Shown here: piece after piece, positions 1 through 64,000 of the stretch
Layout of the letters: the number at the start of each line of letters is the position of its first letter
Position numbering within the stretch: position 1 is the first letter of the stretch
Assembly: GCF_008087345.1 (NCBI RefSeq)
Contig: NZ_ML701737.1
Location: 417,210-481,209, forward strand
Reading direction: 5' to 3'
From: Nocardioides caldifontis
GTDB taxonomy: Bacteria; Actinomycetota; Actinomycetes; Propionibacteriales; Nocardioidaceae
Length of the DNA stretch: 64,000 nt
Translations under genes and position numbers: made by a program
The notes under the pieces: generated by a model
Told to the model about the DNA's origin: nothing
What the model saw: only the letters and a program-made list of their open reading frames with translations
The model's database searches: none

Positions 1-373
1 CGCCTCCAGTGCTCCCCCCTGGCACCCCTCCTCGAGAACAGAGGCGCGCTCGGTTCGCACCGAGCGCGCCTCCAGGCGTTCGGTTTCCCGACCTCCCAGT
101 AGTCGGAAAACCCCTGTGCTGCAGAAGTCGGGGGGTGAGCTCCTGCCGCCGTTCAGTTGTGCGGTGCCGCCCCGAGCGGCCAGTCCTCCCAGAACTGACA
201 ACCGTGGCGCTGCCAAGTGTGAACCTGGTCGCACGTTCAGGTCAAGCGACCAACACAAAGTCCCTGGTCGGACGATCTGGACAACCGTCCCACTGCGCTC
301 CACCCCGCGCAAATGTGGACCGGACCACCGGGCTAGAGTGCCCGGCGGTCGTCTGCCCTGAGGGAGGAACAGC
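1..373. other. Intergenic region with terminator hairpin and SDR leader
   Basis: No convincing gene is seen in these 373 bases. They hold a strong GC hairpin at 41-72, a loose dyad (GGTCGC ... GCGACC) near 229-253, and a second small dyad at 328-345 (CCGGGC-TAGAGT-GCCCGG) whose centre fits an actinobacterial -10 hexamer (TANNNT). An AGGGAGG ribosome binding site lies just before the ATG at 374. No good -35 box is seen at 17-18 bases from TAGAGT, so the promoter is only suggested. Confidence 0.5.
41..72. terminator. GC-rich hairpin, probable terminator
   Basis: A perfect 14-bp stem (GAGGCGCGCTCGGT with its reverse complement) closes on a 4-base TCGC loop. There is no T-tract on either side, which is common for actinobacterial terminators. 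It probably ends transcription from a gene left of the window or insulates the SDR gene. Confidence 0.6.
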
Positions 374-1132
374 ATGCAGGTCGAAGGCTCCGCTGCGATC
401 GTCACCGGAGGCGCCTCCGGGTTGGGGGCGGCCACCGCGGCCCGGCTCGCGGCGAAGGGGGCCCGGGTCTTCGTGCTCGACCTGCCTCAGGCGATCGAGA
501 GCGCCCCCGCCGTGAGCGGTGTCGACTACGTCGCGACCGACGTCACCGACCCCGAGAGCGTCCAGGCCGCGGTCGACGCCGCCTCCGCCGGCGACGCCCC
601 GCTCCGCGTGGTCGTCAACTGCGCCGGGATCGGCCCGTCCGCCCGGATCCTCAGCAAGCGGGGCGTCCACGACCTGGCGCTCTACGCGGAGGTCGTCCAG
701 GTCAACCTGATCGGCACCTTCAACGTGATGGCGCTGGCCGCCGAGCGGATCGCCCAGGCCCCCGAGCTCGAGCACGGGCAGCGGGGGGCCGTGGTGAACA
801 CCGCCTCCGTCGCGGCGTACGAGGGGCAGATCGGCCAGGTGGCGTACTCCTCCTCCAAGGGCGGCATCGTCGGGCTCAACCTGCCCGCCGCCCGCGACCT
901 GGCGCAGTACGGCATCCGCGTGAACACCATCGCCCCCGGCATCGTCGAGACCCCGATGCTTGCCACCGTCTCGGAGGAGTTCCGCGCCGGGCTGGCGGCC
1001 GGGATCCCGTTCCCGAAGCGGCTCGGCCGCCCGGAGGAGTACGCCGACCTCGCGCTGTTCCTGGTCGAGCACGACTACATCAACGGGGAGGTCGTCCGGA
1101 TGGACGGCGCCCTGCGGATGGCCCCGCGCTGA
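374..1132 (+). CDS. SDR-family oxidoreductase (3-hydroxyacyl-CoA dehydrogenase-like)
   Basis: A 252-aa classical short-chain dehydrogenase/reductase, probably NAD-dependent and cytosolic. The Rossmann glycine motif GGASGLG is at residues 12-18 and an acidic residue after beta-2 (VLDLP) favours NAD(H). The catalytic triad is S145, Y158 (YSSSK) and K162. The overall pattern, including the [13 protein letters not shown] stretch, resembles type II 3-hydroxyacyl-CoA dehydrogenases (HSD10 group), so a role in beta-oxidation of acyl-CoA is the best guess; the exact substrate cannot be read. The start is fixed by an AGGGAGG site seven bases upstream. It converges with the macrodomain gene, leaving only six bases between them. 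Confidence 0.85.
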
Positions 1133-1138
1133 CCTGAC

Positions 1139-1663
1139 CTACCTCCCGAGCCGCGCCACCGCGTCGACGAGCCCCTGGTAGGCGACGTCGCCGAAACCGA
1201 CCAGCACGGCCTTCGTCACCCTCGTCGGCGTGCTGGTCAGCGTGGAGACCTGCACGTCGATGGCGTCCTCGCGCGGCCAGCCGTAGATGCCGGCCGACAC
1301 CAGCGGGAACGCCACGGTGAACGACGTCAGCGCGTGCTCCTCGATCAACGAGTCCGCGACCGCGAGCGCGTTGCGGTAGCAGGACTGCAGCAGGTGCCGG
1401 TTCCCGCCGCTGCCGTCGTAGACCGGCCCCACGACATGGATCACCCACCGCGCGGCGAGCCCGTGACCGTGCGTCCACCCGGCCTGGCCCGTCTCGAGCC
1501 CTGAGGGGAACCGCTCGACGCACTCCTCGAGGAGGGCCCGTCCCGCGGCGGCGTGGATGGCGCCGTCGACCCCGCCTCCGCCGCGCATCCGGGTGTTGGC
1601 GGCGTTCACGATCGCGTCGACGTCCAGCCTGGTGATGTCGTCCTGGACGACCTCGAGCTGCAT
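1139..1663 (-). CDS. Macrodomain protein, O-acetyl-ADP-ribose deacetylase-like
   Basis: A 174-aa stand-alone macrodomain. The signature VNAANTRMRGGGGVDGAIH (residues 19-37) forms the ADP-ribose binding loop, and PLVSAGIYGWP near residue 120 is the second conserved loop. Proteins of this YmdB type hydrolyse O-acetyl-ADP-ribose or remove ADP-ribose from proteins in the cytosol. Length is normal for the family. It lies 36 bases downstream of the polymerase gene on the same strand and could be the last gene of that transcript, although no functional link to glycan synthesis is apparent. Confidence 0.88.
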   Translation of the reverse strand: MQLEVVQDDITRLDVDAIVNAANTRMRGGGGVDGAIHAAAGRALLEECVERFPSGLETGQAGWTHGHGLAARWVIHVVGPVYDGSGGNRHLLQSCYRNALAVADSLIEEHALTSFTVAFPLVSAGIYGWPREDAIDVQVSTLTSTPTRVTKAVLVGFGDVAYQGLVDAVARLGR

Positions 1664-1699
1664 GGGGCCTCCGGACCTGAGCGAGGTCGCCGGCGGGCC

Positions 1700-3028
1700 T
1701 CAGGTCGGGGTGCGGGGCGTCATAGGCTGCGGCGCCTCGATCCTGGTGCTCCCGCCGCGCGCAGTCCGTTCCTCCGCGAGGAGGTTGCCGTAGAGGGTAA
1801 TCAGGAGCAGCACCATCCAGAAGATCTTGAACTCCATGCTGGACAGGAAGATCAGCGCGAACGCCAGCCCGAGCAGGGACGCAGCAGCCGCGCCCCGGTG
1901 TTCAGCGGGCAGCCGCAGCGCCTCGCGCAGCCCGAGCAGCAGCCCTCCGGTGAACAGCAGCGTGCCAACGACGCCCGTCTCGACGAGTGTCAGCAGCCAC
2001 AGGTTGTGCGGCTGGTAGGACCCCTCGTCGCCGGTGAGCACCCGCGCGCCCGGCACGCTCGCCTGCTGGTCGGCGTACACCTCGGGGAAGGTGCCCCACC
2101 CCGAGCCGATGATGCACATCTCCGGGCAGGCCGACAGCCCGACCTCCCAGATGTCGCTGCGCCCCGAGGACGACGTCGCGCTGTCGAAGCTTCGCTCCGT
2201 CAGCCCCAGCGGCTCGAAGACCCAGATCGCCCCGGCTGCCACGACGCCGAGCGCGAGCGCAGCCACGAGCCGTCGTCTCGTCCCGCGCGGGCTGGTGAGG
2301 ATCAGCCCGAGCAGGACCACCGCTGCTCCGAGCGATCCCGTGCGCGACCCGGTCATGAGGATGCCGAGCAGGGCCAGGGCGGCGACGCCGAGGGAGGCCA
2401 GACGGGTGGCGCGGCGCGGCTCCACCACGGCCCGCTGGAGGGCCAGGGCCAGGGGAAGGAGCAGGGTCACGGACTGGATGTTCGGACCGAGCATGCCGTT
2501 GCCGAACCGCCCGCCCTCCTCGACACCGCCACCGGGCCTGTCGCTGAAGAACCCGCCGAGGACGACCAGCTGGTAGAGCCCGTAGCCGACGACGGCGACG
2601 CCCCCCATGAGGATGCCGTTCTCGGTGCGGCGGACGACCTCCCGGTCGACCTGGGCGCAGGCCACGAGGGCGAACACCACGACGAGGGGCCCGAGCACCA
2701 GCAGCCCCCGGACCGTCTCGGCACGGTCGACGGTCCACATGCTCGTGGCCATGGCGAGCCCCAGGAACAGCAACCAGACGGTCACCGCGGGCGGCCAGCG
2801 GGCTGCTGCCCGACGCCCGGCCAGCAGCTGGCCGGCCACCCCCACCGCGACGAGCAACCCCAGCAGGGACGAGGCGGACCCGTACCGGGACGGCCCCAAG
2901 GACAGGGCACCTCCGAACGGGATGACGGCCGCGTACAGCGGGAGCCCCACCCGCAGGGGCTGCCTCACCACCACGACACCGACGACCACTGCCACCGGCG
3001 CCAGCGCGAGGACCACCAGCCAGCTCAT
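1700..3028 (-). CDS. O-antigen ligase / Wzy-like polysaccharide polymerase
   Basis: A 442-aa polytopic membrane protein with about ten or more hydrophobic segments and a large external loop near residues 255-340 (the LTERSFDSATSSSGRSDIW stretch). The MTGSRTGSLGA motif before a membrane segment and the HNLWLLTLVETGVVG motif after the loop are typical of the O-antigen ligase/Wzy family, which polymerises or transfers lipid-linked glycans on the outer face of the membrane. I start it at the ATG at 3028, which overlaps the stop of the upstream gene by four bases (ATGA); a longer frame reads into that gene without hydrophobic sequence. The flippase at 5235-6800 is a logical partner. Confidence 0.82.
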   Translation of the reverse strand: MSWLVVLALAPVAVVVGVVVVRQPLRVGLPLYAAVIPFGGALSLGPSRYGSASSLLGLLVAVGVAGQLLAGRRAAARWPPAVTVWLLFLGLAMATSMWTVDRAETVRGLLVLGPLVVVFALVACAQVDREVVRRTENGILMGGVAVVGYGLYQLVVLGGFFSDRPGGGVEEGGRFGNGMLGPNIQSVTLLLPLALALQRAVVEPRRATRLASLGVAALALLGILMTGSRTGSLGAAVVLLGLILTSPRGTRRRLVAALALGVVAAGAIWVFEPLGLTERSFDSATSSSGRSDIWEVGLSACPEMCIIGSGWGTFPEVYADQQASVPGARVLTGDEGSYQPHNLWLLTLVETGVVGTLLFTGGLLLGLREALRLPAEHRGAAAASLLGLAFALIFLSSMEFKIFWMVLLLITLYGNLLAEERTARGGSTRIEAPQPMTPRTPT

Positions 3029-4062
3029 CTGCGCCCCCGGTTCCGACGGTCGCGGGTCGGGTCGAAGCCCGGGTCGACGACGTCCCAGTACCTCGACGTG
3101 AACGGCAGACCGCACAGCGCGTCCGCCGGGACCCTCCACAGCTGCCCGCGGCCCTCCGCCACGGTGTTCTCCAGCTTCAGAGCGGTCGTCCCGCCGGAGT
3201 CGCCGATGTAGAAGCCGTACCTCTGGAGGGCGCGGGCGATCACCAGCGCCTCCGGCGGCAGGTCCAGCGAGTCCAGGTCGACCGACGTCCTGATCCGCAA
3301 GCGCAGCCCCTGCGGCGGCACGGAGGGGTCGCTCCCCCGGTAGTCCCCGTCCGAGCCGACCATAGGGAACACGAAGTCATGGGAGACCTCGGGGCCGGCG
3401 GCGACCTTGAGCACGTGCCGGACCGCGCCCTCGCGCACCTCGTCCCACGAGACCGCGGCCACGGCGCCGTTGTTCCCGCGGTGGGACCCACGGTTGCGTG
3501 GTTCGTCCGACCGTCCGGTCTCCACGTGGAGGCCGTTGGAGTCGAGGTAGGTGACCGATGCCCCCGCCGCGCTCCAGGTGTCGGTGTCCGGGTCGTACTC
3601 GGCGCCGGTGAGCATCACCACGAACCCTGCGCGCGGGTCGAACACGGTCATGCTGCCGTCGCTGTTCGCGGCGGCGCGCGCACCCACCGGGATCCGCAGC
3701 CCATCGAGCTCCGGCAGGTCACCCGCGAAGGTGCTCCGCACGTCGTAGCGGGGGTCCTTGCGCGTCACGGTGTACATCGGCTGTCCCCACGGGCTGTCGC
3801 CCGCCCCCGCGAGGACGAGGCACCCCTGGCCGCTCTCGGGAGCGGTGCGGAGGTAGTCGAGGATCCCCTCCGCGTGCGGGTGCAGCGGCGTACGACGCGG
3901 CAGGGGCGTGTTCCACCAGGAGCCGTCGTGGAAGGGACGCGCACGGTCGTTGGGGAAGAAGGAGCCTTCCTCGTCGGCCGCGGCGTCCTCCACCGTGTCG
4001 CGAGCGGCGCGGAACCCCACGGCGAGCAGGACGAGCGCGGCGACGAGGACCGTGACCACCAC
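3025..4062 (-). CDS. Membrane-anchored protein of unknown function, paralogue of 11377-12420
   Basis: A 345-aa protein with one N-terminal hydrophobic segment (residues 2-17) and a large predicted extracytoplasmic domain. I do not recognise the family. It shares long conserved blocks with the protein at 11377-12420: SWWNTPLP near residue 48, PESGxGCLxLAGxGDSPWG near 75-95, MVGSDGxY, VPPQGLRLRI, ALVIARALQxYG, SGGxTALKLE, and LPFxxRYWDVV at the C-terminus. The many Trp/Tyr/Gly motifs suggest a rigid secreted, perhaps carbohydrate-acting fold, but this is inference. The GTG start at 4062 lacks a clear ribosome site. The gene is coupled (4-bp overlap) to the polymerase gene downstream. Confidence 0.7.
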   Translation of the reverse strand: MVVTVLVAALVLLAVGFRAARDTVEDAAADEEGSFFPNDRARPFHDGSWWNTPLPRRTPLHPHAEGILDYLRTAPESGQGCLVLAGAGDSPWGQPMYTVTRKDPRYDVRSTFAGDLPELDGLRIPVGARAAANSDGSMTVFDPRAGFVVMLTGAEYDPDTDTWSAAGASVTYLDSNGLHVETGRSDEPRNRGSHRGNNGAVAAVSWDEVREGAVRHVLKVAAGPEVSHDFVFPMVGSDGDYRGSDPSVPPQGLRLRIRTSVDLDSLDLPPEALVIARALQRYGFYIGDSGGTTALKLENTVAEGRGQLWRVPADALCGLPFTSRYWDVVDPGFDPTRDRRNRGRR

Positions 4063-4222
4063 GGCCGCCGCACGTCCCCATCGACTCCGACTGATCGCCC
4101 TGCCCCCACGCTGCGACGGCGTGTCCAGGGTCCCGAGACGACTCCGCCACCGCTCTCGCGTCCACGATAGGCCGACCGCGTGCCCTGGTCACCGGACGGC
4201 ACGGCATGGTCTGGCCCTGCGG

Positions 4223-4251
4223 TTGCGGAGGTCGTGGACGCGGCGTATAAC
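4223..4251 (+). promoter_or_regulatory. Probable sigma-70-type promoter for the sulfotransferase gene
   Basis: TTGCGG (4223-4228), a 17-base spacer and TATAAC (4246-4251) match a housekeeping promoter. It sits 47 bases before the ATG at 4299, which is preceded by a GGGGGAGG ribosome binding site. Confidence 0.5.
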
Positions 4252-4298
4252 GGCCCCACCATTGGCTCGAGGGTCTTCGATCGGGGGGAGGCCGGACA

Positions 4299-5228
4299 AT
4301 GTCCGAGGGGCGGCTGCCGAACCTGCTGGTGATCGGCGTGCCGAAGGCGGGCACCGGCTCGCTCTACGGCTACCTCTCCCAGCACCCTGACATTTGTGCC
4401 TCTGACGAGAAAGAAGTGGGCTACTTCAACTACTTCAACCCCGCCCGGAACCAAGGTCCTCCCCCACCGCTGTCCGACTACCGCAGGCACTTCGCGCACT
4501 GCACCGGCGCGCGCTACGCATTCGAGGCGACCCCGACGTACTCCTACGGCGGCAGGCCGGTCATCGACGCCATCGCTGCGACGCTGGACCGTCCGCGGAT
4601 CGTGTTGTCCCTGCGCAACCCGGTCGACCGCCTGTGGTCCGCCTACACCTTCCAGCGCGAGCTGGGGAACATGACCCGGTACCCCCGGTTCGAGGACTAC
4701 CTGGAGGCCTGCGAGCGGCGAAGCCCCGACGGAAGCGACCTCGTGCCCCGCGACCACCTGCACGGCCTCTACATCGGGCACTACGCGAACTACGTGCCGC
4801 ACTGGCTCGACGCCTTCGGCTCCGACCTGCACGTCATCTTCGCGGAGCGGTTCCGAAGCGACCCGCACGCCGTCGTCGCCGGGATCTGCCGCTGGCTGGG
4901 CATCGACGACGCGGTCGTGCGACGGCTCGACCTCCAGCCCCGCAACACGACCCAGCACCCGAGGAGCACTCGTGCTGCCCACCTCGCCTACTCCGTGAAG
5001 CGGGCCGCGGAGCGCCGTGGGTTGCTGCCGCCAAGGCTCAAGTCGTCGCTCCGGGGGGTGTACCAGAAGGCGAACGCAGGCGCGCCTCCCGAGGCCATGA
5101 GCGACGAGGTCCGCCGCCACGTGGAGGAGCTCTACCGCTCGTCGAACGAGGTCACGGCCCAGGCCCTGCTGGCCCACGGCTACGCCGACCTGCCGACGTG
5201 GCTGCGGGTCTCGGCCGGCAGCAGCTGA
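4299..5228 (+). CDS. Sulfotransferase family protein
   Basis: A 309-aa PAPS-dependent sulfotransferase-like protein. The 5'-phosphosulfate binding loop is VIGVPKAGTGSLYGYL (residues 11-26, with Lys16), and the 3'-phosphate binding segment is LRNPVDRLWSAY (about residues 105-116), both in the expected order and spacing. Such enzymes move a sulfuryl group from PAPS to hydroxyls or amines of glycans or lipids. The length is typical. A promoter and a strong GGGGGAGG site support the start. It converges with the flippase gene with six bases between them. The acceptor is probably the glycan made by this locus (inference). Confidence 0.85.
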   Translation: MSEGRLPNLLVIGVPKAGTGSLYGYLSQHPDICASDEKEVGYFNYFNPARNQGPPPPLSDYRRHFAHCTGARYAFEATPTYSYGGRPVIDAIAATLDRPRIVLSLRNPVDRLWSAYTFQRELGNMTRYPRFEDYLEACERRSPDGSDLVPRDHLHGLYIGHYANYVPHWLDAFGSDLHVIFAERFRSDPHAVVAGICRWLGIDDAVVRRLDLQPRNTTQHPRSTRAAHLAYSVKRAAERRGLLPPRLKSSLRGVYQKANAGAPPEAMSDEVRRHVEELYRSSNEVTAQALLAHGYADLPTWLRVSAGSS

Positions 5229-5234
5229 GACCGT

Positions 5235-6800
5235 TCACCGCACGAGCCTGCCGACCAGGGGGAGCCGCTGCAGCTCCGGGAACGTGGCCGAGAGCTGGAG
5301 TGCGGGCTGGCTCCCCCACAGCACGAGGAGCGACACGACCGCGGCTGCGACCACGCTGGCGACGATGCCCGGCGCGACGAGCCACTCGAAGGCCGCGAGC
5401 AGCGCTGCTCCGCCCACGATGAGCGCGTAGCAGGTCCAACAGCTGCGGTCCACGCACGCCGTCGCGATGCTGCCGCGCAGCGCCCACTGGTTGAGCAGGT
5501 TCTGCGACGTGAGCGCGATGCAGTTGGCCGCGGCGATGCCGACCGCCCCGAGCTCCGGCGCGAGTGCGAAGCAGAGCCCGATGTTGAAGACGGCGACGAA
5601 GAGGTTCACCCCGACCAGCCACCGGATTCGGCCGCACACCTGCAACGCATAGGTGTTGAACCCCAGCACGACGTTCAGGTAATAGCCCACTGCCAGGACC
5701 GAGAGGACGGTGGCCGACCCGGCGTACCGCTCGCCGAACATCGCGACCGTCGTTGCCGGCGCAAGCGGGCCTGTGAGGGCGAAGATCGGGAACGTGAAGA
5801 CGGCGACGAAGGCCGCCGTGTTCCAGTAGGTGCTGCGCAACCCGTCCATGTCGCCACGGGTGTGCAGCCGCGCGATGATCGGCAGGAACAGGGTCGCGAA
5901 CGAGGCGGTGATGGACGTGTTGAGCCGTGCCGGGCCGAAGGCGACCCGGTAGTCCGCGACCTCGACCATCGAGTGCAGGTGCGCGAGCACCACCACGCCG
6001 CCCATCTTCAGGGAGAGCAGGCTCAGCTCTCCCGTGATGAGCGGGAACGAGAACTCGAAGACGTCCCGGAACGGGAAGACGATCTCGCGCAGCCGGAACT
6101 TGCCAAGCAGGTCGCGTTCGCGAAGCGCCGCCACGAACAGCACGACGTAGAGGCCGATCCCCGCGGCGGCCGCGAGGAGGTAACCGACGGCGAGGAACAT
6201 GACGCTGGCGTTGCTGAGTGCCAGGACGAGCACGACGACGAACCGGAGGCCGGGAGCGAGGAGGTACTTGCGGAAGAAGATGGCTGTCGGCTTGGTGAAG
6301 ACCGCGAACAGGGAGACGAAGACCTGGTCGAGCGCCTCCAGCGGCGAGAGGAAGATCAGCAGGAGGACGAGCCGCGTCCCGTCGTCGCCGTCGACCGCGG
6401 AGCCGATCAGCTCGTCGGGGAAGAGGTAGAGCGCGGCGATGAGCGGGACGCTGGTGGCGACGATCGTGCCGACGGCCAGGAGCATCGCGCCGAACATGCG
6501 AGGGTGGTCGCCCTGCTCGTCGTACGTCGCCATGAACCGGCTCAGCAGCCGCCCCTGGCCCAGGCTCAGCAGGATCCGCGCCGATCCCGCAAGGGTGATG
6601 GCGTACTCGAACGCACCGAAGTCCGACTTACTGAGCGAGCGGACCATGATGACCTGGGTCGCCAGCGCGATCACCAGCGCGAGCACGCGCCCCAGGACCA
6701 ACAGCGCGGAGCCGCGGATCTGGCGTTGCTGGGCGCCCTCGACGTGTGCGTCGCCAGCTCCAAGCCCCGGCCCCGCCGCGTCCCCACGCGCTTCACCCAT
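5235..6800 (-). CDS. Wzx-type oligosaccharide flippase (MVF/MATE-like superfamily)
   Basis: A 521-aa polytopic membrane protein with roughly 12-14 hydrophobic segments. The N-terminal pattern GSALLVLGRVLALVIALATQ followed by VMVRSLSKSDFGAFEYA-like residues is the usual first two helices of polysaccharide exporters that flip undecaprenyl-linked repeat units. I chose the ATG at 6800 because GGGAGG lies five bases before it; the frame remains open 14 codons further upstream without support. It is transcribed toward the sulfotransferase at 4299 and away from the one at 6978. It pairs logically with the Wzy-like protein at 1700-3028. Confidence 0.85.
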   Translation of the reverse strand: MGEARGDAAGPGLGAGDAHVEGAQQRQIRGSALLVLGRVLALVIALATQVIMVRSLSKSDFGAFEYAITLAGSARILLSLGQGRLLSRFMATYDEQGDHPRMFGAMLLAVGTIVATSVPLIAALYLFPDELIGSAVDGDDGTRLVLLLIFLSPLEALDQVFVSLFAVFTKPTAIFFRKYLLAPGLRFVVVLVLALSNASVMFLAVGYLLAAAAGIGLYVVLFVAALRERDLLGKFRLREIVFPFRDVFEFSFPLITGELSLLSLKMGGVVVLAHLHSMVEVADYRVAFGPARLNTSITASFATLFLPIIARLHTRGDMDGLRSTYWNTAAFVAVFTFPIFALTGPLAPATTVAMFGERYAGSATVLSVLAVGYYLNVVLGFNTYALQVCGRIRWLVGVNLFVAVFNIGLCFALAPELGAVGIAAANCIALTSQNLLNQWALRGSIATACVDRSCWTCYALIVGGAALLAAFEWLVAPGIVASVVAAAVVSLLVLWGSQPALQLSATFPELQRLPLVGRLVR

Positions 6801-6977
6801 GCACGCCTCCCCGAGATGGAGTACGCCGCACCGGAACCCCACCAGGTCCCGCGACCTGAATCCCGGGAACGCCGGTCGTCGCTCCCTTGACCTCAGCCCC
6901 CGTGACGGTCAGCCTCGAACTCTATCCGGCCCTTCCTGCGTTGAGAAGGGACCGATGACGGGCCAAGGAGTGGGGCT

Positions 6978-7853
6978 ATGTCCGACGTCAGCAGGGTTCC
7001 GAACTTCCTCTACATCGGCACCAGCAAGGCTGGTTCCACCTGGCTGTTCAACGCCCTGGCGGTGCATCCGCAGGTCGCGCTGGCGTCGGACAAGGGGCTG
7101 TACTACTTCGACCAGCACTTCGACCGCGGAGAGAGCTGGTACCTCTCCCAGTTCGCCGGGTTGCCCGATCGTCCGGCGATCGGCGAGATCTCGCACTCCT
7201 ACCTCTCCTCGCCGGAAGCTCCGAAACGCATCGCAGCGCTGAACCCGGCGGTGCGTCTGCTGGTCTGCCTGCGGGAGCCTGTCGACCGGGCGTTCTCCGA
7301 CTACCTCGACCTGGTGAAGAACGGCCAGTTCGACGGCCCGTTCGAGCAGGCGCTCGAGGCATACCCCCGGCTGCTCGATCGTGGGAGGTACGCCACCCAC
7401 CTCGGCCGCTACCTCGAGGTCTTCCCGCCCGAGCAGCTGCTGGTGCAGCTCTTCGACGACCTGCGTGCCGACGCTCAGCGGTACGCCGACGAGGTGACGC
7501 GTTTCCTGTCGCTCGATCCCATGGCCCTTCCGGCGAGTGAGCTGCGGAGCCGGATGCCCGCCGGCGTCCCTCGCAACGCGACGGCCGCGTCGGCTGCCAA
7601 GGCGGCCTCCCGGCTCGCGAAGAGGGTGGGGCTGCGGCGGTTGCGGTCGCGGGTCAAGCGCTCCGTCAGGCTGCGGAACGCGCTCTACCGCCCCTATCGC
7701 GACGACCGGCCGGTCATCGGCCCGGGGCTCGAGGCGGAGCTCCGCCAGGAGATGGCGGACGAGGTGAGCGCGCTGAAGCCCTTGCTGGGCATGGACGTGG
7801 CGCGACGCTGGGGTTACGGCACTCGCGAGGCGGACCAGCCCACCGGCGTGTGA
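6978..7853 (+). CDS. Sulfotransferase family protein
   Basis: A 291-aa sulfotransferase-like protein. The donor loop YIGTSKAGSTWLFNAL (residues 9-24) has the KAGST form of the 5'-PSB motif and CLREPVDRAFSDYLD (about 96-110) is the 3'-PB motif. The gene is related to the one at 4299 but diverges strongly, so it probably acts on a different position or acceptor. A GGAG-rich stretch precedes the ATG. It ends four bases before the stop of the convergent kinase-like gene at 7858. Confidence 0.84.
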   Translation: MSDVSRVPNFLYIGTSKAGSTWLFNALAVHPQVALASDKGLYYFDQHFDRGESWYLSQFAGLPDRPAIGEISHSYLSSPEAPKRIAALNPAVRLLVCLREPVDRAFSDYLDLVKNGQFDGPFEQALEAYPRLLDRGRYATHLGRYLEVFPPEQLLVQLFDDLRADAQRYADEVTRFLSLDPMALPASELRSRMPAGVPRNATAASAAKAASRLAKRVGLRRLRSRVKRSVRLRNALYRPYRDDRPVIGPGLEAELRQEMADEVSALKPLLGMDVARRWGYGTREADQPTGV

Positions 7854-7857
7854 CCAG

Positions 7858-8970
7858 TCAGTCCTCGGCGGCCTGGAGCAGCCGGTCGACCTCGCCCCGC
7901 AGATGGGACGACGCGAGCCGGAGCGGCCCCCTGCGCAGCCGCCCGAGGCCCGTGCGGGAGGACGCCACGAGGGCCGTCCACTTGTCGATCAGGATGAGCA
8001 GCCCGTAGGCGCGGAGCTGCTCGCGCGCGGGATCGCCGTCAGGCGCATAGCCACGGATGACGGCGGTCTCGATCGCCTCGAGGTGGCCCGACGGGTGGGC
8101 CAGCCCGTGGCTGTGCAGCGCGAGCCCCGAGAGCCGGAGCCCGACGAGGAAGCGGCAGAGGTCCTCGTGCCGCGGCACCGCCCAGCGGAACAGTGGGTCG
8201 AACACCGCGACGCGACCGTCGTCCAGCGCGAAGACGTTGCGCGGCGCGAAGTCCCCGTGGCCGACGGCGAGCTCGAGCGTCGCAGGCAGGGCAAGCGCCA
8301 CGAACCGGGAGGCACGCGCGACCACGTCTCCGACCGCCCGGGTGCCGAGGTGCTGGTCGAGGAAGCCGCCGCACGCCTCGAGGTGGGCCAGCACCGCCTC
8401 CCGGGTCTGCTGCCGTGCTGGGAGACCGTCCGGAGGGACCGCCCGCTGGTGCAGCGCCAGCCAGCCACCGACGGCCGACCAGACCTCCATGGCGGTCGGC
8501 TCCGTGGCCCGACGGTGGGCGAGGCGGTGGACCCGGCTCTCCCGGACCAGGCGGTCGCGCAGGGTGTCAGCCTCGACGTACTCCATCAGGACGGTCCGGT
8601 GCTCAGGGAGGTGGGCGACCGGCCGAACCGCCGCGAAGCGGTCGTCGCCGCTGACCTGCTCGGCGATGAGGCACAGGCCGTCGTGCTCGAGGGCGCTCAG
8701 CTCGGCCGCCGACAGCACGCCCGTGGCGAGCGTCGGCCGGCCGGCAGGCTGGGGCGCGGCGTCGCGACGGACCTTGGCGAGCAGCTGGGGGACCGCCGCG
8801 TCACCGACCGTCACCGTGAGCATCCGGCACCGCGGCCGATCACTGAGCTCCCTCAGCCGCACCTCGGAGCCGCCGGCGAGCCCGGGTAGCCACTCGTCGC
8901 GGTGCTCGACGACGATCTCGCGGATGGCCCGGTGCAGGACCGGGTCACCGCGACGCCGTTGCCCCGCCAT
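7858..8970 (-). CDS. Aminoglycoside-phosphotransferase (APH)-like kinase-fold protein
   Basis: A 370-aa protein with a kinase-like C-terminal half. VGHGDFAPRNVFAL (about residue 235) carries the Brenner-type HxDxxxxN catalytic loop, and VAVFDPLFRWA follows as the metal-binding DxD/DFG equivalent. The N-terminal half includes ILMEYVEADTL-like hinge residues. These proteins phosphorylate small molecules such as sugars, choline or antibiotics; in a glycan locus a sugar or lipid-linked substrate is likely but unproven. I start it at the ATG at 8970, which overlaps the end of the upstream sulfotransferase gene by 26 bases, so both should be co-transcribed. Confidence 0.75.
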   Translation of the reverse strand: MAGQRRRGDPVLHRAIREIVVEHRDEWLPGLAGGSEVRLRELSDRPRCRMLTVTVGDAAVPQLLAKVRRDAAPQPAGRPTLATGVLSAAELSALEHDGLCLIAEQVSGDDRFAAVRPVAHLPEHRTVLMEYVEADTLRDRLVRESRVHRLAHRRATEPTAMEVWSAVGGWLALHQRAVPPDGLPARQQTREAVLAHLEACGGFLDQHLGTRAVGDVVARASRFVALALPATLELAVGHGDFAPRNVFALDDGRVAVFDPLFRWAVPRHEDLCRFLVGLRLSGLALHSHGLAHPSGHLEAIETAVIRGYAPDGDPAREQLRAYGLLILIDKWTALVASSRTGLGRLRRGPLRLASSHLRGEVDRLLQAAED

Positions 8971-10120
8971 CCGCGCCACGCACCATCGCGTAGGCCTTGC
9001 GAAGGTCATGGAGCGAGCGCCCGTGCTGCACCGTGCGGACCGCGTCGGCGAACCGCACCGCCCGACGAGAACGCGCGCGTGCCAACGCCTGCTCGACCTT
9101 GAGCAGCCGGCGCGCCAGCTCCACGGGATCACCCTGGGCCATGAGAACTGCGTTGTCGTGGGCCACAGCCGTCGCAGGCGTCGGGGGAAGCTCGAGCTTC
9201 CCACCTCGCCGCAGCCAGCGCTGGTCCCCACGGGATCGAGGGAGCCCCCGCACGATCGGCTCCTCGACCGAGTAGCCGAAGCAGGCTGCCAGCTCTGCCA
9301 CCCGGTCGAGCGACCTGCGGTCCTCGATGCTGATGTCCGACCACCAGTGGTCGGCCCGGCCGGCGTCGATCGGGTCGGTGGTGACCGTGCTGCCCTCGAC
9401 CGCCCTGGGCGCCCCCTTTTCCGGCTGCACCTCGTGGTGGTTGAGCATCGACGGCGACCAGGGCGCGCCCAGGAACTGGACCAGTTCGTGGAGCACGGCC
9501 TCGCCGTGCCGCACCAGGTCCTCGTAGCGCAGCAGCGCGAACCGGTCCCCGACGGCTCGTGCTCCCTCGACCATGCGAGTGTTCGTCGCGCCCCAGTAGG
9601 AGACGGCCTCGTCGAAGCCGTAGTGGAACCTCCGGCAGAGAGAGGTCGCCACTCCTCCGGGGTGGCGCACGATCCCCACGAAGAGCGCCTCGGGGAACAC
9701 CTGCGCCATCTCCTGGACGTGCTCGGTGTGGAACGGGGTCTTCTCCGCCCAGCGCGACTTGCCTTCCTGCCGTGCGAAGCGCTCGAAGATGCCGGCGTAG
9801 AAGTCGTGCAACCGGACGTCCAGCTCGGGCTCGGTCCAACCGACCCGCTCGTACCAGCCGCGACCGGACTTCCAGCCGGGTACCTCCTTGACCGCACGCA
9901 GCCCACCCATGAACCCAGTCTCGCCTGGGCTCGCGATGTCCGGGTGGCTGTCGAGGATCAGTCTGAGCAACGTGGAGCCCGAGCGCATCGACCCGACGAC
10001 GAAGATCGGGGCTGTCCCGGCTTCTGACACGGTCCTCACCTCCCCACCAGCGTCCGCGGTCACGAGAGGCACACGGTAACCCCGTCGCAGCGTCACCGCG
10101 AGGGCCCTACGGGCAGCCAT
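8945..10120 (-). CDS. Sulfotransferase family protein
   Basis: A 391-aa sulfotransferase. The donor-binding loop VVGSMRSGSTLLRLIL lies at residues 41-56 (RSGST form) and IVRHPGGVATSL near 150-161 is the 3'-phosphate site. WAEKTPFHTEHV between them is typical of the bacterial Sulfotransfer_3 type. The ATG at 10120 is chosen because GGAGG lies five bases upstream. The C-terminal 80 residues, rich in Arg and Leu, extend beyond the usual domain. It is the first gene of a two-gene unit with the APH-like kinase. Confidence 0.84.
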   Translation of the reverse strand: MAARRALAVTLRRGYRVPLVTADAGGEVRTVSEAGTAPIFVVGSMRSGSTLLRLILDSHPDIASPGETGFMGGLRAVKEVPGWKSGRGWYERVGWTEPELDVRLHDFYAGIFERFARQEGKSRWAEKTPFHTEHVQEMAQVFPEALFVGIVRHPGGVATSLCRRFHYGFDEAVSYWGATNTRMVEGARAVGDRFALLRYEDLVRHGEAVLHELVQFLGAPWSPSMLNHHEVQPEKGAPRAVEGSTVTTDPIDAGRADHWWSDISIEDRRSLDRVAELAACFGYSVEEPIVRGLPRSRGDQRWLRRGGKLELPPTPATAVAHDNAVLMAQGDPVELARRLLKVEQALARARSRRAVRFADAVRTVQHGRSLHDLRKAYAMVRGADGGATASR

Positions 10121-10136
10121 GCTGACCTCCAGGCCC

Positions 10137-10166
10137 TTGCCTGGCAACGGCCGGCTGGCCTAGCGT
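10137..10166 (+). promoter_or_regulatory. Probable promoter of the secreted beta-propeller gene
   Basis: TTGCCT (10137-10142), an 18-base spacer and TAGCGT (10161-10166). The expected transcription start lies at the foot of the hairpin at 10174-10197. Confidence 0.4.
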
Positions 10167-10173
10167 CGGAGGA

Positions 10174-10216
10174 GCGCCCGCCATCGGGGGCGGGCGCATT
10201 CTTGTAGGGGCTACAA
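10174..10216 (+). promoter_or_regulatory. Two leader hairpins, the second enclosing the ribosome binding site
   Basis: The first is a 9-bp GC stem, GCGCCCGCC with its complement (10174-10197, loop ATCGGG). The second is TTGTAG-GGG-CTACAA (10202-10216), three bases before the ATG at 10219. The only Shine-Dalgarno-like run (AGGGG) sits at the stem-loop junction of the second hairpin, so its folding could limit translation. Confidence 0.45.
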
Positions 10217-10218
10217 TC

Positions 10219-11328
10219 ATGCGCCGACCTGCTCGGCTGCCGCTGGTGGTCGCTGGTGCCGCCGCCGCCGCATTCGTCCTCACGGCCTCCCCTGCGCACG
10301 CAGAGCTGTCGCCGACGCCTTCGGGCCCGACCGGTTGGACCCCCGACGGCGCGGTGCTGGCGACCGTGGCGACGGGCAGCACGGTCTATGTCGGCGGCGA
10401 CTTCACCGGCGGCGTCGCGGCGCTCGACGCGACGACCGGCGCCCTGAAGTGGACCGGCTCGACCAACGGTCCGGTGCGTGCCCTGGACCTGACCGACGAC
10501 GGCAGCAGGCTCATCCTCGGCGGGAAGTTCACGACCGTGGGCGGCGCCACGCACCGGCAGCTGGCGGCCCTCGACGCCGCGAGCGGTGCCGTGGTGCCGA
10601 GCTGGCGGGGCGCCGCGGGCGGAGTGGTCCGCGACGTCCTGGTCGTCGGCGAGACGACCTACTTCGCCGGCACGTTCCTCAAGCACGGCGGCATGGCGCA
10701 GCGAGGGCTGGGGGCGGTGACGACGAGCAGCGGCGCGCTGGTCACCTCGTTCACCCCCTCCGCCGACAGCGGCGTCTTCGGCCTGGCCAGCGACGGTTCG
10801 AGGCTGTTCTTCTCCGGCAAGTTCACGGCTGTCAACGGCATCCCGCGCAACCAGGTGGCGTCGGTGGACCTCGCAACGGGGTCGCTCGACCCGTGGCTCA
10901 CGTCGCGTCCTTGCACCGGATGCAACGTGTACTGGGACGTGGCCGTCGACGACGACCGGGTCTACGTGGTCGGGCGCAACGCCTGGGCGATCCAGGCCCT
11001 CGACAAGGTGACGGGGCTCCGTCGGTGGCAGCAACGGGTCTACGCGAACGGTGACGCGCAGGCCGTCACCTTCGGTGCCGACGGGCTGCTCTACGTGGGC
11101 GGCCACTTCGTCACGGTCATGGGCCAGCCACGGAGCCTGTTGGCCGCCCTCGACCCGGCGACCGGCAACCTGCAAGGGTTCTCCGCCCGGTTCGTGACGA
11201 GCTACCCCGGTATCTGGGCTCTGGCAGCGAGTCCCAGCCGGTTGTACGTGGGTGGCTACTTCACCGCGGCGGGCCCCGCACCGAACCGGTTCCCGTACTT
11301 CGCGATGTTCCCCTGGGTGACCTCCTGA
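10219..11328 (+). CDS. Secreted beta-propeller-like protein
   Basis: A 369-aa protein with a clear Sec signal peptide (MRRPARLPLVVAGAAAAAFVLTASPAHA, cleavage after AHA near residue 28). The mature part repeats a pattern of about 45-50 residues with VYVGGDF/LILGGKF/LYVGGHF/LYVGGYF strands followed by LAALDxATG turns, as in bacterial delta-60/PQQ-like propellers. Such proteins are extracellular scaffolds or sugar binders; no catalytic residues are evident. A CTGCN pair (PCTGCNVYWD) may form a disulfide. A related protein lies at 12480-13769, and the two flank a paralogue of the unknown protein at 3025-4062. Confidence 0.75.
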   Translation: MRRPARLPLVVAGAAAAAFVLTASPAHAELSPTPSGPTGWTPDGAVLATVATGSTVYVGGDFTGGVAALDATTGALKWTGSTNGPVRALDLTDDGSRLILGGKFTTVGGATHRQLAALDAASGAVVPSWRGAAGGVVRDVLVVGETTYFAGTFLKHGGMAQRGLGAVTTSSGALVTSFTPSADSGVFGLASDGSRLFFSGKFTAVNGIPRNQVASVDLATGSLDPWLTSRPCTGCNVYWDVAVDDDRVYVVGRNAWAIQALDKVTGLRRWQQRVYANGDAQAVTFGADGLLYVGGHFVTVMGQPRSLLAALDPATGNLQGFSARFVTSYPGIWALAASPSRLYVGGYFTAAGPAPNRFPYFAMFPWVTS

Positions 11329-11376
11329 GATGGGGACCGCGCGCCACCCTGCCCGCCGCCGCTCCAGGCTCACCAC

Positions 11377-12420
11377 GTGAGCGCCTTCACCACCCTTCTG
11401 CGGGGAAGGCGGGGAACGGTCGTGGCGGGTTTCCTCGGGCTTCTCGTGGTGACCGGGACGGCACGCGTGCAGCTCGACAACTGGGTCCCCCCGCAGGCCG
11501 TGCCCCCGCCGACGCCCGACCGGTCAGTGCAGGCCTTCCGGTCCGACTCCTGGTGGAACACCCCATTGCCCGCTGATGCGCCGTCGCACCACGCGTCGGA
11601 GGCCATCCTGCACTACCTGTCGACCGGCCCTGAGAGCGGCAACGGCTGTCTCGCCCTCGCCGGCCTCGGCGACAGCCCGTGGGGAACGCCGATCTACTTC
11701 GCCGGCCGGGGAGACCCGACGTACCTCGTGCACCGGACGGCGATGCGGCTGCCCCCCGAGCTCGACGAGCTGCGCATCCCGCGCAACGCCCGGCCGTCGG
11801 TGCCCGACGGTGGCACGCTGGTCGTCTACGACGTGGACAAGAACTACGTGGTGGCACTGTCCGACGCGGTGTACGACGCCGAGAACGACTCCTGGAGCGC
11901 CCGCGGCGCCACCGTGTCGTACCTCGACTCCAACGGCCTCGACGTCCGCACCGGCCAGGCCGACGCCCGCAACACCGGCAACCTGCGGGGCGGCAACGCG
12001 GCCGTCATGGTGGTGTCGTGGGACGAGGTCGAGGGCGGGGAGATCGACCACGTCCTGTCGATGTCGTCGGGCCCGACCCTCTCCTCCCGGCACGTCTTCC
12101 CGATGGTCGGGTCGGACGGTGCCTACGAGGGCAAGGACCCTGCCGTACCACCCCAGGGGTTGCGGCTGCGCATCAAGGCGTCCGTGGACCTCGCGGCCTT
12201 CCAGCTCGACCCGCAGGCACTCGTGATCGCTCGCGCACTGCAGGAGTACGGCGTGGTGGTCGGCAGCTCGGGAGGGAGCACGGCACTCAAGCTGGAGAGC
12301 ACCGTCGTCGAGGGCCGCGGGGACCTCTGGAACCTGAAGCGCGATGCCCTCTGCCGCTTGCCGTTCTCGCCCCGCTATTGGGACGTGGTCGCGGAGTCGT
12401 TCACCCCCGGGGCGCCCTGA
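11377..12420 (+). CDS. Membrane-anchored protein of unknown function, paralogue of 3025-4062
   Basis: A 347-aa protein with an N-terminal membrane anchor (about residues 13-30) and an exported domain of unknown family. All blocks described for the protein at 3025-4062 are present: SWWNTPLP, PESGNGCLALAGLGDSPWG, VVSWDEVEGGEIDHVL, MVGSDGAYEGKDP, VPPQGLRLRIKASVDL, SGGSTALKLESTVVEGRGDLW and LPFSPRYWDVV. The conserved Asp/Glu/Trp residues could form an active site, but none is assigned. The GTG start at 11377 is 48 bases after the propeller gene stop, so the two are probably co-transcribed. Confidence 0.7.
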   Translation: MSAFTTLLRGRRGTVVAGFLGLLVVTGTARVQLDNWVPPQAVPPPTPDRSVQAFRSDSWWNTPLPADAPSHHASEAILHYLSTGPESGNGCLALAGLGDSPWGTPIYFAGRGDPTYLVHRTAMRLPPELDELRIPRNARPSVPDGGTLVVYDVDKNYVVALSDAVYDAENDSWSARGATVSYLDSNGLDVRTGQADARNTGNLRGGNAAVMVVSWDEVEGGEIDHVLSMSSGPTLSSRHVFPMVGSDGAYEGKDPAVPPQGLRLRIKASVDLAAFQLDPQALVIARALQEYGVVVGSSGGSTALKLESTVVEGRGDLWNLKRDALCRLPFSPRYWDVVAESFTPGAP

Positions 12421-12423
12421 GGA

Positions 12424-12461
12424 CCGGCGCAGACCGACTTCCAGGGTTCGGCCTGCGCCGG
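12424..12461. terminator. Bidirectional terminator hairpin between convergent genes
   Basis: The arms CCGGCGCAG (12424-12432) and CTGCGCCGG (12453-12461) pair perfectly, and an inner CCGA/TCGG stem extends the hairpin. It lies between the gene ending at 12420 and the convergent gene ending at 12480. Confidence 0.65.
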
Positions 12462-12479
12462 CGGTTCAGGGGAGGCGGC

Positions 12480-13769
12480 TCAGGGAAGCGGCGTGAACGC
12501 GATGGAGTCCCTCACGACCCCGGCGAAGCGTCGCCCGTCAGAGCCGAACCAGATCCCGGTGCTCGTCGCGTAGATGAACTTCGTGCCCACACCCCGGGTC
12601 TTCCCCGGGTTCCAGGACAGAGCCCGGCCGTCGACGGGGTTCAGTGCGGCGATCCCTGGTCGCGACACGGCGCCGACGCTCGCGCTGTCACGGCCGAACG
12701 GGTTGTTCATCCACCGCTGGTGGCCACCGACGTACACGGCCGCACCGGTGACCGTGACGGAGTGCAACGTGTCCCCGCCCGTGTAGTTGATCCACACCGG
12801 ACGCGTCGGGTTGGGAACCGTCGTGTTGAAGCGTGCCGCGGCGTCGCAGATGTCGCGCCCGATCCCGGAGGTCGAGGCGGGGACGTAGCCGGTGGCGGCG
12901 ATGACGAAGTAGGACCCGTCGGGGCTGAAGTCGACGTCACGCAGCTGTGCGCGGAGTGCGCCGGCAGCGCAGTTGTTGACCAGCGGCTGGTAGTACCAGG
13001 GTGCGACGGTGGCAGCCGTCGGACCGAGGTCGGCCATGAACGCCCTCGCCCGTCCCAGGCCTCCGACCGTAGTGAAGTTGCCGACGGCCACGAGCCGTGT
13101 CCCGTCCGGTGACACCGCGATCCGGAAGACCTCCGTGGGGCCGGCGCCGTTGACCTTGACCGAGCCGCTGATCCCGAGGGCGATGTAGCCGGAGTCGCGT
13201 CCGTTGGCGGGGTCGAGCGCGATGAGCCTGTTGCGGAACGACCCCGCGACCAGCAGGCGGCCGTTCACGAACTCGAGGTCATTGACGACCCCGTTGATCC
13301 CCCGCGGCACCCATCCGGCGTCGATGACGGGGGTCGGTCCGTCCACGCGGTAGCGGACGAGCCGGCTGGCCACGCCGTCGGCATCGGTGAACGCACCGCC
13401 GACGTACAGGTAGGGCGCGACGTAGAGGGTCCGCCACACCTCGCCGTTCACCGCGGGCGTCCAGTCCGTGGGCGCGCCCGTCGCCACGTCGAAGGAGAAC
13501 AGGTTGTCCCGGACGAGCGTGCTGCGCCGGTTCGGCGGCTGGACGCTGTGGAACTTCCCGCCGGCATACATGACCGACCCGACCTGCGCGAACGTGTTCA
13601 CCGCGGCGTTCGCCACCACCGCGTCGTCGATGGCGTGCGGCGTCGACGGAGAGGGCACGGCGCTCACCACGGTCGGCTGCGCTGTCGATGCCGTCGACGG
13701 CGCGCCGACGGTGACGAGCGCTGCGGTCAACACCAGGGCGGCAGCACGCCCGTACCTCGACGATCTCAT
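12480..13769 (-). CDS. Secreted beta-propeller-like protein
   Basis: A 429-aa exported protein with a signal peptide (MRSSRYGRAAALVLTAALVTVGAPSTASTA, cleaved near residue 30). The mature chain has propeller-type repeats: VMYAGGKF, LYVGGAFTD, LLVAGSF, LVAVGNFTTVGG, FVIAATGY and VYVGGHQRW, each followed by LDPANG/ALNPVDG turns. It is distantly related to the protein at 10219-11328. AGGAG six bases before the ATG fixes the start. It is the last gene of the minus-strand operon that begins at 21359, 38 bases after the Wzz-like gene, so the product probably works with the exported glycan (inference). Confidence 0.75.
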   Translation of the reverse strand: MRSSRYGRAAALVLTAALVTVGAPSTASTAQPTVVSAVPSPSTPHAIDDAVVANAAVNTFAQVGSVMYAGGKFHSVQPPNRRSTLVRDNLFSFDVATGAPTDWTPAVNGEVWRTLYVAPYLYVGGAFTDADGVASRLVRYRVDGPTPVIDAGWVPRGINGVVNDLEFVNGRLLVAGSFRNRLIALDPANGRDSGYIALGISGSVKVNGAGPTEVFRIAVSPDGTRLVAVGNFTTVGGLGRARAFMADLGPTAATVAPWYYQPLVNNCAAGALRAQLRDVDFSPDGSYFVIAATGYVPASTSGIGRDICDAAARFNTTVPNPTRPVWINYTGGDTLHSVTVTGAAVYVGGHQRWMNNPFGRDSASVGAVSRPGIAALNPVDGRALSWNPGKTRGVGTKFIYATSTGIWFGSDGRRFAGVVRDSIAFTPLP

Positions 13770-13807
13770 GGGGGTTCTCCTGTTCGTTCTCTACTCGTGG
13801 CGGACGC

Positions 13808-14887
13808 TCAGGCCCGTCTGGTGACCAACGCTCCGACGCCCGACAGGCGCAGGAGCGACGTGCGGAGCCCGCTCGTGCGGCGGACGAGGACGACGGCGGT
13901 GGCGCCGGGGATGACGTGGTGCTCGGCGTGACGCACGACGGCACCGAGGGCGGCACCGAGGGGGACGACGATCAGCGTGAACGCGTCCTCGCCCCTGGTA
14001 GCCAGCTCGGGGGTCGTGGGGTCGTCGACGATGCGGGGATGCGTGACGGGCTCGCCGTTCGGGAGCCGTACCGGGAGGCTCTGGAAGATCTTGAACAGCT
14101 CGGCGACCAGCCGGCGACGTTCGGCGGCTGCCGAGTCGGGCCCCGTCACGAACACGACCCGGGCGTCCTGGTGCAGGAGTCGGTGGCAGACCTGCGCCAG
14201 CCCCGGCACCTCCCGGCTGCCCTTCTTCAGCTCCACGCTCGCCAGGACCGGCACCCCGGCCGCCCGCGAGGCGGCCGTCGGCGACAGGACCGGCCGCCGT
14301 ACCGCCATCAGCAGGGTGACGATGCCGACACCAACCACGACTCCCGCCGCGAGACCGGCGAGCACGAGCGGCAGCCACCGCACGGTGGCCGCGGGCCGGA
14401 CGGGGACGGCAGCGCTGCGCTGGACCGCGAACGTCCCCATCGGGTCCTCGTACCGGTTGAGCTCCTCGGTGAACGTGCCCGCGGCGGCGTTGGCCGCGTT
14501 GGCCGCGGCCTGAGCCGTCTTGCCGTGGCCGATCACCGTGAACACGAGGTTGTCCTGCGGGGCCACGAGCTCGACGTGGTCGGGGACCACCCGTTGGGTG
14601 CTCTCCAGCCGTAGCTCCCGGCGGACGGCGTCCTCGACCGCCCCGTTGGCGAACACCGTCTCGCCGGAGCGAGGCAGCGCATCGAGGTTGGGGATCGTCA
14701 GTGCCGTGACGGGCCCGACCTGGGCCTGTGCGTCGTAGCGATCCGCGGAGCTGCGGTGCAGCACCTCGGGCACGAGCACCCCGAGCACCACCATCGTGGC
14801 CAGCACGATCCACGCGTAACGGCGCAGCCCCCAGCCCAAGGCCGAGAACGCGTCCCCCTCCGAGGCGTGCATTCCGGTGTCCCTCAT
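13808..14887 (-). CDS. Wzz-like polysaccharide co-polymerase / chain-length determinant
   Basis: A 359-aa protein with two membrane segments, about residues 24-42 (YAWIVLATMVVLGVLVPEVL) and 175-198 (LPLVLAGLAAGVVVGVGIVTLL), enclosing an external domain of about 130 residues. This is the Wzz/capsular K-chain-regulator layout. The cytosolic tail has a degenerate nucleotide-binding-like domain (RVVFVTGPDSAAAERRRLVAELFKIF) without an intact Walker A Lys-Ser/Thr, so it is probably not an active BY-kinase. The start overlaps the ATP-grasp stop by four bases. It likely sets the chain length of the polymer made by the Wzy-like enzyme. Confidence 0.72.
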   Translation of the reverse strand: MRDTGMHASEGDAFSALGWGLRRYAWIVLATMVVLGVLVPEVLHRSSADRYDAQAQVGPVTALTIPNLDALPRSGETVFANGAVEDAVRRELRLESTQRVVPDHVELVAPQDNLVFTVIGHGKTAQAAANAANAAAGTFTEELNRYEDPMGTFAVQRSAAVPVRPAATVRWLPLVLAGLAAGVVVGVGIVTLLMAVRRPVLSPTAASRAAGVPVLASVELKKGSREVPGLAQVCHRLLHQDARVVFVTGPDSAAAERRRLVAELFKIFQSLPVRLPNGEPVTHPRIVDDPTTPELATRGEDAFTLIVVPLGAALGAVVRHAEHHVIPGATAVVLVRRTSGLRTSLLRLSGVGALVTRRA

Positions 14888-16089
14888 TGATTCCCCCCAG
14901 TTGTCGACCTGACCAGAATTCGGCTGCCACGCGCAGTGGCCCTCAGCACGTCGGCCACGAAAGGCAACGGGTCACGTGCCGACCAGATCGCGTGCGCCTT
15001 GTGCCCGCGCATCCACCGGAGCCAGTCACCAGCCGACAGGGTGCCCCGGCGCCGCGCGACTACTGCGGCCTGGAGGTCACGTCGTACGTCGACCCACTTG
15101 GCGTCGCCGTAGTGCTGCACCCGGGCTGCGGGCAACGGAAGGCCCATGGCGTCGCGGTAGGCCGTGTCCAGCAGCTCGACACCCCCGGCCTCCGCGATGG
15201 CGGCACGGCCCGTCGGGCGACCGACGTTGGGCTCGATGATCACCGCTCGCCCCGTGCGCGCGTCGCACTTCATCTCCAGGTACGCGAATCCGTGGAACCC
15301 CAGCCCGCCGAACAGCTTGAGCAGCGTGTCGAGCACCTCGTCGTTGCGGCACTCCTCTCCCGAGGCGCTGGTGCCGACGTCCGGCGGCCACTGACGCACC
15401 TTGCGAGCGACGAACGTGACCAGGGGGCTGCCGCCCTCATCGAAGTACGCGTTGCACGAGTACAGCCCGGTCTCCGAGCCACTCACCCACTCCTGGACGA
15501 GCAGCACCGGCGTCCAGGCCTCGATCCGGTCGTAGACCGCGAGCAGCTCGGCCGCGTCGTGCACGGGGATGGCTTTCGCGCTGGTGCGAGCGAGCCACCC
15601 CGGGGCCTTCATCGGGGGTTTCAGCACCGCCGGGAAGTCATGGCAAGCCGCCGCTCGGACGGCGTCCGTGCGGTCCCTCAGCACCGTCGTCCTCGGCACC
15701 GGAAGCCCCGCCGACGCGGCGTGCTCGGCGAACCGCACCTTGTCCAGGAGCAGCTCCACCGTGTCGTGCGACGCGAGCGGGAGGACCATCCCGTGCGGCA
15801 GCCGTTCGCGATGCAGGGAGAGGAACTCGACGGCCTCGTCGGTGCATGGCAGCAGGAAGAGCTGCGTCCCCCATCGGCGGGTCATGCCGCGAAGCGCCGC
15901 GAGCAGAGGCTCCCCCGACAGCGGGGCCGTGACGATCTCCCGGCAGGAGCGGGTCCGGGTGGCCCAGTGCCGGGAGTCGGCGACCACGCCCACCACCGGC
16001 ACACCCCTCGCGGCGAGGATGCGCGCGCTCTGGAGGCCGGTGATGCAGTCGAGCCCGATGACGACGGCCGGCGCTGCGGTGCCGCTCAT
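14884..16089 (-). CDS. ATP-grasp domain enzyme
   Basis: A 401-aa carboxylate-amine/thiol ligase-like protein. An N-terminal preATP-grasp Rossmann part (AVVIGLDCITGLQSARILAARGVPVVGV) is followed by the ATP-grasp fold with FPAVLKPPMKAPGW near residue 140, LVQEWVSG, and the metal-binding acidic stretch FAYLEMKCDARTGRAVIIEPNVGRPTGR near residue 290. It most resembles the CarB-like ligases found in bacterial glycan clusters, which join an acid to an amine or another nucleophile. The start at 16089 (CGGAG upstream) removes 43 Ser/Arg-rich codons with no domain. It overlaps the Wzz-like gene by 4 bp and follows the PEP-mutase-like gene by 19 bp. Confidence 0.75.
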   Translation of the reverse strand: MSGTAAPAVVIGLDCITGLQSARILAARGVPVVGVVADSRHWATRTRSCREIVTAPLSGEPLLAALRGMTRRWGTQLFLLPCTDEAVEFLSLHRERLPHGMVLPLASHDTVELLLDKVRFAEHAASAGLPVPRTTVLRDRTDAVRAAACHDFPAVLKPPMKAPGWLARTSAKAIPVHDAAELLAVYDRIEAWTPVLLVQEWVSGSETGLYSCNAYFDEGGSPLVTFVARKVRQWPPDVGTSASGEECRNDEVLDTLLKLFGGLGFHGFAYLEMKCDARTGRAVIIEPNVGRPTGRAAIAEAGGVELLDTAYRDAMGLPLPAARVQHYGDAKWVDVRRDLQAAVVARRRGTLSAGDWLRWMRGHKAHAIWSARDPLPFVADVLRATARGSRILVRSTTGGNQ

Positions 16090-16108
16090 GTCGCTCCGTG
16101 CCGACGTC

Positions 16109-17038
16109 TCATCGAACCTCGGCCTCCTCGGCCTCGATCGCCTCACGGGTGTGGACGAGCTCGAAGATGTGGTCGACTGCCGCGATCGCGCTGTCGACGT
16201 CGGCGGCGCGTCCGTCACCTGACAGCTTCGCCAGGGTCTCCTCCATGGCTTGGACGGATGCCCGCATCGGGTGGTTCGCGAGGATGACCATCGCGAACCC
16301 CTTCTGCTTGAGCTCGGTCGCGGAGAAGTCAGGGAAGAGCGTCGGGACCGCGACCAGGGGGACGTCCAGCCCGGTCGTGCCCCACGCCTCGAGGAACCCC
16401 TCGATCTGCTGCAGGGTCTTGTCCTTGGAGTGGATGAGGATCGCGTCGCACCCGGCCTCGGCGTACGCCACCGCCCGCTCGCAGGCAGCCTCGACGCCGT
16501 GCCCGGCGATCAGCGCCTCGACCCTGGCGATGAGGACGAACCCGTCGGTCTCCTGGGCCTGCTTGGCCGCGCGAAGCCTCCTGGCCTGCTCCTTCGTCGG
16601 CACGAGCTCCCGGATGGCAGCGCCCTGGTACAGGCTGTTCCGCTTGGGGAACAGGTTGTCCTCGATGCAGACCGCAGCGACCCCTGCCCGCTCGAACTCG
16701 CAGACCGTGCGGACCACGTTGCCGAAGCCGCCGTAACCGTTGTCGCAGTCGACGACGACCGGGAGAGACGTGACCGCGTCGATGCGCCTGGTCACGTCCA
16801 GCGTCTCGCTCATCGTCACCAGGTTCAGGTCCGGCAGGCCGTAGGCCATCGCGGACACCCCGAAGCCGCTGACCCAGACGGCGTCGAAGCCGCTGACATC
16901 GATGAGCCGAGCGCTCATCGCGTCGTGGGCGCCGACCGCGATCAGCGGCTCCTCGCCCACGAGTCCTTCCCGCAACGCCCTCCGCTTCCGATCTGCCGGC
17001 GGAACACGCCCCCCGAGCTCAGACGACCAGCTCGCCAT
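16109..17038 (-). CDS. Phosphoenolpyruvate mutase-like enzyme (ICL/PEPM superfamily)
   Basis: A 309-aa TIM-barrel protein of the isocitrate lyase/PEP mutase superfamily. Mg-binding residues are in VVVDCDNGYGG (D97, D99), and the gating loop reads IEDNLFPKRNSLYQG (residues 125-139). This is the phosphonate-specific motif EDKxxxxxNS except that Lys is replaced by Asn128. IARVEALIAGHG and DAILIHSKDKT also match PEP mutases closely, better than methylisocitrate lyases. PEP mutase makes phosphonopyruvate, the first C-P compound of phosphonate synthesis; phosphonopyruvate hydrolase is the alternative. The K-to-N change could alter activity. It overlaps the dehydrogenase gene by 20 bases. Confidence 0.75.
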   Translation of the reverse strand: MASWSSELGGRVPPADRKRRALREGLVGEEPLIAVGAHDAMSARLIDVSGFDAVWVSGFGVSAMAYGLPDLNLVTMSETLDVTRRIDAVTSLPVVVDCDNGYGGFGNVVRTVCEFERAGVAAVCIEDNLFPKRNSLYQGAAIRELVPTKEQARRLRAAKQAQETDGFVLIARVEALIAGHGVEAACERAVAYAEAGCDAILIHSKDKTLQQIEGFLEAWGTTGLDVPLVAVPTLFPDFSATELKQKGFAMVILANHPMRASVQAMEETLAKLSGDGRAADVDSAIAAVDHIFELVHTREAIEAEEAEVR

Positions 17039-17981
17039 CCTGCACCTCCTGCTCCAGCCTCTCGGCCTCGAACGCGTCGATCAGGTCGACGACGCGGCTT
17101 CCGATGATCTGCTGCGCCTCGAGCGCCATGGCTCCGATGTGCGGCGTGAGCACGACGTTGTCGAGCCCCGCCAGTGGCGACAGCACGCCTTCCCCTTCGT
17201 TCTCGTGGACGTCCAGCGCCGCTCCGACGACCGTCGTGCGCTCCTGGAGAGCCCGTGCCAGCGCTTGCTCGTCGACCACCCCGCCGCGGGCCATGTTGAC
17301 CAGCAGCGACCCCGGCTTCATGCGCGCCAGGAGGTCGGCGTCGACCAGGTAGCGGGTGGAGGAGCAGAGCGGCACGTGCAGACAGAGGAAGTCGGCCTCG
17401 GCCACGACCGTGTCGAGGTCGGTGAGGGTGACACCGCGTGTCGCCAGGGCGCGCCGCGCCTCGTCCCGGGGGTCGGCGACGCAGCCGAGCACGCGCATCC
17501 CCCAGGCGTGGGCCATCTCCCCCACCAAGCCGCCGATGCGCCCGGCGCCGACCACCCCGAGCGTCTTCCCCCGCAACATTGGGCCACCCAGCAGCGGCTT
17601 CGGCCAGTGGCCGGACCGCAGCTCGCGGTCCGCGACGACGACGTTGCGGGCCAGGGCCAGGAGGAGCGCGAAGGTCATCTCGGCAACGGGCACCGACGAC
17701 ACCCCGTTCACCCGGACGACCCGCACCCCCCGCTGCCGTGCGTGGCCGAGGTCGATGTTGTCGAGCCCGGAGCCGGCGCGCACGATGATCCGCAGGTCGG
17801 GGGCGGCCGCCATCACCTGCTCGTTCAGGACGACGCCGCTGCGGACCGCCACGGCTTGCCGGTCCGCGATCGAGGCGCAGAACTCTGCCTCCCCCGGGCT
17901 GGGCACCACGCGCAGGTCGTGCCTGCTTCCGAGGAGGTCGAGCGCGCCCGGGTCCAACGGGCTCGCCACCAGCACCCTCAT
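17019..17981 (-). CDS. NAD-dependent D-2-hydroxyacid dehydrogenase
   Basis: A 320-aa D-isomer-specific 2-hydroxyacid dehydrogenase. The NAD-binding GVVGAGRIGG motif is at residues 142-151. The catalytic residues are Arg in VNMARGGVVDE, Glu in ALDVHENEG and His in LTPHIGAM, in the correct order. It interconverts a 2-oxoacid and a 2-hydroxyacid. Because it overlaps the PEP-mutase-like gene by 20 bases, phosphonopyruvate is an attractive substrate (reduction to phosphonolactate is known in one phosphonate pathway), but other 2-oxoacids are equally possible from sequence alone. The true ATG at 17981 overlaps the upstream stop by four bases. Confidence 0.85.
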   Translation of the reverse strand: MRVLVASPLDPGALDLLGSRHDLRVVPSPGEAEFCASIADRQAVAVRSGVVLNEQVMAAAPDLRIIVRAGSGLDNIDLGHARQRGVRVVRVNGVSSVPVAEMTFALLLALARNVVVADRELRSGHWPKPLLGGPMLRGKTLGVVGAGRIGGLVGEMAHAWGMRVLGCVADPRDEARRALATRGVTLTDLDTVVAEADFLCLHVPLCSSTRYLVDADLLARMKPGSLLVNMARGGVVDEQALARALQERTTVVGAALDVHENEGEGVLSPLAGLDNVVLTPHIGAMALEAQQIIGSRVVDLIDAFEAERLEQEVQDGELVV

Positions 17982-18739
17982 CGGGCCACCTCCCAATGCT
18001 GGCACACGGTCCGCACGACGTCGGCGAGCACGACGTCGAAGGGTCGGGTGGCGTCGAGGACCACCATGGTGCGGGACTGCTCGGCCAGCGCGAGGTACTG
18101 CTGGCGGCGCTCCTCCAACCACTCGGGATTGGACTCGGGCTTCCGCGCGTGCAGCACGGCGGCCGGCGCGTCGAGGCAGATCGTGAGGTCGGGCTTCGGG
18201 TAGAGGTGGAGCAGCATCCACCCGTGCAGGCGAGCGCAGCGGCTGCGCGGCCGCTGCGTCGGGGCGATGTCGGCGTCCCAGTAGTCGGCGACGAAGTGCC
18301 GGTCGAAGACCACCAGCCGTCCGCGCCACCGGAACCAGAGCGCGATGGCCACGCGCAGCCACTCCTCCATCGCCCAGACCAGGAAGCGCACGACGTTCCA
18401 GGACGACCGCACGAATCTGGCAGGCAGCGGCGAGTCACCGGGCTCGACCGCCCGGAGCGGGCTCGCGACGAGGTCCGGGCGCCCACCGCGCCACCTCTTG
18501 ACCGCCACGAGGAGGCGCGTCGTCGGCAGCATCAACGAGCTCGCCTCGAGGTTGACCCCCATGTAGAGGGTCCGGACCGGGCCCGGGAGCGGCGCCGCCC
18601 GCAGGGCGCGGGTCATCGTGCTCTTGCCGGCTCCGTCGGCGCCGACGAGGGCGACAGTGAGCCCTCGTCGGCGGACGACGGAGACCGCCGCGTGCCAGCC
18701 AGGCACCCGTTCGGCGGCATGGAGCCCACCCCCGGTCAT
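17978..18739 (-). CDS. Thymidylate-kinase-like P-loop kinase
   Basis: A 253-aa P-loop NTPase. Walker A is LVGADGAGKST (residues 31-41) and VVFDRHFVADYW (about 145) matches the DRY/H motif of the thymidylate kinase family, followed by PDLTICLDAPAAVLHARK, the LID-proximal region. The protein is more divergent than housekeeping Tmk and carries a long central insertion rich in Arg/Trp. Relatives occur in surface-glycan clusters, where the substrate is unknown. It is coupled by 4-bp overlaps to both neighbours, so it is an integral member of the operon. Confidence 0.72.
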   Translation of the reverse strand: MTGGGLHAAERVPGWHAAVSVVRRRGLTVALVGADGAGKSTMTRALRAAPLPGPVRTLYMGVNLEASSLMLPTTRLLVAVKRWRGGRPDLVASPLRAVEPGDSPLPARFVRSSWNVVRFLVWAMEEWLRVAIALWFRWRGRLVVFDRHFVADYWDADIAPTQRPRSRCARLHGWMLLHLYPKPDLTICLDAPAAVLHARKPESNPEWLEERRQQYLALAEQSRTMVVLDATRPFDVVLADVVRTVCQHWEVAR

Positions 18740-19896
18740 ACGGGTTCCCGGGAGACGGCGGACCCACCCGAGACGAGGTCCGCAGCTGCCGTGAGCACCG
18801 CGTCACCGAGGGCGGCGATGTCACAGGGGTAGGGGTGGGTCACGACGGCGGCGGGGCGCCGACCCATGAGCCGTGCCAGGAGCCGTGCCTCCTGACGGGG
18901 TGCCCCCTCGAGCGCGGCGCACCTGCGGTCGGGGAAGGCGAACCGGAACTGACGGTAGTGCGCCAGCAGCGGTGCGCGCTCCTCGCGGAGCGAGGCAAGC
19001 ATCCGGCGTCCTACCTGCGCCGCCGTGGCCGGGGTGGTGGTGATGGCCTCACCGGTGGAGCTGAGGACGAGAACCACGGCGTCGAGCGAGCCGCTGAGGT
19101 CCACCTTCGCCTCGCCCACCAGCCCCGCCGGCGGCACCTGCACGTAGGCCTGACGCTCGAGCACCGGCGCCGCCTTGCGCGCCAACCCCGACGCCGGGGT
19201 GTTCGCGGTCGAGGCGACCTGCGCAGCCGTCGCGAACGACCGCCAGGCCCTCACCCGTCGCCGTTCCCCGCGCGACCGCGCGGACCGCACCTCCGGGAGC
19301 TGGTCGAGGTGCCAGCCCCAGAGCCGGATCCGCTCGGGCAGCCCCCACATGGTCCCGTCGGGGGTCAGGAACACCCACTCGTCGCCCACGTAGTGGGCCC
19401 CACGGGTGGCCGCCGCGAGCAGCGCTTCGGTCTTGCCGCCTTTCGACCACCCGGTGACCAGGACACCGCGCCCGTCCACGTTGAAGGCCGACGCGTGCAG
19501 CGGCAGGACGTCCTTGCCCAGCAGCACGAGGTTGAGGACGGCGAGGAGGTGCGGCACGGAGGTCGTCCCGCGCTGGCACTCCAGCATCGGAACCCCGCTG
19601 AGCGACTCGAACGGCAGCACCATCCTGGTCGGCTGCCCGCCGTTGCCGCGCAGCACCACGAACGACTCGTCGTCGAACCCGCAGTCCTGGAGCCCCACGT
19701 AGGTGAGAGGCCCGGGTGCGACCCGGTCGGCGAAACGCACTACTACGTCCGCCTCACCCTCCGGCGACGAAGGCGGCAGGCCGAGCTGCCGGCGCACGAC
19801 GGCGACGTCACGCACCGTCGCCGACTCCACCCGGATCCTGGCGAAACCGTGCAGGTCGAAGTCGACCGTGGTCAGCTCGCGCGCCGCCGGGGTCAC
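18736..19896 (-). CDS. HPr-kinase-like P-loop protein
   Basis: A 386-aa protein starting at a GTG that overlaps the stop of the sugar transferase gene (GTGA). PLHASAFNVDGRGVLVTGWSKGGKTE (residues 132-157) has the LHASAF strand and Walker A (GWSKGGKT) of the HprK/serine kinase-like family that recurs in exopolysaccharide clusters. YVGDEWVFLTPDG follows as the Walker B-like acidic segment. The N-terminal 125 residues have no recognised domain. The substrate could be a protein, a sugar or a small acid; I cannot tell. A longer frame extends about 90 codons upstream but only overlaps the transferase gene. Confidence 0.7.
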   Translation of the reverse strand: MTPAARELTTVDFDLHGFARIRVESATVRDVAVVRRQLGLPPSSPEGEADVVVRFADRVAPGPLTYVGLQDCGFDDESFVVLRGNGGQPTRMVLPFESLSGVPMLECQRGTTSVPHLLAVLNLVLLGKDVLPLHASAFNVDGRGVLVTGWSKGGKTEALLAAATRGAHYVGDEWVFLTPDGTMWGLPERIRLWGWHLDQLPEVRSARSRGERRRVRAWRSFATAAQVASTANTPASGLARKAAPVLERQAYVQVPPAGLVGEAKVDLSGSLDAVVLVLSSTGEAITTTPATAAQVGRRMLASLREERAPLLAHYRQFRFAFPDRRCAALEGAPRQEARLLARLMGRRPAAVVTHPYPCDIAALGDAVLTAAADLVSGGSAVSREPV

Positions 19897-21359
19897 CGGT
19901 CGCCCCTGGTGACGAAGCCGACGGCAGTGCGGAGCAGGATCTTCACGTCGGTCCACAGCGACCACCGCGTGATGTACGCGTTGTCGAACCAGGCGCGCTC
20001 GGCGATGTCGGTGTCGCCGCGCAACCCGTTGACCTGGGCGAACCCGGTCAGCCCTGCGGGCACCCTGTGCCGGGCGGCGTAGTGCGGGTACTGGCTGCTG
20101 AACTGCTGCACGAAGTACGGGCGCTCCGGGCGTGGCCCGACGAGGCTCATGTCTCCGCGGAGCACGTTCCACAGCTGCGGAAGCTCGTCCAGCGACAGCG
20201 TGCGGAGCACCCGACCCACCGGCCCGAGCCGGGGATCACCCTGGATCGACCACTGCTGGGCGGACTCCTCGGCCGTCGTGGGCGTGAGCGAGCGGAACTT
20301 CAGGATCTCGAAGCGGTGCCCGTCGAGCCCGACACGGACCTGGCGGAAGATGACCCCCGGTCCGCCCTCGAGGTAGACGCACAGCGCGCACAGGGCGAGC
20401 ACCGGCGAGAGCAGGACCAGGGCGACGACGGCCACCACCACGTCGACACACCTCTTGAGCCGCCAGGCCGGGCTGCGGTGGGCCGCCCGCCGCAACCGCA
20501 CCAACGGCAGCGAGCTGACCGTGTGCATGGCGGCGTCGCCGTGAAGCGGGTGCAACCGCGGCAGGACGTAGATCTCACCCGAGCAGCGGTCGCACCTCTG
20601 CAGCGCCTCGGCGACCGCGCGGTCGTCCGCCGAGGTGTCGGCGACGACGATGTCCCAGTCGGGGTGGCTCGCCATGAGCGTGGGCAGCTGGCTCAGGTCG
20701 CCCAGCCAGGGCAGCGACCGCCCGCGGAGGGGCAGCATTGCGAGCTCGGTGGGGGTGGTGCTCTCGTCATCGATCCAGCCGACCGGCTCGCGGCCGCACT
20801 CGGGGTGGTCGAGCATCGCGACCGCGACGTGACGTCCCGCGGGTCCGATCCCCACGATCATCGTGGGGCGCCCCTGGCGAGCCCGACGCAGCCGACGCAG
20901 GGCCACGTAACCGACCAGACGCCCCCCGCATGCCACTCCGAGAAACATCACCACCGCGGTGACGCGGAGCGGGCGTCCCACCAGGTCACCAGCCGCCATG
21001 CCGATAGCGCTCACCACCAGCACGCGTCCGACCAGGCCGGGCAGCTCGTCCAGGAGTGCGGGCTCCACCGGGTCGCGGTACCGGCCGCCGGTGGCGTTCA
21101 GGACGAGGACGCCCGCGAGGACACCTCCCGTGATCCACGATGCCGACGGCATCGCCGCGTAGGCAGCACAGGTAGCGATGACGTCCACGACGACGAGCCA
21201 GACCGCGACGCGGCTCCGCCTCCTCGCGGATCGAGCCGGCGGCCGTTCGGACACCTGCTCCGGAGGCGCAGGTGCGAACTGGTCATGCGCCGGCAGCCGC
21301 TGCCCCGGGAAGTCAGCGATCGCCGATTCCCTTGACATGACGGTGCCGTGCTTGGGCAT
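19893..21359 (-). CDS. Undecaprenyl-phosphate sugar-1-phosphate transferase (WbaP/EpsE-type)
   Basis: A 488-aa polyisoprenyl-phosphate hexose-1-phosphate transferase that starts glycan repeat-unit assembly on undecaprenyl phosphate. The N-terminal half has four to five membrane helices and a CoA-binding-like Rossmann region (TMIVGIGPAGRHVAVAM). The C-terminal half is the bacterial sugar transferase domain: RLKRCVDVVVAVVALVLLSPVLAL helix, GVIFRQVRVGLDGHRFEILKFRSLT, LDELPQLWNVLRGDMSLVGPRPERPYFV. GGAGGGGG upstream of the ATG at 21359 sets the start. It is the first gene of the eight-gene operon and has a perfect dyad 42 bases upstream. Confidence 0.9.
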   Translation of the reverse strand: MPKHGTVMSRESAIADFPGQRLPAHDQFAPAPPEQVSERPPARSARRRSRVAVWLVVVDVIATCAAYAAMPSASWITGGVLAGVLVLNATGGRYRDPVEPALLDELPGLVGRVLVVSAIGMAAGDLVGRPLRVTAVVMFLGVACGGRLVGYVALRRLRRARQGRPTMIVGIGPAGRHVAVAMLDHPECGREPVGWIDDESTTPTELAMLPLRGRSLPWLGDLSQLPTLMASHPDWDIVVADTSADDRAVAEALQRCDRCSGEIYVLPRLHPLHGDAAMHTVSSLPLVRLRRAAHRSPAWRLKRCVDVVVAVVALVLLSPVLALCALCVYLEGGPGVIFRQVRVGLDGHRFEILKFRSLTPTTAEESAQQWSIQGDPRLGPVGRVLRTLSLDELPQLWNVLRGDMSLVGPRPERPYFVQQFSSQYPHYAARHRVPAGLTGFAQVNGLRGDTDIAERAWFDNAYITRWSLWTDVKILLRTAVGFVTRGDR

Positions 21360-21400
21360 CCCGAGAACCCCCTCCGGACGCCACCACACCACCCGTGCCG

Positions 21401-21420
21401 TGCACGCCGTCCGGCGTGCA
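21401..21420. promoter_or_regulatory. Perfect dyad upstream of the sugar-transferase operon
   Basis: TGCACGCCG-TC-CGGCGTGCA: two 9-base arms with a 2-base centre. The tiny centre makes an RNA hairpin less favourable than a dimeric repressor/activator site, and it lies in the 5' region of the operon that begins at 21359. No regulator gene is adjacent. Confidence 0.5.
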
Positions 21421-21525
21421 ACCCCTGCGTCCGCTGCCATCGAAACTCCCGCAGCGTTCGGGTCGCAATAGTCCTCTCGACGTAAACGCCGCGGTGCACG
21501 CGCACCGGCCCCCGAGGCTCCGGGG

Positions 21526-22269
21526 TCAGCGGGAGGAGGCGCGGCGCGAAGCTGCGAGGGCCGGGAGCGAACGCACTGCCAGGTAGGGGCGGGCCAGCTT
21601 GATCCGCAGGTGCGCGATGGTGTTGTCGTGGTAGATGCCGACCCGGGGGACGGCGAACCTCCCCGGCTCCTCGCGCTGCTCAGGAAGCGCGAACGCGTGG
21701 GTGTACCCCGCGCTTGCCGCCGCCGCTCGAACGTCCCCGTCGTGCCGGCCACGTGGGTAGGCGAGCAGCCTGACCGGGTGCCCGAGCACCTCCTCGAGGA
21801 CCTCCCGGCTGGCCCGCAGGTCCTCGACGCATTCCGCGAAGCTCAGCGTCGTGAGGTCGTGGTGCCAGTAGCTGTGCGACTCGAACGCGACGCCCGCCTC
21901 CTGCATCTCCCGGATCTGGTCGATCTCGAGCGTCGCGAGCGGCTCCGCCGGCGGGCGGTCGACCCAGTCCACCAACCTTCCCGGCTCCACTATTGTGCTT
22001 GCAACAAGAAAAACGGTGGCGGGCAGGCCTAGCTCGACGAGTAGCGGGAGGGCGTGGTCGTGCACGCTCGCGAAGCCGTCGTCGAAGGTGAGCGCGACGT
22101 CACGCCACCGTGGACCCGCCCCGAGGCCGAGCCGGTCGACGTAGGCGTGCAAGGGCACGACGCGGCGGTGGCGCGCCAACCACCTGGCGTGCTCGGCGAA
22201 GACCGCCGGCTCCATCGACATCGGCGCGGTCCAGCCCGGCTGCACCGCGTGGTAGCAGAGCACCGTCAT
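21526..22269 (-). CDS. Polysaccharide deacetylase (NodB-like)
   Basis: A 247-aa carbohydrate esterase family 4-type protein without signal peptide. Motif 1 is VALTFDDGFASV (about residues 57-68), motif 2 is FESHSYWHHDL (metal-binding His pair), and motif 3 is LLAYPRGRHD. These enzymes remove N- or O-acetyl groups from sugars. The absence of an export signal suggests action on a lipid-linked or nucleotide-sugar intermediate in the cytosol, or a missed anchor. The ATG at 22269 overlaps the glycosyltransferase stop by four bases, so it is translated with that gene. Confidence 0.85.
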   Translation of the reverse strand: MTVLCYHAVQPGWTAPMSMEPAVFAEHARWLARHRRVVPLHAYVDRLGLGAGPRWRDVALTFDDGFASVHDHALPLLVELGLPATVFLVASTIVEPGRLVDWVDRPPAEPLATLEIDQIREMQEAGVAFESHSYWHHDLTTLSFAECVEDLRASREVLEEVLGHPVRLLAYPRGRHDGDVRAAAASAGYTHAFALPEQREEPGRFAVPRVGIYHDNTIAHLRIKLARPYLAVRSLPALAASRRASSR

Positions 22270-23345
22270 CGCGCACCCACCGCCTCCGCATAGACCTCGC
22301 AGATCGCGTCGGCAACCCTGGCTGCCGAGTAGCGCTCCTCCACCCGCCGGCGACCGGCGGCCCCCATGGCACGTGCCCGATCGGCGTCGGACAGCACCTT
22401 CCTCAGGGCCACCGCCAGCTGCTCGGGCGCTTGGGGAGCGACGACGAACCCCGTGTGGCCATCCTCCACGAGCCGCGCCACGTCGCCCACGTCGGAGGCC
22501 ACCACCGGCAGCCCCGACGCCATCGCCTCGAGCACCGACATCGGCATCGCCTCCCACCACGAGGGCAGGCAGAACACGTCGGCACCGGTGTAGACCGCCG
22601 GCATCTCCTCCGGCGGACGTGTCCCGAGCAGCCGCGCGTTGTCACGGGCTGCGGCGAGCACCGGTTCGGCCGCGGCAGGCCCCTCGTCCGGGGTGCCGCC
22701 GAGCAACCAGAGCTCGTGCTCCAATCCCTCGTCACGGAGGGTGGACGACGCCGACAGCAGGTCGAGGACCCCCTTCCTCGGCGTGAGCAACCCGACGTAG
22801 AGCAGGCGCGGCGGGCGGTGGTGTCCGGTGGACGGCGTGAACCGGTGGAGGTCCACCCCGTTCTCGACGAGCCGGACGCGGTCCGACCCCAGGGCGCCGA
22901 CGAGCGCGACGTACCCGACTGTCCAGACCGCGACGACCCGGTGCACCGGCGCCATGGCGGCCTTCAGCAGCAGTTCGTTGCGGCGGGAGCCCAACCAGGT
23001 CGAGATGTTGCCGCCGTGGACGTGCATGACGACGGCGGCGCCGCGCAGCCGCGCGGCGAGTGCGAGCAGCCCGGCACGGGCGACGGTGACGGCGGGCGCG
23101 ACCGCCGAGTTCACGTGGACCACGTCGTGGTCGCGCGCCATCCTCCAGACGGCGAGGACGTCCCGAAGGGTGCGGGTCAGGTTGCCGATCGTTACCTGGC
23201 CTCCTTGCGGAGCGCCGGTGTGCGCGACGTTGAGGAACGTCACCTCGTGCCGCCTGCCGACCTCCCCGGTGCGTAGCTCCTCGAGGAACGTGGGGATGCC
23301 ACCACGATCCGGAGCGCCCTTGCCCACGAGCAGAACTCGACTCAT
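22266..23345 (-). CDS. Glycosyltransferase family 4 protein
   Basis: A 359-aa GT-B glycosyltransferase. The N-terminal acceptor domain begins VLLVGKGAPDRGGIPTF, the linker has VRLVENGVDLHRFTP, and the donor domain has LLYVGLLTPRKGV plus the E-x7-E motif in PSWWEAMPMSVLEAMASGLPVVASDVG. It is a retaining enzyme using an NDP-sugar in the cytosol, most likely extending the undecaprenyl-linked repeat unit. Length is normal. It forms a two-gene unit with the deacetylase and diverges from the sulfotransferase at 23522. Confidence 0.87.
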   Translation of the reverse strand: MSRVLLVGKGAPDRGGIPTFLEELRTGEVGRRHEVTFLNVAHTGAPQGGQVTIGNLTRTLRDVLAVWRMARDHDVVHVNSAVAPAVTVARAGLLALAARLRGAAVVMHVHGGNISTWLGSRRNELLLKAAMAPVHRVVAVWTVGYVALVGALGSDRVRLVENGVDLHRFTPSTGHHRPPRLLYVGLLTPRKGVLDLLSASSTLRDEGLEHELWLLGGTPDEGPAAAEPVLAAARDNARLLGTRPPEEMPAVYTGADVFCLPSWWEAMPMSVLEAMASGLPVVASDVGDVARLVEDGHTGFVVAPQAPEQLAVALRKVLSDADRARAMGAAGRRRVEERYSAARVADAICEVYAEAVGAR

Positions 23346-23521
23346 CTGTCCCCCAAGCGTCGTGCCGGGCAGTCAAGGTAACGCGGCAACGCGTGCGCGG
23401 CGACCCTTCGGCTCCGGGTACCTCGCATCTTGCGGAGCGGCACCCGGGCGCGCACGATGAGCGCGTCGGCGCGATCGGGTCTTCGTCGGGGGCCGCGCGG
23501 ACGGCGACGCTGGAGGGGCAC

Positions 23522-24553
23522 GTGGAATCCTTCGACGCAGGGCGACGAGCGACCACCGAGGGCATCCCGGCGCGCGCACGAGGCAGCGTGCTGTCCCTCG
23601 TCGGCGCGGGCCGGAGCGGGTCGACGGTGCTGAGCTCGGTGCTCGGTGAGGTCCCCGGATTCTTCGACGCCGGCGAACTGCGCTGGCTGTGGTCACGCGA
23701 CCTTCCCCAGCAGCGGCCCTGCGGCTGCGGGCTGCCTCCTGCCGACTGCCCGGTCTGGTCGGGCGCGGTGGAACAGGCCTTCGGCATCCCGCCGCACGAG
23801 CAGTCCGGACGCTCCCTGACTTCGGTGCTCGACCCCGTCGTAACGGCGCAGCGGGACACCACCCGGCTGCGCAACCGTCGAGCACTCCTCGCCGGCGCCG
23901 ACGGTCGCCGACCGGTCACCGAGGCGCAGGCGACGTTGTCGGACGCGACGGTCTCCATGCTTCGCGCACTCTTGGACGTCACGGGTGCGACCACCGTCAT
24001 CGACGCCTCGAAGCGTCCGCAGGAGGCCGCGGTGCTCGCCGCGACCGGCGCCTTCGACCACTACGTGGTGCACATCGTCCGGGACCCCCGTGCCGTCGTG
24101 CACTCATGGAGCCGCTCCAAGCCGCTCCCGGAGTTCACCGGCAAGGCGGCGATGGGTCCGCGCAGCATGCGCCGGACGTTGATGCGCTGGTGGGAGAACG
24201 CGGTCGGCGCCGAGGCCCTGAGACACCGGATCCCGCCGGATCGTTGGCTCTTCCTGCGCTACGAGGACTTCGCGCAGCGGCCTCGTGAGAGCGTCCGGCA
24301 GGTGCTCGAGCTCGTGGGCGACGCCCACGAGCCGCCCGTCGACGACCAGCGCTCGGTCGTGCTCGGCACGAACCACACGCTGTCGGGCAACCCGGACCGG
24401 TTCCGGTCCGGTCCGGTCGTGATCCGTCCCGACGACCGGTGGCGCACCGGGATGAGCCGGCGCGACAGGGCGGTCGTGCAAGCTGCCACCATGCCGTTCC
24501 TGCTGCGCTACGGGTACCCGTTGCGCGTGGCCTCGCCCGCCAGCGAAGCGTAG
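23522..24553 (+). CDS. Sulfotransferase family protein
   Basis: A 343-aa sulfotransferase-like protein. The donor loop SLVGAGRSGSTVLSSVL lies near residues 22-38 and HIVRDPRAVVHSW near 185-197 is the 3'-PB motif; YEDFAQRPRESVRQVLELVG follows as in other bacterial sulfotransferases. A CGCGLPPADCPVW stretch near residue 68 holds several Cys residues and is typical of this subgroup. The GTG at 23522 is preferred because GGAGGGG precedes it directly; a GTG at 23393 in the same frame adds 43 codons without a domain. The 3' end overlaps the convergent gene by 46 bases. Confidence 0.8.
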   Translation: MESFDAGRRATTEGIPARARGSVLSLVGAGRSGSTVLSSVLGEVPGFFDAGELRWLWSRDLPQQRPCGCGLPPADCPVWSGAVEQAFGIPPHEQSGRSLTSVLDPVVTAQRDTTRLRNRRALLAGADGRRPVTEAQATLSDATVSMLRALLDVTGATTVIDASKRPQEAAVLAATGAFDHYVVHIVRDPRAVVHSWSRSKPLPEFTGKAAMGPRSMRRTLMRWWENAVGAEALRHRIPPDRWLFLRYEDFAQRPRESVRQVLELVGDAHEPPVDDQRSVVLGTNHTLSGNPDRFRSGPVVIRPDDRWRTGMSRRDRAVVQAATMPFLLRYGYPLRVASPASEA

Positions 24554-25266
24554 CGCGCGTACAGCTCCTCTGCTTCCGCGAGCAGCCGCTGGGCGTCCGG
24601 GTGCGCGAGGTCGGCGCGCACGCGCGCCTTCCCGCCCTCCCGTGCCGGGGAAGGGCGACCGACGTGGGTCTCGACGACCTCCCCGCGGCACTCCCGGCGG
24701 TTCATCTCCTCGACGAGCGCAAACGCCGCGGCCTCGTTCTCCTCGGTGGGTCGGTAACGCACGAACCCGGTGCCGAAGCGGCTGTTGACACGCTCGATGA
24801 CGGCACCGAAGTCGTCGACGACCTGGTCGAAGGTCGCGACGACGAAGTCGTCACGGGCCCGCCACGCCGTCCGATAGGTGTCGAGGTACTCCAGCAACGC
24901 GTCGCGGACGGTCAGCGTCGGCCGCCGGACGAGGTACGACGCCACCGCATCCGACGGGCGTCGGATCAGGAGGACCGCAGGAACCTGGAGCCGAGCTGCC
25001 CGGAGCAGGTGCGGTCCACCGTGCAAGTGCCGGCCCAGATGCAGGTCCGCGCCGTTGGCCACGACGAAGGCGGCGACGCTGAAGGTGTTGCCGGACCGCA
25101 GAAAGCCGTCGATCACCAGGGCGGTGTGCCGACCGGCCAACGTCTGCCGCTTCTCCGGTCGCAACCACATCGCCAGGTCCCACACGTACGGCGTCCGTGC
25201 GAGCGGACGCCGCAGGTGGTGACGAACCCTGTCCGCCGCACGACGGGCGTTGTCACTTGGCCGCAC
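24508..25266 (-). CDS. Sulfotransferase-like P-loop protein
   Basis: A 252-aa protein with a sulfotransferase-type donor site: VIDGFLRSGNTFSVAAF (about residues 51-67; RSGNT in place of RSGST) and VLLIRRPSDAVASYLV (about 97-112) as the 3'-phosphate segment. YLDTYRTAWRARDDFVVATFDQV corresponds to the usual alpha-helix and strand after it. It is smaller than the other four homologues and more divergent, so donor specificity is less certain. Its tail overlaps that of the gene ending at 24553, giving a convergent pair of sulfotransferase-like genes. Confidence 0.7.
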   Translation of the reverse strand: MRPSDNARRAADRVRHHLRRPLARTPYVWDLAMWLRPEKRQTLAGRHTALVIDGFLRSGNTFSVAAFVVANGADLHLGRHLHGGPHLLRAARLQVPAVLLIRRPSDAVASYLVRRPTLTVRDALLEYLDTYRTAWRARDDFVVATFDQVVDDFGAVIERVNSRFGTGFVRYRPTEENEAAAFALVEEMNRRECRGEVVETHVGRPSPAREGGKARVRADLAHPDAQRLLAEAEELYARYASLAGEATRNGYP

Positions 25267-25600
25267 GCCGTTGACGCTACACAGGCGATGAGCCGGTGCA
25301 CCAGCGAGCGAAGGGCCCCCGGACCCGGTCCTGGACTAGCCCGCGGGACCGGCCGTGGCGGCCGGAGGTCCCGGCGATGTCCCAGGTTGTCCGGTCCAGG
25401 ATGTTCGACGGTTGCTGACCTGTGGCCCCGAGCGCACGATGAGCGAACGACGCTCGAGCACTCGGGAGCAAGGAGTCGGGGCGATGGATGTTGCGCAGTT
25501 CAGACCACGGGCTGTCACTTCCGCCGGTGGACGCATGGGTCCTGGAGACGGAGATGGTCCATCCCGGGTTGCTGCCGTCGAGCGCTGGTGGTCCTGAGCT
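25267..25600. other. Intergenic region with upstream reading frame
   Basis: 334 bases between divergent genes. The left half has no recognisable element beyond a TTGACG hexamer near 25270, with no -10 at the right distance. The right half holds a short frame with a good ribosome binding site (25484-25597), described separately. Confidence 0.4.
25484..25597 (+). other. Short upstream ORF in frame with the GT2 gene
   Basis: A 37-codon frame begins at an ATG eight bases after AAGGAG (25470-25475) and ends WWS-stop at 25595-25597. Three bases later, in the same frame, the GTG of the glycosyltransferase follows; that GTG has no good ribosome site of its own. The frame may be a leader peptide coupled to the GT2 gene, or the N-terminus of a longer GT2 interrupted by a TGA nonsense codon. 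No domain is recognisable in the 37 residues. Confidence 0.4.
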
Positions 25601-26623
25601 GTGGGGGGCTCGGACCTGGTGACCGTGGTGGTGCCGGCCGCCGATGAGGAACGCTTCATCGGTAGGTGCCTCGACTCGGTGTGCGCCCAGGAGCACACCG
25701 AGCTTCAGATCCTCGTGGTCGACGGCGGGTCGACCGACCGCACGGCCGAGGTCGTCCGCCAGCGCGCAGAGCGGGACCGGCGCATCGAGCTGCTGTCCCA
25801 CCCCCGCCGCAACATCCCGTCGTCGCTCAACCTGGCACTGCGTCACGCGCGTGGACGTTGGCTCGTGCGGGTCGATGCGCACTCGACGATCCCTCCCGAC
25901 TACGTCGCGCTCGCCGTCGAGCGGTTGCGCGAGGGCCGGTGGGGCGGAGTCGGAGGACGAAAGGACGGAGACGCGACGAGCGCCGCGGGGCGGGCCATCG
26001 CGGTGGCGATGGGCAGCAAGCTCGGCGTGGGCAACAGCCTGTACCACCACGGGACCCGTGAGCAGCAGACCGACCACGTGGCGTTCGGCGCTTACCCCGT
26101 CCCGCTGCTGAAGGAGCTCGGCGGCTGGAACGAGAGGATCACGGCGAACGAGGACTTCGAGCTGGACTACCGCATCAGGGAGCACGGCCACCGCCTGCTC
26201 TTCGATCCACGGATGCGGATCGCCTGGCGGTGCCGGGAGTCCACGGCGGAGCTGTTCCGCCAGTACCGGCGCTACGGCGCGGGCAAGGTCGACGTGGCGC
26301 TGCTGCACCCTCGGTCGATCAGCCCCCGGCACGTGATGCCGCCGGCGTTCGTGCTCTACGCGGCCCTGGCGGCCGTGCGCGGCGTTCGGCGGCCCGAGGT
26401 GGCGCTGGCGATGGTGGCGCCGTACCTCCTGGCGGTGGGCCTGGAGAGCGTGCGGTGCGGCTCGCGATTGCAGGGGATGCACGAGCGGAGCCGGCTCCCG
26501 CTGGCGTTCGCCTCGATGCACTTGGGGTGGGGCATCGGCTTCTGGTTGGGGCTGGTGCAGCGGCTCGGCGTACGCCGGGACGCCGGACAGGTGGGGGATG
26601 CCAGTGACCGTCTCGGGACGTGA
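25601..26623 (+). CDS. Glycosyltransferase family 2 protein (ExoA-like)
   Basis: A 340-aa GT-A glycosyltransferase with C-terminal membrane segments. VTVVVPAADEERFIGRCLDSV opens the nucleotide-binding fold, DGGSTDRTAEVV is the first Asp motif, and WLVRVDAHSTIPPDYV carries the DxH/DxD metal site. WNERITANEDFELDYRIREHG gives the ED general-base motif and FRQYRRYGAGK the last conserved helix. The pattern matches succinoglycan-type ExoA proteins. Two or three hydrophobic segments after residue 250 anchor it to the membrane. The kinase gene begins 26 bases before its stop. Confidence 0.85.
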   Translation: MGGSDLVTVVVPAADEERFIGRCLDSVCAQEHTELQILVVDGGSTDRTAEVVRQRAERDRRIELLSHPRRNIPSSLNLALRHARGRWLVRVDAHSTIPPDYVALAVERLREGRWGGVGGRKDGDATSAAGRAIAVAMGSKLGVGNSLYHHGTREQQTDHVAFGAYPVPLLKELGGWNERITANEDFELDYRIREHGHRLLFDPRMRIAWRCRESTAELFRQYRRYGAGKVDVALLHPRSISPRHVMPPAFVLYAALAAVRGVRRPEVALAMVAPYLLAVGLESVRCGSRLQGMHERSRLPLAFASMHLGWGIGFWLGLVQRLGVRRDAGQVGDASDRLGT

Positions 26624-28100
26624 GAGAGCCAGGACGACCGAGGGGCTCGGCCTCGGACGAGGTAAGGACCGGGCACCGGCGGCCGAGCCCGCCGACAGCG
26701 GGCCGGGCGCGGCGCCGGCCCTGCTCGCTACCTGGGTGGCCGCGGCCATCGGTGCGCTGGTGGTGGGGTCGACGCTGGTCGTCGGGGACGCCGCGACCGG
26801 CGCGGGTTCGGGTCGCGCCCTGGTGGCCGTCCAGTCCGTCGCTGCCTGCTGCAGCATGCTGCTCGTGCTGCTGCTTCTCGCCCGGGTGCGACGCACCCGC
26901 CGGCTGAAGGACTGGCGGCTCGCCACCGGGGTCGCCCTGCTGGGCGTCGTCGGGTGGCTCGTGAAGTACGGCGTGGAGATCGTCGCGCCGCCGCAGGCCA
27001 CGCGGTTGGCCGTGTGGGGCGCCGAGGCCGTCCGACTGGTGGGGGTCGGGTTCATCGTCCTCAGCGCCGGGACCTCCGCAAGCCGTCGGGTCGGACGGAG
27101 CAGGGTGCTCACCGGGGCAGGGCTCACGGCGGCGTCGCTGGCGCTCCTGGTCGCCCTCGGCTGGCTGGTGCGCAGGGCCCTCCCCGACGCGCTCGACTAC
27201 GGCCCGAGCACCGCCGTGCCCCGGGAGCTGCCCACGCAGCACCCCTGGCTCGAGGCCGCGCTGACCTGCACCGCCGCGCTCCTCCTCGTCGCCGCGCTCG
27301 AGTTCGCCGCGCAGTCCCGCCACGGGCAGGACCCCGTGGTCCGCGCTCTCGGCCCGGCCTGCATGCTGGGCGCCTTCGCCCACCTCCAGTACCTCGCCGT
27401 CCCCACGCTGTACACGACGTGGCTCTCCTCCGCCGATGCCTTGTGGTTCGCGAGCTGCCTCACGCTAGTCATGGCTTCCGCCGGGGAGGTGAAGCGCTAC
27501 TACAGCTTGCAGTGCAGGCGCGAGGCGGTGCGCGCGCGGAGGAGCTTCGCGCGGGAGCTCCACGACGGTGTCATCCAGGAGCTCGCGTTCCTGCGGGCCG
27601 CCGCCTCCACGCGGGAGACGGTCGACCGGCGCATGGTGGTCGAGGCGTGCGACCGTGCGCTGCTGGAGGCGCGCACGGCGTTGCACACGGTCGTGCCCCG
27701 GAGCGACCGCGGGCTGGTCTCGGCGCTCGAGCCGCACGTCCGTGAGCTCGGCGGCCGGTACGGCGTCGCGGTCGGGGTGCGGCTCGACGACGCCGTCGCG
27801 GCGCCCCCCGGTGCCGCGCACGACGTCGTGCGAATCGTGGGCGAGGCGATGGCGAACGCCGTCCGGCACGGCCACGCCTCGAGGATCGACGTCTCCTTGC
27901 TGGCGCTCCCCGGCGGCCGGGCCCGGCTGACCGTCCGTGACGACGGAGGCGGGTTCACCCGCTCGCAACCAATCGCATCCCCTGGAGCCAGCGGCGGTTA
28001 CGGGCTGAGCTGCATGCGGGAACGCGCGATGTCGTTCGGAGCCGACTTCGACGTGCGTTCGACGCCCGGCCGGGGGACGGAGGTCGAGATCACATGGTGA
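26598..28100 (+). CDS. Membrane sensor histidine kinase (NarL/DesK-type)
   Basis: A 500-aa sensor kinase. The N-terminal half has about seven hydrophobic segments (from residue 42 to about 300) with short loops, suggesting it senses the membrane or a small ligand. The HisKA_3 box is FARELHDGVIQELAFLR with phospho-acceptor His322. The ATPase domain has GEAMANAVRHGHA (N box), VRDDGGGF (G1) and GYGLSCMRERAMSFG (G2). It overlaps the glycosyltransferase gene by 26 bases and its response regulator by 7, so all three are translated together. Confidence 0.87.
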   Translation: MPVTVSGRERARTTEGLGLGRGKDRAPAAEPADSGPGAAPALLATWVAAAIGALVVGSTLVVGDAATGAGSGRALVAVQSVAACCSMLLVLLLLARVRRTRRLKDWRLATGVALLGVVGWLVKYGVEIVAPPQATRLAVWGAEAVRLVGVGFIVLSAGTSASRRVGRSRVLTGAGLTAASLALLVALGWLVRRALPDALDYGPSTAVPRELPTQHPWLEAALTCTAALLLVAALEFAAQSRHGQDPVVRALGPACMLGAFAHLQYLAVPTLYTTWLSSADALWFASCLTLVMASAGEVKRYYSLQCRREAVRARRSFARELHDGVIQELAFLRAAASTRETVDRRMVVEACDRALLEARTALHTVVPRSDRGLVSALEPHVRELGGRYGVAVGVRLDDAVAAPPGAAHDVVRIVGEAMANAVRHGHASRIDVSLLALPGGRARLTVRDDGGGFTRSQPIASPGASGGYGLSCMRERAMSFGADFDVRSTPGRGTEVEITW

Positions 28101-28765
28101 ACGCGGACGAAGAAGTCCCGATCCTCGGGACGGCCCCCACGACCGTCGTCGTCGTCGACGACCACGCGCCGACGCGCAGCCTCATCGTCGAGCTCCTGAG
28201 CGGCACCGGCTTCGACGCGGTCGGACAGGCGGCGACGGCGCGTGGGGCCATCGAGGCCGCGACGCGGCTGCGGCCTGACGTCGTGCTCCTGGACATCGAG
28301 ATGCCGGGCAGCGGGATCCACGCGGCCCGCGTGCTGAGCCGCTCCCTCCCCGGGACCACGGTGGTGATGCTCACAGCCTCGGAGGAGGACGCCGACCTCT
28401 TCGAGGCGGTGCGGGCGGGAGCCAAGGGTTACCTCGTGAAGAGCGCCGGGCTCGACGACCTGGCGGCCGAGCTCCGCGCCGTGCTCGACGGCCGACCGGC
28501 GCTCTCACCCGCCCTGATGACTCGCATCCTGAAGGAGTTCCGGCGCCACCGGCACATGATCCCGTCCAGGGCCCGCCTGGACTCCCGGCTCACCGAGCGC
28601 GAGCGGGAGGTGATGGAGCTGCTCGCCGAGGGGCGCAGCACCGAGGAGGTCGCCGGGTCGCTCTTCATCACCGCGACCACGGTGCGCGTGCACGTCTCCA
28701 GCGTCGTGCGCAAGCTCCAGGCGCGGGACCGCGAGCAGGCGGTCCGCCTGCTGCACCGCGGTTGA
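28094..28765 (+). CDS. NarL/LuxR-family response regulator
   Basis: A 223-aa two-domain regulator. The receiver domain has the acidic pair VVDDH (D22, D23), phospho-acceptor D67 in VVLLDIEMPG, and the conserved Thr/Lys in MLTASEEDAD and GYLVKSAG. The C-terminal LuxR-type helix-turn-helix is LTEREREVMELLAEGRSTEEVAGSLFITATTVRVHVSSVVRKL. It is the cognate partner of the kinase that overlaps it by seven bases. Targets are unknown; the surrounding glycan genes are the natural candidates. The insertion sequence begins 13 bases after its stop. Confidence 0.88.
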   Translation: MVNADEEVPILGTAPTTVVVVDDHAPTRSLIVELLSGTGFDAVGQAATARGAIEAATRLRPDVVLLDIEMPGSGIHAARVLSRSLPGTTVVMLTASEEDADLFEAVRAGAKGYLVKSAGLDDLAAELRAVLDGRPALSPALMTRILKEFRRHRHMIPSRARLDSRLTEREREVMELLAEGRSTEEVAGSLFITATTVRVHVSSVVRKLQARDREQAVRLLHRG

Positions 28766-28777
28766 CCCTAAGAAGGG

Positions 28778-30220
28778 GGTTCTCCTGACCCATCCGTGGA
28801 TGCCTGAGCGCGCCGGAGAGTCGAGCACGCCGTTCCCTGTCAAGGTTTCTGAGCGGTCTAGGAACAGGAACCATCGAGCGGAGGACGGCGTGCAGAACGC
28901 CACCTTGTAGCGCGCCCTTTTGGGGGTCGAGAAGACGTCATCGAGTCGGTCGAGTTCGACGAGGACGACGGCGTACTCATCGCTCTCTGCGGCCGGCACG
29001 TCGAGCAGCTGGGCGGTGCGGGAAATGCCTACGTCGTGCACCGAACTATGACCACGGTGAGGGTCGGCGCCGCTGGCGGGCCTTGGGCCTGGGCACTGTC
29101 CCGGTCTGGCTTGAGGCCGATGCCCCGCGAGTGAACTGCCGCAAGCACGGCCCGACCGTGCGGGCGGTGCCGTGGGCTCGCCATGCCGCCGGCCACACCC
29201 GTGCCTTCGACTCCCAGGTCGCTTGGCTGGCCACCCAGTGCTCCAAGACCGCGGTGACCGAGCTGATGAGGATCGCCTGGAGAACCGTCGGTGCGGTCAT
29301 CACCCGGGTTTGAAATGACGTCGATGCCGTCCAGGACAGGTTCGCCGGGCTGAGGCGAATCGGGATCGATGAAATCTCCTACAAGCGTGACCGCTACCTG
29401 GTTGTGGTGGTCGACCACGACACCGGCCGCCTTGTCTGGGCGGCGCCGGGTAAGGACAAGGCCACGCTGCACGGCTTCTTCGACGCACTGGCAGCCTCGG
29501 GCACGGCGGTCGGTGAGGACCGCTGCGCGGCGATCACTCACGTCTCGGCCCACGGAGCTGACTGGATCGAGGCGGTGGTCCGTGAACGCTGCCTCAACGC
29601 GGTGCGGTGCGCGGGCCCCTTCCACATCGTGCGCTGGGCCGCCACCGAAGCCCTGGACGCGGTGCGCCGCGAGGCCTGGAACACCGCTCGACGCGCAGCC
29701 GGTGGCAGCCGCTACGTCGGAGCTGCCCACGGCCGGCCTCAACATCAGGCGAAGGGCTACGCCCGCGCTCTGAAGAACGCGCGCTGGGCGTTATGGAAGA
29801 ACCCAGAGAACCTCAGCAATTACCAGACAGTGAAGCTGGCGTGGATCGCGAAGAACGATCCTCGGCTCCACCGGGCCTACCGGTCCAAGGAAGGGCTGCG
29901 GCTGGTCTTCCAGCTGCCCGCTGAAAAAGCCCCCGACGCTCCGGAGGCATGGATCGGCTGGGCACGTCGGTCACGGATCCAGGCGTTCGTCGACCTCCAA
30001 CGGCGCATCGTCAAACACCGAGAAGCGATCCTCGCCTCCACGAGCACGGCCTGTCCAACGGGCGCATCGAGTCGGTCAACGCCAAGATCCGACTCATCAC
30101 CCGCGTCGCGTTCGGATTCAGATCACCCGACGCCCTCATCGCGCTCGCCATGCTCAACCTCGGCGGCCACCGCCCCGTCCTCCCCGGCCGGAAATGACCC
30201 AGGGATGGGTCAGAAGAACC
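28778..30220 (+). mobile_element. Decayed ISL3-like insertion sequence
   Basis: A 1,443-base element bounded by inverted repeats: GGTTCTCCTGACCCATCC at 28778-28795 and the reverse complement of GGTTCTTCTGACCCATCC at 30203-30220 (17 of 18 bases match). It carries one broken transposase gene. Exact target-site duplication is not visible; the flanks AAGAAGGG and TAAAAAAG are only loosely alike. Length and end sequence fit the ISL3 family. Confidence 0.8.
28890..30197 (+). pseudogene. ISL3-family transposase, multiply disrupted
   Basis: The coding remnant begins at a GTG at 28890 and reads QNATL before a TAG at 28908. It continues in another frame as IESVEFDEDDG (from 28940), shifts again to GLGTVPVWLEADAPRVNC, meets an in-frame TGA at 29311, resumes as GIDEISYKRDRYLVVVVDHDTGRLVW, and shifts a last time to NGRIESVNAKIRLITRVAFGFRS before its stop at 30197. 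That makes two nonsense codons and about three frameshifts. The first acidic motif (GIDEISYKR) is kept, but the second reads VSAHGADWI where family members usually have VSADGA, so a catalytic Asp may also be lost. The transposase cannot be functional. Confidence 0.85.
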
Positions 30221-30630
30221 TAAAAAAGCGGAAGGGCCCCGGAGGGGGGTTCCCGAGACCCTTCCTGGCGCTCGACCACGGACATCCGGGCCGGGCGCCT
30301 CCCCACGGGGCTGCGGTGGCCTCAGGAGATTTGGAGCCTTCCGGGTCGAACGGCTCCGCCGCCTCGGACGGCGGAGCCGCCTGCTCGACCCACCCATCGT
30401 GGAGCACGCCCCGTTCCGCGTCGGATGCTTTGCTGGTGCCACCTCCGCGTGTGCTCATCCCTTCCCACGACTGTAGGGAGGTCCGCCGGGGGTGCGCCAC
30501 AGCAGAGGCGTTCAGATCCGTGGACGTCTGGGGGGTTCGATCCCAACACATCGCGCAACCACCTCCGCCAGCTGTCTCGCGGATCGGGGCGGGCGTGTGG
30601 CCGGGAGCTGCACCTGAGAGAGTCGTGGAC
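30221..30630. other. Intergenic region upstream of serA
   Basis: 410 bases without a convincing gene. It contains a GC hairpin at 30352-30378 and a stretch GGAAGGG ... CCCTTCC near 30231-30266 that could be the old terminator of the regulator gene displaced by the IS. A GAGAGAG run precedes the serA start. No promoter pair with good spacing was found. Confidence 0.4.
30352..30378. terminator. GC-rich hairpin upstream of serA
   Basis: A perfect 10-bp stem, GGCTCCGCCG with CGGCGGAGCC, closes a 7-base loop (CCTCGGA). No T-tract follows. It may end transcripts coming through the IS or be part of the serA leader. Confidence 0.5.
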
Positions 30631-31827
30631 GTGAGAGCACTTCTGTTGGAGAACCTGCACCCCCTGGCCTCTCGAATCCTCACAGACGACGGGATCGAGG
30701 TCGAGACTCGCCTCGGCGCGCTGAGCGAGGACGAGCTGATCGAGGCCCTCGACGGTGTCCAGCTCCTCGGGGTCCGCTCGAAGACCAACGTGACGAAGCG
30801 CGTGCTCGACGCCCACCCCGACCTGGTGGCGGTCGGCGCCTTCTGCATCGGCACCAACCAGATCGACCTCGCCGCGGCGTCCGGGCACGGCATCGGCGTC
30901 TTCAACGCTCCGTTCTCCAACACCCGCTCGGTCGTCGAGCTGGCGATCGCGAACATCATCGCGCTGGCCCGCCGGCTCACCGAGAAGGACCGGGCGATGC
31001 ACGAGGGCGTCTGGGACAAGTCCGCCACCGGCAGCCACGAGGTCCGCGGTCGCACCCTCGGGATCGTCGGCTACGGCAACATCGGCTCGCAGCTCTCCGT
31101 CGTCGCCGAGTCGCTCGGCATGCGGGTGTTCTTCTACGACACCGAGGAGAAGCTCGCGCTCGGCAACGCCAAGCGGTGCTCCTCGCTCGACGAGCTGCTC
31201 GAGCTGTCGGAGACCATCACCCTCCACGTCGACGGCCGGGCCGGGAACGCGGGGATCTTCGGCCCCGAGCAGTTCGCCCGGATGCGCCCGCGCTCGCTCT
31301 TCCTCAACCTCTCCCGCGGCTTCGTCGTCGACTACGACGCGCTCGCGGAGTCGCTGAAGTCCGGCCACGTCGCCGGCGCCGCGGTGGACGTCTTCCCCGT
31401 GGAGCCGAAGACGCGTGGTGACCGGTTCGAGTCGCCGCTGCGCGGGTTGCCGAACGTCATCCTCACGCCGCACATCGGCGGCTCGACCGAGGAGGCGCAG
31501 GAGGACATCGGCCGGTTCGTCGGCACGAAGCTCCGCGACTACGTCCGGCTCGGCACCACCACCCTCTCGGTCAACCTGCCGATGCTCGCCGCCCCGCGGT
31601 CCGACCACGCCCAGCGCATCGCGCACCTCCACGAGAACCACCCCGGCGTCCTCGCGGCGCTGACCAACGTGCTCGCCGAGGGCGACGTCAACGTCGGCGG
31701 CCAGGTGCTCGCCACCCGCGGCCGGCTCGGGTACGTCGTCACCGACACCGACTCCGAGCTGACCCCTGCTGTCTGCGAGGCGCTGCAGTCGATCGAGGGC
31801 ACGATCAGGCTGCGCGTCATCGACTGA
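30631..31827 (+). CDS. serA: D-3-phosphoglycerate dehydrogenase
   Basis: A 398-aa serine-biosynthesis enzyme that oxidises 3-phosphoglycerate to 3-phosphohydroxypyruvate with NAD. The substrate-binding part has VRSKTNVTKRVLDAHPDLVAVGAFCIGTNQID. The Rossmann motif is LGIVGYGNIGSQ (about residue 148), the catalytic Arg is in FLNLSRGFVVD, and the Glu/His pair lies in VFPVEPK and LTPHIGGSTEEAQ. A C-terminal ACT domain (NHPGVLAALTNVLAEGDVNV) matches the shorter, E. coli-like SerA that is feedback-inhibited by serine, not the long mycobacterial form. The GTG at 30631 (VRALLLENLHP) is preferred; a GTG six bases upstream is also possible. Confidence 0.92.
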   Translation: MRALLLENLHPLASRILTDDGIEVETRLGALSEDELIEALDGVQLLGVRSKTNVTKRVLDAHPDLVAVGAFCIGTNQIDLAAASGHGIGVFNAPFSNTRSVVELAIANIIALARRLTEKDRAMHEGVWDKSATGSHEVRGRTLGIVGYGNIGSQLSVVAESLGMRVFFYDTEEKLALGNAKRCSSLDELLELSETITLHVDGRAGNAGIFGPEQFARMRPRSLFLNLSRGFVVDYDALAESLKSGHVAGAAVDVFPVEPKTRGDRFESPLRGLPNVILTPHIGGSTEEAQEDIGRFVGTKLRDYVRLGTTTLSVNLPMLAAPRSDHAQRIAHLHENHPGVLAALTNVLAEGDVNVGGQVLATRGRLGYVVTDTDSELTPAVCEALQSIEGTIRLRVID

Positions 31828-31835
31828 CGCGCGCC

Positions 31836-33212
31836 TCATGCGGCACCCCGGTGCGCCGCCGGATGGTCCGCCCAGGGATCCACACCGCCCCTCCACCTGC
31901 TCGGCCATCGGTGCCGGCAGCGGATGCTCCCGTCCGGGAGCCACTCGTGCTCGTACCTCGAGTCGTGCACCCGGCGATGGTGGTGGCCACACAGCGGCGC
32001 AGCGTTCTCGAGGTCGGTCGGCCCGCCCTCGGGCCAGGGTTGTCGATGGTGCAGCTCGCACCAGGCGAACGGTCGTTCGCACCCCTTGGCGGGGCAGCTG
32101 TCGTGGATCGCCCCCAGCGCCGCAGCCTGCTGCCAGGTGAAGAGCCGCTGCGAGGTTCCCAGGTCGAGCGGGACGGACTTGCCACCCCACACGAGCGGGA
32201 TGTGCCTCGCCTCGCAGGCGAGCCGACGGACCTGCTCGTGGCTCAGCGTCACTCCGGTGTCCAGAGTGCCGGCGCCGTATCCCTCCCGCAGCTTGTCGGC
32301 GTCGATGTTGACGGGGAGCAGGAACTCGGAGCGGCCGACGTGGTGCCCCGTCGTGGGCACGTGCTCGATGAGCTCGCAGAAGGCGAGCCCCATCCGCTCG
32401 GCGAAGCTCATGCCGCCGTGGGTGGGGACGGTCGGGTCGATGACGACGTTGCCGGCCGCGTCCGTGCTCTTGCGCCGCGGCGCGCTGAGCCGTTCGCAGG
32501 CCTGCTTGAGCATCAGTGCCTGCGCCTCGGGCAGCTCGCCGCGGACGGTCCACGTCCCGTCGCCGTTGTCGCTGACCTGGAGCCAGGTCCGCCGCTCGGC
32601 ACGCCGCTCCTGCTCGATCAGCTGGTCGCCCTCGTGCTGGTCAGCGAGCCGCTTCGACAGCGGTTCGAGGATCCTGCGGGCAGCACGGCGGAGCCGACGC
32701 GGGCACAGCTGCTCCGCCTTGCCGATCAGCTCCTTCTCGCAGCGCTCGAGCTCCTCGACCGGAATGCCGCCGGGCACCAGCTCGGCGACGGACTCGGTAG
32801 CCGACTCCGCGGCGCGCACGATGATCGCGGCGTGCTCCTCACTGATCCGACCGTCGACGAGCGCTGCACGGGTCTGGAGGTACTTCTCCTCCAGCAGGTT
32901 CGCCAGCCACACGCCTCCCCACGAGCGGGCGCGGTTGCGTCCGGCTGCCGCCGCCCACGCTGCTGTGTCGGTGGCCGCGGTGTCCTCGGGAGCTCCGCTC
33001 CGGTCCGCCGCCGCGACCACGTGCAGCCGGAGGCCGCCCACCCGCCCCTCGAGCGAGGCTTGGAGGCGAAGCGTCTCGGACAACTGCTCGGGCAGCATCC
33101 CCTCCGCAGTGACCCAGCCGGACCGACGTCCGCGCTCGTCCCGCACCACCGCCTCGTCGAGTGCAGCGTGCGCCGCTCGCAGCGCTGCGAGGAGCGGTGG
33201 TGTCTTGGTCAT
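31836..33212 (-). CDS. HNH endonuclease-type protein with DUF222 domain
   Basis: A 458-aa protein of the DUF222-HNH family that occurs in many copies in actinobacterial genomes. The N-terminal DUF222 part is helical (LEEKYLQTRAALVDGRISEEHA is its conserved stretch). The HNH nuclease motif is C-terminal: CxxxxCERPFAWCELHHRQPWPEGGPTDLENAAPLCGHHHRRVHD, with the His pair, Asn and Cys ligands intact. Some family members sit within mobile elements, and an IS lies close by, but a mobile role is not shown. The start at 33212 (GGAG seven bases upstream) removes 38 codons of low-quality sequence. It converges with serA, with eight bases between. Confidence 0.87.
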   Translation of the reverse strand: MTKTPPLLAALRAAHAALDEAVVRDERGRRSGWVTAEGMLPEQLSETLRLQASLEGRVGGLRLHVVAAADRSGAPEDTAATDTAAWAAAAGRNRARSWGGVWLANLLEEKYLQTRAALVDGRISEEHAAIIVRAAESATESVAELVPGGIPVEELERCEKELIGKAEQLCPRRLRRAARRILEPLSKRLADQHEGDQLIEQERRAERRTWLQVSDNGDGTWTVRGELPEAQALMLKQACERLSAPRRKSTDAAGNVVIDPTVPTHGGMSFAERMGLAFCELIEHVPTTGHHVGRSEFLLPVNIDADKLREGYGAGTLDTGVTLSHEQVRRLACEARHIPLVWGGKSVPLDLGTSQRLFTWQQAAALGAIHDSCPAKGCERPFAWCELHHRQPWPEGGPTDLENAAPLCGHHHRRVHDSRYEHEWLPDGSIRCRHRWPSRWRGGVDPWADHPAAHRGAA

Positions 33213-33346
33213 GGAGCTACTCCACCAGCCGGCACCGACAGAGATCGTGCCTCCGAACGGAATTCTGTGGACAACCCAACCGTCGTAGCGACTACCGTTG
33301 AGCCCCGTGGCCGGGAGGGCGGCCACCTGACCGACCGGGCGGTCGC

Positions 33347-34459
33347 ATGGACGTCACCCAGCGCACGCGGAACACCGCCGCTCTCGTCCTCGCCCTGCTC
33401 CTGGCCGTCGGGTTGCTGGCCAGCTGCGACGGCGGTGGCTCGGACAACGACGACCCACCGCCCCCACGCGCCGCCCCCACCGCGACCCAGACGCCGGAGC
33501 CTGCTCCGCCGGAGCCGCCTCCCTCCGTCATCACCCTCGGCTTCGCCGGCGACATCCACTTCGAGCGCCACGTCGCCCAGTGGCTCGAGCGGGTCGACGC
33601 CCGCCGCCCGCTCGGCCCGGTGACCGAGCTCCTCCGCGCCCCCGACCTGATGATGGTCAACCTCGAGACGGCGATCGCGACCGGTGGTCAACCGGAGCCG
33701 AAGCAGTACACCTTCCGCACCTCCCCCGCCGCGCTCGACCTGCTCGCCGCCTCCGGGGTCGACGTGGTGACGATGGCCAACAACCACGGGGCCGACTACG
33801 GACGCTCGGGGCTGCGGGAGACGCTCGCCGCGATCGACGGCGGGCCGCTCCCGGTGGTCGGGATCGGCCCGGACATCGAGGCAGCCTTCGCGCCGTACCG
33901 CGCGGAGATCGCCGGCACCAGCATCAGTGTCTTCGGCGTCAGCAGCCGTCCGGAGCACACCGCGAAGCGGTTCGCGGCCACGGAGACAACCGCCGGCATC
34001 GCCGTGGCGATCGAGCCGCACCGCCGGCTGCTCTCCGCGGTCCGCCGCGCCGACGAGGCCGGCGACCTGGTCGTGGTCTACCTGCACTGGGGGCAGCAGC
34101 ACCGCACCTGCGCGGACCCGCGGCAGCAGCGGATGGCGCGAGCGCTCTCGCGGGCCGGTGCGGACGTGGTCGTCGGAAGCCACGCGCACGTGCTCCAAGG
34201 CGCGGGGTGGCTGGGCAGCACCTACGTGGCCTACGGCCTCGCGGACTTCATCTGGTACCACAACTACCGGCCGGACACCGGGGTGCTGACGCTCCGGGTG
34301 CGTGACGGCGAGGTGGTCCGCCACCGGTTCCACCCGACGCTGATCCAGTCGAGCGGCGTCCCGCTTCCCCGGCAGGGCCAGGACCGCGTCGACGCGCTGC
34401 GCGCGTGGGACGCCCTCCGCGGCTGCTCCGGGCTGACGCCGTTCCCGTCAACGCCCTGA
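33347..34459 (+). CDS. CapA-family lipoprotein (metallophosphatase-like)
   Basis: A 370-aa lipoprotein with signal peptide and lipobox LLAS-C (Cys27), then a Pro/Thr-rich linker. The PgsA/CapA domain begins ITLGFAGDIHFERHV (metal-binding Asp/His), continues with MMVNLETAI, VDVVTMANNHGADYG and VVGSHAHVLQGAGWLGSTYVAYGLADF. This calcineurin-like fold is linked to poly-gamma-glutamate and capsule handling; in actinobacteria the substrate is usually unknown. The motif order is complete, so it may be catalytically active. It ends 12 bases inside the convergent M15 peptidase gene. Confidence 0.87.
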   Translation: MDVTQRTRNTAALVLALLLAVGLLASCDGGGSDNDDPPPPRAAPTATQTPEPAPPEPPPSVITLGFAGDIHFERHVAQWLERVDARRPLGPVTELLRAPDLMMVNLETAIATGGQPEPKQYTFRTSPAALDLLAASGVDVVTMANNHGADYGRSGLRETLAAIDGGPLPVVGIGPDIEAAFAPYRAEIAGTSISVFGVSSRPEHTAKRFAATETTAGIAVAIEPHRRLLSAVRRADEAGDLVVVYLHWGQQHRTCADPRQQRMARALSRAGADVVVGSHAHVLQGAGWLGSTYVAYGLADFIWYHNYRPDTGVLTLRVRDGEVVRHRFHPTLIQSSGVPLPRQGQDRVDALRAWDALRGCSGLTPFPSTP

Positions 34460-35290
34460 CGCGGAGAAGTGCTGGTAGTCCTTCGAGCTGTTCCAGGTGC
34501 CGCCCCACACCCAGCCGATCCGACGGAACGCGCGCACGGCGGGGTCGTCGTCGCTGATGACGCCGAACCGGGTCGAGGCACCAGCACTCCGGTCGACGTC
34601 CGCGAACCGGGATCCCTCGATCGGTGAGATCGTCCCGTCCTTCACGTACGGGTTCTGCACCGGGTTGATGTCGATCGCCTTGCCGTAGGCGTGCTCGGAC
34701 CAGCGGTCGGTCCCGGCCACCCGCCGGCAGTTGTACGCCGACGTGTTGTTGGCCGACATCGACCGGTCGTCGTCGCCCTCGTACTCGTCGACCAGCACCA
34801 TCCGCCCGATCGGGAACAGCTGCTGGTAGAGCTCCCGAAACACGGCCACGACGTCCTCCGCCACATCGGCGTGGACGACCATCTCGCCCTGACGGACGTT
34901 GCCCTTGAAGTCGATGTGGCTCATCCGCAGGTAGCGCAGGTCGTCCAGCGCGACGGGGCAGCCGTCGCGGTGGCTCCACCGCATCCGCCGCTCGAGCGCG
35001 GCATCGATGCGGCTGATCGACGACTCGTACGCCGGGAGTCCGGACTCGGCCGGCGACGGCGAGCCGGACGACGGCGTGGCCGAGGGCGTGGCTGAGGGAG
35101 TGGCCGGGGGCGACTCCGACTCATCAGGCGAGTCCGAGGCCGCCGGCGACTCCGACAAGGGTTGCCCGGCACCGGGGTCGGCGCCGTCACCGGACGAGGT
35201 GCAGCCGACCACCAGCAGCAGCGCGACGACGCCGAGCACCACCACCCGCGTGGGGGCTCCCCCACGCCCGCGTGCACCGGCCGGCCTCAT
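34448..35290 (-). CDS. M15-family peptidase-like lipoprotein
   Basis: A 280-aa lipoprotein (lipobox LVVG-C, Cys30). A Ser/Pro/Thr linker with short ATPS repeats covers about residues 45-85. The C-terminal domain is a D-Ala-D-Ala carboxypeptidase/L,D-endopeptidase-like M15C fold: RSMSANNTSAYNCR, then SEHAYGKAIDINPVQNP (His and Asp zinc ligands) and WNSSKDYQHFS (final His). It probably cleaves peptidoglycan stem peptides outside the cell. All zinc ligands are present. It overlaps the CapA gene tail to tail. Confidence 0.85.
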   Translation of the reverse strand: MRPAGARGRGGAPTRVVVLGVVALLLVVGCTSSGDGADPGAGQPLSESPAASDSPDESESPPATPSATPSATPSSGSPSPAESGLPAYESSISRIDAALERRMRWSHRDGCPVALDDLRYLRMSHIDFKGNVRQGEMVVHADVAEDVVAVFRELYQQLFPIGRMVLVDEYEGDDDRSMSANNTSAYNCRRVAGTDRWSEHAYGKAIDINPVQNPYVKDGTISPIEGSRFADVDRSAGASTRFGVISDDDPAVRAFRRIGWVWGGTWNSSKDYQHFSASGR

Positions 35291-35317
35291 GGACCGGACG
35301 GTACCCGCGGACGACGG

Positions 35318-36172
35318 TCAGTCGCGCGACCGACGACGGAACGCCCGGAGCGCGAGCGGCGCGATGATCGCGGTGATCAGCAGCGCCCACATGATCGTGA
35401 ACGGCACTGGGTGCTGGAGCTGGTACGCGGCGGTGGCCGGCGCCTCGGGGCCGTTGCCCCACAGCTCGCGCGCCGCCTGGGTGAGCGCGGAGACCGGGTT
35501 CCACTCGGCGACGAACTGCAGCCAGTCCGGCATCCCCTCGGTCGGCACGAACGTGTTCGCGAGGAAGGTGACCGGGAACATCGTGGTGAACATGAATCCG
35601 TTCACCGCCTCGACGGAGTCGAACATCGAGCCGACGAGGATCCCGATCCAGATCATCGCGAAGCCGACGAGCAGGAACAGCGCGAAGGCCAGGACGGCGT
35701 TGAAGAACCCCTCCCGCATCCGCCACCCGATCGCCAGCCCGGTGATCGCCATGATCGTGATGCCGATGCTGGAGTGGATCAGGCTCGAGAGGCTGCGGCC
35801 GACCAGGATCGAGGAGCGCGCGATCGGCAGCGCCTTGAGCCGGTCGACGAACCCCTTCTGCAGGTCGTTGACGAGCCCGATCGCGACGATGAACGAGGAG
35901 AAGATCATCGTCTGCGCCATGATCCCGGGGATGAGGAACTCCCGGTAGCCACCCTCCGCGCCCGGCACGGCGATCGACCCGCCGAACACGAAGGCGAACA
36001 GCAGCACGAACATCACCGGCTGGATCGTCACGTCGAGCAGCAGCTCCGGCATCCGTCGGATGTGGAGCAGGTTGCGCCGGACGACGAGACCGCAGGCGCC
36101 CAGGAACGAGGGTGGCTTGAGCGTCTCGCGTGCGAACCCGGCGTCGGAGTGGACTGCGTGCAGGGTGGTCAT
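35318..36172 (-). CDS. ABC-2-type transporter permease (DrrB-like)
   Basis: A 284-aa membrane protein with six predicted helices (for example PVMFVLLFAFVFGGSI, FFNAVLAFALFLLVGFAMIWIGILVGSMF and PVPFTIMWALLITAIIAPLALRAF). The soluble N-terminus ends NLLHIRRMPELLLDVTIQP, and GSIAVPGAEGGYREFLIPGIMAQTMIFSS is the signature of the DrrB/NodJ permease group. It exports drugs or lipids in partnership with the ATPase encoded by the overlapping gene. The ATG overlaps the ATPase stop by four bases. Confidence 0.88.
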   Translation of the reverse strand: MTTLHAVHSDAGFARETLKPPSFLGACGLVVRRNLLHIRRMPELLLDVTIQPVMFVLLFAFVFGGSIAVPGAEGGYREFLIPGIMAQTMIFSSFIVAIGLVNDLQKGFVDRLKALPIARSSILVGRSLSSLIHSSIGITIMAITGLAIGWRMREGFFNAVLAFALFLLVGFAMIWIGILVGSMFDSVEAVNGFMFTTMFPVTFLANTFVPTEGMPDWLQFVAEWNPVSALTQAARELWGNGPEAPATAAYQLQHPVPFTIMWALLITAIIAPLALRAFRRRSRD

Positions 36173-37158
36173 CGGACCGCCTCCTCGAGCTCGGGCTGGT
36201 CGTCGGTCGAGACGTCCTCCGCGGTGTGACCGGTGAGGTGGAGGAAGACGTCGTCGAGGCTGGGGCGCTGGAGACCGAGGTCGTCGACCTCGATCGCGGC
36301 CCGCGAGATCGCGTCACCGATCGCGAGCATGTCCTGGAGCCCGGTCGCACGGACGGCGATCCGCCGTGCCCCGTGGTCGACGTGGACCTCGTCGGTGAAC
36401 TGCCGGAGGATCCCCTCGGCGGAGCCGAGGTCGGACGCGTGTGTCACGTGGACCACCACGCTCGCCCGCCCCGCCTGGTCCTTCAACTGGGTCGGGGTGC
36501 CCTCGGCGATGATCTGCCCGCGGTCGATGACCACGATGTTGTCGGCGAGCTGGTCGGCCTCCTCGAGGTACTGCGTCGTCAGCAGCAGGGTCGTCCCGTC
36601 GCGGACCAGGCCGCGGAGCACGTCCCACAGGTCCGTGCGGCTGCGCGGGTCGAGCCCGGTCGTCGGCTCGTCGAGGAACAGCACCGGCGGGGTGGCCACC
36701 AGGCTGACCGCGAGGTCGAGCCGGCGTCGCATGCCTCCGGAGTAGGTCTTGGCGGTCCGGTCGGCGGCCTCGGTGAGCGAGAACCGCTCGAGGAGGTCGT
36801 CGCCGATCCGGCGTACCTCCTTGCCGCTCAACCCGGCGAACCGGCCGATGAGCCGGATGTTCTCCCGGCCGGTGAGCAGCTCGTCGACGGTCGCCGACTG
36901 GCCGGTGAGCCCCATGCTGCGACGCACCGCGTCGGGCTCCTTGACGATGTCGTGGCCCGCGACCCGGCCGGTGCCGCTGGTGGGCCGGGACATCGTGGTG
37001 AGCATGCGCACGGTGGTGGTCTTGCCGGCACCGTTGGGACCGAGGACGCCGAGCACGGAGCCGGTGGGCACCGAGAAGCTGACGCGGTCGACGGCGACGT
37101 GGTCACCGAACTTCTTCACGAGGTCGATCGCTTCGATGGCTGGTGAGCTGGAGGACAT
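36169..37158 (-). CDS. ABC transporter ATPase (DrrA-like, daunorubicin-resistance type)
   Basis: A 329-aa ATPase. Walker A is GPNGAGKTT (residues 40-48), the signature is TYSGGMRRRLDLA, Walker B is VLFLDEPTTGLD, and the H-loop is LLTTQY. The C-terminal extension of about 90 residues after LADNIVVIDRGQIIAEGTP is the DrrA-specific region. It powers the permease encoded directly downstream. The ATG at 37158 is preferred, with a GTGGGGGT site just before it; 11 upstream codons in the frame have no support. The substrate is unknown. Confidence 0.88.
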   Translation of the reverse strand: MSSSSPAIEAIDLVKKFGDHVAVDRVSFSVPTGSVLGVLGPNGAGKTTTVRMLTTMSRPTSGTGRVAGHDIVKEPDAVRRSMGLTGQSATVDELLTGRENIRLIGRFAGLSGKEVRRIGDDLLERFSLTEAADRTAKTYSGGMRRRLDLAVSLVATPPVLFLDEPTTGLDPRSRTDLWDVLRGLVRDGTTLLLTTQYLEEADQLADNIVVIDRGQIIAEGTPTQLKDQAGRASVVVHVTHASDLGSAEGILRQFTDEVHVDHGARRIAVRATGLQDMLAIGDAISRAAIEVDDLGLQRPSLDDVFLHLTGHTAEDVSTDDQPELEEAVR

Positions 37159-37266
37159 ACCCCCACGACAGCAGCCACGTCCGACAATCATCGATCATTT
37201 TCCGGGTCGACTAGACCACCGAATCACCCCAATCCGACGCAACGGGACAACCGTCCTCGGCCGTCA

Positions 37267-37322
37267 TGGACATAGGTCCCGAGCCGCCCTAGCGTGAAAA
37301 ACGCGGCCGTTGCTCGGCCGCG
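37267..37322 (+). promoter_or_regulatory. Promoter and 5' hairpin of the small membrane protein gene
   Basis: TGGACA (37267-37272), a 17-base spacer and TAGCGT (37290-37295) form a good promoter. At the expected start of the RNA there is a perfect 8-bp stem, CGCGGCCG-TTGCT-CGGCCGCG (37302-37322), before the GGAG ribosome site of the gene at 37352. Confidence 0.5.
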
Positions 37323-37351
37323 CCTGGCGCGCCTTTGGGAGAGGAGTGCTC

Positions 37352-37495
37352 ATGACCATCGTGTTGCTGGTCCTGGGAGTGTGGTTCTCGTTGCTGGTCG
37401 CCTATGTGGCGCTCAAGGCACGTCAGCCGAAGCTGGTCCACCCGACTCCACCACGCCTGGTCGCCCGCAGCACCTCGCGCCGGCACGCCGCCTGA
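37352..37495 (+). CDS. Small single-pass membrane protein
   Basis: A 47-aa protein with one strong membrane helix (MTIVLLVLGVWFSLLVAYVAL) and a short basic tail ending RSTSRRHAA. I do not recognise a family. The ATG at 37352 is chosen because GGAG lies six bases upstream; an ATG/GTG further up in the frame falls within the leader hairpin. A plausible promoter (37267-37295) supports expression. It converges with the DUF2516 gene. Confidence 0.55.
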   Translation: MTIVLLVLGVWFSLLVAYVALKARQPKLVHPTPPRLVARSTSRRHAA

Positions 37496-37516
37496 CGCCG
37501 GCGGTCAGGAACCGGC

Positions 37517-37804
37517 TCAGGAACGCCGCAGGGACCGGATCGCCGGCCGGACGTCGACGAGGTAGACGATCGCCGCGACGATCCCGACCAGGTTGAAGAT
37601 GTTGATCGGGTGCCAGAAGAGCATGTGCGCCGCGACTGCCAGGCCGAGGATGATCAGCCACGCCTTCTTGGTGAGCTTGTCGGCGGCGACGTAGGCGTCT
37701 GGCCGTTGGGTCACGGCGTCGACGAACGCGAAGGCCTGCGCCACGAACATCGCCAGGCTGATCAGCGACAGGAGGATGTCCGGCGCGGCGAAGAGGCTGC
37801 TCAC
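37517..37804 (-). CDS. DUF2516 family membrane protein
   Basis: A 95-aa membrane protein with about three hydrophobic segments (ILLSLISLAMFVAQAFAFVDAV, AWLIILGLAVAAHMLFW and LVGIVAAIVYLVDVRPAI). The pattern fits DUF2516, a family of unknown function. In mycobacteria the homologous gene (Rv0476) lies just after hbhA, and here it also follows the HbhA-like gene, behind a terminator. Conservation of that order supports the assignment. Confidence 0.78.
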   Translation of the reverse strand: MSSLFAAPDILLSLISLAMFVAQAFAFVDAVTQRPDAYVAADKLTKKAWLIILGLAVAAHMLFWHPINIFNLVGIVAAIVYLVDVRPAIRSLRRS

Positions 37805-37853
37805 GGAGCACAGCCTAGCGGCGCCGCGAACCTCTGGCGGGGTCCCGCGACGA

Positions 37854-37887
37854 CGACGAACCCCGGCCGTGAGGACGGGGTTCGTCG
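37854..37887 (-). terminator. Terminator downstream of the HbhA-like gene
   Basis: An 11-bp perfect stem, CGACGAACCCC (37854-37864) with GGGGTTCGTCG (37877-37887), 12-base loop. It lies 22 bases past the stop of the HbhA-like gene and before the start of the DUF2516 gene. Confidence 0.65.
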
Positions 37888-37909
37888 CTGGAACGCTCGA
37901 CGCGGTGCG

Positions 37910-38872
37910 TCAGGCCTTCTTGGAGGTCGCGGCCTTCGACGTCGACGACCTGGTCGACGCGCCGGTGGTGGCCGTCTTCTTCATGGTGGTCCGCTTCGCG
38001 GACGCCTTCTTCGGCGCGGGCGCCTTCCTGGCGGCGGGCGTCTTCTTGGCGGCAGCGGTCCCGGTCGTGACCTTCTTGGTCGCACGCTTGCGGACCGGCG
38101 GGGCGGGCTGCTCCACGGCGGCGACGCTGGCGGCGTCCTCGGCTCGGGCGGCCGCCTGGGCGGCGGCCTTCTCGACTTCGGCGGCGACCGGCTTCACGGG
38201 CTCGGCGTCCTCGCGGATGATCTCGACGTCGCCGGAGAGGGAGTCGTCACGGAGCTTGGCGACGGAGGCCTTGCCACGGGTGACGAGGGTGTCGAACGCC
38301 TCGGCCTGCTCGCCGAGCGCCTCGGTGAGGTCGCCGCGGAGCTCCTGGGCCTTCGCCTCCCACTTGGCGACGAGCGCCTTCAGCTCGCCCTGGAGCTCGG
38401 TGACCCGGCCCTGGGCGGTGCCGGGAAGCGCGCGGACCTGGCCCTGCAGCTCCTCGACGCGGCTCTGCGCCATACCGGGGAGCCCCTTGAGCCGGGCCTG
38501 CAGCTCCTCGAGCCGCGCGGGGAGCGCCTTGACGTCGGCGACGACGGAGCCCTGGAGGGCGGTGACCCGCTTCTGCGCCTCGGCGGGGAACCCGGCGACG
38601 TCACCCTGGAGCTCGTCGATGCGCGACTCGAGCCGCTCCTGCGCCGTCTTCGCCTCCTTGACCAGCTCGTCGATGCGCGCGGCGAGCTGGGTGCGAGCCT
38701 GGTCAGCGACCGCGGCGCGGTCGAGCCCGGCCACCCGCTTCTGCAGGTCGGCAGCGGCCTCCCGCAGCTTCTCGACGGCGATGTCCCCGGCGCCGACCCA
38801 CGCGTAGAACGGCGCGGTGACCTCGAGGTTGTACGACGGCACACGGTTCTTGATCGCGGTCCTGGTAGCCAT
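37910..38872 (-). CDS. HbhA-like heparin-binding protein with Lys/Ala/Thr-rich tail
   Basis: A 320-aa protein with a long coiled-coil body (about residues 25-210; heptad-like stretches such as RVEELQGQVRALPGTAQGRVTELQ recur with ALQ/ELQ spacing of about 20). It ends in a low-complexity tail of about 75 residues rich in Lys, Ala and Thr (KKTPAARKAPAPKKASAKR). This layout matches mycobacterial heparin-binding haemagglutinin HbhA, an adhesin that binds sulfated glycans through its Lys-rich tail; the tail could also bind nucleic acid. The start at 38872 lies one base after the XRE gene stop, and MATRTAIKNRVPSYNLE is a normal HbhA-type N-terminus. Confidence 0.75.
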   Translation of the reverse strand: MATRTAIKNRVPSYNLEVTAPFYAWVGAGDIAVEKLREAAADLQKRVAGLDRAAVADQARTQLAARIDELVKEAKTAQERLESRIDELQGDVAGFPAEAQKRVTALQGSVVADVKALPARLEELQARLKGLPGMAQSRVEELQGQVRALPGTAQGRVTELQGELKALVAKWEAKAQELRGDLTEALGEQAEAFDTLVTRGKASVAKLRDDSLSGDVEIIREDAEPVKPVAAEVEKAAAQAAARAEDAASVAAVEQPAPPVRKRATKKVTTGTAAAKKTPAARKAPAPKKASAKRTTMKKTATTGASTRSSTSKAATSKKA

Positions 38873-38873
38873 C

Positions 38874-39242
38874 TCAGGCTCCTTCCTGGTTGGTGTTCGC
38901 TGCCCGGAACGACCGGTAGACGTCCAGCAGCGACTGCTTCTGACGTTCGGTGAGGCCGGTGTCGGCCAGGACGGCGAGCTCGACGGAACGCACCTCGCCG
39001 TCCTCGGGATTGAGGAAGCCGGCACGCACGTAGAGCGTCTCTGCCGAGATCCGCAACGCCTTGGCGATGGACTGCAGCACCTCGGCCGAGGGGCGGCGGA
39101 GTCCTCGCTCGATCTGGCTCAGGTAGGGGTTGGAGACGCCGGCCGCCTCAGCGAGCTGGCGCAGCGTGAGCCGGTTGGCGACCCGCTGCTCGCGCAGGTA
39201 GTCGCCGAGGCTCCCGACTGCTCCCCCGATCCGTGTCGCCAT
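38874..39242 (-). CDS. XRE-family helix-turn-helix regulator (Rv0474-like)
   Basis: A 122-aa DNA-binding protein. The HTH_3 domain covers residues 13-70 (LGDYLREQRVANRLTLRQLAEAAGVSNPYLSQIERGLRRPS). The C-terminal 50 residues (AETLYVRAGFLN ... LTERQKQSLLDVYRSF) are conserved in actinobacterial neighbours of hbhA. It probably controls its own operon with the HbhA-like gene one base downstream. A palindrome CTGCTAGCAG at 39252-39261, directly before the start codon, is a candidate operator. Confidence 0.85.
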   Translation of the reverse strand: MATRIGGAVGSLGDYLREQRVANRLTLRQLAEAAGVSNPYLSQIERGLRRPSAEVLQSIAKALRISAETLYVRAGFLNPEDGEVRSVELAVLADTGLTERQKQSLLDVYRSFRAANTNQEGA

Positions 39243-39251
39243 GGCCCCACT

Positions 39252-39261
39252 CTGCTAGCAG
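39252..39261. promoter_or_regulatory. Palindrome in front of the XRE gene
   Basis: CTGCTAGCAG is a perfect 10-base palindrome ten bases before the XRE start, flanked by AGCAAGCAGAAGCAAA direct repeats. A second palindrome CAGCTAGCTG lies at 39340-39349 in the same divergent region. They are candidate operators; other explanations are open. Confidence 0.35.
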
Positions 39262-39441
39262 GAGCAAGCAGAAGCAAACGCAGCCGTCGTGATCCACCCC
39301 ACGCCTGCCAACAGGACAACGCAGCAATCGAATGCGCGTCAGCTAGCTGGTGGCATGCATCACGACCATCCCTGCCTGTGCCGCGCACCCGCGAGGCGTC
39401 CAGCGCTCCGGCAAGGCCCGACTCGACCCTGGTTCGACGCC

Positions 39442-39467
39442 GTATGTCTAGCGAGTTAGTCCATACT
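39442..39467 (+). promoter_or_regulatory. Dyad and possible -10 box before the APS kinase gene
   Basis: Arms GTATG (39442-39446) and CATAC (39462-39466) with further partial pairing (CTA/TAG) form an imperfect dyad. CATACT (39462-39467) would serve as a -10 box just seven bases before the GTG at 39475, which suggests a leaderless message. No clear -35 is seen. Confidence 0.35.
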
Positions 39468-39474
39468 GGGCCCG

Positions 39475-40785
39475 GTGACCGCACTGCCCCAGCACTGCCC
39501 GACGGCCCGGGAGCTCGACGACCTCGAGCTGCTCTCGACCGGGGCCCTCGGCGACCCTCCCCGGTTCGGCGCCGCCGGCGACCCGGTGACGCTCGCCGTC
39601 CCTGAGGACCTCGCTGCTTCGGCCTCCGATGCAGGGGGCGTCGAGCTCGTCGACCCAGAGGGGCTGCCGCTCGCCCGGCTCCACGTCGAGGGGACCTACG
39701 CCGCCGGCTCCCTCACGGGCCTCACGGGGCAGGTCCAGCCCCTCCAGCACCCGGAGTACGGCGCGTTCCGCCAGCACTACCTGACGCCGGCCGACGTCCG
39801 GGAGCGGCACCGTGACGCGCTGGCGGTGCCTGTCGCCGGCCCGCTCTCCGAGGCGGACCTGGAGCAGATCCGCAAGCAGGCCGACGGCCGCCCTGTCGTG
39901 CTGCTCGCGCTCGCCGGCCACGGCACCGCGTCATACGCCGGGCGCGGGCTGAGCGCCAAAGCCATCATCCGGGCCACGCTCGCCGCCGCCCGTCTCCTCG
40001 ACGACGCGACCGTGGTCGCCGTCCCGCTGGCCTCCCGCGGCCCGGGGCGCGCCGAGGACGACGAGGTGCTGCGGCGCACTGTGGTCGCGGCCTACGCCAC
40101 CGGCGAGGTCCTGACGGTGACCGGCGAGGGGCCGCTACCGATGGAGGTGGCCCACGTCGTCGACTTCGAGGCTCCGCCGCGGGACCGCCAGGGGCTCGTC
40201 CTCTTCTTCACCGGGCTCTCCGGGAGCGGGAAGTCGACGCTCGCGCGAGCCCTGCACGACGTCGTCCTCGAGCGCGGCGAACGCACCGTCACCTCCCTCG
40301 ACGGCGACGTCGTGCGCCGGAACCTGTCAGCAGGGCTGACCTTTTCCAAGGCGGACCGCGAGACCAACATCAGGCGGATCGGCTGGGTGGCCGCGGAGAT
40401 CAGCCGCCACCACGGCATCGCGATCTGCAGCCCGATCGCCCCCTTCGACGAGACCCGCAAGCAGGTGCGGGCGATGGTCGACGAGGCTGGCGGGGCGTTC
40501 TTCCTCATCCACGTCGCCACTCCGGTCGAGGAGTGCGAGCGGCGTGACCGCAAGGGGCTCTACGCCAAGGCCCGCCGCGGCGAGATCCCCGAGTTCACCG
40601 GCATCTCATCGCCGTACGAGGAGCCCGAGGACGCCGACGTGCGCGTCGACACGACGGGTCGGACGATCCCGGACGTACTCTCCGAGATCCTGGCGGCTCT
40701 CGACGAGTCCGGCTACCTAACCGAACCCCAGGTGGTTGAGGAGCGAGCGAAGCGAGCGTCTCGAAACCACCAGGAAGGCCCGTGA
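39475..40785 (+). CDS. cysC: Adenylyl-sulfate (APS) kinase with ATP-sulfurylase-like N-terminal domain
   Basis: A 436-aa protein. The C-terminal half (about 238-425) is an APS kinase: Walker A FFTGLSGSGKSTLARAL (Lys253), LDGDVVRRNLSAGLTFSKADRETNIRRIGWVA and the FDETRKQVRAMV region. It phosphorylates APS to PAPS. The N-terminal 230 residues resemble the beta-barrel and part of the catalytic fold of ATP sulfurylase (TGLTGQVQPLQHPEYGAFR) but lack the QxRN and HxxH ATP-binding motifs, so this part is probably non-catalytic. The last 18 residues are encoded by a dispersed repeat. The stop overlaps the transporter start. Confidence 0.85.
   Translation: MTALPQHCPTARELDDLELLSTGALGDPPRFGAAGDPVTLAVPEDLAASASDAGGVELVDPEGLPLARLHVEGTYAAGSLTGLTGQVQPLQHPEYGAFRQHYLTPADVRERHRDALAVPVAGPLSEADLEQIRKQADGRPVVLLALAGHGTASYAGRGLSAKAIIRATLAAARLLDDATVVAVPLASRGPGRAEDDEVLRRTVVAAYATGEVLTVTGEGPLPMEVAHVVDFEAPPRDRQGLVLFFTGLSGSGKSTLARALHDVVLERGERTVTSLDGDVVRRNLSAGLTFSKADRETNIRRIGWVAAEISRHHGIAICSPIAPFDETRKQVRAMVDEAGGAFFLIHVATPVEECERRDRKGLYAKARRGEIPEFTGISSPYEEPEDADVRVDTTGRTIPDVLSEILAALDESGYLTEPQVVEERAKRASRNHQEGP
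40731..40771. repeat. Dispersed repeat, copy 1 (3' end of cysC)
   Basis: A 41-base element with outer arms GGTGGTT and AACCACC and an inner GAGCGAGCGAAGCGAGCG run. It encodes the last residues of the APS kinase (VVEERAKRASRN). The type is common in Nocardioides-like genomes. Confidence 0.65.
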
Positions 40786-41762
40786 TGGAGCTCCTGGGCG
40801 GCGACTTCTTCCCGATCCTGGCCGCCGGCTTCTTCGTCGGCATCATCGTCGGGCTGACCGGGATGGGCGGTGGGGCGCTCATGACGCCGGCACTCATCTT
40901 CCTCGGCGTCGGGCACACCGCGACGGTGGTCACCGCAGACCTGACCGCGGCCGCCGTCTACAAGACCGGTGGCGCCCTCGTGCACTCGAGACACGGGTCA
41001 CCGAACTACGAGCTCGCGAAATGGCTGATCATCGGCTCGGTCCCGATGGCATTCGCCGGGCCGTTCCTGGTCAAGGCGGTCGTCGATCCCGCCGAGGTGG
41101 AGTCGGCGCTCCAGTTCGCCATCGGCGTCGCGCTCCTCTTCGCGGCCTCGACGTACGCCCTGCGTATCTACCTGGGCATGCGGCAGCGGGCCCGCGGCAA
41201 GGAGCAGACGCGGACCGATGTCGCCGTCCGACCTGTCCCGACGCTGCTGGTCGGCGCCCTCGGCGGAGCCCTGGTCGGCATCACGTCAGTGGGGTCGGGC
41301 TCGGTGATCATGGTCGCGCTGCTGATGCTCTACCCGGCGCTCTCCGCGGTCCGGCTCGTCGGGACCGACCTGGTCCAGGCGATCCCCCTGGTCCTCGCGG
41401 CCGCGATCGCCAACATCATCGCCCACGGTCTCGACTGGGGGCTCGTGATCCCGCTGATCATCGGCTCCGTCCCCGGGACGATCCTCGGCTCACGGCTCGC
41501 GCCGATGGTGAGCCAGTCGATCATCCGGCGTGGCATCGTCATCGTGCTCACCATGAGCGGTGTCGCGCTGCTCGACAAGGCCGGCTGGGCACCGCTCGGC
41601 GAGGACGAGACCTACCCGATGCTCGTCGCCGGGGTCGGCTTGGCGATGCTCGTGCTGGTGCCGGTGGTGTGGGGGCTCCTGCGGCGCTCCGAAGGGTTGC
41701 CGTTCTGGGGTGCGCCCACCGTGCGACAGATCGAGGAGGACCTCTCGACCCGCGGGTCCTGA
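40785..41762 (+). CDS. TauE/SafE-family transporter, probable sulfate/sulfite permease
   Basis: A 325-aa membrane protein with about eight helices. FFVGIIVGLTGMGGGALMTPALIFLGV near the N-terminus and GALVGITSVGSGSVIMVALLML in the second half are the paired inverted repeats of the TauE/SafE family. Family members move sulfite, sulfate or sulfonates; the position between APS kinase and CysDN suggests sulfur uptake, as proposed for the C. glutamicum CysZ-like protein. The ATG at 40785 shares one base with the cysC stop; a GTG three bases earlier is also possible. Confidence 0.82.
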   Translation: MELLGGDFFPILAAGFFVGIIVGLTGMGGGALMTPALIFLGVGHTATVVTADLTAAAVYKTGGALVHSRHGSPNYELAKWLIIGSVPMAFAGPFLVKAVVDPAEVESALQFAIGVALLFAASTYALRIYLGMRQRARGKEQTRTDVAVRPVPTLLVGALGGALVGITSVGSGSVIMVALLMLYPALSAVRLVGTDLVQAIPLVLAAAIANIIAHGLDWGLVIPLIIGSVPGTILGSRLAPMVSQSIIRRGIVIVLTMSGVALLDKAGWAPLGEDETYPMLVAGVGLAMLVLVPVVWGLLRRSEGLPFWGAPTVRQIEEDLSTRGS

Positions 41763-41864
41763 GGCTCCTGCAGACTCACCTGCTGGACTCCCCGGGTAGC
41801 GGTCACGGGGACAGTCAGCGCCGACTACCATGTCGGTCTACCCACGGAGAGGTTCGCCCACGGG

Positions 41865-42782
41865 ATGACGATCACTACCCACGCCGACTACCGGCTCAGC
41901 CAGCTCGACGAGCTCGAGGCCGAGTCGATCCACATCTTCCGCGAGGTCGCGGCGGAGTTCGAGAAGCCGGTCCTGATGTTCTCGGGCGGCAAGGACTCCA
42001 TCGTGATGATGCGGCTGGCGGAGAAGGCCTTCTACCCGGCCAAGATCCCGTTCCCGGTGCTCCAGGTGGACACCGGCTACGACTTCCCCGAGGTGTTGGC
42101 CACCCGGGACAACTGGGTCAACCGCCTGGGCGTCCGGCTGATCGTCGCCAGCGTCGAGCAGGCGATCAAGGACGGTGTCGTCGTCGACGACGGCAAGACC
42201 TCGCGCAACCGGCTCCAGATCGGCACCCTGCTGAACGCCCTCGAGACCGAGGGGTTCACCGCGGCGTTCGGCGGTGGCCGGCGCGACGAGGAGAAGGCGC
42301 GAGCCAAGGAGCGCGTCTACTCCCACCGCGACGAGTTCGGCCAGTGGGATCCCAAGAACCAGCGCCCCGAGCTGTGGTCGCTCTACAACGGCCGGATCCA
42401 CGAGGGCGAGCACATGCGGATCTTCCCGCTCTCGAACTGGACCGAGCTCGACATCTGGCACTACATCGGCCGGGAGGAGATCGAGATCCCCTCGATCTAC
42501 TTCAGCCACCAGCGCCGCGTCTTCCAGCGCGACGGGATGCTGCTCTCCGAGAGCGAGTTCAACCCGCTCCGCCCCGGCGAGACCGTCGAGGAGCGCACGG
42601 TGCGGTTCCGCACCGTCGGCGACCTGACGCTCACCGGCTGCGTCGAGAGCGAGGCCGCGACCATCCCCGAGATCATCGACGAGATCGCCATCGCCCGGGT
42701 GACCGAGCGCGGCGCCACCCGCGGTGACGACCGGTTCTCCGAGGCCGCCATGGAAGACCGGAAGAAGGAAGGCTACTTCTGA
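41865..42782 (+). CDS. cysD: Sulfate adenylyltransferase subunit 2
   Basis: A 305-aa subunit of ATP sulfurylase, which makes APS from sulfate and ATP. The PP-loop is LMFSGGKDSIVMMRLAEKAF (residues 37-57), followed by QVDTGYDFPEV, FGGGRRDEEKARAKERVYS and IFPLSNWTELDIWHYI, all classical CysD motifs. The length is standard. The stop shares one base with the ATG of cysN. A TACCAT box lies 34 bases upstream as a possible -10. Confidence 0.95.
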   Translation: MTITTHADYRLSQLDELEAESIHIFREVAAEFEKPVLMFSGGKDSIVMMRLAEKAFYPAKIPFPVLQVDTGYDFPEVLATRDNWVNRLGVRLIVASVEQAIKDGVVVDDGKTSRNRLQIGTLLNALETEGFTAAFGGGRRDEEKARAKERVYSHRDEFGQWDPKNQRPELWSLYNGRIHEGEHMRIFPLSNWTELDIWHYIGREEIEIPSIYFSHQRRVFQRDGMLLSESEFNPLRPGETVEERTVRFRTVGDLTLTGCVESEAATIPEIIDEIAIARVTERGATRGDDRFSEAAMEDRKKEGYF

Positions 42783-44065
42783 TGTCGAGCACCACCCCTG
42801 AGGGAAGGCCTTCCATGGACCTCCTCCGCTTCGCCACCGCCGGCTCCGTCGACGACGGCAAGTCGACCCTGATCGGGCGGCTGCTCCTCGACTCGAAGGC
42901 CATCTTCGAGGACCAGCTCGAGGCCGTCGAGGCCACCAGCCAGTCGCGGGGCTACGACTACACCGACCTCGCGCTGCTGACCGACGGGCTCCGCTCCGAG
43001 CGGGAGCAGGGCATCACGATCGACGTCGCCTACCGCTACTTCGCGACCCCGAGCCGCAAGTTCATCATCGCGGACACCCCGGGCCACGTGCAGTACACGC
43101 GCAACATGGTCACCGGCGCCTCGACCGCCGACCTCGGCCTCGTCCTGGTCGACGCCCGTCAGGGGCTCACCGAGCAGTCGCGCCGGCACGCCGTGATCCT
43201 GTCGCTGCTGCGGGTGCCGCACCTCGTGCTCGCGGTGAACAAGATGGACCTCGTCGACTACGACCAGAAGGTCTACGACTCGATCCACGAGGAGTTCACC
43301 GCCTTCGCGACCAAGCTCAACATCCCTGACCTCGAGGTCATCCCGATCTCGGCGCTCAAGGGCGACAACGTCGTGACCCGGTCCGAGCAGATGGACTGGT
43401 ACTCCGGCCCGACGCTCATGCACCACCTCGAGAACGTCCACGTGGCCTCGGACCGCGACCTCGTCGACGTCCGCTTCCCGGTGCAGTACGTCATCCGTCC
43501 GAAGTCCGACGCCTACCACGACTACCGCGGGTACGCCGGCCGCGTCGCCGGTGGCGTTCTCAAGCCGGGCGACGAGGTCATGGCGCTCCCGTCGGGGCTC
43601 ACCAGCCGCATCGCCGGGATCGACCTCTTCGACAAGGAGGTCTCCGAGGCGTTCCCCCCGATGTCGGTGACGGTCCGCCTCGAGGACGACATCGACGTCT
43701 CGCGTGGCGACATGCTGTGCCGGCCGCAGAACGCGCCGAAGCCCAGCCAGGACATCGACGCGATGATCTGCTGGATGACCAACACCCCGCTGTCCCCGCG
43801 GCAGAAGCTGGCCATCAAGCACACGACGCGGACCGGCCGGGCGTTGGTGAAGGACATCCAGTACCGCCTGGACGTCAACACCCTGCACCGCGACCAGGAC
43901 ACCAAGCAGCTCGGGCTCAACGAGATCGGCCGGGTGCAGCTGCGCACGACCGTCCCGCTGCTGTGCGACCCTTACGTCAAGAACCGCACGACGGGGTCGT
44001 TCATCCTGATTGACGAGGCGACCGGCGTCACCGTCGGCGCGGGGATGATCAACAGCAATTCCTGA
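42782..44065 (+). CDS. cysN: Sulfate adenylyltransferase subunit 1 (GTPase)
   Basis: A 427-aa EF-Tu-like GTPase that drives sulfate adenylation with CysD. The P-loop is GSVDDGKST (residues 21-29), ADTPGHVQYTRNMVTGASTADL is the switch II region and NKMDLVD binds guanine. It lacks a fused APS kinase domain, which agrees with the separate CysC. An alternative ATG at 42815 (MDLLRFATAGSV) has a strong AGGGAAGG site six bases upstream and may be the true start. Confidence 0.94.
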   Translation: MSSTTPEGRPSMDLLRFATAGSVDDGKSTLIGRLLLDSKAIFEDQLEAVEATSQSRGYDYTDLALLTDGLRSEREQGITIDVAYRYFATPSRKFIIADTPGHVQYTRNMVTGASTADLGLVLVDARQGLTEQSRRHAVILSLLRVPHLVLAVNKMDLVDYDQKVYDSIHEEFTAFATKLNIPDLEVIPISALKGDNVVTRSEQMDWYSGPTLMHHLENVHVASDRDLVDVRFPVQYVIRPKSDAYHDYRGYAGRVAGGVLKPGDEVMALPSGLTSRIAGIDLFDKEVSEAFPPMSVTVRLEDDIDVSRGDMLCRPQNAPKPSQDIDAMICWMTNTPLSPRQKLAIKHTTRTGRALVKDIQYRLDVNTLHRDQDTKQLGLNEIGRVQLRTTVPLLCDPYVKNRTTGSFILIDEATGVTVGAGMINSNS

Positions 44066-44072
44066 TCGCGGC

Positions 44073-44444
44073 ATGAGCACGCGAGAAGACCGGAGCATGC
44101 TGGAATCCGAGCAGCGCCCGTGGGGGTCCTGGCACGTCATCGACGTCAACCACGGATACAAGATCAAGCGGATCCACGTGAACCCGGGCTGCCGCCTCTC
44201 GTACCAGACGCATCAGTACCGCAGCGAGCACTGGGTCGTCATCTTCGGCGTGGCGACCTGCATCATCGACGGCCAAGTCGTCACCGCCGGCCCAGGAGAG
44301 TCGGTAGACGTCCCCCAGGGCGCCAAGCACCGGTTGTGCAACGAGGGCAAGCAGGAACTTGTCATCGTCGAGGTCCAGCACGGCGCATACACCGGTGAAG
44401 ACGACATCTGCCGGCACGACGACGACTACGGCCGACACGAGTAG
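44073..44444 (+). CDS. Cupin of the mannose-6-phosphate isomerase type II C-terminal family
   Basis: A 123-aa single-domain cupin. RPWGSWHVIDVNHGYKIKRIHVNPG, SYQTHQYRSEHWVVIFG and PGESVDVPQGAKHRLCNEGKQELVIVEVQHG match the C-terminal isomerase domain of bifunctional ManC/AlgA proteins, with the zinc-binding Gln/His/His residues kept (QTHQYRSEHW, KHR). It may isomerise mannose-6-phosphate or a related sugar toward GDP-mannose, but stand-alone copies are poorly characterised. It starts seven bases after cysN and is likely co-transcribed with it. Confidence 0.8.
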   Translation: MSTREDRSMLESEQRPWGSWHVIDVNHGYKIKRIHVNPGCRLSYQTHQYRSEHWVVIFGVATCIIDGQVVTAGPGESVDVPQGAKHRLCNEGKQELVIVEVQHGAYTGEDDICRHDDDYGRHE

Positions 44445-44623
44445 GACGAGGCACCCGAGACCCCGCTCCGCGACACCGCAGCTGCCCACCCCGCCCTACC
44501 GGGCCAAGAGGGGACGACAGTCCCTTCCAGGGCCGACCACCCGTTGGGACCATTCACCATCGGTGCTGCCTCTTACACAGCGTGGGAGTTCGCTGCAGCC
44601 ACTGGGGGGATACGGGGAATCCA

Positions 44624-47356
44624 ATGCCAATGCATGCACTACCGCGCACCCTGCGCGCATCCGTGGTCGTCGCACTGACCGTGCCGACACTCGCCGTGGC
44701 GGCGGTGTCCCCCGCGCAGGCGGCCACCAACACGGTCATCAAGGTGACCCCGGCGTCGGGCCTGCAGTCGGCGACGACGCAGGGCGTCGAGGGAGACGCA
44801 CCGACCGGCTTCGGCACCGGCAGCATCCGCGCCGCCGCCACGACGGCCGGAGCCAAGTCGGAGTTCAGCTTCTCCGCCGTGCAGCTCTTCGGCCGCGACG
44901 AGGTCACGATGGACGAGATCGCGTCGATCTCCTACCGGACGAAGATGGGCACGGCCCACTCTGGTGCGAACCCGCAGGACTGGTCGCTCGTGCTCTATAC
45001 CGAGCCTTACGCCGGTGACCTATCGACGGCGACCTGGTACGGCGACCGCTACGGCGCAGAGCCCTACTTCTCGGCGAACCTCGACGACCCGGCCGACATG
45101 TGGAACACGTGGTCGACCGACGGCGCGACCAACACCCTCCGCTTCTACGAGTCGACGGCAGGCGCACCCGGCGCCACCTTCGGGGCATACGACGACCCGC
45201 ACTGGGACGCGTTCAAGGACGGCAGCTCGCTCGGCAGCACCTCCGAGCGCGGCACCCGGGAGTTCTCCGGCATCACGGTCTCCACCGGGTCCGGCTGGGC
45301 CAACGGGTTCCAAGGCCAGCTCGACGGGCTCGTCATCACCCTCACCGACGGCTCCACGGCCACCGTGAACTTCGAGCCGGACGGCGCGGCGTGCACGACG
45401 ACCTGCTACGTCGACGCCGCGAACGGCAACGACGCCAACGGTGGCGCCAGCGCCGACGACGCGAAGAAGACAATCCAGGCGGCGGTCGACGCGGTCCAAG
45501 AGGGCGGCACGGTGCACGTCGCGGCCGGCACCTACACCGCCGGGGCGAGCATCACCAAGCCCCTGACGCTCGACGGAGCGGGTAGTGGCTCCACCGTCAT
45601 CCAGGGCAGCAACTCCGGCAAAGGGCTGCGGATCGGCAATGTCAGCGACGTCGAGGTCTCCGACCTCACGGTCCGCGACTTCGAGGACGGCGTGTACGTC
45701 GGACCCGCACCCGTCTCCGGCATCAGCCTCACCGACGTCGCGAGCCTCTCGAACCAGCGGCACGGCGTCATGGTCGAGGCGTTCGACGCCGCCGGGGTCT
45801 CCCTGACGCGGGTCGACTCCTCGGAGAACGGCACACCCGGCTCCGGCGGTCGCGGACTCTGGGTGATCAACGGCGAAAAGACCGGCATCTCGGTCCTCGA
45901 CGGCACCTTCAACAGCAACGCCCTCGTCGGCATCGACATCAGCGACGGCTCGGTGACCGGGCTCCGCATCACCGGCAACGAGGTGCGCGGCAACGGCGAC
46001 GCCGGCATCAGCGTCTTCGGCGTCCAGGGCCCGGGTGAGAACCAGGTCTCGGGGAACACCCTGGACAACAACGGCCGCTACGGCATCGAGGTCAAGAACG
46101 CGACCGGCAATGGAGCGACCACCGGCGGTGGCTCCGTCGTCGTCAGCGACAACATGGTCAGCCGCACGACTGCTGCCACGGACCTCCGGGACCACGCAGG
46201 CATCAGCGTGATCCGCCGCGGTCCGCAGCCCCAGACGGCAGACCAGCCGTCGGGTGTCGTGGTGACCGGCAACGACGTCAGCGGGTTCCGCAGCAACGCG
46301 ACGGGCTCGACGGGCGAGGGATTCGGCATCGTCGTCGAGGGCACCGGCCACGTCGTCGACCACAACACCGTCGACAACAACGACGTGGGGATCCAGGTCC
46401 AGGCCGGCAACACCGCGAACGTGCAGGGCACGCCGTACTTCGACCGGGGCGACGCGCACACGAGCTCGGCTCTCGTCAACCGCAACGGGATCACCGCCAA
46501 CACCGTCGGTCTTCGCAACGTCGGTGACCAGACGACGGACGCCACCTGCAACTGGTGGGGCTCCGCGGACGGCCCGGGAGGCGAGGTCCCGGGTGCCACC
46601 ACGGACCCGTGGCTGCGCTCCGCGAACCTCGACGGCCCGTGCGGTGCGGTGCCGCCGACGATCGACGTGACGACCCAGCCGCGAGTCAACGAGGGCTCGA
46701 GCGCCTGGTTCACGATCCGCCTCTCGGAACGGCCGACCGAGCCGGTGACGGTGAGGTACTCCACGGAAGACGGCACAGCGACGACCAGCTGGTCGGCGAT
46801 CGGTGGCGCCGACTACACCGCCCGGTCCGGCAGCGTGACCTTCCGACCCAACGGCCCGCTCAGCAGGACCGTGACGGTGCCGACGCGCAACGACAGCGCC
46901 GACGAGTCCGACGAGACCTTCGAGCTCCGGCTCAGCGACGCCCAGGGTGGCGAGCTCGGCACCGCGGTGGCCGAGAAGACGATCACGGACAACGACGGCG
47001 CGCCGAGGATCACCATCGGCGACGTCTCCGTGGCCGAGGGCAACCCTTCGAACAACAGCATCACCACCGACATGAGGTTCACCGTCCGGCTCAGTGCTGT
47101 GTCCGCGAAGGACGTCTCCGCGAGCTGGTCCACGCGCAACGGCACGGCGGTCGGGGGGACCAGCGGCGGCGACTTCGTCTCGGCGAGCGGGACCGTGACG
47201 ATCCCTGCGGGTTCACGTCAGGCCACGCTGGTGGTCACGATCCGCAAGGACCGTCAGCGGGAGCGCAACGAAGAGCTCGGCGTCCAGTTGTCCAGCCTGG
47301 TCAACGCCCGGGCGGGTGACCTCTTCGCCCGGGGCACGATCCGGAACGACGACTGA
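44624..47356 (+). CDS. Secreted parallel beta-helix protein with Calx-beta repeats
   Basis: A 910-aa exported protein. The signal peptide ends VSPAQA near residue 34. Residues about 35-250 form an uncharacterised N-terminal domain. CYVDAANGNDANGGASADDAKKTIQAAVDAVQEGGTVHVAAGTY begins a right-handed beta-helix (about 270-680) with PbH1-type repeats such as GLRIGNVSDVEVSDLTVRDFEDGVYV and GISVFG, typical of polysaccharide lyases and epimerases. Two Calx-beta domains follow (WFTIRLSERPTEPVTVRYSTEDGTAT and FTVRLSAVSAKDVSASWSTRNGTA), which bind calcium. No catalytic residue can be named. The ATG at 44624 has GGGG upstream; the frame extends 14 codons more. Confidence 0.8.
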   Translation: MPMHALPRTLRASVVVALTVPTLAVAAVSPAQAATNTVIKVTPASGLQSATTQGVEGDAPTGFGTGSIRAAATTAGAKSEFSFSAVQLFGRDEVTMDEIASISYRTKMGTAHSGANPQDWSLVLYTEPYAGDLSTATWYGDRYGAEPYFSANLDDPADMWNTWSTDGATNTLRFYESTAGAPGATFGAYDDPHWDAFKDGSSLGSTSERGTREFSGITVSTGSGWANGFQGQLDGLVITLTDGSTATVNFEPDGAACTTTCYVDAANGNDANGGASADDAKKTIQAAVDAVQEGGTVHVAAGTYTAGASITKPLTLDGAGSGSTVIQGSNSGKGLRIGNVSDVEVSDLTVRDFEDGVYVGPAPVSGISLTDVASLSNQRHGVMVEAFDAAGVSLTRVDSSENGTPGSGGRGLWVINGEKTGISVLDGTFNSNALVGIDISDGSVTGLRITGNEVRGNGDAGISVFGVQGPGENQVSGNTLDNNGRYGIEVKNATGNGATTGGGSVVVSDNMVSRTTAATDLRDHAGISVIRRGPQPQTADQPSGVVVTGNDVSGFRSNATGSTGEGFGIVVEGTGHVVDHNTVDNNDVGIQVQAGNTANVQGTPYFDRGDAHTSSALVNRNGITANTVGLRNVGDQTTDATCNWWGSADGPGGEVPGATTDPWLRSANLDGPCGAVPPTIDVTTQPRVNEGSSAWFTIRLSERPTEPVTVRYSTEDGTATTSWSAIGGADYTARSGSVTFRPNGPLSRTVTVPTRNDSADESDETFELRLSDAQGGELGTAVAEKTITDNDGAPRITIGDVSVAEGNPSNNSITTDMRFTVRLSAVSAKDVSASWSTRNGTAVGGTSGGDFVSASGTVTIPAGSRQATLVVTIRKDRQRERNEELGVQLSSLVNARAGDLFARGTIRNDD

Positions 47357-47377
47357 GCTCCGAACACGCGCGGGTGG

Positions 47378-47418
47378 CGGACCCCGACGGCCCCCTGGTG
47401 GAGGCCCGTCGGGGTCCG
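47378..47418. terminator. Bidirectional terminator between convergent genes
   Basis: A 13-bp perfect stem, CGGACCCCGACGG (47378-47390) with CCGTCGGGGTCCG (47406-47418), between the beta-helix gene (ends 47356) and the VanZ gene (ends 47438). Confidence 0.75.
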
Positions 47419-47437
47419 TCGCGTCCGGGCCGAGTGG

Positions 47438-47881
47438 TCAGCCGTATCGCCTCGCGTTCGCGCCTCGCCGCTCGTTCCACGTGACCGCGGCGAGGGCCCC
47501 CAGGAACGTGCCCACCGTGTTCGTCGCGACGTCCCACGCAGAGCCGTCGCGCCCGGGGAGGAAGACCATCTGCACGGCCTCGAACGCGATGCTCGCCAGC
47601 GCCCCCACGATTGTGATCCGAGCCAGCGACCACCGCGGCAGGAGCGTTGTCAGGACGGCGCCGACGGGAAGGAACAGGACCACGTTCAGCGCCCGCTCCC
47701 ACAGGGTCTCGGAGGCGAACCAGCTCGGCGCGCCGCCGTCACGGAGGACTGCGCTGATCTTGTGGATCAGCCTGGTCGGGACGTCAGAGGTCGGCTCCAG
47801 AAGGATGACGAGCAGCCCGACGAGCACCACACCCCCGGTCACCAGCAGCCCGACGCGCGGGCGCGCCGGCGGATTCGTCAC
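47438..47881 (-). CDS. VanZ-family membrane protein
   Basis: A 147-aa membrane protein with four predicted helices. WERALNVVLFLPVGAVLTTLLP and FEAVQMVFLPGRDGSAWDVATNTVGTFLGAL are the VanZ-like signature (NxxxF(L/I)P and SxxDxxxNxxG). Members include teicoplanin-resistance VanZ, but most are of unknown function. The GTG start overlaps the ygfZ stop by four bases. The much longer frame reads inside ygfZ and is not used. Confidence 0.82.
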   Translation of the reverse strand: MTNPPARPRVGLLVTGGVVLVGLLVILLEPTSDVPTRLIHKISAVLRDGGAPSWFASETLWERALNVVLFLPVGAVLTTLLPRWSLARITIVGALASIAFEAVQMVFLPGRDGSAWDVATNTVGTFLGALAAVTWNERRGANARRYG

Positions 47882-48876
47882 CGCAGCTGCGGTCGCACGT
47901 GGAGCCCGACCTCGGGGTCGACCACGACCTCCTGCGCTGCGGGGATGCCGTCGGCGTCGAGCTGGGCGTCGACCGGCACGTTGCGCTTGAGCACCGCGAG
48001 CGCGATCGGGCCGAGCTCGTGGTGGCGGGCGGAGCTGCCGACGAAGCCGATCACCTTGCCGCCGAGCTTCACCTCGCCGTGGACCGCCGGCAGCCGGTTC
48101 TCGGTGCCGTCGAGGTGCAGCAGCGTCAGCCGCCGCGGCGGCCGGCCGAGGGTGTGCACGCGGGCGACGGTCTCCTGCCCCCGGTAGCACCCCTTGTCCA
48201 GATGCACGGCAGGGCCGATCCACCCCATCTCGTTGGGGATCGAGCGGTGGTCGGTGTCCACGCCGAAGCGGGGTTCGCCGCGGGCGATGCGGAGGGCGTC
48301 GTACGCCCAGAGGCCGCAGGCCGGACCGGCGGCCTTGGCGTACGCGGCGAGTTCGGCGCGGGGAACGAGGTCGTACTTGCCGGTGGTGGTTTCGACAGGC
48401 TCTACCGCCGCAAGACCCTTGGTTTCGATAGGCTCAACCACCCCGGGGCGCCAGGCGACGGCGAGCTCGGCGGTGAGCTCGGTGACCTCGACGCGCATCA
48501 TGAACCGCATCCTGTCGAGGAACTCGACGAGCGGCCCGACCGTGCCGGGCTCGACGTGGGCGGTGAACGACTCGCCGTCGTCGACGCCGACCAGGTGGTG
48601 CTCGACGTGGCCCTGCGGGCTCAGCAGCAGCGCCTGCACCCACCGGCCGGGCTCGAGCGCCTCGACGTGCTGGGTGCTCATCGCGTGGAGGTACGTCAGC
48701 CGGTCCGGGCCGGTCATGCGGAGGACGCCCCGGTGCGAGAGGTCCACGAAGCCGTCACCCGCCTCGAGGGTGCGCTGCTCACCGACGAACGACCCGTAGT
48801 GCGCCGCCACCGGCGCATCCACCCCGTCGGCCGCCACCGCTCCGGGCAGGTCGAGCAAGGGGCTGGGGGTGACCAT
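47878..48876 (-). CDS. ygfZ: YgfZ/GcvT-like folate-binding protein
   Basis: A 332-aa tetrahydrofolate-dependent protein that helps assemble or repair Fe-S clusters. DKGCYRGQETVARVHTLGRPPRRLTLL (about residue 228) is the KGCYxGQE signature, with its key Cys. YLHAMSTQHVEALEPG lies in the N-terminal GcvT fold. A stretch of about 25 residues at 147-171 (PGVVEPIETKGLAAVEPVETTT) is encoded by the dispersed repeat and interrupts the normal domain without breaking the frame. The ATG at 48876 follows a GTG three bases upstream; either may serve. Confidence 0.88.
   Translation of the reverse strand: MVTPSPLLDLPGAVAADGVDAPVAAHYGSFVGEQRTLEAGDGFVDLSHRGVLRMTGPDRLTYLHAMSTQHVEALEPGRWVQALLLSPQGHVEHHLVGVDDGESFTAHVEPGTVGPLVEFLDRMRFMMRVEVTELTAELAVAWRPGVVEPIETKGLAAVEPVETTTGKYDLVPRAELAAYAKAAGPACGLWAYDALRIARGEPRFGVDTDHRSIPNEMGWIGPAVHLDKGCYRGQETVARVHTLGRPPRRLTLLHLDGTENRLPAVHGEVKLGGKVIGFVGSSARHHELGPIALAVLKRNVPVDAQLDADGIPAAQEVVVDPEVGLHVRPQLR
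48385..48442. repeat. Dispersed repeat, copy 2 (inside ygfZ)
   Basis: Two adjacent units of the type GGTTTCGAyAGGCTC, joined by a short spacer and bounded by GGTGGT and AACCACC. Read on the coding strand it encodes VEPIET and VEPVETTT, in frame. Confidence 0.7.
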
Positions 48877-49041
48877 CACGCGACCAGTCTAGGCGCCGAG
48901 CCTCAGCGCCCCCCACCTCGTGGGAACTCCCCGCCCCTCCCGAGTCGACCGGAACCCCCAGGCGACGCATCACGCAAAAACGAAGAAATCGGACGTCTCG
49001 GCGCGCACAATGAGAGAGTGCGCCACTGTCACGATCCTGGG

Positions 49042-50469
49042 ATGCCGCACTCATCGAGGTCATCTGCGGGGCGTTGGGCCACTGTGCTCACCACCGCCAT
49101 GGCCGTGGTCTCTGTCTTCCTGCTCGTCGTGGCGGCGCCTTCGTCGGCCAGCCGACGTGCGGACACGGGCACGTCCAATGCTTCGTTCGAGCAGTGGTCC
49201 TCGAGCGCTCCACGTTGCTGGCACCACGAGCGACCGGCCAAGGGGCGTTCCTCGGTGCGACGGACTGCCGCCGCGCACAAGGGGAAGAGTGCGGCGTCGC
49301 TCACCGTCTCGGCCGCTCGAGCGCGCGCGATGCTCATCTCGAACCGGAAAGTCGCGTCGTGCACACTCACGGTGGACTCAGGGAGCCGTTACGTCGTCCG
49401 GGGGTGGTACCGGGGGTCCTCACCGCGGCTCGCGGCATTCGTGCGGATCGGCAACCGATGGAAGGCGCTCGGCACGAGCCGCGCCTTCCCTCGCCACACG
49501 ACATACCGCTCGATGTCCTGGACGACTCCCCGGATGCCTGCACGTGCCCGCGCCCTAGCTGTCGGGGTGGTGCTACGCCGGGGAGCGGTCGTGGTGGACG
49601 ACATCACCGTCCGGCGGGTGAAACCCTCAGCCGGTTCGACCACCGTTGCTCCTCCCCCACCTTCCTCAACCGAAGCGGGGCTCATCAGGCCCGTACGCGG
49701 CATCTACTGGACGAACTGGGGGCGGGACACCCCACTCGACAGCCTCCCGAGCGAGTACAACCTCCTCTACGCGGCCTTCGCCTACGGCGACGGGTCCGGC
49801 ACGGGCCGGGCCGTCTTCCGTCCGGACGACGGGTCAGGTGTCTCGGCCGCCGAGTTCGCCCGTCAAGTCCGGGTAGCCCAAACTCAAGGCCGACGCGTGG
49901 TGCTCTCCATCGGCGGGGCGAATCCCGTCGGCCTACGGATGGAGACTCAGGCTCACGTCGACCAGCTGGTCAGCAGCGTCTCGTCCATCGTCGACACCTA
50001 CGGCTTCGACGGCATCGACTGGGACCTCGAGCAGGCCGGCACCTTCTCCGCCGACACGCTCACTGCGGCGACGCGCGCCTTCACCGATCGCTACGGGCCG
50101 GAGTTCATCGTCACCGCAGCCCCGTCGCCCTCCTCCGCGCCCTACAAAGAGTTCGCGCGCCGGGTGGGCGACGACCTGGACCTGATCACTCCGCAGTACT
50201 ACGGCTACGTGTCGGCCGACCGCGTCGCCGATATCCGATGGCGGACCTTCGAGCTCATCGAGACTTACGGTGTGGCGCCGTACCGCATCGGGTTCGGCGC
50301 CAAGGTCGGCAACGACGCTCTGACCTCGCCCGTCGGGGTCTGGCGGGACGCGGTGATAGCGATGCAGCACCGCTACCCGGATTTCGGGGGTGCCATGGTG
50401 TGGGATGCCACCGCCGAACGTCTTGCCGGGAACCCGTTCGCCACCACCGTGTCCCCGGCGTTTCACTGA
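49042..50469 (+). CDS. Secreted GH18-like (chitinase-fold) protein
   Basis: A 475-aa exported protein. The signal peptide/anchor is WATVLTTAMAVVSVFLLVVAAPSSAS (about residues 12-37). Residues about 40-195 form a carbohydrate-binding-like beta-sandwich (NASFEQWSSSAPRCW ... VVVDDITVRRV). After a Pro/Ser linker, the GH18 domain starts IRPVRGIYWTNWGRDTP; YGFDGIDWDLEQAG holds the DxxDxDxE motif (D323-E330), with Glu330 as the acid. It should hydrolyse beta-1,4-GlcNAc-type links. No good ribosome site precedes the ATG; a GTG at 49018 in frame is an alternative. It converges with the deacetylase gene. Confidence 0.82.
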   Translation: MPHSSRSSAGRWATVLTTAMAVVSVFLLVVAAPSSASRRADTGTSNASFEQWSSSAPRCWHHERPAKGRSSVRRTAAAHKGKSAASLTVSAARARAMLISNRKVASCTLTVDSGSRYVVRGWYRGSSPRLAAFVRIGNRWKALGTSRAFPRHTTYRSMSWTTPRMPARARALAVGVVLRRGAVVVDDITVRRVKPSAGSTTVAPPPPSSTEAGLIRPVRGIYWTNWGRDTPLDSLPSEYNLLYAAFAYGDGSGTGRAVFRPDDGSGVSAAEFARQVRVAQTQGRRVVLSIGGANPVGLRMETQAHVDQLVSSVSSIVDTYGFDGIDWDLEQAGTFSADTLTAATRAFTDRYGPEFIVTAAPSPSSAPYKEFARRVGDDLDLITPQYYGYVSADRVADIRWRTFELIETYGVAPYRIGFGAKVGNDALTSPVGVWRDAVIAMQHRYPDFGGAMVWDATAERLAGNPFATTVSPAFH

Positions 50470-50474
50470 GCGCG

Positions 50475-51779
50475 TCAGCCCGCCACCATCACATAGTCGT
50501 CGACGGTCAGGCTGCCCTTTCCGCGCAGCGACAGCCCGAAGCTGAGAGCGGTCGCATCCTCGGGCAGGGGCGATGTCTCGTGAAACGCGTGCGTCCAGCT
50601 GGTCGACGGAGGCAAGGATGGGCTGGTCTCCCAATACACCCACTCACCGTCCTTGGTTCGATAGAACGTCACCAGGCTGACGGTGCTGGAGGACTCCCCA
50701 GTGTGTGGCCACGAACCGCGGTAGGAAGCCCAGAGCCTGTAATGCTGTCCGGCCTCCACGGGCGCGAGGCACGAGGACTCGGAGGCACGTTGACTCAGGA
50801 CCATCTTGTGGTCACCGGCCTCGTCGACCTCGACCCGCTGGGCAACGCGACCCGACTTGGCGTCGGTGACGGTCTTCCATATCGCCTCGCCGTCCAGATC
50901 TGACTGTTGGAAGCAGGTCGGGACGGTACGGGAGACGCGCTCCAAGTCTCCGTTGGAAACCAGGTTGCCCTTCTCGGGAGGCCTCGGCGGCGCGATGGGC
51001 ACCTGGCCTCCGGTCGCGTCCTCCCGGATCTCTGCCGTGGAGCACAGCTTCGCGTCATTCATGTGGTCCACGATCGGCTGCAATGCGGCTGCCGCGTTCC
51101 GGCTGGCTTGCCCCTCGGCGTCGTGCATCGCCACGATGGTGCCGTCGCGCAACCCCCGATAGCGCTCACCGTCGTACGTGTACCCGTGGATCACCCGCTC
51201 GGCGATCTCCTCCGGCGAGCTACCCGACCAGTCGTCTGAGTCGAGGATGTTCGCGTCCGGCGCCCCCCAAGGCATGACCAGGCGATAGCCCAGGCGTCGT
51301 GCCACAAGGTCGGCGTACGAACTCACGTCACCGTAGGGAGGTCTGTACAGCGTGGGGGCCGGCAGACCAGCTTCGACGATCGCTTGCTTCGTCCGCTCGA
51401 GCTCCTCGGTGATCTGCTGCTCTGTGAGAGCGGCCGTACCAGTGGTCGCACCCGTCATCGAAGCGTGGTCATACGTGTGGCTCTGGATCGAGAACCCGCG
51501 CGCCGCAAGGTCCCGAACGATCTCGGCTCCCTCGGCCGTCTCGACCTTTTCCCCGAGGACGAAGAAGGTGGCCTCGAGGTCGAGCGCAACCAGCTGATCC
51601 GCAACCTCGGTGGTCACAGGCCCGGGGCCATCGTCGAAGGTGAACGCCACGTAGCCGCCCGAGCAATCATTGGCCAACGGCCGCACCCGATCGCCCGCAG
51701 ACGAAGCCTCGCTGCAGCCGGCGAGCGCTACCGCGATGGCTGCGGTGCCGACGAGCCCGAGGACCCGGGCGCGACTCAC
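50475..51779 (-). CDS. Polysaccharide deacetylase lipoprotein with C-terminal binding-type domain
   Basis: A 434-aa lipoprotein (lipobox ALAG-C, Cys22). The NodB deacetylase domain follows: VAFTFDDGPGPVT (residues 44-56), QSHTYDHASMTG (metal-binding His pair), LYRPPYGDVSS and TIVAMHDAEG. From about residue 285 a beta-rich domain begins (NLVSNGDLERVSRTVPTCFQ ... GSLTVDDYVMVAG), like carbohydrate-binding modules. It probably deacetylates an exported GlcNAc-containing polymer at the cell surface. The GTG start overlaps the GT2 stop by four bases, so the two are coupled. Confidence 0.85.
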   Translation of the reverse strand: MSRARVLGLVGTAAIAVALAGCSEASSAGDRVRPLANDCSGGYVAFTFDDGPGPVTTEVADQLVALDLEATFFVLGEKVETAEGAEIVRDLAARGFSIQSHTYDHASMTGATTGTAALTEQQITEELERTKQAIVEAGLPAPTLYRPPYGDVSSYADLVARRLGYRLVMPWGAPDANILDSDDWSGSSPEEIAERVIHGYTYDGERYRGLRDGTIVAMHDAEGQASRNAAAALQPIVDHMNDAKLCSTAEIREDATGGQVPIAPPRPPEKGNLVSNGDLERVSRTVPTCFQQSDLDGEAIWKTVTDAKSGRVAQRVEVDEAGDHKMVLSQRASESSCLAPVEAGQHYRLWASYRGSWPHTGESSSTVSLVTFYRTKDGEWVYWETSPSLPPSTSWTHAFHETSPLPEDATALSFGLSLRGKGSLTVDDYVMVAG

Positions 51780-53092
51780 GGTCGTGCCTCTTCGAGGCTG
51801 CGGGGCTTTGCCATGGGCGCCGTCCTCTGGGCTGGCATGGCCGGCGCGGCGACGACCCGGGTCTGCCATCGGTTGTCGAACAACTTGAAGAGGGCGACGT
51901 AGCGGATTGGCATCAACCAGAAGAAGTTGAGCACCGTCGCAAGATGCGTTCCCAGCGCCCACAGCCGGACCTTCTGCCTGAGGCTCACCCCTGGGCGCCC
52001 CATCAGGTAAAGCGCCGACGTGCCCATGCGCACCGAGAAGTAGGCAGCCACGTACAGTCCGAGCACCCAGAGGTGGCCGCTGTAGCGATCCCCGTGGGAC
52101 GTGACCAGGGCGAGGAGGATCCAGATAAGCATCAACGGGGTGACGACGAGCTGGACCAGACCGATCGTGGGCGAGAGGATCTTCACCGGCGAGAGGTTCT
52201 TGAAGACGTAGGGCAGCATCCACCACCAGGACCGGGCCCAGCGCAACCGCTGCCGGTAGGTGCCATTGAGCGAAGTCGGCATGTCAGTCTCAACGCCGGC
52301 CTCGTAGACGCCGACGACATCGCCCCGCTCGAGCGCACGCAGGGCCAGCCAGCGGTCGTCCCCTGTCCCGCACTCCACCGCGTAGGCATCGAGGTGGTCG
52401 TAGAGGATCTCACTGCGGTAGAGCGCCAGAGCACCCGACGTGGTCTCCAAAGCACCGATGGTCGAGCGCGAGGCGCGCATCATCACGCAGCTGATGCCGA
52501 TGTCCATGTCAGCCGCCGTGGAGACCCACGTCTTGTCATGGTTGCGGACGTAGATCATGCCGGTGGCGGCTTGCACCTTCGGGTTGGACATCGACCGCAG
52601 CAGGTGCTCGACGGCGTCCGGGTACGGCGCCGAATCCGAGTCGACCGTGACGATGAAGTCCCACTCATCGGGGCTGAACTGACGCAACACGGTGCACTGC
52701 GCTCCACGCTTGCCGGTGTTCTCCTGGCGCATCCAGGTCACCCGTGGGTCGTCGAAGGGCTGGACCGGGTAAACCGACCCGTCGTCGATGACGCAGATGG
52801 CGTCCGGTGGCCTGGTCTGGTCGAGCAACGAGCGAACGGTCGTGTGCAGGACATCCAGGTCTTCGTTGTAAGAGGGCACGATCGCCAAGACCCGACCCGA
52901 GGCTGGCGGCAAGCTCAGGTATCTCCTGCCAACGACGAACGAGATCAGGCAGTAGGCGATCAGCAGCACGCCAAGCGTCCAGTAGCTACGCAAGGCCAGC
53001 TCGGCTGTCCGGTCGTACACCACTACGGTGGTGGCGGCGAGCACTGCCAGCACAGCCGCTACGACCATCCAACGTCTACTTTGAAGCGACAC
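51776..53092 (-). CDS. Processive GT2 glycosyltransferase (hyaluronan-synthase/NodC-like)
   Basis: A 438-aa membrane glycosyltransferase. Two N-terminal helices (about 9-26 and 38-54) precede the GT-A domain: LAIVPSYNEDLDVLHTTVRSL, VTVDSDSAPYPDA (DxD), TGMIYVRNHDKTW, CGTGDDRWLALRAL (GDD) and YRQRLRWARSWWW (QxxRW). Four or so C-terminal helices form the pore. These motifs mark processive enzymes such as hyaluronan synthase, NodC and PgaC. I start it at a GTG (53092) that overlaps the small upstream gene by 17 bases; an ATG 20 codons upstream is the alternative. The UDP-sugar dehydrogenase next door could supply a uronic acid donor. Confidence 0.86.
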   Translation of the reverse strand: MSLQSRRWMVVAAVLAVLAATTVVVYDRTAELALRSYWTLGVLLIAYCLISFVVGRRYLSLPPASGRVLAIVPSYNEDLDVLHTTVRSLLDQTRPPDAICVIDDGSVYPVQPFDDPRVTWMRQENTGKRGAQCTVLRQFSPDEWDFIVTVDSDSAPYPDAVEHLLRSMSNPKVQAATGMIYVRNHDKTWVSTAADMDIGISCVMMRASRSTIGALETTSGALALYRSEILYDHLDAYAVECGTGDDRWLALRALERGDVVGVYEAGVETDMPTSLNGTYRQRLRWARSWWWMLPYVFKNLSPVKILSPTIGLVQLVVTPLMLIWILLALVTSHGDRYSGHLWVLGLYVAAYFSVRMGTSALYLMGRPGVSLRQKVRLWALGTHLATVLNFFWLMPIRYVALFKLFDNRWQTRVVAAPAMPAQRTAPMAKPRSLEEARP

Positions 53093-53213
53093 GGGACCAC
53101 ACCTTTGCTGTGACGCGGTACATCGCGATCCCACCCAAGGTGGTGGCGACACCTGACTTGATGACTGCGGCCAGGGTGATGACGTGCCCCAGCACGAGAA
53201 TGCCGTCGTTCAT
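53076..53213 (-). CDS. Small membrane peptide, 45 aa, between UGD and GT2
   Basis: A 45-codon gene that starts at the ATG at 53213 and stops at a TAG (53076-53078). GAAGGG lies seven bases before the ATG, the best ribosome site in this operon. The peptide reads MNDGILVLGHVITLAAVIKS and continues with GVATTLGG and a basic tail VTAKVWSRVASK, giving one amphipathic membrane helix or a short hairpin. It lies 11 bases after the dehydrogenase gene and overlaps the GT2 GTG start. I know no family; by position it may be a partner of the synthase, like small subunits of other processive synthases (inference). Confidence 0.55.
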   Translation of the reverse strand: MNDGILVLGHVITLAAVIKSGVATTLGGIAMYRVTAKVWSRVASK

Positions 53214-53224
53214 CTGAATGCCCT

Positions 53225-54517
53225 TCAGAGCTTCGCGATGTGCGCAGCGGAGTCGAAGCGATTGCGGCAGTCGAGCAGCAGCGGCGAGAACTCGGCGATC
53301 TTGCCGTAGTCGAACTCCTCGTGGTCGGTGACGAGGATGACCAGGTCCGTCTCGACCAGCGCGTCGTAGAGGGACTCGAACTCAACCCGCGGGCTTCGGT
53401 TCCAGTCGATGACATGCGGGTCGCTGACCCACACCTCGGCCCCCTGGTGAGCCAGGAGCTCCACCATCCGTTCCGCGGGAGACTCACGCACGTCGCTCGT
53501 CCCGGGCTTGTAGGCCACACCGAGCACACCAATGCGCGCTCCGTTGAGGCACATGCGGCGACTGTTCAACAGTTCGCCAGCTCGGGACACCACGTAGTCG
53601 GGCATGTGATTGTTGATGTCGACTGCCAGCTCGACGAACCGGAACGACTTGTCGAGCTCGGTGCGAACCGCCCATGACAGGTACGCGGGGTCGATGGGCA
53701 GGCAGTGTCCACCCACCCCCGGTCCGGGGGTGAACTTCATAAAGCCGAAGGGCTTGGTGGCGGCCGCATCGATGGCCTCCCACACGTCGATCCCGAGATC
53801 GTGCGCCAGGATCGCCATTTCGTTGACGAGCGCGATGTTCACGTGCCGGAAGGTGTTCTCCAGAAGCTTCGCAAGCTCGGCGACCTTGGTCGCCGAAACA
53901 CGCACCGTCGTGGCGACGAGCTGCGAGTAGAAGGCGTCCACAGCATCGAGAGCCTCGACCGTCGTGCCAGAGACGATCTTCGGCGTGGTCTCGAACGTGA
54001 ACTCGCGGTTGCCCGGGTCGATCCGCTCGGGCGAGAAGCCGAGGTGGAAGTCGCGCCCTGCGCGGAGTCCAGTCAGATCCAGGAGGATGTCCGCCACCAG
54101 CCGCTCGGTAGTGCCTGGATACGTGGTCGATTCGAGCACGACCATGGCCCCCGGGCGGAGATGATCTGCGAGCGTCCGGGTCGCGGACTCGACGAAGCTC
54201 AGGTCCGGCGCACCGGCGCGCAACGGCGTCGGAACCGTGATGACAGCAACGTCGAACTCGCGGAGTTCATGCACGTCCGAGGTCGGCTCGAACGACGTCA
54301 GCTGGGAGAGCCGGTTGTCGCCGATGTCCTCGACGTACGAGACCCCGTGCTGCAGGGACTCGACCTTCCCCTCGTCGGGGTCGTATCCGACTACGTCCAA
54401 CCCGACCTCCGCTGCGCGAACAGCGAGGGGCAACCCCACGTAGCCCAGTCCGAGCACCGCTACCTTCGTTCGCGCGGCGACGTTGTCGTCGCCGGCGACG
54501 CCTGTCGTCCGTTCCAT
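53225..54517 (-). CDS. Nucleotide sugar dehydrogenase (UDP-GlcNAc/ManNAc/Glc 6-dehydrogenase family)
   Basis: A 430-aa enzyme that oxidises a UDP-sugar to the uronic acid with two NAD. The NAD site is VAVLGLGYVGLPLA (residues 19-32), followed by VITVPTPL and LESTTYPGTTE. The central domain has ELAKLLENTFRHVNIALVNE, and GPGVGGHCLPIDP (about residue 271) holds the catalytic Cys. The C-terminal domain starts RIGVLGVAYKPGTSDVRESPA. The sequence is closer to the WecC/TviB-type than to short UGDs, so the substrate could be UDP-GlcNAc/ManNAc or UDP-Glc. It heads the operon with the small peptide, GT2 and deacetylase. Confidence 0.9.
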   Translation of the reverse strand: MERTTGVAGDDNVAARTKVAVLGLGYVGLPLAVRAAEVGLDVVGYDPDEGKVESLQHGVSYVEDIGDNRLSQLTSFEPTSDVHELREFDVAVITVPTPLRAGAPDLSFVESATRTLADHLRPGAMVVLESTTYPGTTERLVADILLDLTGLRAGRDFHLGFSPERIDPGNREFTFETTPKIVSGTTVEALDAVDAFYSQLVATTVRVSATKVAELAKLLENTFRHVNIALVNEMAILAHDLGIDVWEAIDAAATKPFGFMKFTPGPGVGGHCLPIDPAYLSWAVRTELDKSFRFVELAVDINNHMPDYVVSRAGELLNSRRMCLNGARIGVLGVAYKPGTSDVRESPAERMVELLAHQGAEVWVSDPHVIDWNRSPRVEFESLYDALVETDLVILVTDHEEFDYGKIAEFSPLLLDCRNRFDSAAHIAKL

Positions 54518-54679
54518 GTCCCCACCCCGAGTGGATTTGGTGACGACGAAACACGCGTCTCCCCCGTGACCGGACCCCTCCGGACAAGCTTGGATGCGGC
54601 ACCCCTACCGCGAACCCCCGGGACGACTCCCATTCGTCGGTCGGCACACGAGGCCGACATATCCATGGTGCAAGCGGGC

Positions 54680-54689
54680 AAACCGGTTT
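54680..54689. promoter_or_regulatory. Palindrome in an AT-richer island upstream of the dehydrogenase operon
   Basis: AAACCGGTTT is a perfect 10-base palindrome followed by TAAATGGGCAATAGG, unusually AT-rich for this DNA. It lies about 165 bases before the dehydrogenase start and is a candidate regulatory site. Confidence 0.35.
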
Positions 54690-54720
54690 TAAATGGGCAA
54701 TAGGTCCGGTTCGCCGGGGA

Positions 54721-55350
54721 CTATGGGGTCCTGTTCGAGCGTGCCCTTTGGCGACTCTCAGGGGGGGTCGGCCGCTCGCGACCGGGCGTGGCCAGGAACG
54801 TCACCACCACCAGCACCGCGAGGTAGAAGGACGCCGGGAGCCGGACGTCCTCCCCGGCCAGCGGCCAGAAGGCCGGGACACCGGGGCCGGAGGCGAGGTC
54901 GCGGAAGAGGTGGAGGAGGACGCCGAGGGCGGCGGCGAGGAAGAGGTTCGAAAGGCTCGACCACCGCGACGGGCTCAACCACCTACGTGGTTTCGACAGG
55001 CTCAACCACCCCAACCACCCCAGGACGAGGACGAGCGGGGTGGCCAGGCTGTGGGTGAACGGCCGGCCGTCGGAGGTCGACAGGTCACCGAGCTCAAGGA
55101 CCAGCGGCACGTGGTCCACGTCGATCGCACACGCGGAGACCAGCACCACCACGACGAACCGCCGGTCGAGCGGGCCACGGAGGTGGCCGATCGCGAGCAG
55201 CACCAGGGCGGCCGTCGCCAGGTGCGCGCTCTCGTCGAGGACCCCGGTCAGCAGCAGCTCGAACGGCATCCGCGCCAGGACGTGGTCGACCACGACGACC
55301 ACTCCGAGGAGCAGGGGCGCGAGCCAGCGCCTCCCGGCGAGACCGGTCAC
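54721..55350 (-). CDS. Membrane-bound metal-dependent hydrolase-like protein (YdjM/DUF457-type)
   Basis: A 209-aa membrane protein with four to five helices. AIDVDHVPL (about residue 75) and FTHSLATPLVLVLGW (about 100), with a later HLFRDLASGPGVPAFWPL, match the YdjM/DUF457 membrane hydrolase group, whose His/Asp residues bind metal. Function of the family is unclear. A segment reading LSLSKPRRWLSPSRWSSLSN (about 115-134) is encoded by the dispersed repeat and interrupts the domain in frame. It is the last gene of a minus-strand run with two glycosyltransferases. Confidence 0.7.
   Translation of the reverse strand: MTGLAGRRWLAPLLLGVVVVVDHVLARMPFELLLTGVLDESAHLATAALVLLAIGHLRGPLDRRFVVVVLVSACAIDVDHVPLVLELGDLSTSDGRPFTHSLATPLVLVLGWLGWLSLSKPRRWLSPSRWSSLSNLFLAAALGVLLHLFRDLASGPGVPAFWPLAGEDVRLPASFYLAVLVVVTFLATPGRERPTPPESRQRARSNRTP
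54946..55010. repeat. Dispersed repeat, copy 3 (inside the hydrolase-like gene)
   Basis: The core at 54987-55010 reads GTGGTTTCGACAGG then CTCAACCACC. A degenerate unit (GTTCGAAAGGCTCGACCACC) precedes it from 54946. The reading frame of the host gene stays open across both. Confidence 0.68.
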
Positions 55351-55362
55351 CGACGAATCGTG

Positions 55363-56526
55363 TCAGACCTGGAGCTGCGGCTCGCGCCGCCGGCCGGCCG
55401 CCTCGCCCAGCAGCCGCAGCGTCGCCGCCGTCGAGTGGCGCCAGTCCCACCGCTCCTCCGCGGCCGCACGCCCGGCGGCCCCGAGCGCCTCGCGGCGCGC
55501 GTCGTCCCGCAGCAGGTCGACCAGCTCCGACGCCAACGCGGCCGCGTCACCGGGCGGCACCAGCACGCCGTCGACGCCGTCACGGACCACCCACGGGATG
55601 CCGCCGACCCGGCTGCCGACCACCGGCCGGCCGCAGGCCATCGCCTCCACCAGGGCCATCCCGAACGACTCCGACTCGGTCAGCGACGGCAGCACCACCA
55701 CCGAGCCCCGCTGGTAGGCCCGCACCAGCTCCGCCCCGGTCAGCGCCCCGCGCCACTCCACCGAGGCACCGATCCCGAGCAGCTCGACCCGGTCACGCAG
55801 CGCAGGCACGTCGTCGCCGTCGCCGACGAGGACCAGCCGGGCGTCCGGCACGGCAGGCAGCAGCGAGGCGAAGGCGTCCAGCAGCACGTGGACCCCCTTC
55901 CACCGCGAGGTCCGCTGCATCCTCCCGACGTACAGCACCGTCGGCGTCGCCGGCGGCGGACCGGGCACGAACGTCGCGGTGTCCACCCCCGGCGGCACCA
56001 GCGCCGCCCGCCCCGTCGCGAAGGTGGAGGCGACGGTGGAGACGGCGACCAGCCGGTCCGCGCGGGCAAAGACACGCGGGAGGACCGCCCGTTCGTACGT
56101 CCTCAGCACCAGGTCGACCGGCCCGCCGACCCCCTTGACCAGCGAACCGGAGTGGTAGGTGAGGACGACCGGGCGGTGCCCCGCGACGTAGGTGGCGACG
56201 TCGGCGAGGTACGGCGTCGGGGCGTGCGCGTGCACGACGTCGATCCGGTGGCGGCGGAGCAACGCACGCAGCTGCACCGGCCACCAGCCGCTGACCGGGC
56301 TGTTGGAGAGCTTGAACCACGGGGCGAGCCGGACCACCGTGACGCCGTCCTCGACGGTGACCTGCGTGCGCCGCGACGTCCCCGTCGTGATGACGACGGC
56401 CTGGAAGGCGGGGTCGGCGTGCAGCGCGCGGGCGACCTCGTGGGTGTAGCGCTCGAGCCCGCCGACGCTGGGCGGGTAGTACGGCGTCACGAGCCCGACC
56501 CGGACCACCTCGACCGGCTCGGCCAT
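55363..56526 (-). CDS. Glycosyltransferase family 4 protein
   Basis: A 387-aa GT-B enzyme. VGLVTPYYPPSVGGLERYTHEVARAL is the GT4 N-terminal glycine loop, VVHAHAPTPYLADVATYV follows, and the donor domain has VLYVGRMQRTSRWKGV and LPSLTESESFGMALVEAMACGRPVVGSRVGGIP with the E-x7-E motif. It uses an NDP- or GDP-sugar in the cytosol, likely a mannosyl or hexosyl donor. It starts one base after the stop of the DPM-like gene and is translated with it. Confidence 0.88.
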   Translation of the reverse strand: MAEPVEVVRVGLVTPYYPPSVGGLERYTHEVARALHADPAFQAVVITTGTSRRTQVTVEDGVTVVRLAPWFKLSNSPVSGWWPVQLRALLRRHRIDVVHAHAPTPYLADVATYVAGHRPVVLTYHSGSLVKGVGGPVDLVLRTYERAVLPRVFARADRLVAVSTVASTFATGRAALVPPGVDTATFVPGPPPATPTVLYVGRMQRTSRWKGVHVLLDAFASLLPAVPDARLVLVGDGDDVPALRDRVELLGIGASVEWRGALTGAELVRAYQRGSVVVLPSLTESESFGMALVEAMACGRPVVGSRVGGIPWVVRDGVDGVLVPPGDAAALASELVDLLRDDARREALGAAGRAAAEERWDWRHSTAATLRLLGEAAGRRREPQLQV

Positions 56527-56527
56527 C

Positions 56528-57568
56528 TCAGGAGCCGACGGAGCCGTGCTGGAGGTACGCCAGCCTGCTGACCTCGTGGCGCGCCTTGCGCATCCCGTCG
56601 AGGATCAGTCCCGCGGTCATCGCCAGGCAGGCCACGATCCCGAACCCGATCGACGAGGCCAGCGTCGGCATCCGCGGGACGAAGCCGGTCTCGACGTACT
56701 GCGCCAGCACCGGCACGCCCAGCAACAGCGCGAGCAGCAGGCTGAACCCGGCGATCACGCCGTAGAACGCCATCGGCCGCTCGTGCCTTGCCAGGCTGAG
56801 GATCAGCGCGAGGATCTTGGTGCCGTCGCGGTAGGTGCGCAGCTTGCTCTCCGTGCCGGCGGCCCGCTCGCGGAAGCCGACCGGGAGCGTCACCGTCGAG
56901 GCCCGCATGCTCAGCGTGTGCACGGTCAGCTCGGTCTCGATCTCGAACTCGCGCGAGACCGCCGGGAAGCTCTTCACGAACCGTCGCGAGAAGACCCGGT
57001 AGCCGCTCAGCATGTCGCCCACGTTGGTGCCGAACACCAGCCCCACCACACGGTTGAGCACCCGGTTGCCCCACTCGTGGTTGGGCCGGTAGGCGTCGCC
57101 GACGAGCTGCTGCCGCATCCCGAGAACGTGGTCGTAGTGGCCCTCGATCAGCACCCGGATCATCTCCGGCGCCGCGGCCGGGTCGTAGGTGTCGTCGCCG
57201 TCGATCATCAGGTAGACGTCGGCCTCGATGTCGGCGAACGCCCGCCGCACCACGTTGCCCTTGCCCTTGAGGTGCTCCTCGCGGACGATCGCGCCGGCGC
57301 GACGGGCGGCGTCGGCGGTGCCGTCGGTGCTGCAGTTGTCGTAGACGTAGACGTCGATCCCCGGCACGTGGTGCTTGAGGTCGCGCACGACCTTCTCCAC
57401 CGCGCCGGCCTCGTTGTGGCAGGGCACGATCGCCGCGACCCGGAGCTCCGCCCAGGGCTCGGGACCGCTGCGCGGCGCGACCGCCTGCTGCGGGACCACG
57501 GCGCCCGGAACCTTGCGGTCCGCGCTCGCCCGGTCCAGCGTGCGTGCGTCACGCAACGTCTGCGCCAT
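56528..57568 (-). CDS. DPM-synthase-like GT2 glycosyltransferase with membrane tail
   Basis: A 346-aa protein. VAAIVPCHNEAGAVEKVVRDL starts the GT-A fold, DNCSTDGTADAARRAG is the first motif, and LMIDGDDTYDPAAAPEMI carries the DxD metal site. GNRVLNRVVGLVFGTNVGDMLSGYRVFSRRF is the conserved dolichol-phosphate-mannose-synthase stretch. Two C-terminal helices (about 255-280 and 300-325) anchor it. It probably makes a polyprenyl-phosphate sugar used by GT-C enzymes, such as the large membrane protein at 61419. The ATG at 57568 has AGGGGG five bases upstream. Confidence 0.88.
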   Translation of the reverse strand: MAQTLRDARTLDRASADRKVPGAVVPQQAVAPRSGPEPWAELRVAAIVPCHNEAGAVEKVVRDLKHHVPGIDVYVYDNCSTDGTADAARRAGAIVREEHLKGKGNVVRRAFADIEADVYLMIDGDDTYDPAAAPEMIRVLIEGHYDHVLGMRQQLVGDAYRPNHEWGNRVLNRVVGLVFGTNVGDMLSGYRVFSRRFVKSFPAVSREFEIETELTVHTLSMRASTVTLPVGFRERAAGTESKLRTYRDGTKILALILSLARHERPMAFYGVIAGFSLLLALLLGVPVLAQYVETGFVPRMPTLASSIGFGIVACLAMTAGLILDGMRKARHEVSRLAYLQHGSVGS

Positions 57569-57705
57569 CCCAACCCCCTGTGCTCGCGCCCGCCCCACAC
57601 GGAGCGCTGCCGGTCGTCTGACAGGGCAACGAGAGTGGTCACACGGGGTTACGATCCGCTGCGCGACCGAGAAGAACGGCCGACCAGGCCCTGAGCGGAG
57701 GGTGG

Positions 57706-58848
57706 ATGGACTTCCTGACCACGGCGCCCCGACCGCTCCGCATCGGCGTCGTCGCGCACTACTACCCGCCCCACGTCGGCGGCCTCGAGGTCGTCGCGAG
57801 ACAGGTCGCGACGGGGCTCGCAGCGCGCGGCCACGACGTGACGGTGCTCACCAGCGCCTGCCCGGGTTCGCCGGGTCGGACCGTCGAGGACGGCGTCCGG
57901 GTGCGCCGGTTGCGGGTCGCCAACTGGTTCGAGCGGCACGGCGTGCCGTTCCCCGTCTTCGGCCCGTCGCTGGTGTGGCAGTCGTGGCGGCTGGTGCGGC
58001 GCGCGGACGTCGTGCACGTCCACGACATGCTCTACGTCAGCTCGTGGGTGGTCGCGCTGCTCTGCCGGCTGCTGCGCCGCCCGTACGTCGTCACCCAGCA
58101 CGTCGGGATGGTCGAGCACCCCTCGCCCGTCGTCCGGCTGGTCCAGACGCTCGTGCTCCGCACCGTCGGGGCCCTCGTGCTGCGCGGAGCCGAGTGCGTG
58201 CTGCCGATCAACCAGGTCATCGAGGACTGGACCCGGAGCAAGGTGCGCCGCGTGCAGTCCCGGGTGCTGCCCAACGGGATCGACGCCTCGCGGTTCCGCC
58301 CCGCGAAGCCGGAGGAGCGCGCCGAGGTGCGGCGGCGGTTCGGGCTCCCCGCGGACGAGGTGCTGGTGCTGTACGTCGGCCGCTTCGTGCCCAAGAAGGG
58401 GTACGACGTGGTGGCCGCCGCCGCCGGGCCGGGCTACCGGCTGGTGTTCGTCGGCGGTGACCGGCCCGCCGGCGTCCCCGAGTCGCCGGACCGGGTCTAC
58501 CTGGGAGCGCTGGACCCCGACGACGTCGCCGCGGTCTACCGCGCTTGCGACGTGTTCGTCTGCGCCAGCGTGGGCGAGGGGCCGATGACGCCGATGGAGG
58601 CGCTGCTCTCCGGCTGTGCGGTGCTGGTGAACGACGACCCGGCGATGCGCGCCCTCGGGCTCGGCGACGGCGTCGAGGAGCTCGCGATGACCCCCGAGCG
58701 GCTGCGCTCCCGGCTCGCCGCGCTCGCGCAGGACCCTGCTTCGCTGCGCGCCCTGACCGCTCGTGGGCAGGCGGCGGTCGGCAGGATCCCGACCTGGAGC
58801 GAGTACGTCAGGCGGTTCGAGGCCACCATCGGGGAGGCCGCCCGATGA
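57706..58848 (+). CDS. Glycosyltransferase family 4 protein
   Basis: A 380-aa GT-B glycosyltransferase. IGVVAHYYPPHVGGLEVVARQVATGL is the acceptor-side loop; VLPNGIDASRFRPAKPEE and VLVLYVGRFVPKKGYDVV lead to the donor domain with CASVGEGPMTPMEALLSGCAVLVND, where GEGPMTPME holds the conserved Glu pair. It acts in the cytosol on a lipid-linked or glycan acceptor. A GGAGGGTGG stretch precedes the ATG. Its stop overlaps the alpha/beta hydrolase start by four bases. Confidence 0.88.
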   Translation: MDFLTTAPRPLRIGVVAHYYPPHVGGLEVVARQVATGLAARGHDVTVLTSACPGSPGRTVEDGVRVRRLRVANWFERHGVPFPVFGPSLVWQSWRLVRRADVVHVHDMLYVSSWVVALLCRLLRRPYVVTQHVGMVEHPSPVVRLVQTLVLRTVGALVLRGAECVLPINQVIEDWTRSKVRRVQSRVLPNGIDASRFRPAKPEERAEVRRRFGLPADEVLVLYVGRFVPKKGYDVVAAAAGPGYRLVFVGGDRPAGVPESPDRVYLGALDPDDVAAVYRACDVFVCASVGEGPMTPMEALLSGCAVLVNDDPAMRALGLGDGVEELAMTPERLRSRLAALAQDPASLRALTARGQAAVGRIPTWSEYVRRFEATIGEAAR

Positions 58849-59999
58849 GCCCCGCAACGAGCCCCGCGCTGCGCCGCACCCTCCGCGTCGTCGGGGTCCT
58901 GGTGCTCGTCGTCGCCCTGCTGCTGTTCGCCGGGGCGTGGTACTTCTCCAGCCGGATCGGCGACATCCTCACCGTCGACGACAGCCCCGCCCCGGACGAG
59001 GTGCGCGTGGTCGAGGCCGACCGGGAGAGCGTGACCCTGCAGCAGGTCGAGGGCGGGCCGACGTGGCTGACCGCCGGCCGGGTGTTCGGGCTCGACTGGG
59101 GGCGGGGGTACGGCCACGTGACCGACGTGCGCAGCGAGGAGGGCGACACCGTCGTCCGCTCGCTCACCGTCCTCGAAGGCCCCCCGCCCGCCGCCGGGAC
59201 GCTCGCGCGGTTCACCCGCGAGGCGTTCCCGCGCGACGCCCGGCGCGCCTTCGACGCATCGGTGCGCGAGGTCGAGGTCGAGGGGCCGGCCGGCGCGCTG
59301 CCCGCCTGGTACGCCCCCGGCGACCGGTCCACCTGGGCGGTCCTCGTGCACGGCGGGTCGGCGTCACGGTCGGAGACGTTCCGGCTGATGCGGAGCACCG
59401 TGGCGCTGGGGATGCCGAGCCTGGCGATCTCCTACCGCGACGACATGGACAACGGCGGCGGGCAGGCCCGGATGGGGCAGGCCGAGTGGCCCGACCTCGA
59501 GGCCGCGGTCCAGCACGCGCGCGACGCGGGCGCCGAGCGGGTCGTGCTCCTCGGCTGCAGCATGGGCGGCACCATGATCGCGACGTTCCTCGAGCGCTCC
59601 CCGCTGGCCCGCCACATCAGCGGCGTCGTGCTCGACTCCCCGCTGCTCGACGCCCGGGCCACCGCCGAGCACGGCGCCGACCAGTGGCACGTCCCGGTCC
59701 CCGCCCCGCTCACCTGGGGCGCGCTCCGGCTCGCCGGGCTCCGCTTCGACGTCGACCTCGACGCCGTCGACTTCGCCGACGACGCCTCCTGGCTGCACGT
59801 GCCGGCGCTCGTCGTGCACGGCACCGAGGACGGCCAGGTGCCCGTCGGGACCTCGCGGACCCTGGCCGACCGCGCTCCAGACCTCGTCGAGGCGCACTTC
59901 GTCGAGGGCGCCGGCCACGTCGAGTCGTGGAACCACGGCCCCGACGAGTACGACGGGTGGGTCCGGACCTTCCTGCGACGGGTGCTCGACCGCTCGTAA
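58845..59999 (+). CDS. Alpha/beta hydrolase with N-terminal membrane anchor
   Basis: A 384-aa protein. One membrane helix (about residues 14-35, VVGVLVLVVALLLFAGAWYF) anchors an outward- or inward-facing hydrolase. The nucleophile elbow is LLGCSMGGTMIA (Ser in GCSMGG), the oxyanion strand is AVLVHGGSASR, the acid is in VVHGTEDGQV, and the final His in GAGHVESWN. It resembles serine esterases/aminopeptidase-like hydrolases (Hydrolase_4). The substrate is unknown; a lipid or acyl-glycan is plausible from its neighbours. The ATG overlaps the glycosyltransferase stop. Confidence 0.84.
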   Translation: MSPATSPALRRTLRVVGVLVLVVALLLFAGAWYFSSRIGDILTVDDSPAPDEVRVVEADRESVTLQQVEGGPTWLTAGRVFGLDWGRGYGHVTDVRSEEGDTVVRSLTVLEGPPPAAGTLARFTREAFPRDARRAFDASVREVEVEGPAGALPAWYAPGDRSTWAVLVHGGSASRSETFRLMRSTVALGMPSLAISYRDDMDNGGGQARMGQAEWPDLEAAVQHARDAGAERVVLLGCSMGGTMIATFLERSPLARHISGVVLDSPLLDARATAEHGADQWHVPVPAPLTWGALRLAGLRFDVDLDAVDFADDASWLHVPALVVHGTEDGQVPVGTSRTLADRAPDLVEAHFVEGAGHVESWNHGPDEYDGWVRTFLRRVLDRS

Positions 60000-60083
60000 C
60001 CTCCCCGCCCCGCCCTGCGTTGTCCCTGGTGTCCGCCCGTCCGTGGGGGGCCGGCGGGGTGGGGTTCGTGAGGGAGAACGCAG

Positions 60084-60539
60084 ATGAGGGACGACGCGCC
60101 TGCGCAGGCGACGGCCGCGCCACCTCGCTGGTGGCAGCGGGCGCTGCCGATGACGCTGCTCGCGCTCCTCGTCGGCGCCGGAGCCGTCGCGGCGCTGGAC
60201 CCTGACGAGCTCGCGCTCTCCACCAGCCGCGAGCCGCAGCCCTTCGTCGAGCTGCTCCTCACCGGGGCGCCGCAGCAGGTATGCCGCAAGGAGACCGTCG
60301 GGTTCCAGCTCACCAGCCACCTCGAGGAGGCCGGTCGGGTGCGGTGGAGCGTCAGCGTCCGGCCGACCAACGCCGAGAAGCCGACGGACCGCGACCAGGG
60401 CTCCGTGCGGCTCTCCCCCGGCGGGACCCGTTCGGAGTCCGTGCGGCTCGCCGCGCCCGGCCGCGCGTACGACGTGGTGGTGCGGCTCCCCGACCGCCCC
60501 GAGCTCCTGCGCATCCACTGCCAGGGCGCCCGGCGATGA
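60084..60539 (+). CDS. Single-pass membrane protein of unknown function
   Basis: A 151-aa protein with one N-terminal helix (about 20-38, ALPMTLLALLVGAGAVAAL) and an exported domain of about 110 residues, rich in beta-strand patterns (VRWSVSVRPTNAEK, SVRLAAPGRAYDVVVRLP). A Cys pair (QQVCRKE and IHCQGA) could form a disulfide. No family is recognised. GAGGGAGAA lies upstream of the ATG. It sits between the hydrolase and the acyltransferase in the same direction and may be an accessory factor of this unit. Confidence 0.6.
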   Translation: MRDDAPAQATAAPPRWWQRALPMTLLALLVGAGAVAALDPDELALSTSREPQPFVELLLTGAPQQVCRKETVGFQLTSHLEEAGRVRWSVSVRPTNAEKPTDRDQGSVRLSPGGTRSESVRLAAPGRAYDVVVRLPDRPELLRIHCQGARR

Positions 60540-60576
60540 CCGGCGCCGCCCGAAGCCCGAGACCGGAGGTAACCCC

Positions 60577-61422
60577 ATGAAGCCGTCCACCGAGCTCGCC
60601 CTCGGCCGGGTCCGCGGCCTCGTGCCGACCGCCCTGCTCCCCGCCTTCGTGGAGGCGCGCACCCGGCTGGCCTGGCGCCGGCCCGAGGTGCGGGAGGACG
60701 CCCGCGCCCAGATGCGGTTCGTCCTCGAGCACACCCGTCCCGACGTCGAGATCGAGGGCGTGGCGCTGAGCTACGTGCGGCGCCAGGTGTGGCGCGGCGA
60801 GCTCCGCTGGCACCCCGAGCTGATCACCGACCAGCCGGTCGAGGGCATCGAGCACCTGGTGGCCGCCCGCGCCCTCGGCCGCGGCGTGGTGCTGAGCTTC
60901 ATGCACCACGGCCACTTCGAGGGCGCGCTGGCCACGATCGGCCGGCACGGCGTCCCGCTGCACATCGTCGGCTACCCGCAGCTGCTCAGCTCCGAGGCGC
61001 CGGGGTGGATGCAGCAGCACGCCAGGGTCGCCCAGTCGCAGGGTGGGGTGGCGGTGCTCTCCACCGCGGGGGCGGAGAGGTTCGTCGAGCTGCTGACCGG
61101 CGGCGCGGTGCTCGCCCTCGCCTCGGACGTGGCCGGCAGCACCCCGATGCGGTTCCTCGGCCGTGACCTGATCGGCTCCTTCGGAGCGCCCCGGCTCGCG
61201 ATGGGGACCGGCTCGCCGGTCGTCGTGATGACCTCGGAGCTCAAGGACGGCAAGCCCGCGATGCGGATCCACGAGCCCTTCGACCCGGCCGAGTTCCCCA
61301 CCCCGCACAAGCTCCTCGAGGCGATGCTCGCGACGCACGAGCCGTACCTCGTCCGGTGGCCCGAGCTCTACGACCTGCCCACCACGCACTGGGGGATCCC
61401 CGACCCGGAGGTCGGTGCATGA
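60577..61422 (+). CDS. Lysophospholipid acyltransferase-like protein (HtrB/PatA-type)
   Basis: A 281-aa protein related to LpxL/HtrB and mycobacterial PatA acyltransferases. GVVLSFMHHGHFEGALATIGRHG (about residues 108-130) holds the catalytic HxxxxE/D motif (His-Gly-His-Phe-Glu), then LHIVGYPQ, LTGGAVLALASDVAGSTPMRFLGRD as the substrate-side loop, and ELKDGKPAMRIHEPF. It transfers an acyl chain from acyl-CoA to a glycolipid or lipid-linked sugar. GGAGG lies seven bases before the ATG. The next gene overlaps by four bases, so acylation is tied to it. Confidence 0.78.
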   Translation: MKPSTELALGRVRGLVPTALLPAFVEARTRLAWRRPEVREDARAQMRFVLEHTRPDVEIEGVALSYVRRQVWRGELRWHPELITDQPVEGIEHLVAARALGRGVVLSFMHHGHFEGALATIGRHGVPLHIVGYPQLLSSEAPGWMQQHARVAQSQGGVAVLSTAGAERFVELLTGGAVLALASDVAGSTPMRFLGRDLIGSFGAPRLAMGTGSPVVVMTSELKDGKPAMRIHEPFDPAEFPTPHKLLEAMLATHEPYLVRWPELYDLPTTHWGIPDPEVGA

Positions 61423-63875
61423 CGGCCCTCCCCTACGAGGCGCTCGCCACGGAGGACCCGTCCGCCCGGACGATGACCCTCCCGCCGGTCCGCGAGCCGG
61501 TCCCCGGGCGCGAGTCCGGCGGCGGGGACCGCCCGCGGCCGGCCGGGCTGCTCGTCGCACTGCTGCTCCTCGCGGTGGCGCAGACGGTCGTGGCGCTCGA
61601 CATCGACGTGCCCGTCGTGCGACCGGTGATCGCGACGTTCACGATGCTCGGGCTGCCGACGCTGGTGCTGTACCGGCGGAGCGGGCTGGTCGTCGACGGA
61701 CCGCTGGTCCGCGGCCTCTACGCTTTCGGCGCCTCGCTGCTAGGTCTCCTTCTTGTCAGCCTGGTAATGAACGGGTTGCTGCCGCTCGTCGGCCTCGGCA
61801 GGCCGCTCGCGCCGGCCGTCCTGGGGGTCACCTGGTTCCTGGTCGACGCCCTCCTGCTGGGCTGGCGCCGCTCGGTCCCTTTGCTGCCCGCCGTGGACGT
61901 GCGCGACCTGGCCCGCCGCGCCTGGGACGCGCGGCTCGAGCCCGCGCAGGCGCTCGCCTTCGCTGCCGTGCCGCTCGCCGTGGTCGGCGCGATCCGGCTC
62001 AACAACGGTGCCAGCGGCGGGGTCGCCCTCACCGCGCACCTGCTGGCGGTCGCCGCGCTGCTCGTGCTGCTGCTCAAGAACGGCAGCCGCGAGCGCGACG
62101 CCCGGGTGCTCTTCCTCCTCGCCGCCACCGTGCTGCTCGCGACCTCGCTGCGCGGTTGGGGGATCACCGGCCACGACATCCAGGTCGAGAGCTACGTCTT
62201 CGGGCTGACCTCGGACGCCCGGCACTGGTCGATGGGGCTGTTCGAGAACGCCTACACCGCCTGCCTCAGCGTCACGCTCCTGCCGACGGTGCTCACCGAG
62301 GCGACCGGGGTGTCGGGGCTCGTGTTCTTCAAGGTCGTCGCGCAGCTGCTGTTCGCCCTGGTGCCGGTGACGGTGTACCTGGTGTCGCGGCGCTTCGTCG
62401 GGCGCCGGCTCGCACTGGTCGGCGTCTCGTTCGTGGTCGCGTTCCCGACGTTCCACAGCGACATGCCCTACCTGGTGCGCCAGGAGGTCGCGTTCCTCTT
62501 CCTCGGGCTGCTGCTGCTCGCCGCCACCGAGCCGGGGTGGAACCCGTGGCTGCGGCGCGGTGCCGTGGGGTTCTTCGGGGTCGGCGTCGTCCTCTCGCAC
62601 TACTCGACGACGTACCTGCTGATCCTCGGGCTCCTCGGCGGCCTCCTGCTCCTCGGTGTCCTCGAGCTGCTCCACCGCGCCACCGGCCGCCCGACCGACC
62701 GCGAGCCGCTCGTCCTGCTCCATCCCGCCACCGTCGCCGTCCTCGTCGGCACCGCGCTGCTCTGGACCGGCCCGATGACCCACACGGGCGGCCACGCCAC
62801 CCAGGTCGCCAAGGACGCGGTCCTGACGCTGCTCGGCCAGGCCGAGGACGGCCCCGGCTCGTCGGACGTCTCGTTCTCGCTCTTCGGCGGGACGGAGATG
62901 AGCGAGCGGGAGCGGCTCGACCGGTACGTCGCCGAGACCATGGACATCCGCAGCGAGCACCCCCACCGGCTCGCGCTGGTCAAGGACCCCGGGCCGAAGC
63001 ACACCGAGCCCGAGCTCCTCGAGGTCGACGAGGCGCCGCTGACCCCGATCGGCCGAGCGCTCGACGGCGTCGGGGTCGACACCGGCGACCTCGTCGTGGG
63101 TGCCCGGCTCGGCACCGCCGCGCTGCTGCAGGTGCTGTTGCTCTCGGGGGTGGTGTGGCTGGTGCTGGGGCGGTGGCGGGCGCTGGTCTCGCGCGACGTG
63201 GTTTCGACAAGCTCAACCACCGGTACCGGGCCGCCCACCGCATCACGGGAGGTCGTGTGCGTCGTCGGCGGCGTGATGGGGGCGCTGGGGCTCGTCGTGC
63301 TGATCCCGAGCCTCTCCGTGGAGTACGGCGTCCTCCGGGCGTTCCTGCAGACGATGCTGTTCGCCGCGCCGGTCGCCGCGGTCGGGCTCTGGTGGCTGCT
63401 CGGGCTGGCCCGCCGGCGGACGACGGCCTGGCTGGTCGGCGTGCCGGTCGCGGCGGTCGTGGTCCTCACCTCGGTCGGGCCGGCGCTCCTCGGAGGTGGA
63501 CCGGCGAAGCTGGCGCTGGCCAACGCGGGGCTCTACCACGACCGCTACATCGTCGCGGACTCCGACGTGGTGGCCGCCGAACGGCTGGCCGAGGCGCCGG
63601 ACAACAGCGGCGAGATGCCGAAGGTGCTGACCAGCCGCCACCAGGCACCGCGCGTGGTGAACGCCGGGGTGCCGATCGGGGAGGTGCACGACCGCACGTT
63701 CCCGACGCTGCTCAACGTCGGCTCCTACGTCTTCGCCGACGCCCGGCTGACCACCACCCGGGAGGAGACGGTCTTCTACACCGGCGACCGGATCAGCTAC
63801 CGCTACCCGCTCGGCGATCTCGACCGGCTGCTCGACCTCGTCTACAGCGCGGGCTCGAGCCGGGTGTACCGGTGA
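61419..63875 (+). CDS. Large polytopic membrane protein, GT-C-like (DUF2206-type)
   Basis: An 818-aa membrane protein with about 14 helices. After helix 6 or so, GHDIQVESYVFGLTSDARHW gives the short acidic loop typical of GT-C and DUF2206 proteins, which transfer sugars from polyprenyl-phosphate donors on the outer face. A soluble loop (about 490-560) and a C-terminal extracellular domain of about 110 residues follow. The segment DVVSTSSTTGTG (about 594-605) is encoded by the dispersed repeat. The ATG overlaps the acyltransferase stop by four bases and the stop overlaps the next gene (GTGA). The DPM-like gene could supply its donor. Confidence 0.7.
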   Translation: MTALPYEALATEDPSARTMTLPPVREPVPGRESGGGDRPRPAGLLVALLLLAVAQTVVALDIDVPVVRPVIATFTMLGLPTLVLYRRSGLVVDGPLVRGLYAFGASLLGLLLVSLVMNGLLPLVGLGRPLAPAVLGVTWFLVDALLLGWRRSVPLLPAVDVRDLARRAWDARLEPAQALAFAAVPLAVVGAIRLNNGASGGVALTAHLLAVAALLVLLLKNGSRERDARVLFLLAATVLLATSLRGWGITGHDIQVESYVFGLTSDARHWSMGLFENAYTACLSVTLLPTVLTEATGVSGLVFFKVVAQLLFALVPVTVYLVSRRFVGRRLALVGVSFVVAFPTFHSDMPYLVRQEVAFLFLGLLLLAATEPGWNPWLRRGAVGFFGVGVVLSHYSTTYLLILGLLGGLLLLGVLELLHRATGRPTDREPLVLLHPATVAVLVGTALLWTGPMTHTGGHATQVAKDAVLTLLGQAEDGPGSSDVSFSLFGGTEMSERERLDRYVAETMDIRSEHPHRLALVKDPGPKHTEPELLEVDEAPLTPIGRALDGVGVDTGDLVVGARLGTAALLQVLLLSGVVWLVLGRWRALVSRDVVSTSSTTGTGPPTASREVVCVVGGVMGALGLVVLIPSLSVEYGVLRAFLQTMLFAAPVAAVGLWWLLGLARRRTTAWLVGVPVAAVVVLTSVGPALLGGGPAKLALANAGLYHDRYIVADSDVVAAERLAEAPDNSGEMPKVLTSRHQAPRVVNAGVPIGEVHDRTFPTLLNVGSYVFADARLTTTREETVFYTGDRISYRYPLGDLDRLLDLVYSAGSSRVYR
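63198..63221. repeat. Dispersed repeat, copy 4 (inside the GT-C-like gene)
   Basis: GTGGTTTCGACAAG then CTCAACCACC, one base different from the core of copy 3. The host frame stays open and reads VVSTSSTT. Confidence 0.7.
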
Positions 63876-64000
63876 GCACCGTGAGCACCGTGCTCCGCAC
63901 CCGGCTCGGTGACCTCCGGTCCGACCGGATGCTCACCAACTCCGCGCTGCTGTTCGCGACCTCGGCGCTGATGGCGGCCGGCGGTGCCCTGTTCTGGATG
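63872..64000 (+). CDS. Probable polysaccharide flippase, N-terminal fragment
   Basis: Only 43 residues are in the window: VSTVSTVLRTRLGDLRSDRM, then LTNSALLFATSALMAAGGALFWM. A basic N-terminus followed by LxNSALLFATSALMAAGGALFW is the usual first helix of MVF/Wzx-type flippases. The GTG start overlaps the preceding stop by four bases (GTGA). The gene is cut by the window edge; the assignment rests on one helix and context. Confidence 0.55.
   Translation, partial: MSTVSTVLRTRLGDLRSDRMLTNSALLFATSALMAAGGALFWM

Follow-up and report, generated by a model that had tools for sequence, protein, structure and literature searches.

Reduction of phosphonopyruvate is a known way of drawing off the product of PEP mutase, as the preliminary description of the locus studied here had stated. 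A 2-hydroxyacid dehydrogenase yielding phosphonolactate has been published (PMC12871164), and VlpB is a phosphonopyruvate reductase for which the equilibrium-pulling principle is in print (PMC11867202). Phosphonoglycans have also been described (PMC6697681), that of Stackebrandtia likewise in PMC12723261. Three published censuses, as far as their available text goes, retain only sequences with the motif EDK-x5-NS; in one example, this filter kept 1,485 of 27,716 PF13714 proteins (PMC6697681).

Here we describe a locus in a 64,000-nucleotide window of Nocardioides caldifontis. It encodes a PEP-mutase-like (PEPM-like) enzyme of a separate clade with EDN in place of EDK, accompanied by a fixed D-2-hydroxyacid dehydrogenase (HADH) partner and linked genes in a glycan-synthesis context. 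The route had been put forward as possibly undescribed. That claim does not hold for the pairing of a mutase with a hydroxyacid dehydrogenase (VlpB) or for phosphonoglycans, which are known, but the EDN clade, its fixed partner and its gene company were not found described in the searchable literature; most subscription papers lie outside that literature, and we do not claim that no description exists.

Organization of the locus

On the minus strand between 13808 and 21359, the ORF list gives seven intact genes in the order GPT, HprK-like, Tmk-like, HADH, PEPM-like, ATP-grasp and Wzz-like (Table 1), all within a Wzx/Wzy polysaccharide cluster. The gene cluster is real, and because the same string recurs in other genomes it is not a chance arrangement. 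Eight genes had been counted in this range; the eighth, encoding a propeller-like protein, lies outside it, 38 bp past the Wzz-like gene, and is tied to the module by position only (in relatives, propeller matches are weak and occur in L011 only). Overlaps of 4 bp join GPT to HprK-like (GTGA), HprK-like to Tmk-like, Tmk-like to HADH, and ATP-grasp to Wzz-like, and the HADH gene does overlap the PEPM-like gene, by 20 bp. The PEPM-like and ATP-grasp genes lie 19 bp apart (+19) or overlap by 38 bp (−38) according to which start is taken for the ATP-grasp gene.

Table 1. Features of the polysaccharide cluster, with positions in the window
Feature	Coordinates	Strand	Evidence and remarks
Wzy-like polymerase/ligase	1700..3139	-	PF04932, 72.4 bits
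Sulfotransferase	4299..5228	+	PF00685
Wzx-like flippase	5235..6842	-	PF01943, 57.7 bits
Sulfotransferase	6978..7853	+	PF00685
Sulfotransferase	8945..10147	-	PF13469, 121.1 bits
Secreted beta-propeller-like protein	12480..13769	-	DUF5122, 22.4 bits, under cut-off 27
Wzz-like chain-length protein	13808..14887	-	Weak TIGR03007 match, 26.6 bits; homologues in relatives' clusters
ATP-grasp enzyme, 401 aa	14884..about 16089	-	Profile and fold matches; start further upstream possible
PEPM-like enzyme, EDN clade, 309 aa	16109..17038	-	PF13714, 195.9 bits
HADH, PGDH-like catalytic core, 320 aa	17019..17981	-	PF02826 and PF00389
Thymidylate-kinase-like (Tmk-like) P-loop kinase, 253 aa	17978..18739	-	Profile match to PDB thymidylate kinases
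HprK-like P-loop kinase, 386 aa	18736..19896	-	GTG start; profile match to 3tqf
Polyprenyl glycosylphosphotransferase (GPT), glycan initiation	19893..21359	-	PF02397, 209.8 bits; TIGR03025, 343.3 bits, over cut-off
Polysaccharide deacetylase	21526..22560	-	PF01522, 98.7 bits; true start probably near 22275
GT4 glycosyltransferase, same cluster	22266..23345	-	PF00534 and PF13692
Sulfotransferase	23393..24553	+	PF13469, 52.6 bits
GT2 glycosyltransferase	25601..26623	+	PF00535, 93.5 bits; homologues in relatives' clusters

The family assignments all stand as first described, those of the HprK-like, Tmk-like, Wzz-like and ATP-grasp proteins through weak or profile matches only. The Tmk-like profile (A4) matches PDB thymidylate kinases at 1e-8, and the HprK-like profile (A6) matches the Hpr(Ser) kinase 3tqf at 1.7e-4; NCBIfam matches of the HprK-like protein to FomB kinase and hpr-ser are weak and far under their cut-offs. 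The ATP-grasp profile (A3) retrieved cyanophycin synthetase and D-Ala-D-Ala ligase (2e-6) and a lysine biosynthesis enzyme (1e-4), and the AF2 model of this protein (pLDDT 89.2) has the superfamily fold, with Foldseek matches to PurK, CPS, biotin carboxylase and RizA.

The EDN clade of PEP-mutase-like enzymes

Against the PEP mutase model TIGR02320, the PEPM-like protein scores 265.3 bits, below the equivalog cut-off of 319.55. All five EDN-clade members scanned fall under it (257.1–269 bits), as do the EDK-bearing sequences L025 (293.5), L022 (312.9) and L047 (308.9 bits). The phosphonopyruvate hydrolase model TIGR02321 comes second, at 209.5 bits with a cut-off of 374.4, and the order mutase, hydrolase, lyases holds in 5/5 clade members scanned. 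The top PDB matches are the PEP mutase structures 5unc and 1m1b.

Every EDN-clade row (15 distinct loci) keeps D58, D85, D87, E114, K120, N122, S123, L124, R159 and H190 (Mytilus numbering), all of which, S123 aside, have active-site roles in PEP mutase. Two sites differ throughout: each row reads EDN-x5-NS, thus failing the PEP mutase signature EDK-x5-NS, and DxDNG where PEP mutase has DxDTG. The Cys of the K[KR]CGH loop is catalytic in methylisocitrate and isocitrate lyases; it is absent from the clade, whose loop reads K-R-N-S-L.

Two unrooted trees were inspected, one of 45 rows, among them the very long L001 and the 13 members of a long-branch group (L034-L046), and one of 33 rows from which these 14 were dropped and to which two PDB lyases were added; both omit L002, L018-L020, L032, L033 and L048, which are second copies of rows present. 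In both trees the EDN proteins, sampled from Actinomycetota and candidate phylum KSB1, form a separate clade apart from all PEP mutase rows (the side of branching is not given), and the phosphonopyruvate hydrolases nest among the PEP mutase rows. Lyases are set apart at 87/80 in the first tree (three rows) and by a 100/100 branch in the second (five rows), so that the phylogenetic placement proposed earlier for the protein at 16109–17038 puts it outside the C-C lyases. No relative was found in viral contigs.

Because both the EDK-x5-NS test and the TIGR02320 cut-off failed, we infer, rather than assign outright, that the PEPM-like protein is a PEP mutase. The same failed cut-off, together with the change of two otherwise conserved sites in every row, which hints at altered chemistry, could instead mean that the EDN enzyme is another alpha-oxyacid enzyme of the superfamily (a C-C lyase, aldolase or decarboxylase, working in either direction) and that the dehydrogenase, from a family with members named for several keto acids, reduces the resulting keto acid, so that the glycan would be decorated with a D-hydroxyacid that is no phosphonate. 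We regard this as possible but doubtful: where the lyases have Cys-Gly-His the clade has Asn-Ser-Leu, like PEP mutase, whose H190, R159, K120, N122 and L124 are kept, and the mutase model scores top while the lyases lie beyond the 100/100 branch. A C-C lyase as the main reading was rejected on the active-site residues and the tree.

A phosphonopyruvate hydrolase or other catabolic enzyme, by which the module would recover phosphate or carbon from phosphonates, would fit the nesting of hydrolases among the mutases and the rank of TIGR02321 as second-best family, but is very improbable. The N122 position holds Asn in all clade rows, as in PEP mutase, and Thr in 5/5 rows of the hydrolase group; the TIGR02321 score is far from its cut-off; the module lacks an aminotransferase of the kind adjoining 3/4 plasmid genes of the hydrolase group that were read; and the setting is one of polysaccharide synthesis. 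The hydrolase reading was rejected on the N122 position and the gene context.

The partner dehydrogenase

With PF02826 and PF00389, an Arg/Glu/His triad and GxGxxG, the HADH has the features of a D-2-hydroxyacid dehydrogenase. Its nearest PDB relative is the phosphoglycerate dehydrogenase 1wwk, and it keeps the VRS and RAG motifs, which are substrate contacts. Phosphoglycerate dehydrogenase acts on phosphohydroxypyruvate, of which phosphonopyruvate is the C-P analogue lacking one oxygen. The triad R232/E262/H281 is invariant in 13/13 rows, and a DVFxxEP-like motif is replaced by DVHxxEG[ED]G in all 19 module HADH rows tested. In a tree that omits L017 (a match in two pieces) and L075 and L077 (second copies of included module HADHs), the module HADHs form one clade (100/99), apart from paralogues and nearest to phosphoglycerate dehydrogenase.

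The HADH gene lies next upstream of the PEPM-like gene in 21/21 distinct loci from two phyla which, with the separate module clade, bears out its earlier proposal as the partner of the mutase. Six of these loci were read after the pattern had been drawn, and all six have the HADH, EDN, DxDNG and DVHxxEG[ED]G; since the search for them used the profile of the clade itself, the HADH is the feature that tests the pattern more independently.

Distribution and glycan context

Among 149 family genomes, the PEPM-like gene occurs in four, and the Tmk-like gene in exactly those four (Fisher p 5e-8, indicative only as the genomes are related); the HprK-like gene is found in these four and one more, and the ATP-grasp gene in these four and two more. 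Relatives of the ATP-grasp (G009, G020) and HprK-like (G039) genes also occur without the HADH-PEPM pair. Coordinates of relatives' genes were taken from tblastn, a simple gene caller having misframed several high-GC loci. No Tmk-like gene was detected in the KSB1 loci read, and in L016, which gave no HprK- or Tmk-like match, an ATP-grasp match of about 30% identity lies on the opposite strand.

The spread of the module is patchy (4/149, 6/112 and 7/82 genomes), as might be expected if the enzyme pair were vestigial or belonged to unrelated central metabolism and were linked by island co-transfer. We give this very little weight, since neither enzyme varies in its active-site residues across the two phyla and the Tmk-like and HADH genes overlap by 4 bp in 11/11 loci.

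The window cluster has four sulfotransferases in total, and the module stands among GPT, GT2, Wzz/GNVR, and Wza-type export or Wzx/Wzy genes. The glycan-synthesis setting proposed for the module is thus seen in two phyla, with GPT, chain-length, export and glycosyltransferase genes flanking it in Nocardioidaceae, Geodermatophilaceae and KSB1. This flanking, along with the lack of an exporter within the module, weighs against the release of the phosphonate as a small, phosphonopeptide-like molecule made via the ATP-grasp enzyme, with the glycan genes as mere neighbours. Known ATP-grasp ligases do couple phosphonates to amino acids (PMC11867202), the fold matches include the L-amino acid ligase RizA, and an ABC-2 type transporter pair lies at 35318–37191, about 14 kb off; nevertheless, we consider this unlikely.

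A Pfam scan of 30 window genes recognised no phosphonate transferase or nucleotidyltransferase. Phosphonopyruvate decarboxylase (TIGR03297) was found in 0/8 carrier genomes at E 1e-10, in a search whose controls gave sub-cut-off matches in 7/14 genomes and none over the cut-off, hence no true positive control, and in which G059 is 77% complete and the completeness of four genomes is not stated. With no decarboxylase in 8/8 carriers, another draw-off step is therefore needed.

Proposed route

The original interpretation, a PEPM-like/HADH/ATP-grasp route to a decorated polymer, is partly supported. We propose a sulfated surface polysaccharide of the Wzx/Wzy type for which the HADH-PEPM pair would provide a phosphonate of three carbons. 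From its active-site residues, the EDN-clade enzyme is predicted to convert PEP to phosphonopyruvate, which the HADH with NAD(P)H would reduce to 3-phosphonolactate, pulling the mutase reaction forward against its unfavourable equilibrium. Activation of a carboxylate, plausibly the one on phosphonolactate, is the probable task of the ATP-grasp enzyme, which we guess to link it as an amide or an ester to a building block of the glycan; more speculatively, the substrate of the Tmk-like and HprK-like kinases may be the phosphonate or the acceptor to which it is joined. We give this route, from PEP through phosphonopyruvate to phosphonolactate joined to the polysaccharide, with reactions and attachment both predicted, about an even chance. 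Weighing against it are the failed EDK-x5-NS test and TIGR02320 cut-off, the distance of the clade from the PEP mutase rows, the ATP-grasp and HprK-like relatives found without the pair, the missing Tmk-like match in the KSB1 loci read, the divergent L016 locus, and the lack of a recognised transferase or nucleotidyltransferase in the 30 window genes.

Nucleotide kinases phosphorylate phosphate monoesters, and FomA/FomB phosphorylate fosfomycin. A bolder version, which we think improbable, is an unrecognised C-P branch, missed by EDK-based surveys, whose phosphonolactate would be fixed to the surface polysaccharide by way of kinases. The Tmk-like protein would phosphorylate the phosphonate group to a phosphonyl-phosphate anhydride, and kinase activation with ATP-grasp ligation would do the work that a decarboxylase and CTP-dependent activation do in the phosphonoglycan routes known so far.

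If the proposed route is true, actinobacteria and an uncultured phylum would make phosphonate surface polymers by a route that EDK-based searches miss. There would be another early branch point for glycan phosphonylation, with cultured carriers such as Geodermatophilus telluris or Blastococcus sp. DSM 46786 indicated as test strains, and one could ask if catalysis by PEP mutase requires the lysine of EDK.

Comparison with known systems

The module enzyme shares PF13714, the catalytic residues and the top-scoring family model with PEP mutase (PepM/Ppm, TIGR02320), but has EDN and DxDNG, scores below the equivalog cut-off and forms its own clade. Phosphonopyruvate hydrolase (TIGR02321) belongs to the same superfamily and is the second-best model; it differs at the N122 position and in context. 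The catalytic core of SerA is the best PDB relative of the HADH, with the VRS/RAG motifs and triad in common, whereas the module HADHs stand as a separate clade with their own DVHxxEG[ED]G motif.

Phosphonoglycan clusters (the Bacteroides fragilis AEP capsule and the Glycomyces and Stackebrandtia glycans) likewise have a mutase gene among surface-polysaccharide genes (PMC6697681, PMC8931226), but commonly with a phosphonopyruvate decarboxylase and a nucleotidyltransferase, neither of which was found here (8 genomes and 30 window genes, respectively). In the PntC-type pathway, a nucleotidyltransferase is fused to or beside the mutase; here the 309-aa ORF is a single domain by Pfam, and none was seen among the 30 window genes. 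The VlpA/VlpB-type valinophos route, with VlpA as its PEP mutase, resembles the module in its logic. Both pair a PEP mutase or PEPM-like enzyme with a 2-hydroxyacid dehydrogenase (PMC12871164, PMC11867202), in a peptide cluster there and in a glycan cluster here.

The gene string and its surroundings

Between positions 21359 and 13808 the minus strand carries seven intact genes, five of whose six junctions overlap (by 4, 4, 4, 20 and 4 bp); the junction of the PEP-mutase-like (PEPM-like) and ATP-grasp genes comes to +19 or -38 bp, depending on the start chosen. The preliminary description had presented an eight-gene minus-strand operon with overlaps of 4-26 bp between most of the genes, of which the seven genes and overlaps of 4-20 bp stand, while the propeller gene that it counted in falls outside. 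Its claim that the dehydrogenase gene overlaps the mutase gene is confirmed by the coordinates, at 20 bp.

Around the string is a polysaccharide cluster of Wzx/Wzy type. Its genes encode a flippase, a Wzy_C protein, glycosyltransferases of the GT4 and GT2 families, a deacetylase and four sulfotransferases. The host genome is 4.8 Mb in size, and the best named relatives at the locus are Nocardioidaceae MAGs. The frame at 29404-31827 is probably an insertion beside a serA-like gene.

Features of the seven-gene string, in minus-strand order, and of its surroundings
Position	Strand	Feature	Remark
	-	Polyprenyl glycosylphosphotransferase (GPT)	First
	-	HprK-like P-loop protein	Second
	-	Thymidylate-kinase-like (Tmk-like) protein	Third
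	-	D-2-hydroxyacid dehydrogenase (HADH)	Fourth
16109-17038	-	PEP-mutase-like (PEPM-like) enzyme	Fifth
	-	ATP-grasp enzyme	Sixth
	-	Wzz-like protein	Seventh
12480-13769		Propeller gene	38 bp past the Wzz-like gene
3025-4062; 11377-12420	-; +	Related pair, 58% identical	Recurs in relatives' clusters; no match to any Pfam family
24508-25266	-	Conserved cluster gene	In relatives, 64-71% identity; no match in Pfam scan
29404-31827	+	In-frame fusion of an ISL3-type transposase domain and a phosphoglycerate-dehydrogenase-like HADH with ACT domain	Single ORF
35318-37191	-	ABC-2 type transporter pair with DrrA-like ATPase	Some 14 kb away from the module

Assignment of the PEPM-like enzyme

Among family models, the window protein scored highest with PEP mutase (265 bits), followed by phosphonopyruvate hydrolase (PPH; 210 bits) and methylisocitrate lyase (182 bits), and fell below the cut-off of all three; four relatives show the same pattern, with 257-269 bits for the PEP mutase model. 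Alignment to solved enzymes shows the functional Mytilus PEPM residues D58, D85, D87, E114, K120, N122, S123, L124, R159 and H190 retained in the window protein and in its relatives, all of which have Asn-Ser-Leu at the site of the lyases' Cys-Gly-His. Every relative departs from PEPM at two positions, DxDTG being replaced by DxDNG and EDK-x5-NS by EDN-x5-NS, and we refer to these proteins as the EDN clade. In the window enzyme the two residues concerned are N100, where ordinary PEPM has Thr, and N128, where it has Lys. Judged by this motif, the window enzyme is assigned as PepM-like, not PepM, under the EDK-x5-NS definition. The evidence of other aligned proteins on the two odd positions cuts both ways. 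A Bradyrhizobium guangxiense plasmid protein annotated AepX (L030, 3046-3903) is odd at both, like the EDN clade, with DGDGG and EDS-x5-NS, and nonetheless scores above the PEPM cut-off (338 bits). In contrast, L024 and L047 combine DCDSG with a normal EDK, which shows that the DxDTG position can vary alone.

A first tree of 45 rows, three of them lyases, put the EDN clade (15 rows; branch supports 88/100) beside PEPM plus PPH, with support of 87/80 for separation from the lyase rows. The second tree had 33 rows, after removal of a single very long row and a long-branch group of 13 and the addition of two further solved lyases; here the PEPM plus PPH group received 97/89 and the EDN clade 83/94, and the five lyase rows separated at 100/100. 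Because the trees are unrooted, they show three groups and no branching order. The preliminary description had called for placement among the PEPM, PPH and ICL clades, and in neither tree (45 and 33 rows, unrooted) did any EDN-clade row fall among the C-C lyases; the clade forms a group of its own.

A dedicated dehydrogenase partner

In the window, in the 13 loci of the GTDB contig scan described below and in genome G130, the gene immediately upstream of the PEPM-like gene, in the same orientation, encodes the HADH; at one locus (L017) the HADH match is split in two pieces. Six further loci, five from KSB1 and one from Geodermatophilaceae, are known solely from profile searches of the Geodermatophilus family and KSB1, and their distinctness from the earlier ones was judged by the length or number of the contig or by match coordinates. 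Each of the six combines an upstream HADH bearing the signature DVHxxEG[ED]G with EDN-x5-NS and DxDNG; since they were retrieved with the clade's own profile, HADH adjacency counts as the more independent finding. In total, HADH lies directly upstream in 21/21 distinct loci, with a gap of about 250 bp in some KSB1 loci.

In the tree of dehydrogenases, the HADHs of the module make up a single clade (100/99). Outside it lie the HADH paralogues found in the window's own genome, in Geodermatophilus genomes and in KSB1 genomes, as well as solved phosphoglycerate dehydrogenase and glyoxylate reductase; the closest outsider is an own-genome paralogue (L084; 86/94). The catalytic residues Arg232, Glu262 and His281 are invariant in 13/13 rows. 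The closest solved enzymes are phosphoglycerate dehydrogenases, whose substrate, phosphohydroxypyruvate, is a phosphate ester that phosphonopyruvate resembles.

Distribution and companion genes

All counts refer to the genomes available in this analysis. A short-peptide scan of GTDB contigs, which reaches close relatives only, found 13 loci with a PEPM-like protein (61-79% identical), hosted by Nocardioidaceae, Geodermatophilaceae, an Acidimicrobiaceae MAG, an unplaced actinobacterial MAG and two KSB1 MAGs. Within the Nocardioidaceae, protein searches (E 1e-60 or better) found it in 4/149 genomes. A profile search of 396 genomes of its own phylum returned the own genome (546 bits) and one other match (274 bits), and ordinary PEPM above the TIGR02320 cut-off occurs in 13 of the 396. 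By profile search, the EDN clade is present in 6/112 genomes of the Geodermatophilus family and 7/82 of the KSB1 phylum; a search of viral contigs for relatives came up empty. Cultured carriers include Geodermatophilus telluris DSM 45421 and Blastococcus sp. DSM 46786.

Among the 149 family genomes, with at most 12-18 candidates scored per genome, the four genomes with PEPM-like, and no others, have the Tmk-like protein (E 1e-20); the HprK-like protein (E 1e-20) is found in one genome besides these four and the ATP-grasp enzyme (E 1e-40) in two besides. The Fisher p values (5e-8, 3e-7 and 8e-7, respectively) are only indicative because the genomes are related. Around the two additional ATP-grasp copies (43-48% identical), stretches of 19 and 14 kb were read, and no further module gene came to light. 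In G039, the additional HprK genome (84% complete), the HADH-PEPM pair was not detected; a polysaccharide cluster there (L067, L060) has HprK-like genes, of which the genome contains two, along with other cluster genes.

Wherever the Tmk-like and HADH genes adjoin, they overlap by 4 bp (11/11 loci). No Tmk-like match was found in the KSB1 loci read, some of them short. There, GPT and GT2 precede HADH in 5/5 loci with enough contig (L015, L091, L092, L094, L095), ATP-grasp and HprK-like genes follow in 4/4 (L015, L091, L092, L095), and Wzz/GNVR genes are present, with Wza-type export genes in two. Two loci depart from this arrangement: L016 shows just a weak ATP-grasp match, on the opposite strand, and L012 has ATP-grasp and Tmk-like genes on the opposite strand and no HprK match in the locus. 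Because these companions vary while the pair stays, HADH-PEPM is the core of the module. In two phyla the module retains its glycan surroundings.

Some of these loci carry additional genes. Two KSB1 loci have a phytase-family gene (PF02333, >340 bits) between PEPM-like and ATP-grasp (L091 7857-8915, L092 7697-8926), and two others a DUF4956, VTC and CotH trio in that interval (L015 9903-14376, L095 4619-9046). In the Acidimicrobiaceae locus (L012 11945-15389), a FemAB-type gene and two further genes without a Pfam or NCBIfam match lie between the ATP-grasp and Tmk-like genes.

Proposed route and comparison with known systems

According to PMC12871164, the equilibrium of PEP mutase lies more than 500-fold towards PEP, and the known pulls are a decarboxylase, an aminotransferase or a 2-hydroxyacid dehydrogenase. 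Phosphonopyruvate decarboxylase was not found in 8/8 carrier genomes searched, not all complete, in a search without a true positive control because no control genome passed the model cut-off. HADH would be the obvious pull on the mutase, yielding phosphonolactate. The ATP-grasp profile is nearest to cyanophycin synthetase and D-Ala-D-Ala ligase, and its predicted model (pLDDT 89) to PurK, carbamoyl-phosphate synthetase, biotin carboxylase and the ligase RizA, which suggests an enzyme of carboxylate-activating type; our guess is that it might activate the carboxylate of phosphonolactate. Roles for the Tmk-like and HprK-like kinases are a matter of speculation.

In the literature that could be searched, neither the EDN clade nor its exclusive HADH clade was encountered, nor ATP-grasp/Tmk/HprK company without a decarboxylase or recognised nucleotidyltransferase. 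PMC12723261, PMC6697681 and PMC8931226 all require EDK-x5-NS, a filter that excludes EDN-clade proteins. The preliminary description had raised the possibility of an undescribed route. The pairing of PEPM with hydroxyacid dehydrogenase chemistry is already known from VlpB (PMC11867202, PMC12871164), and phosphonoglycans are likewise known and, according to PMC6697681, predicted to be common.
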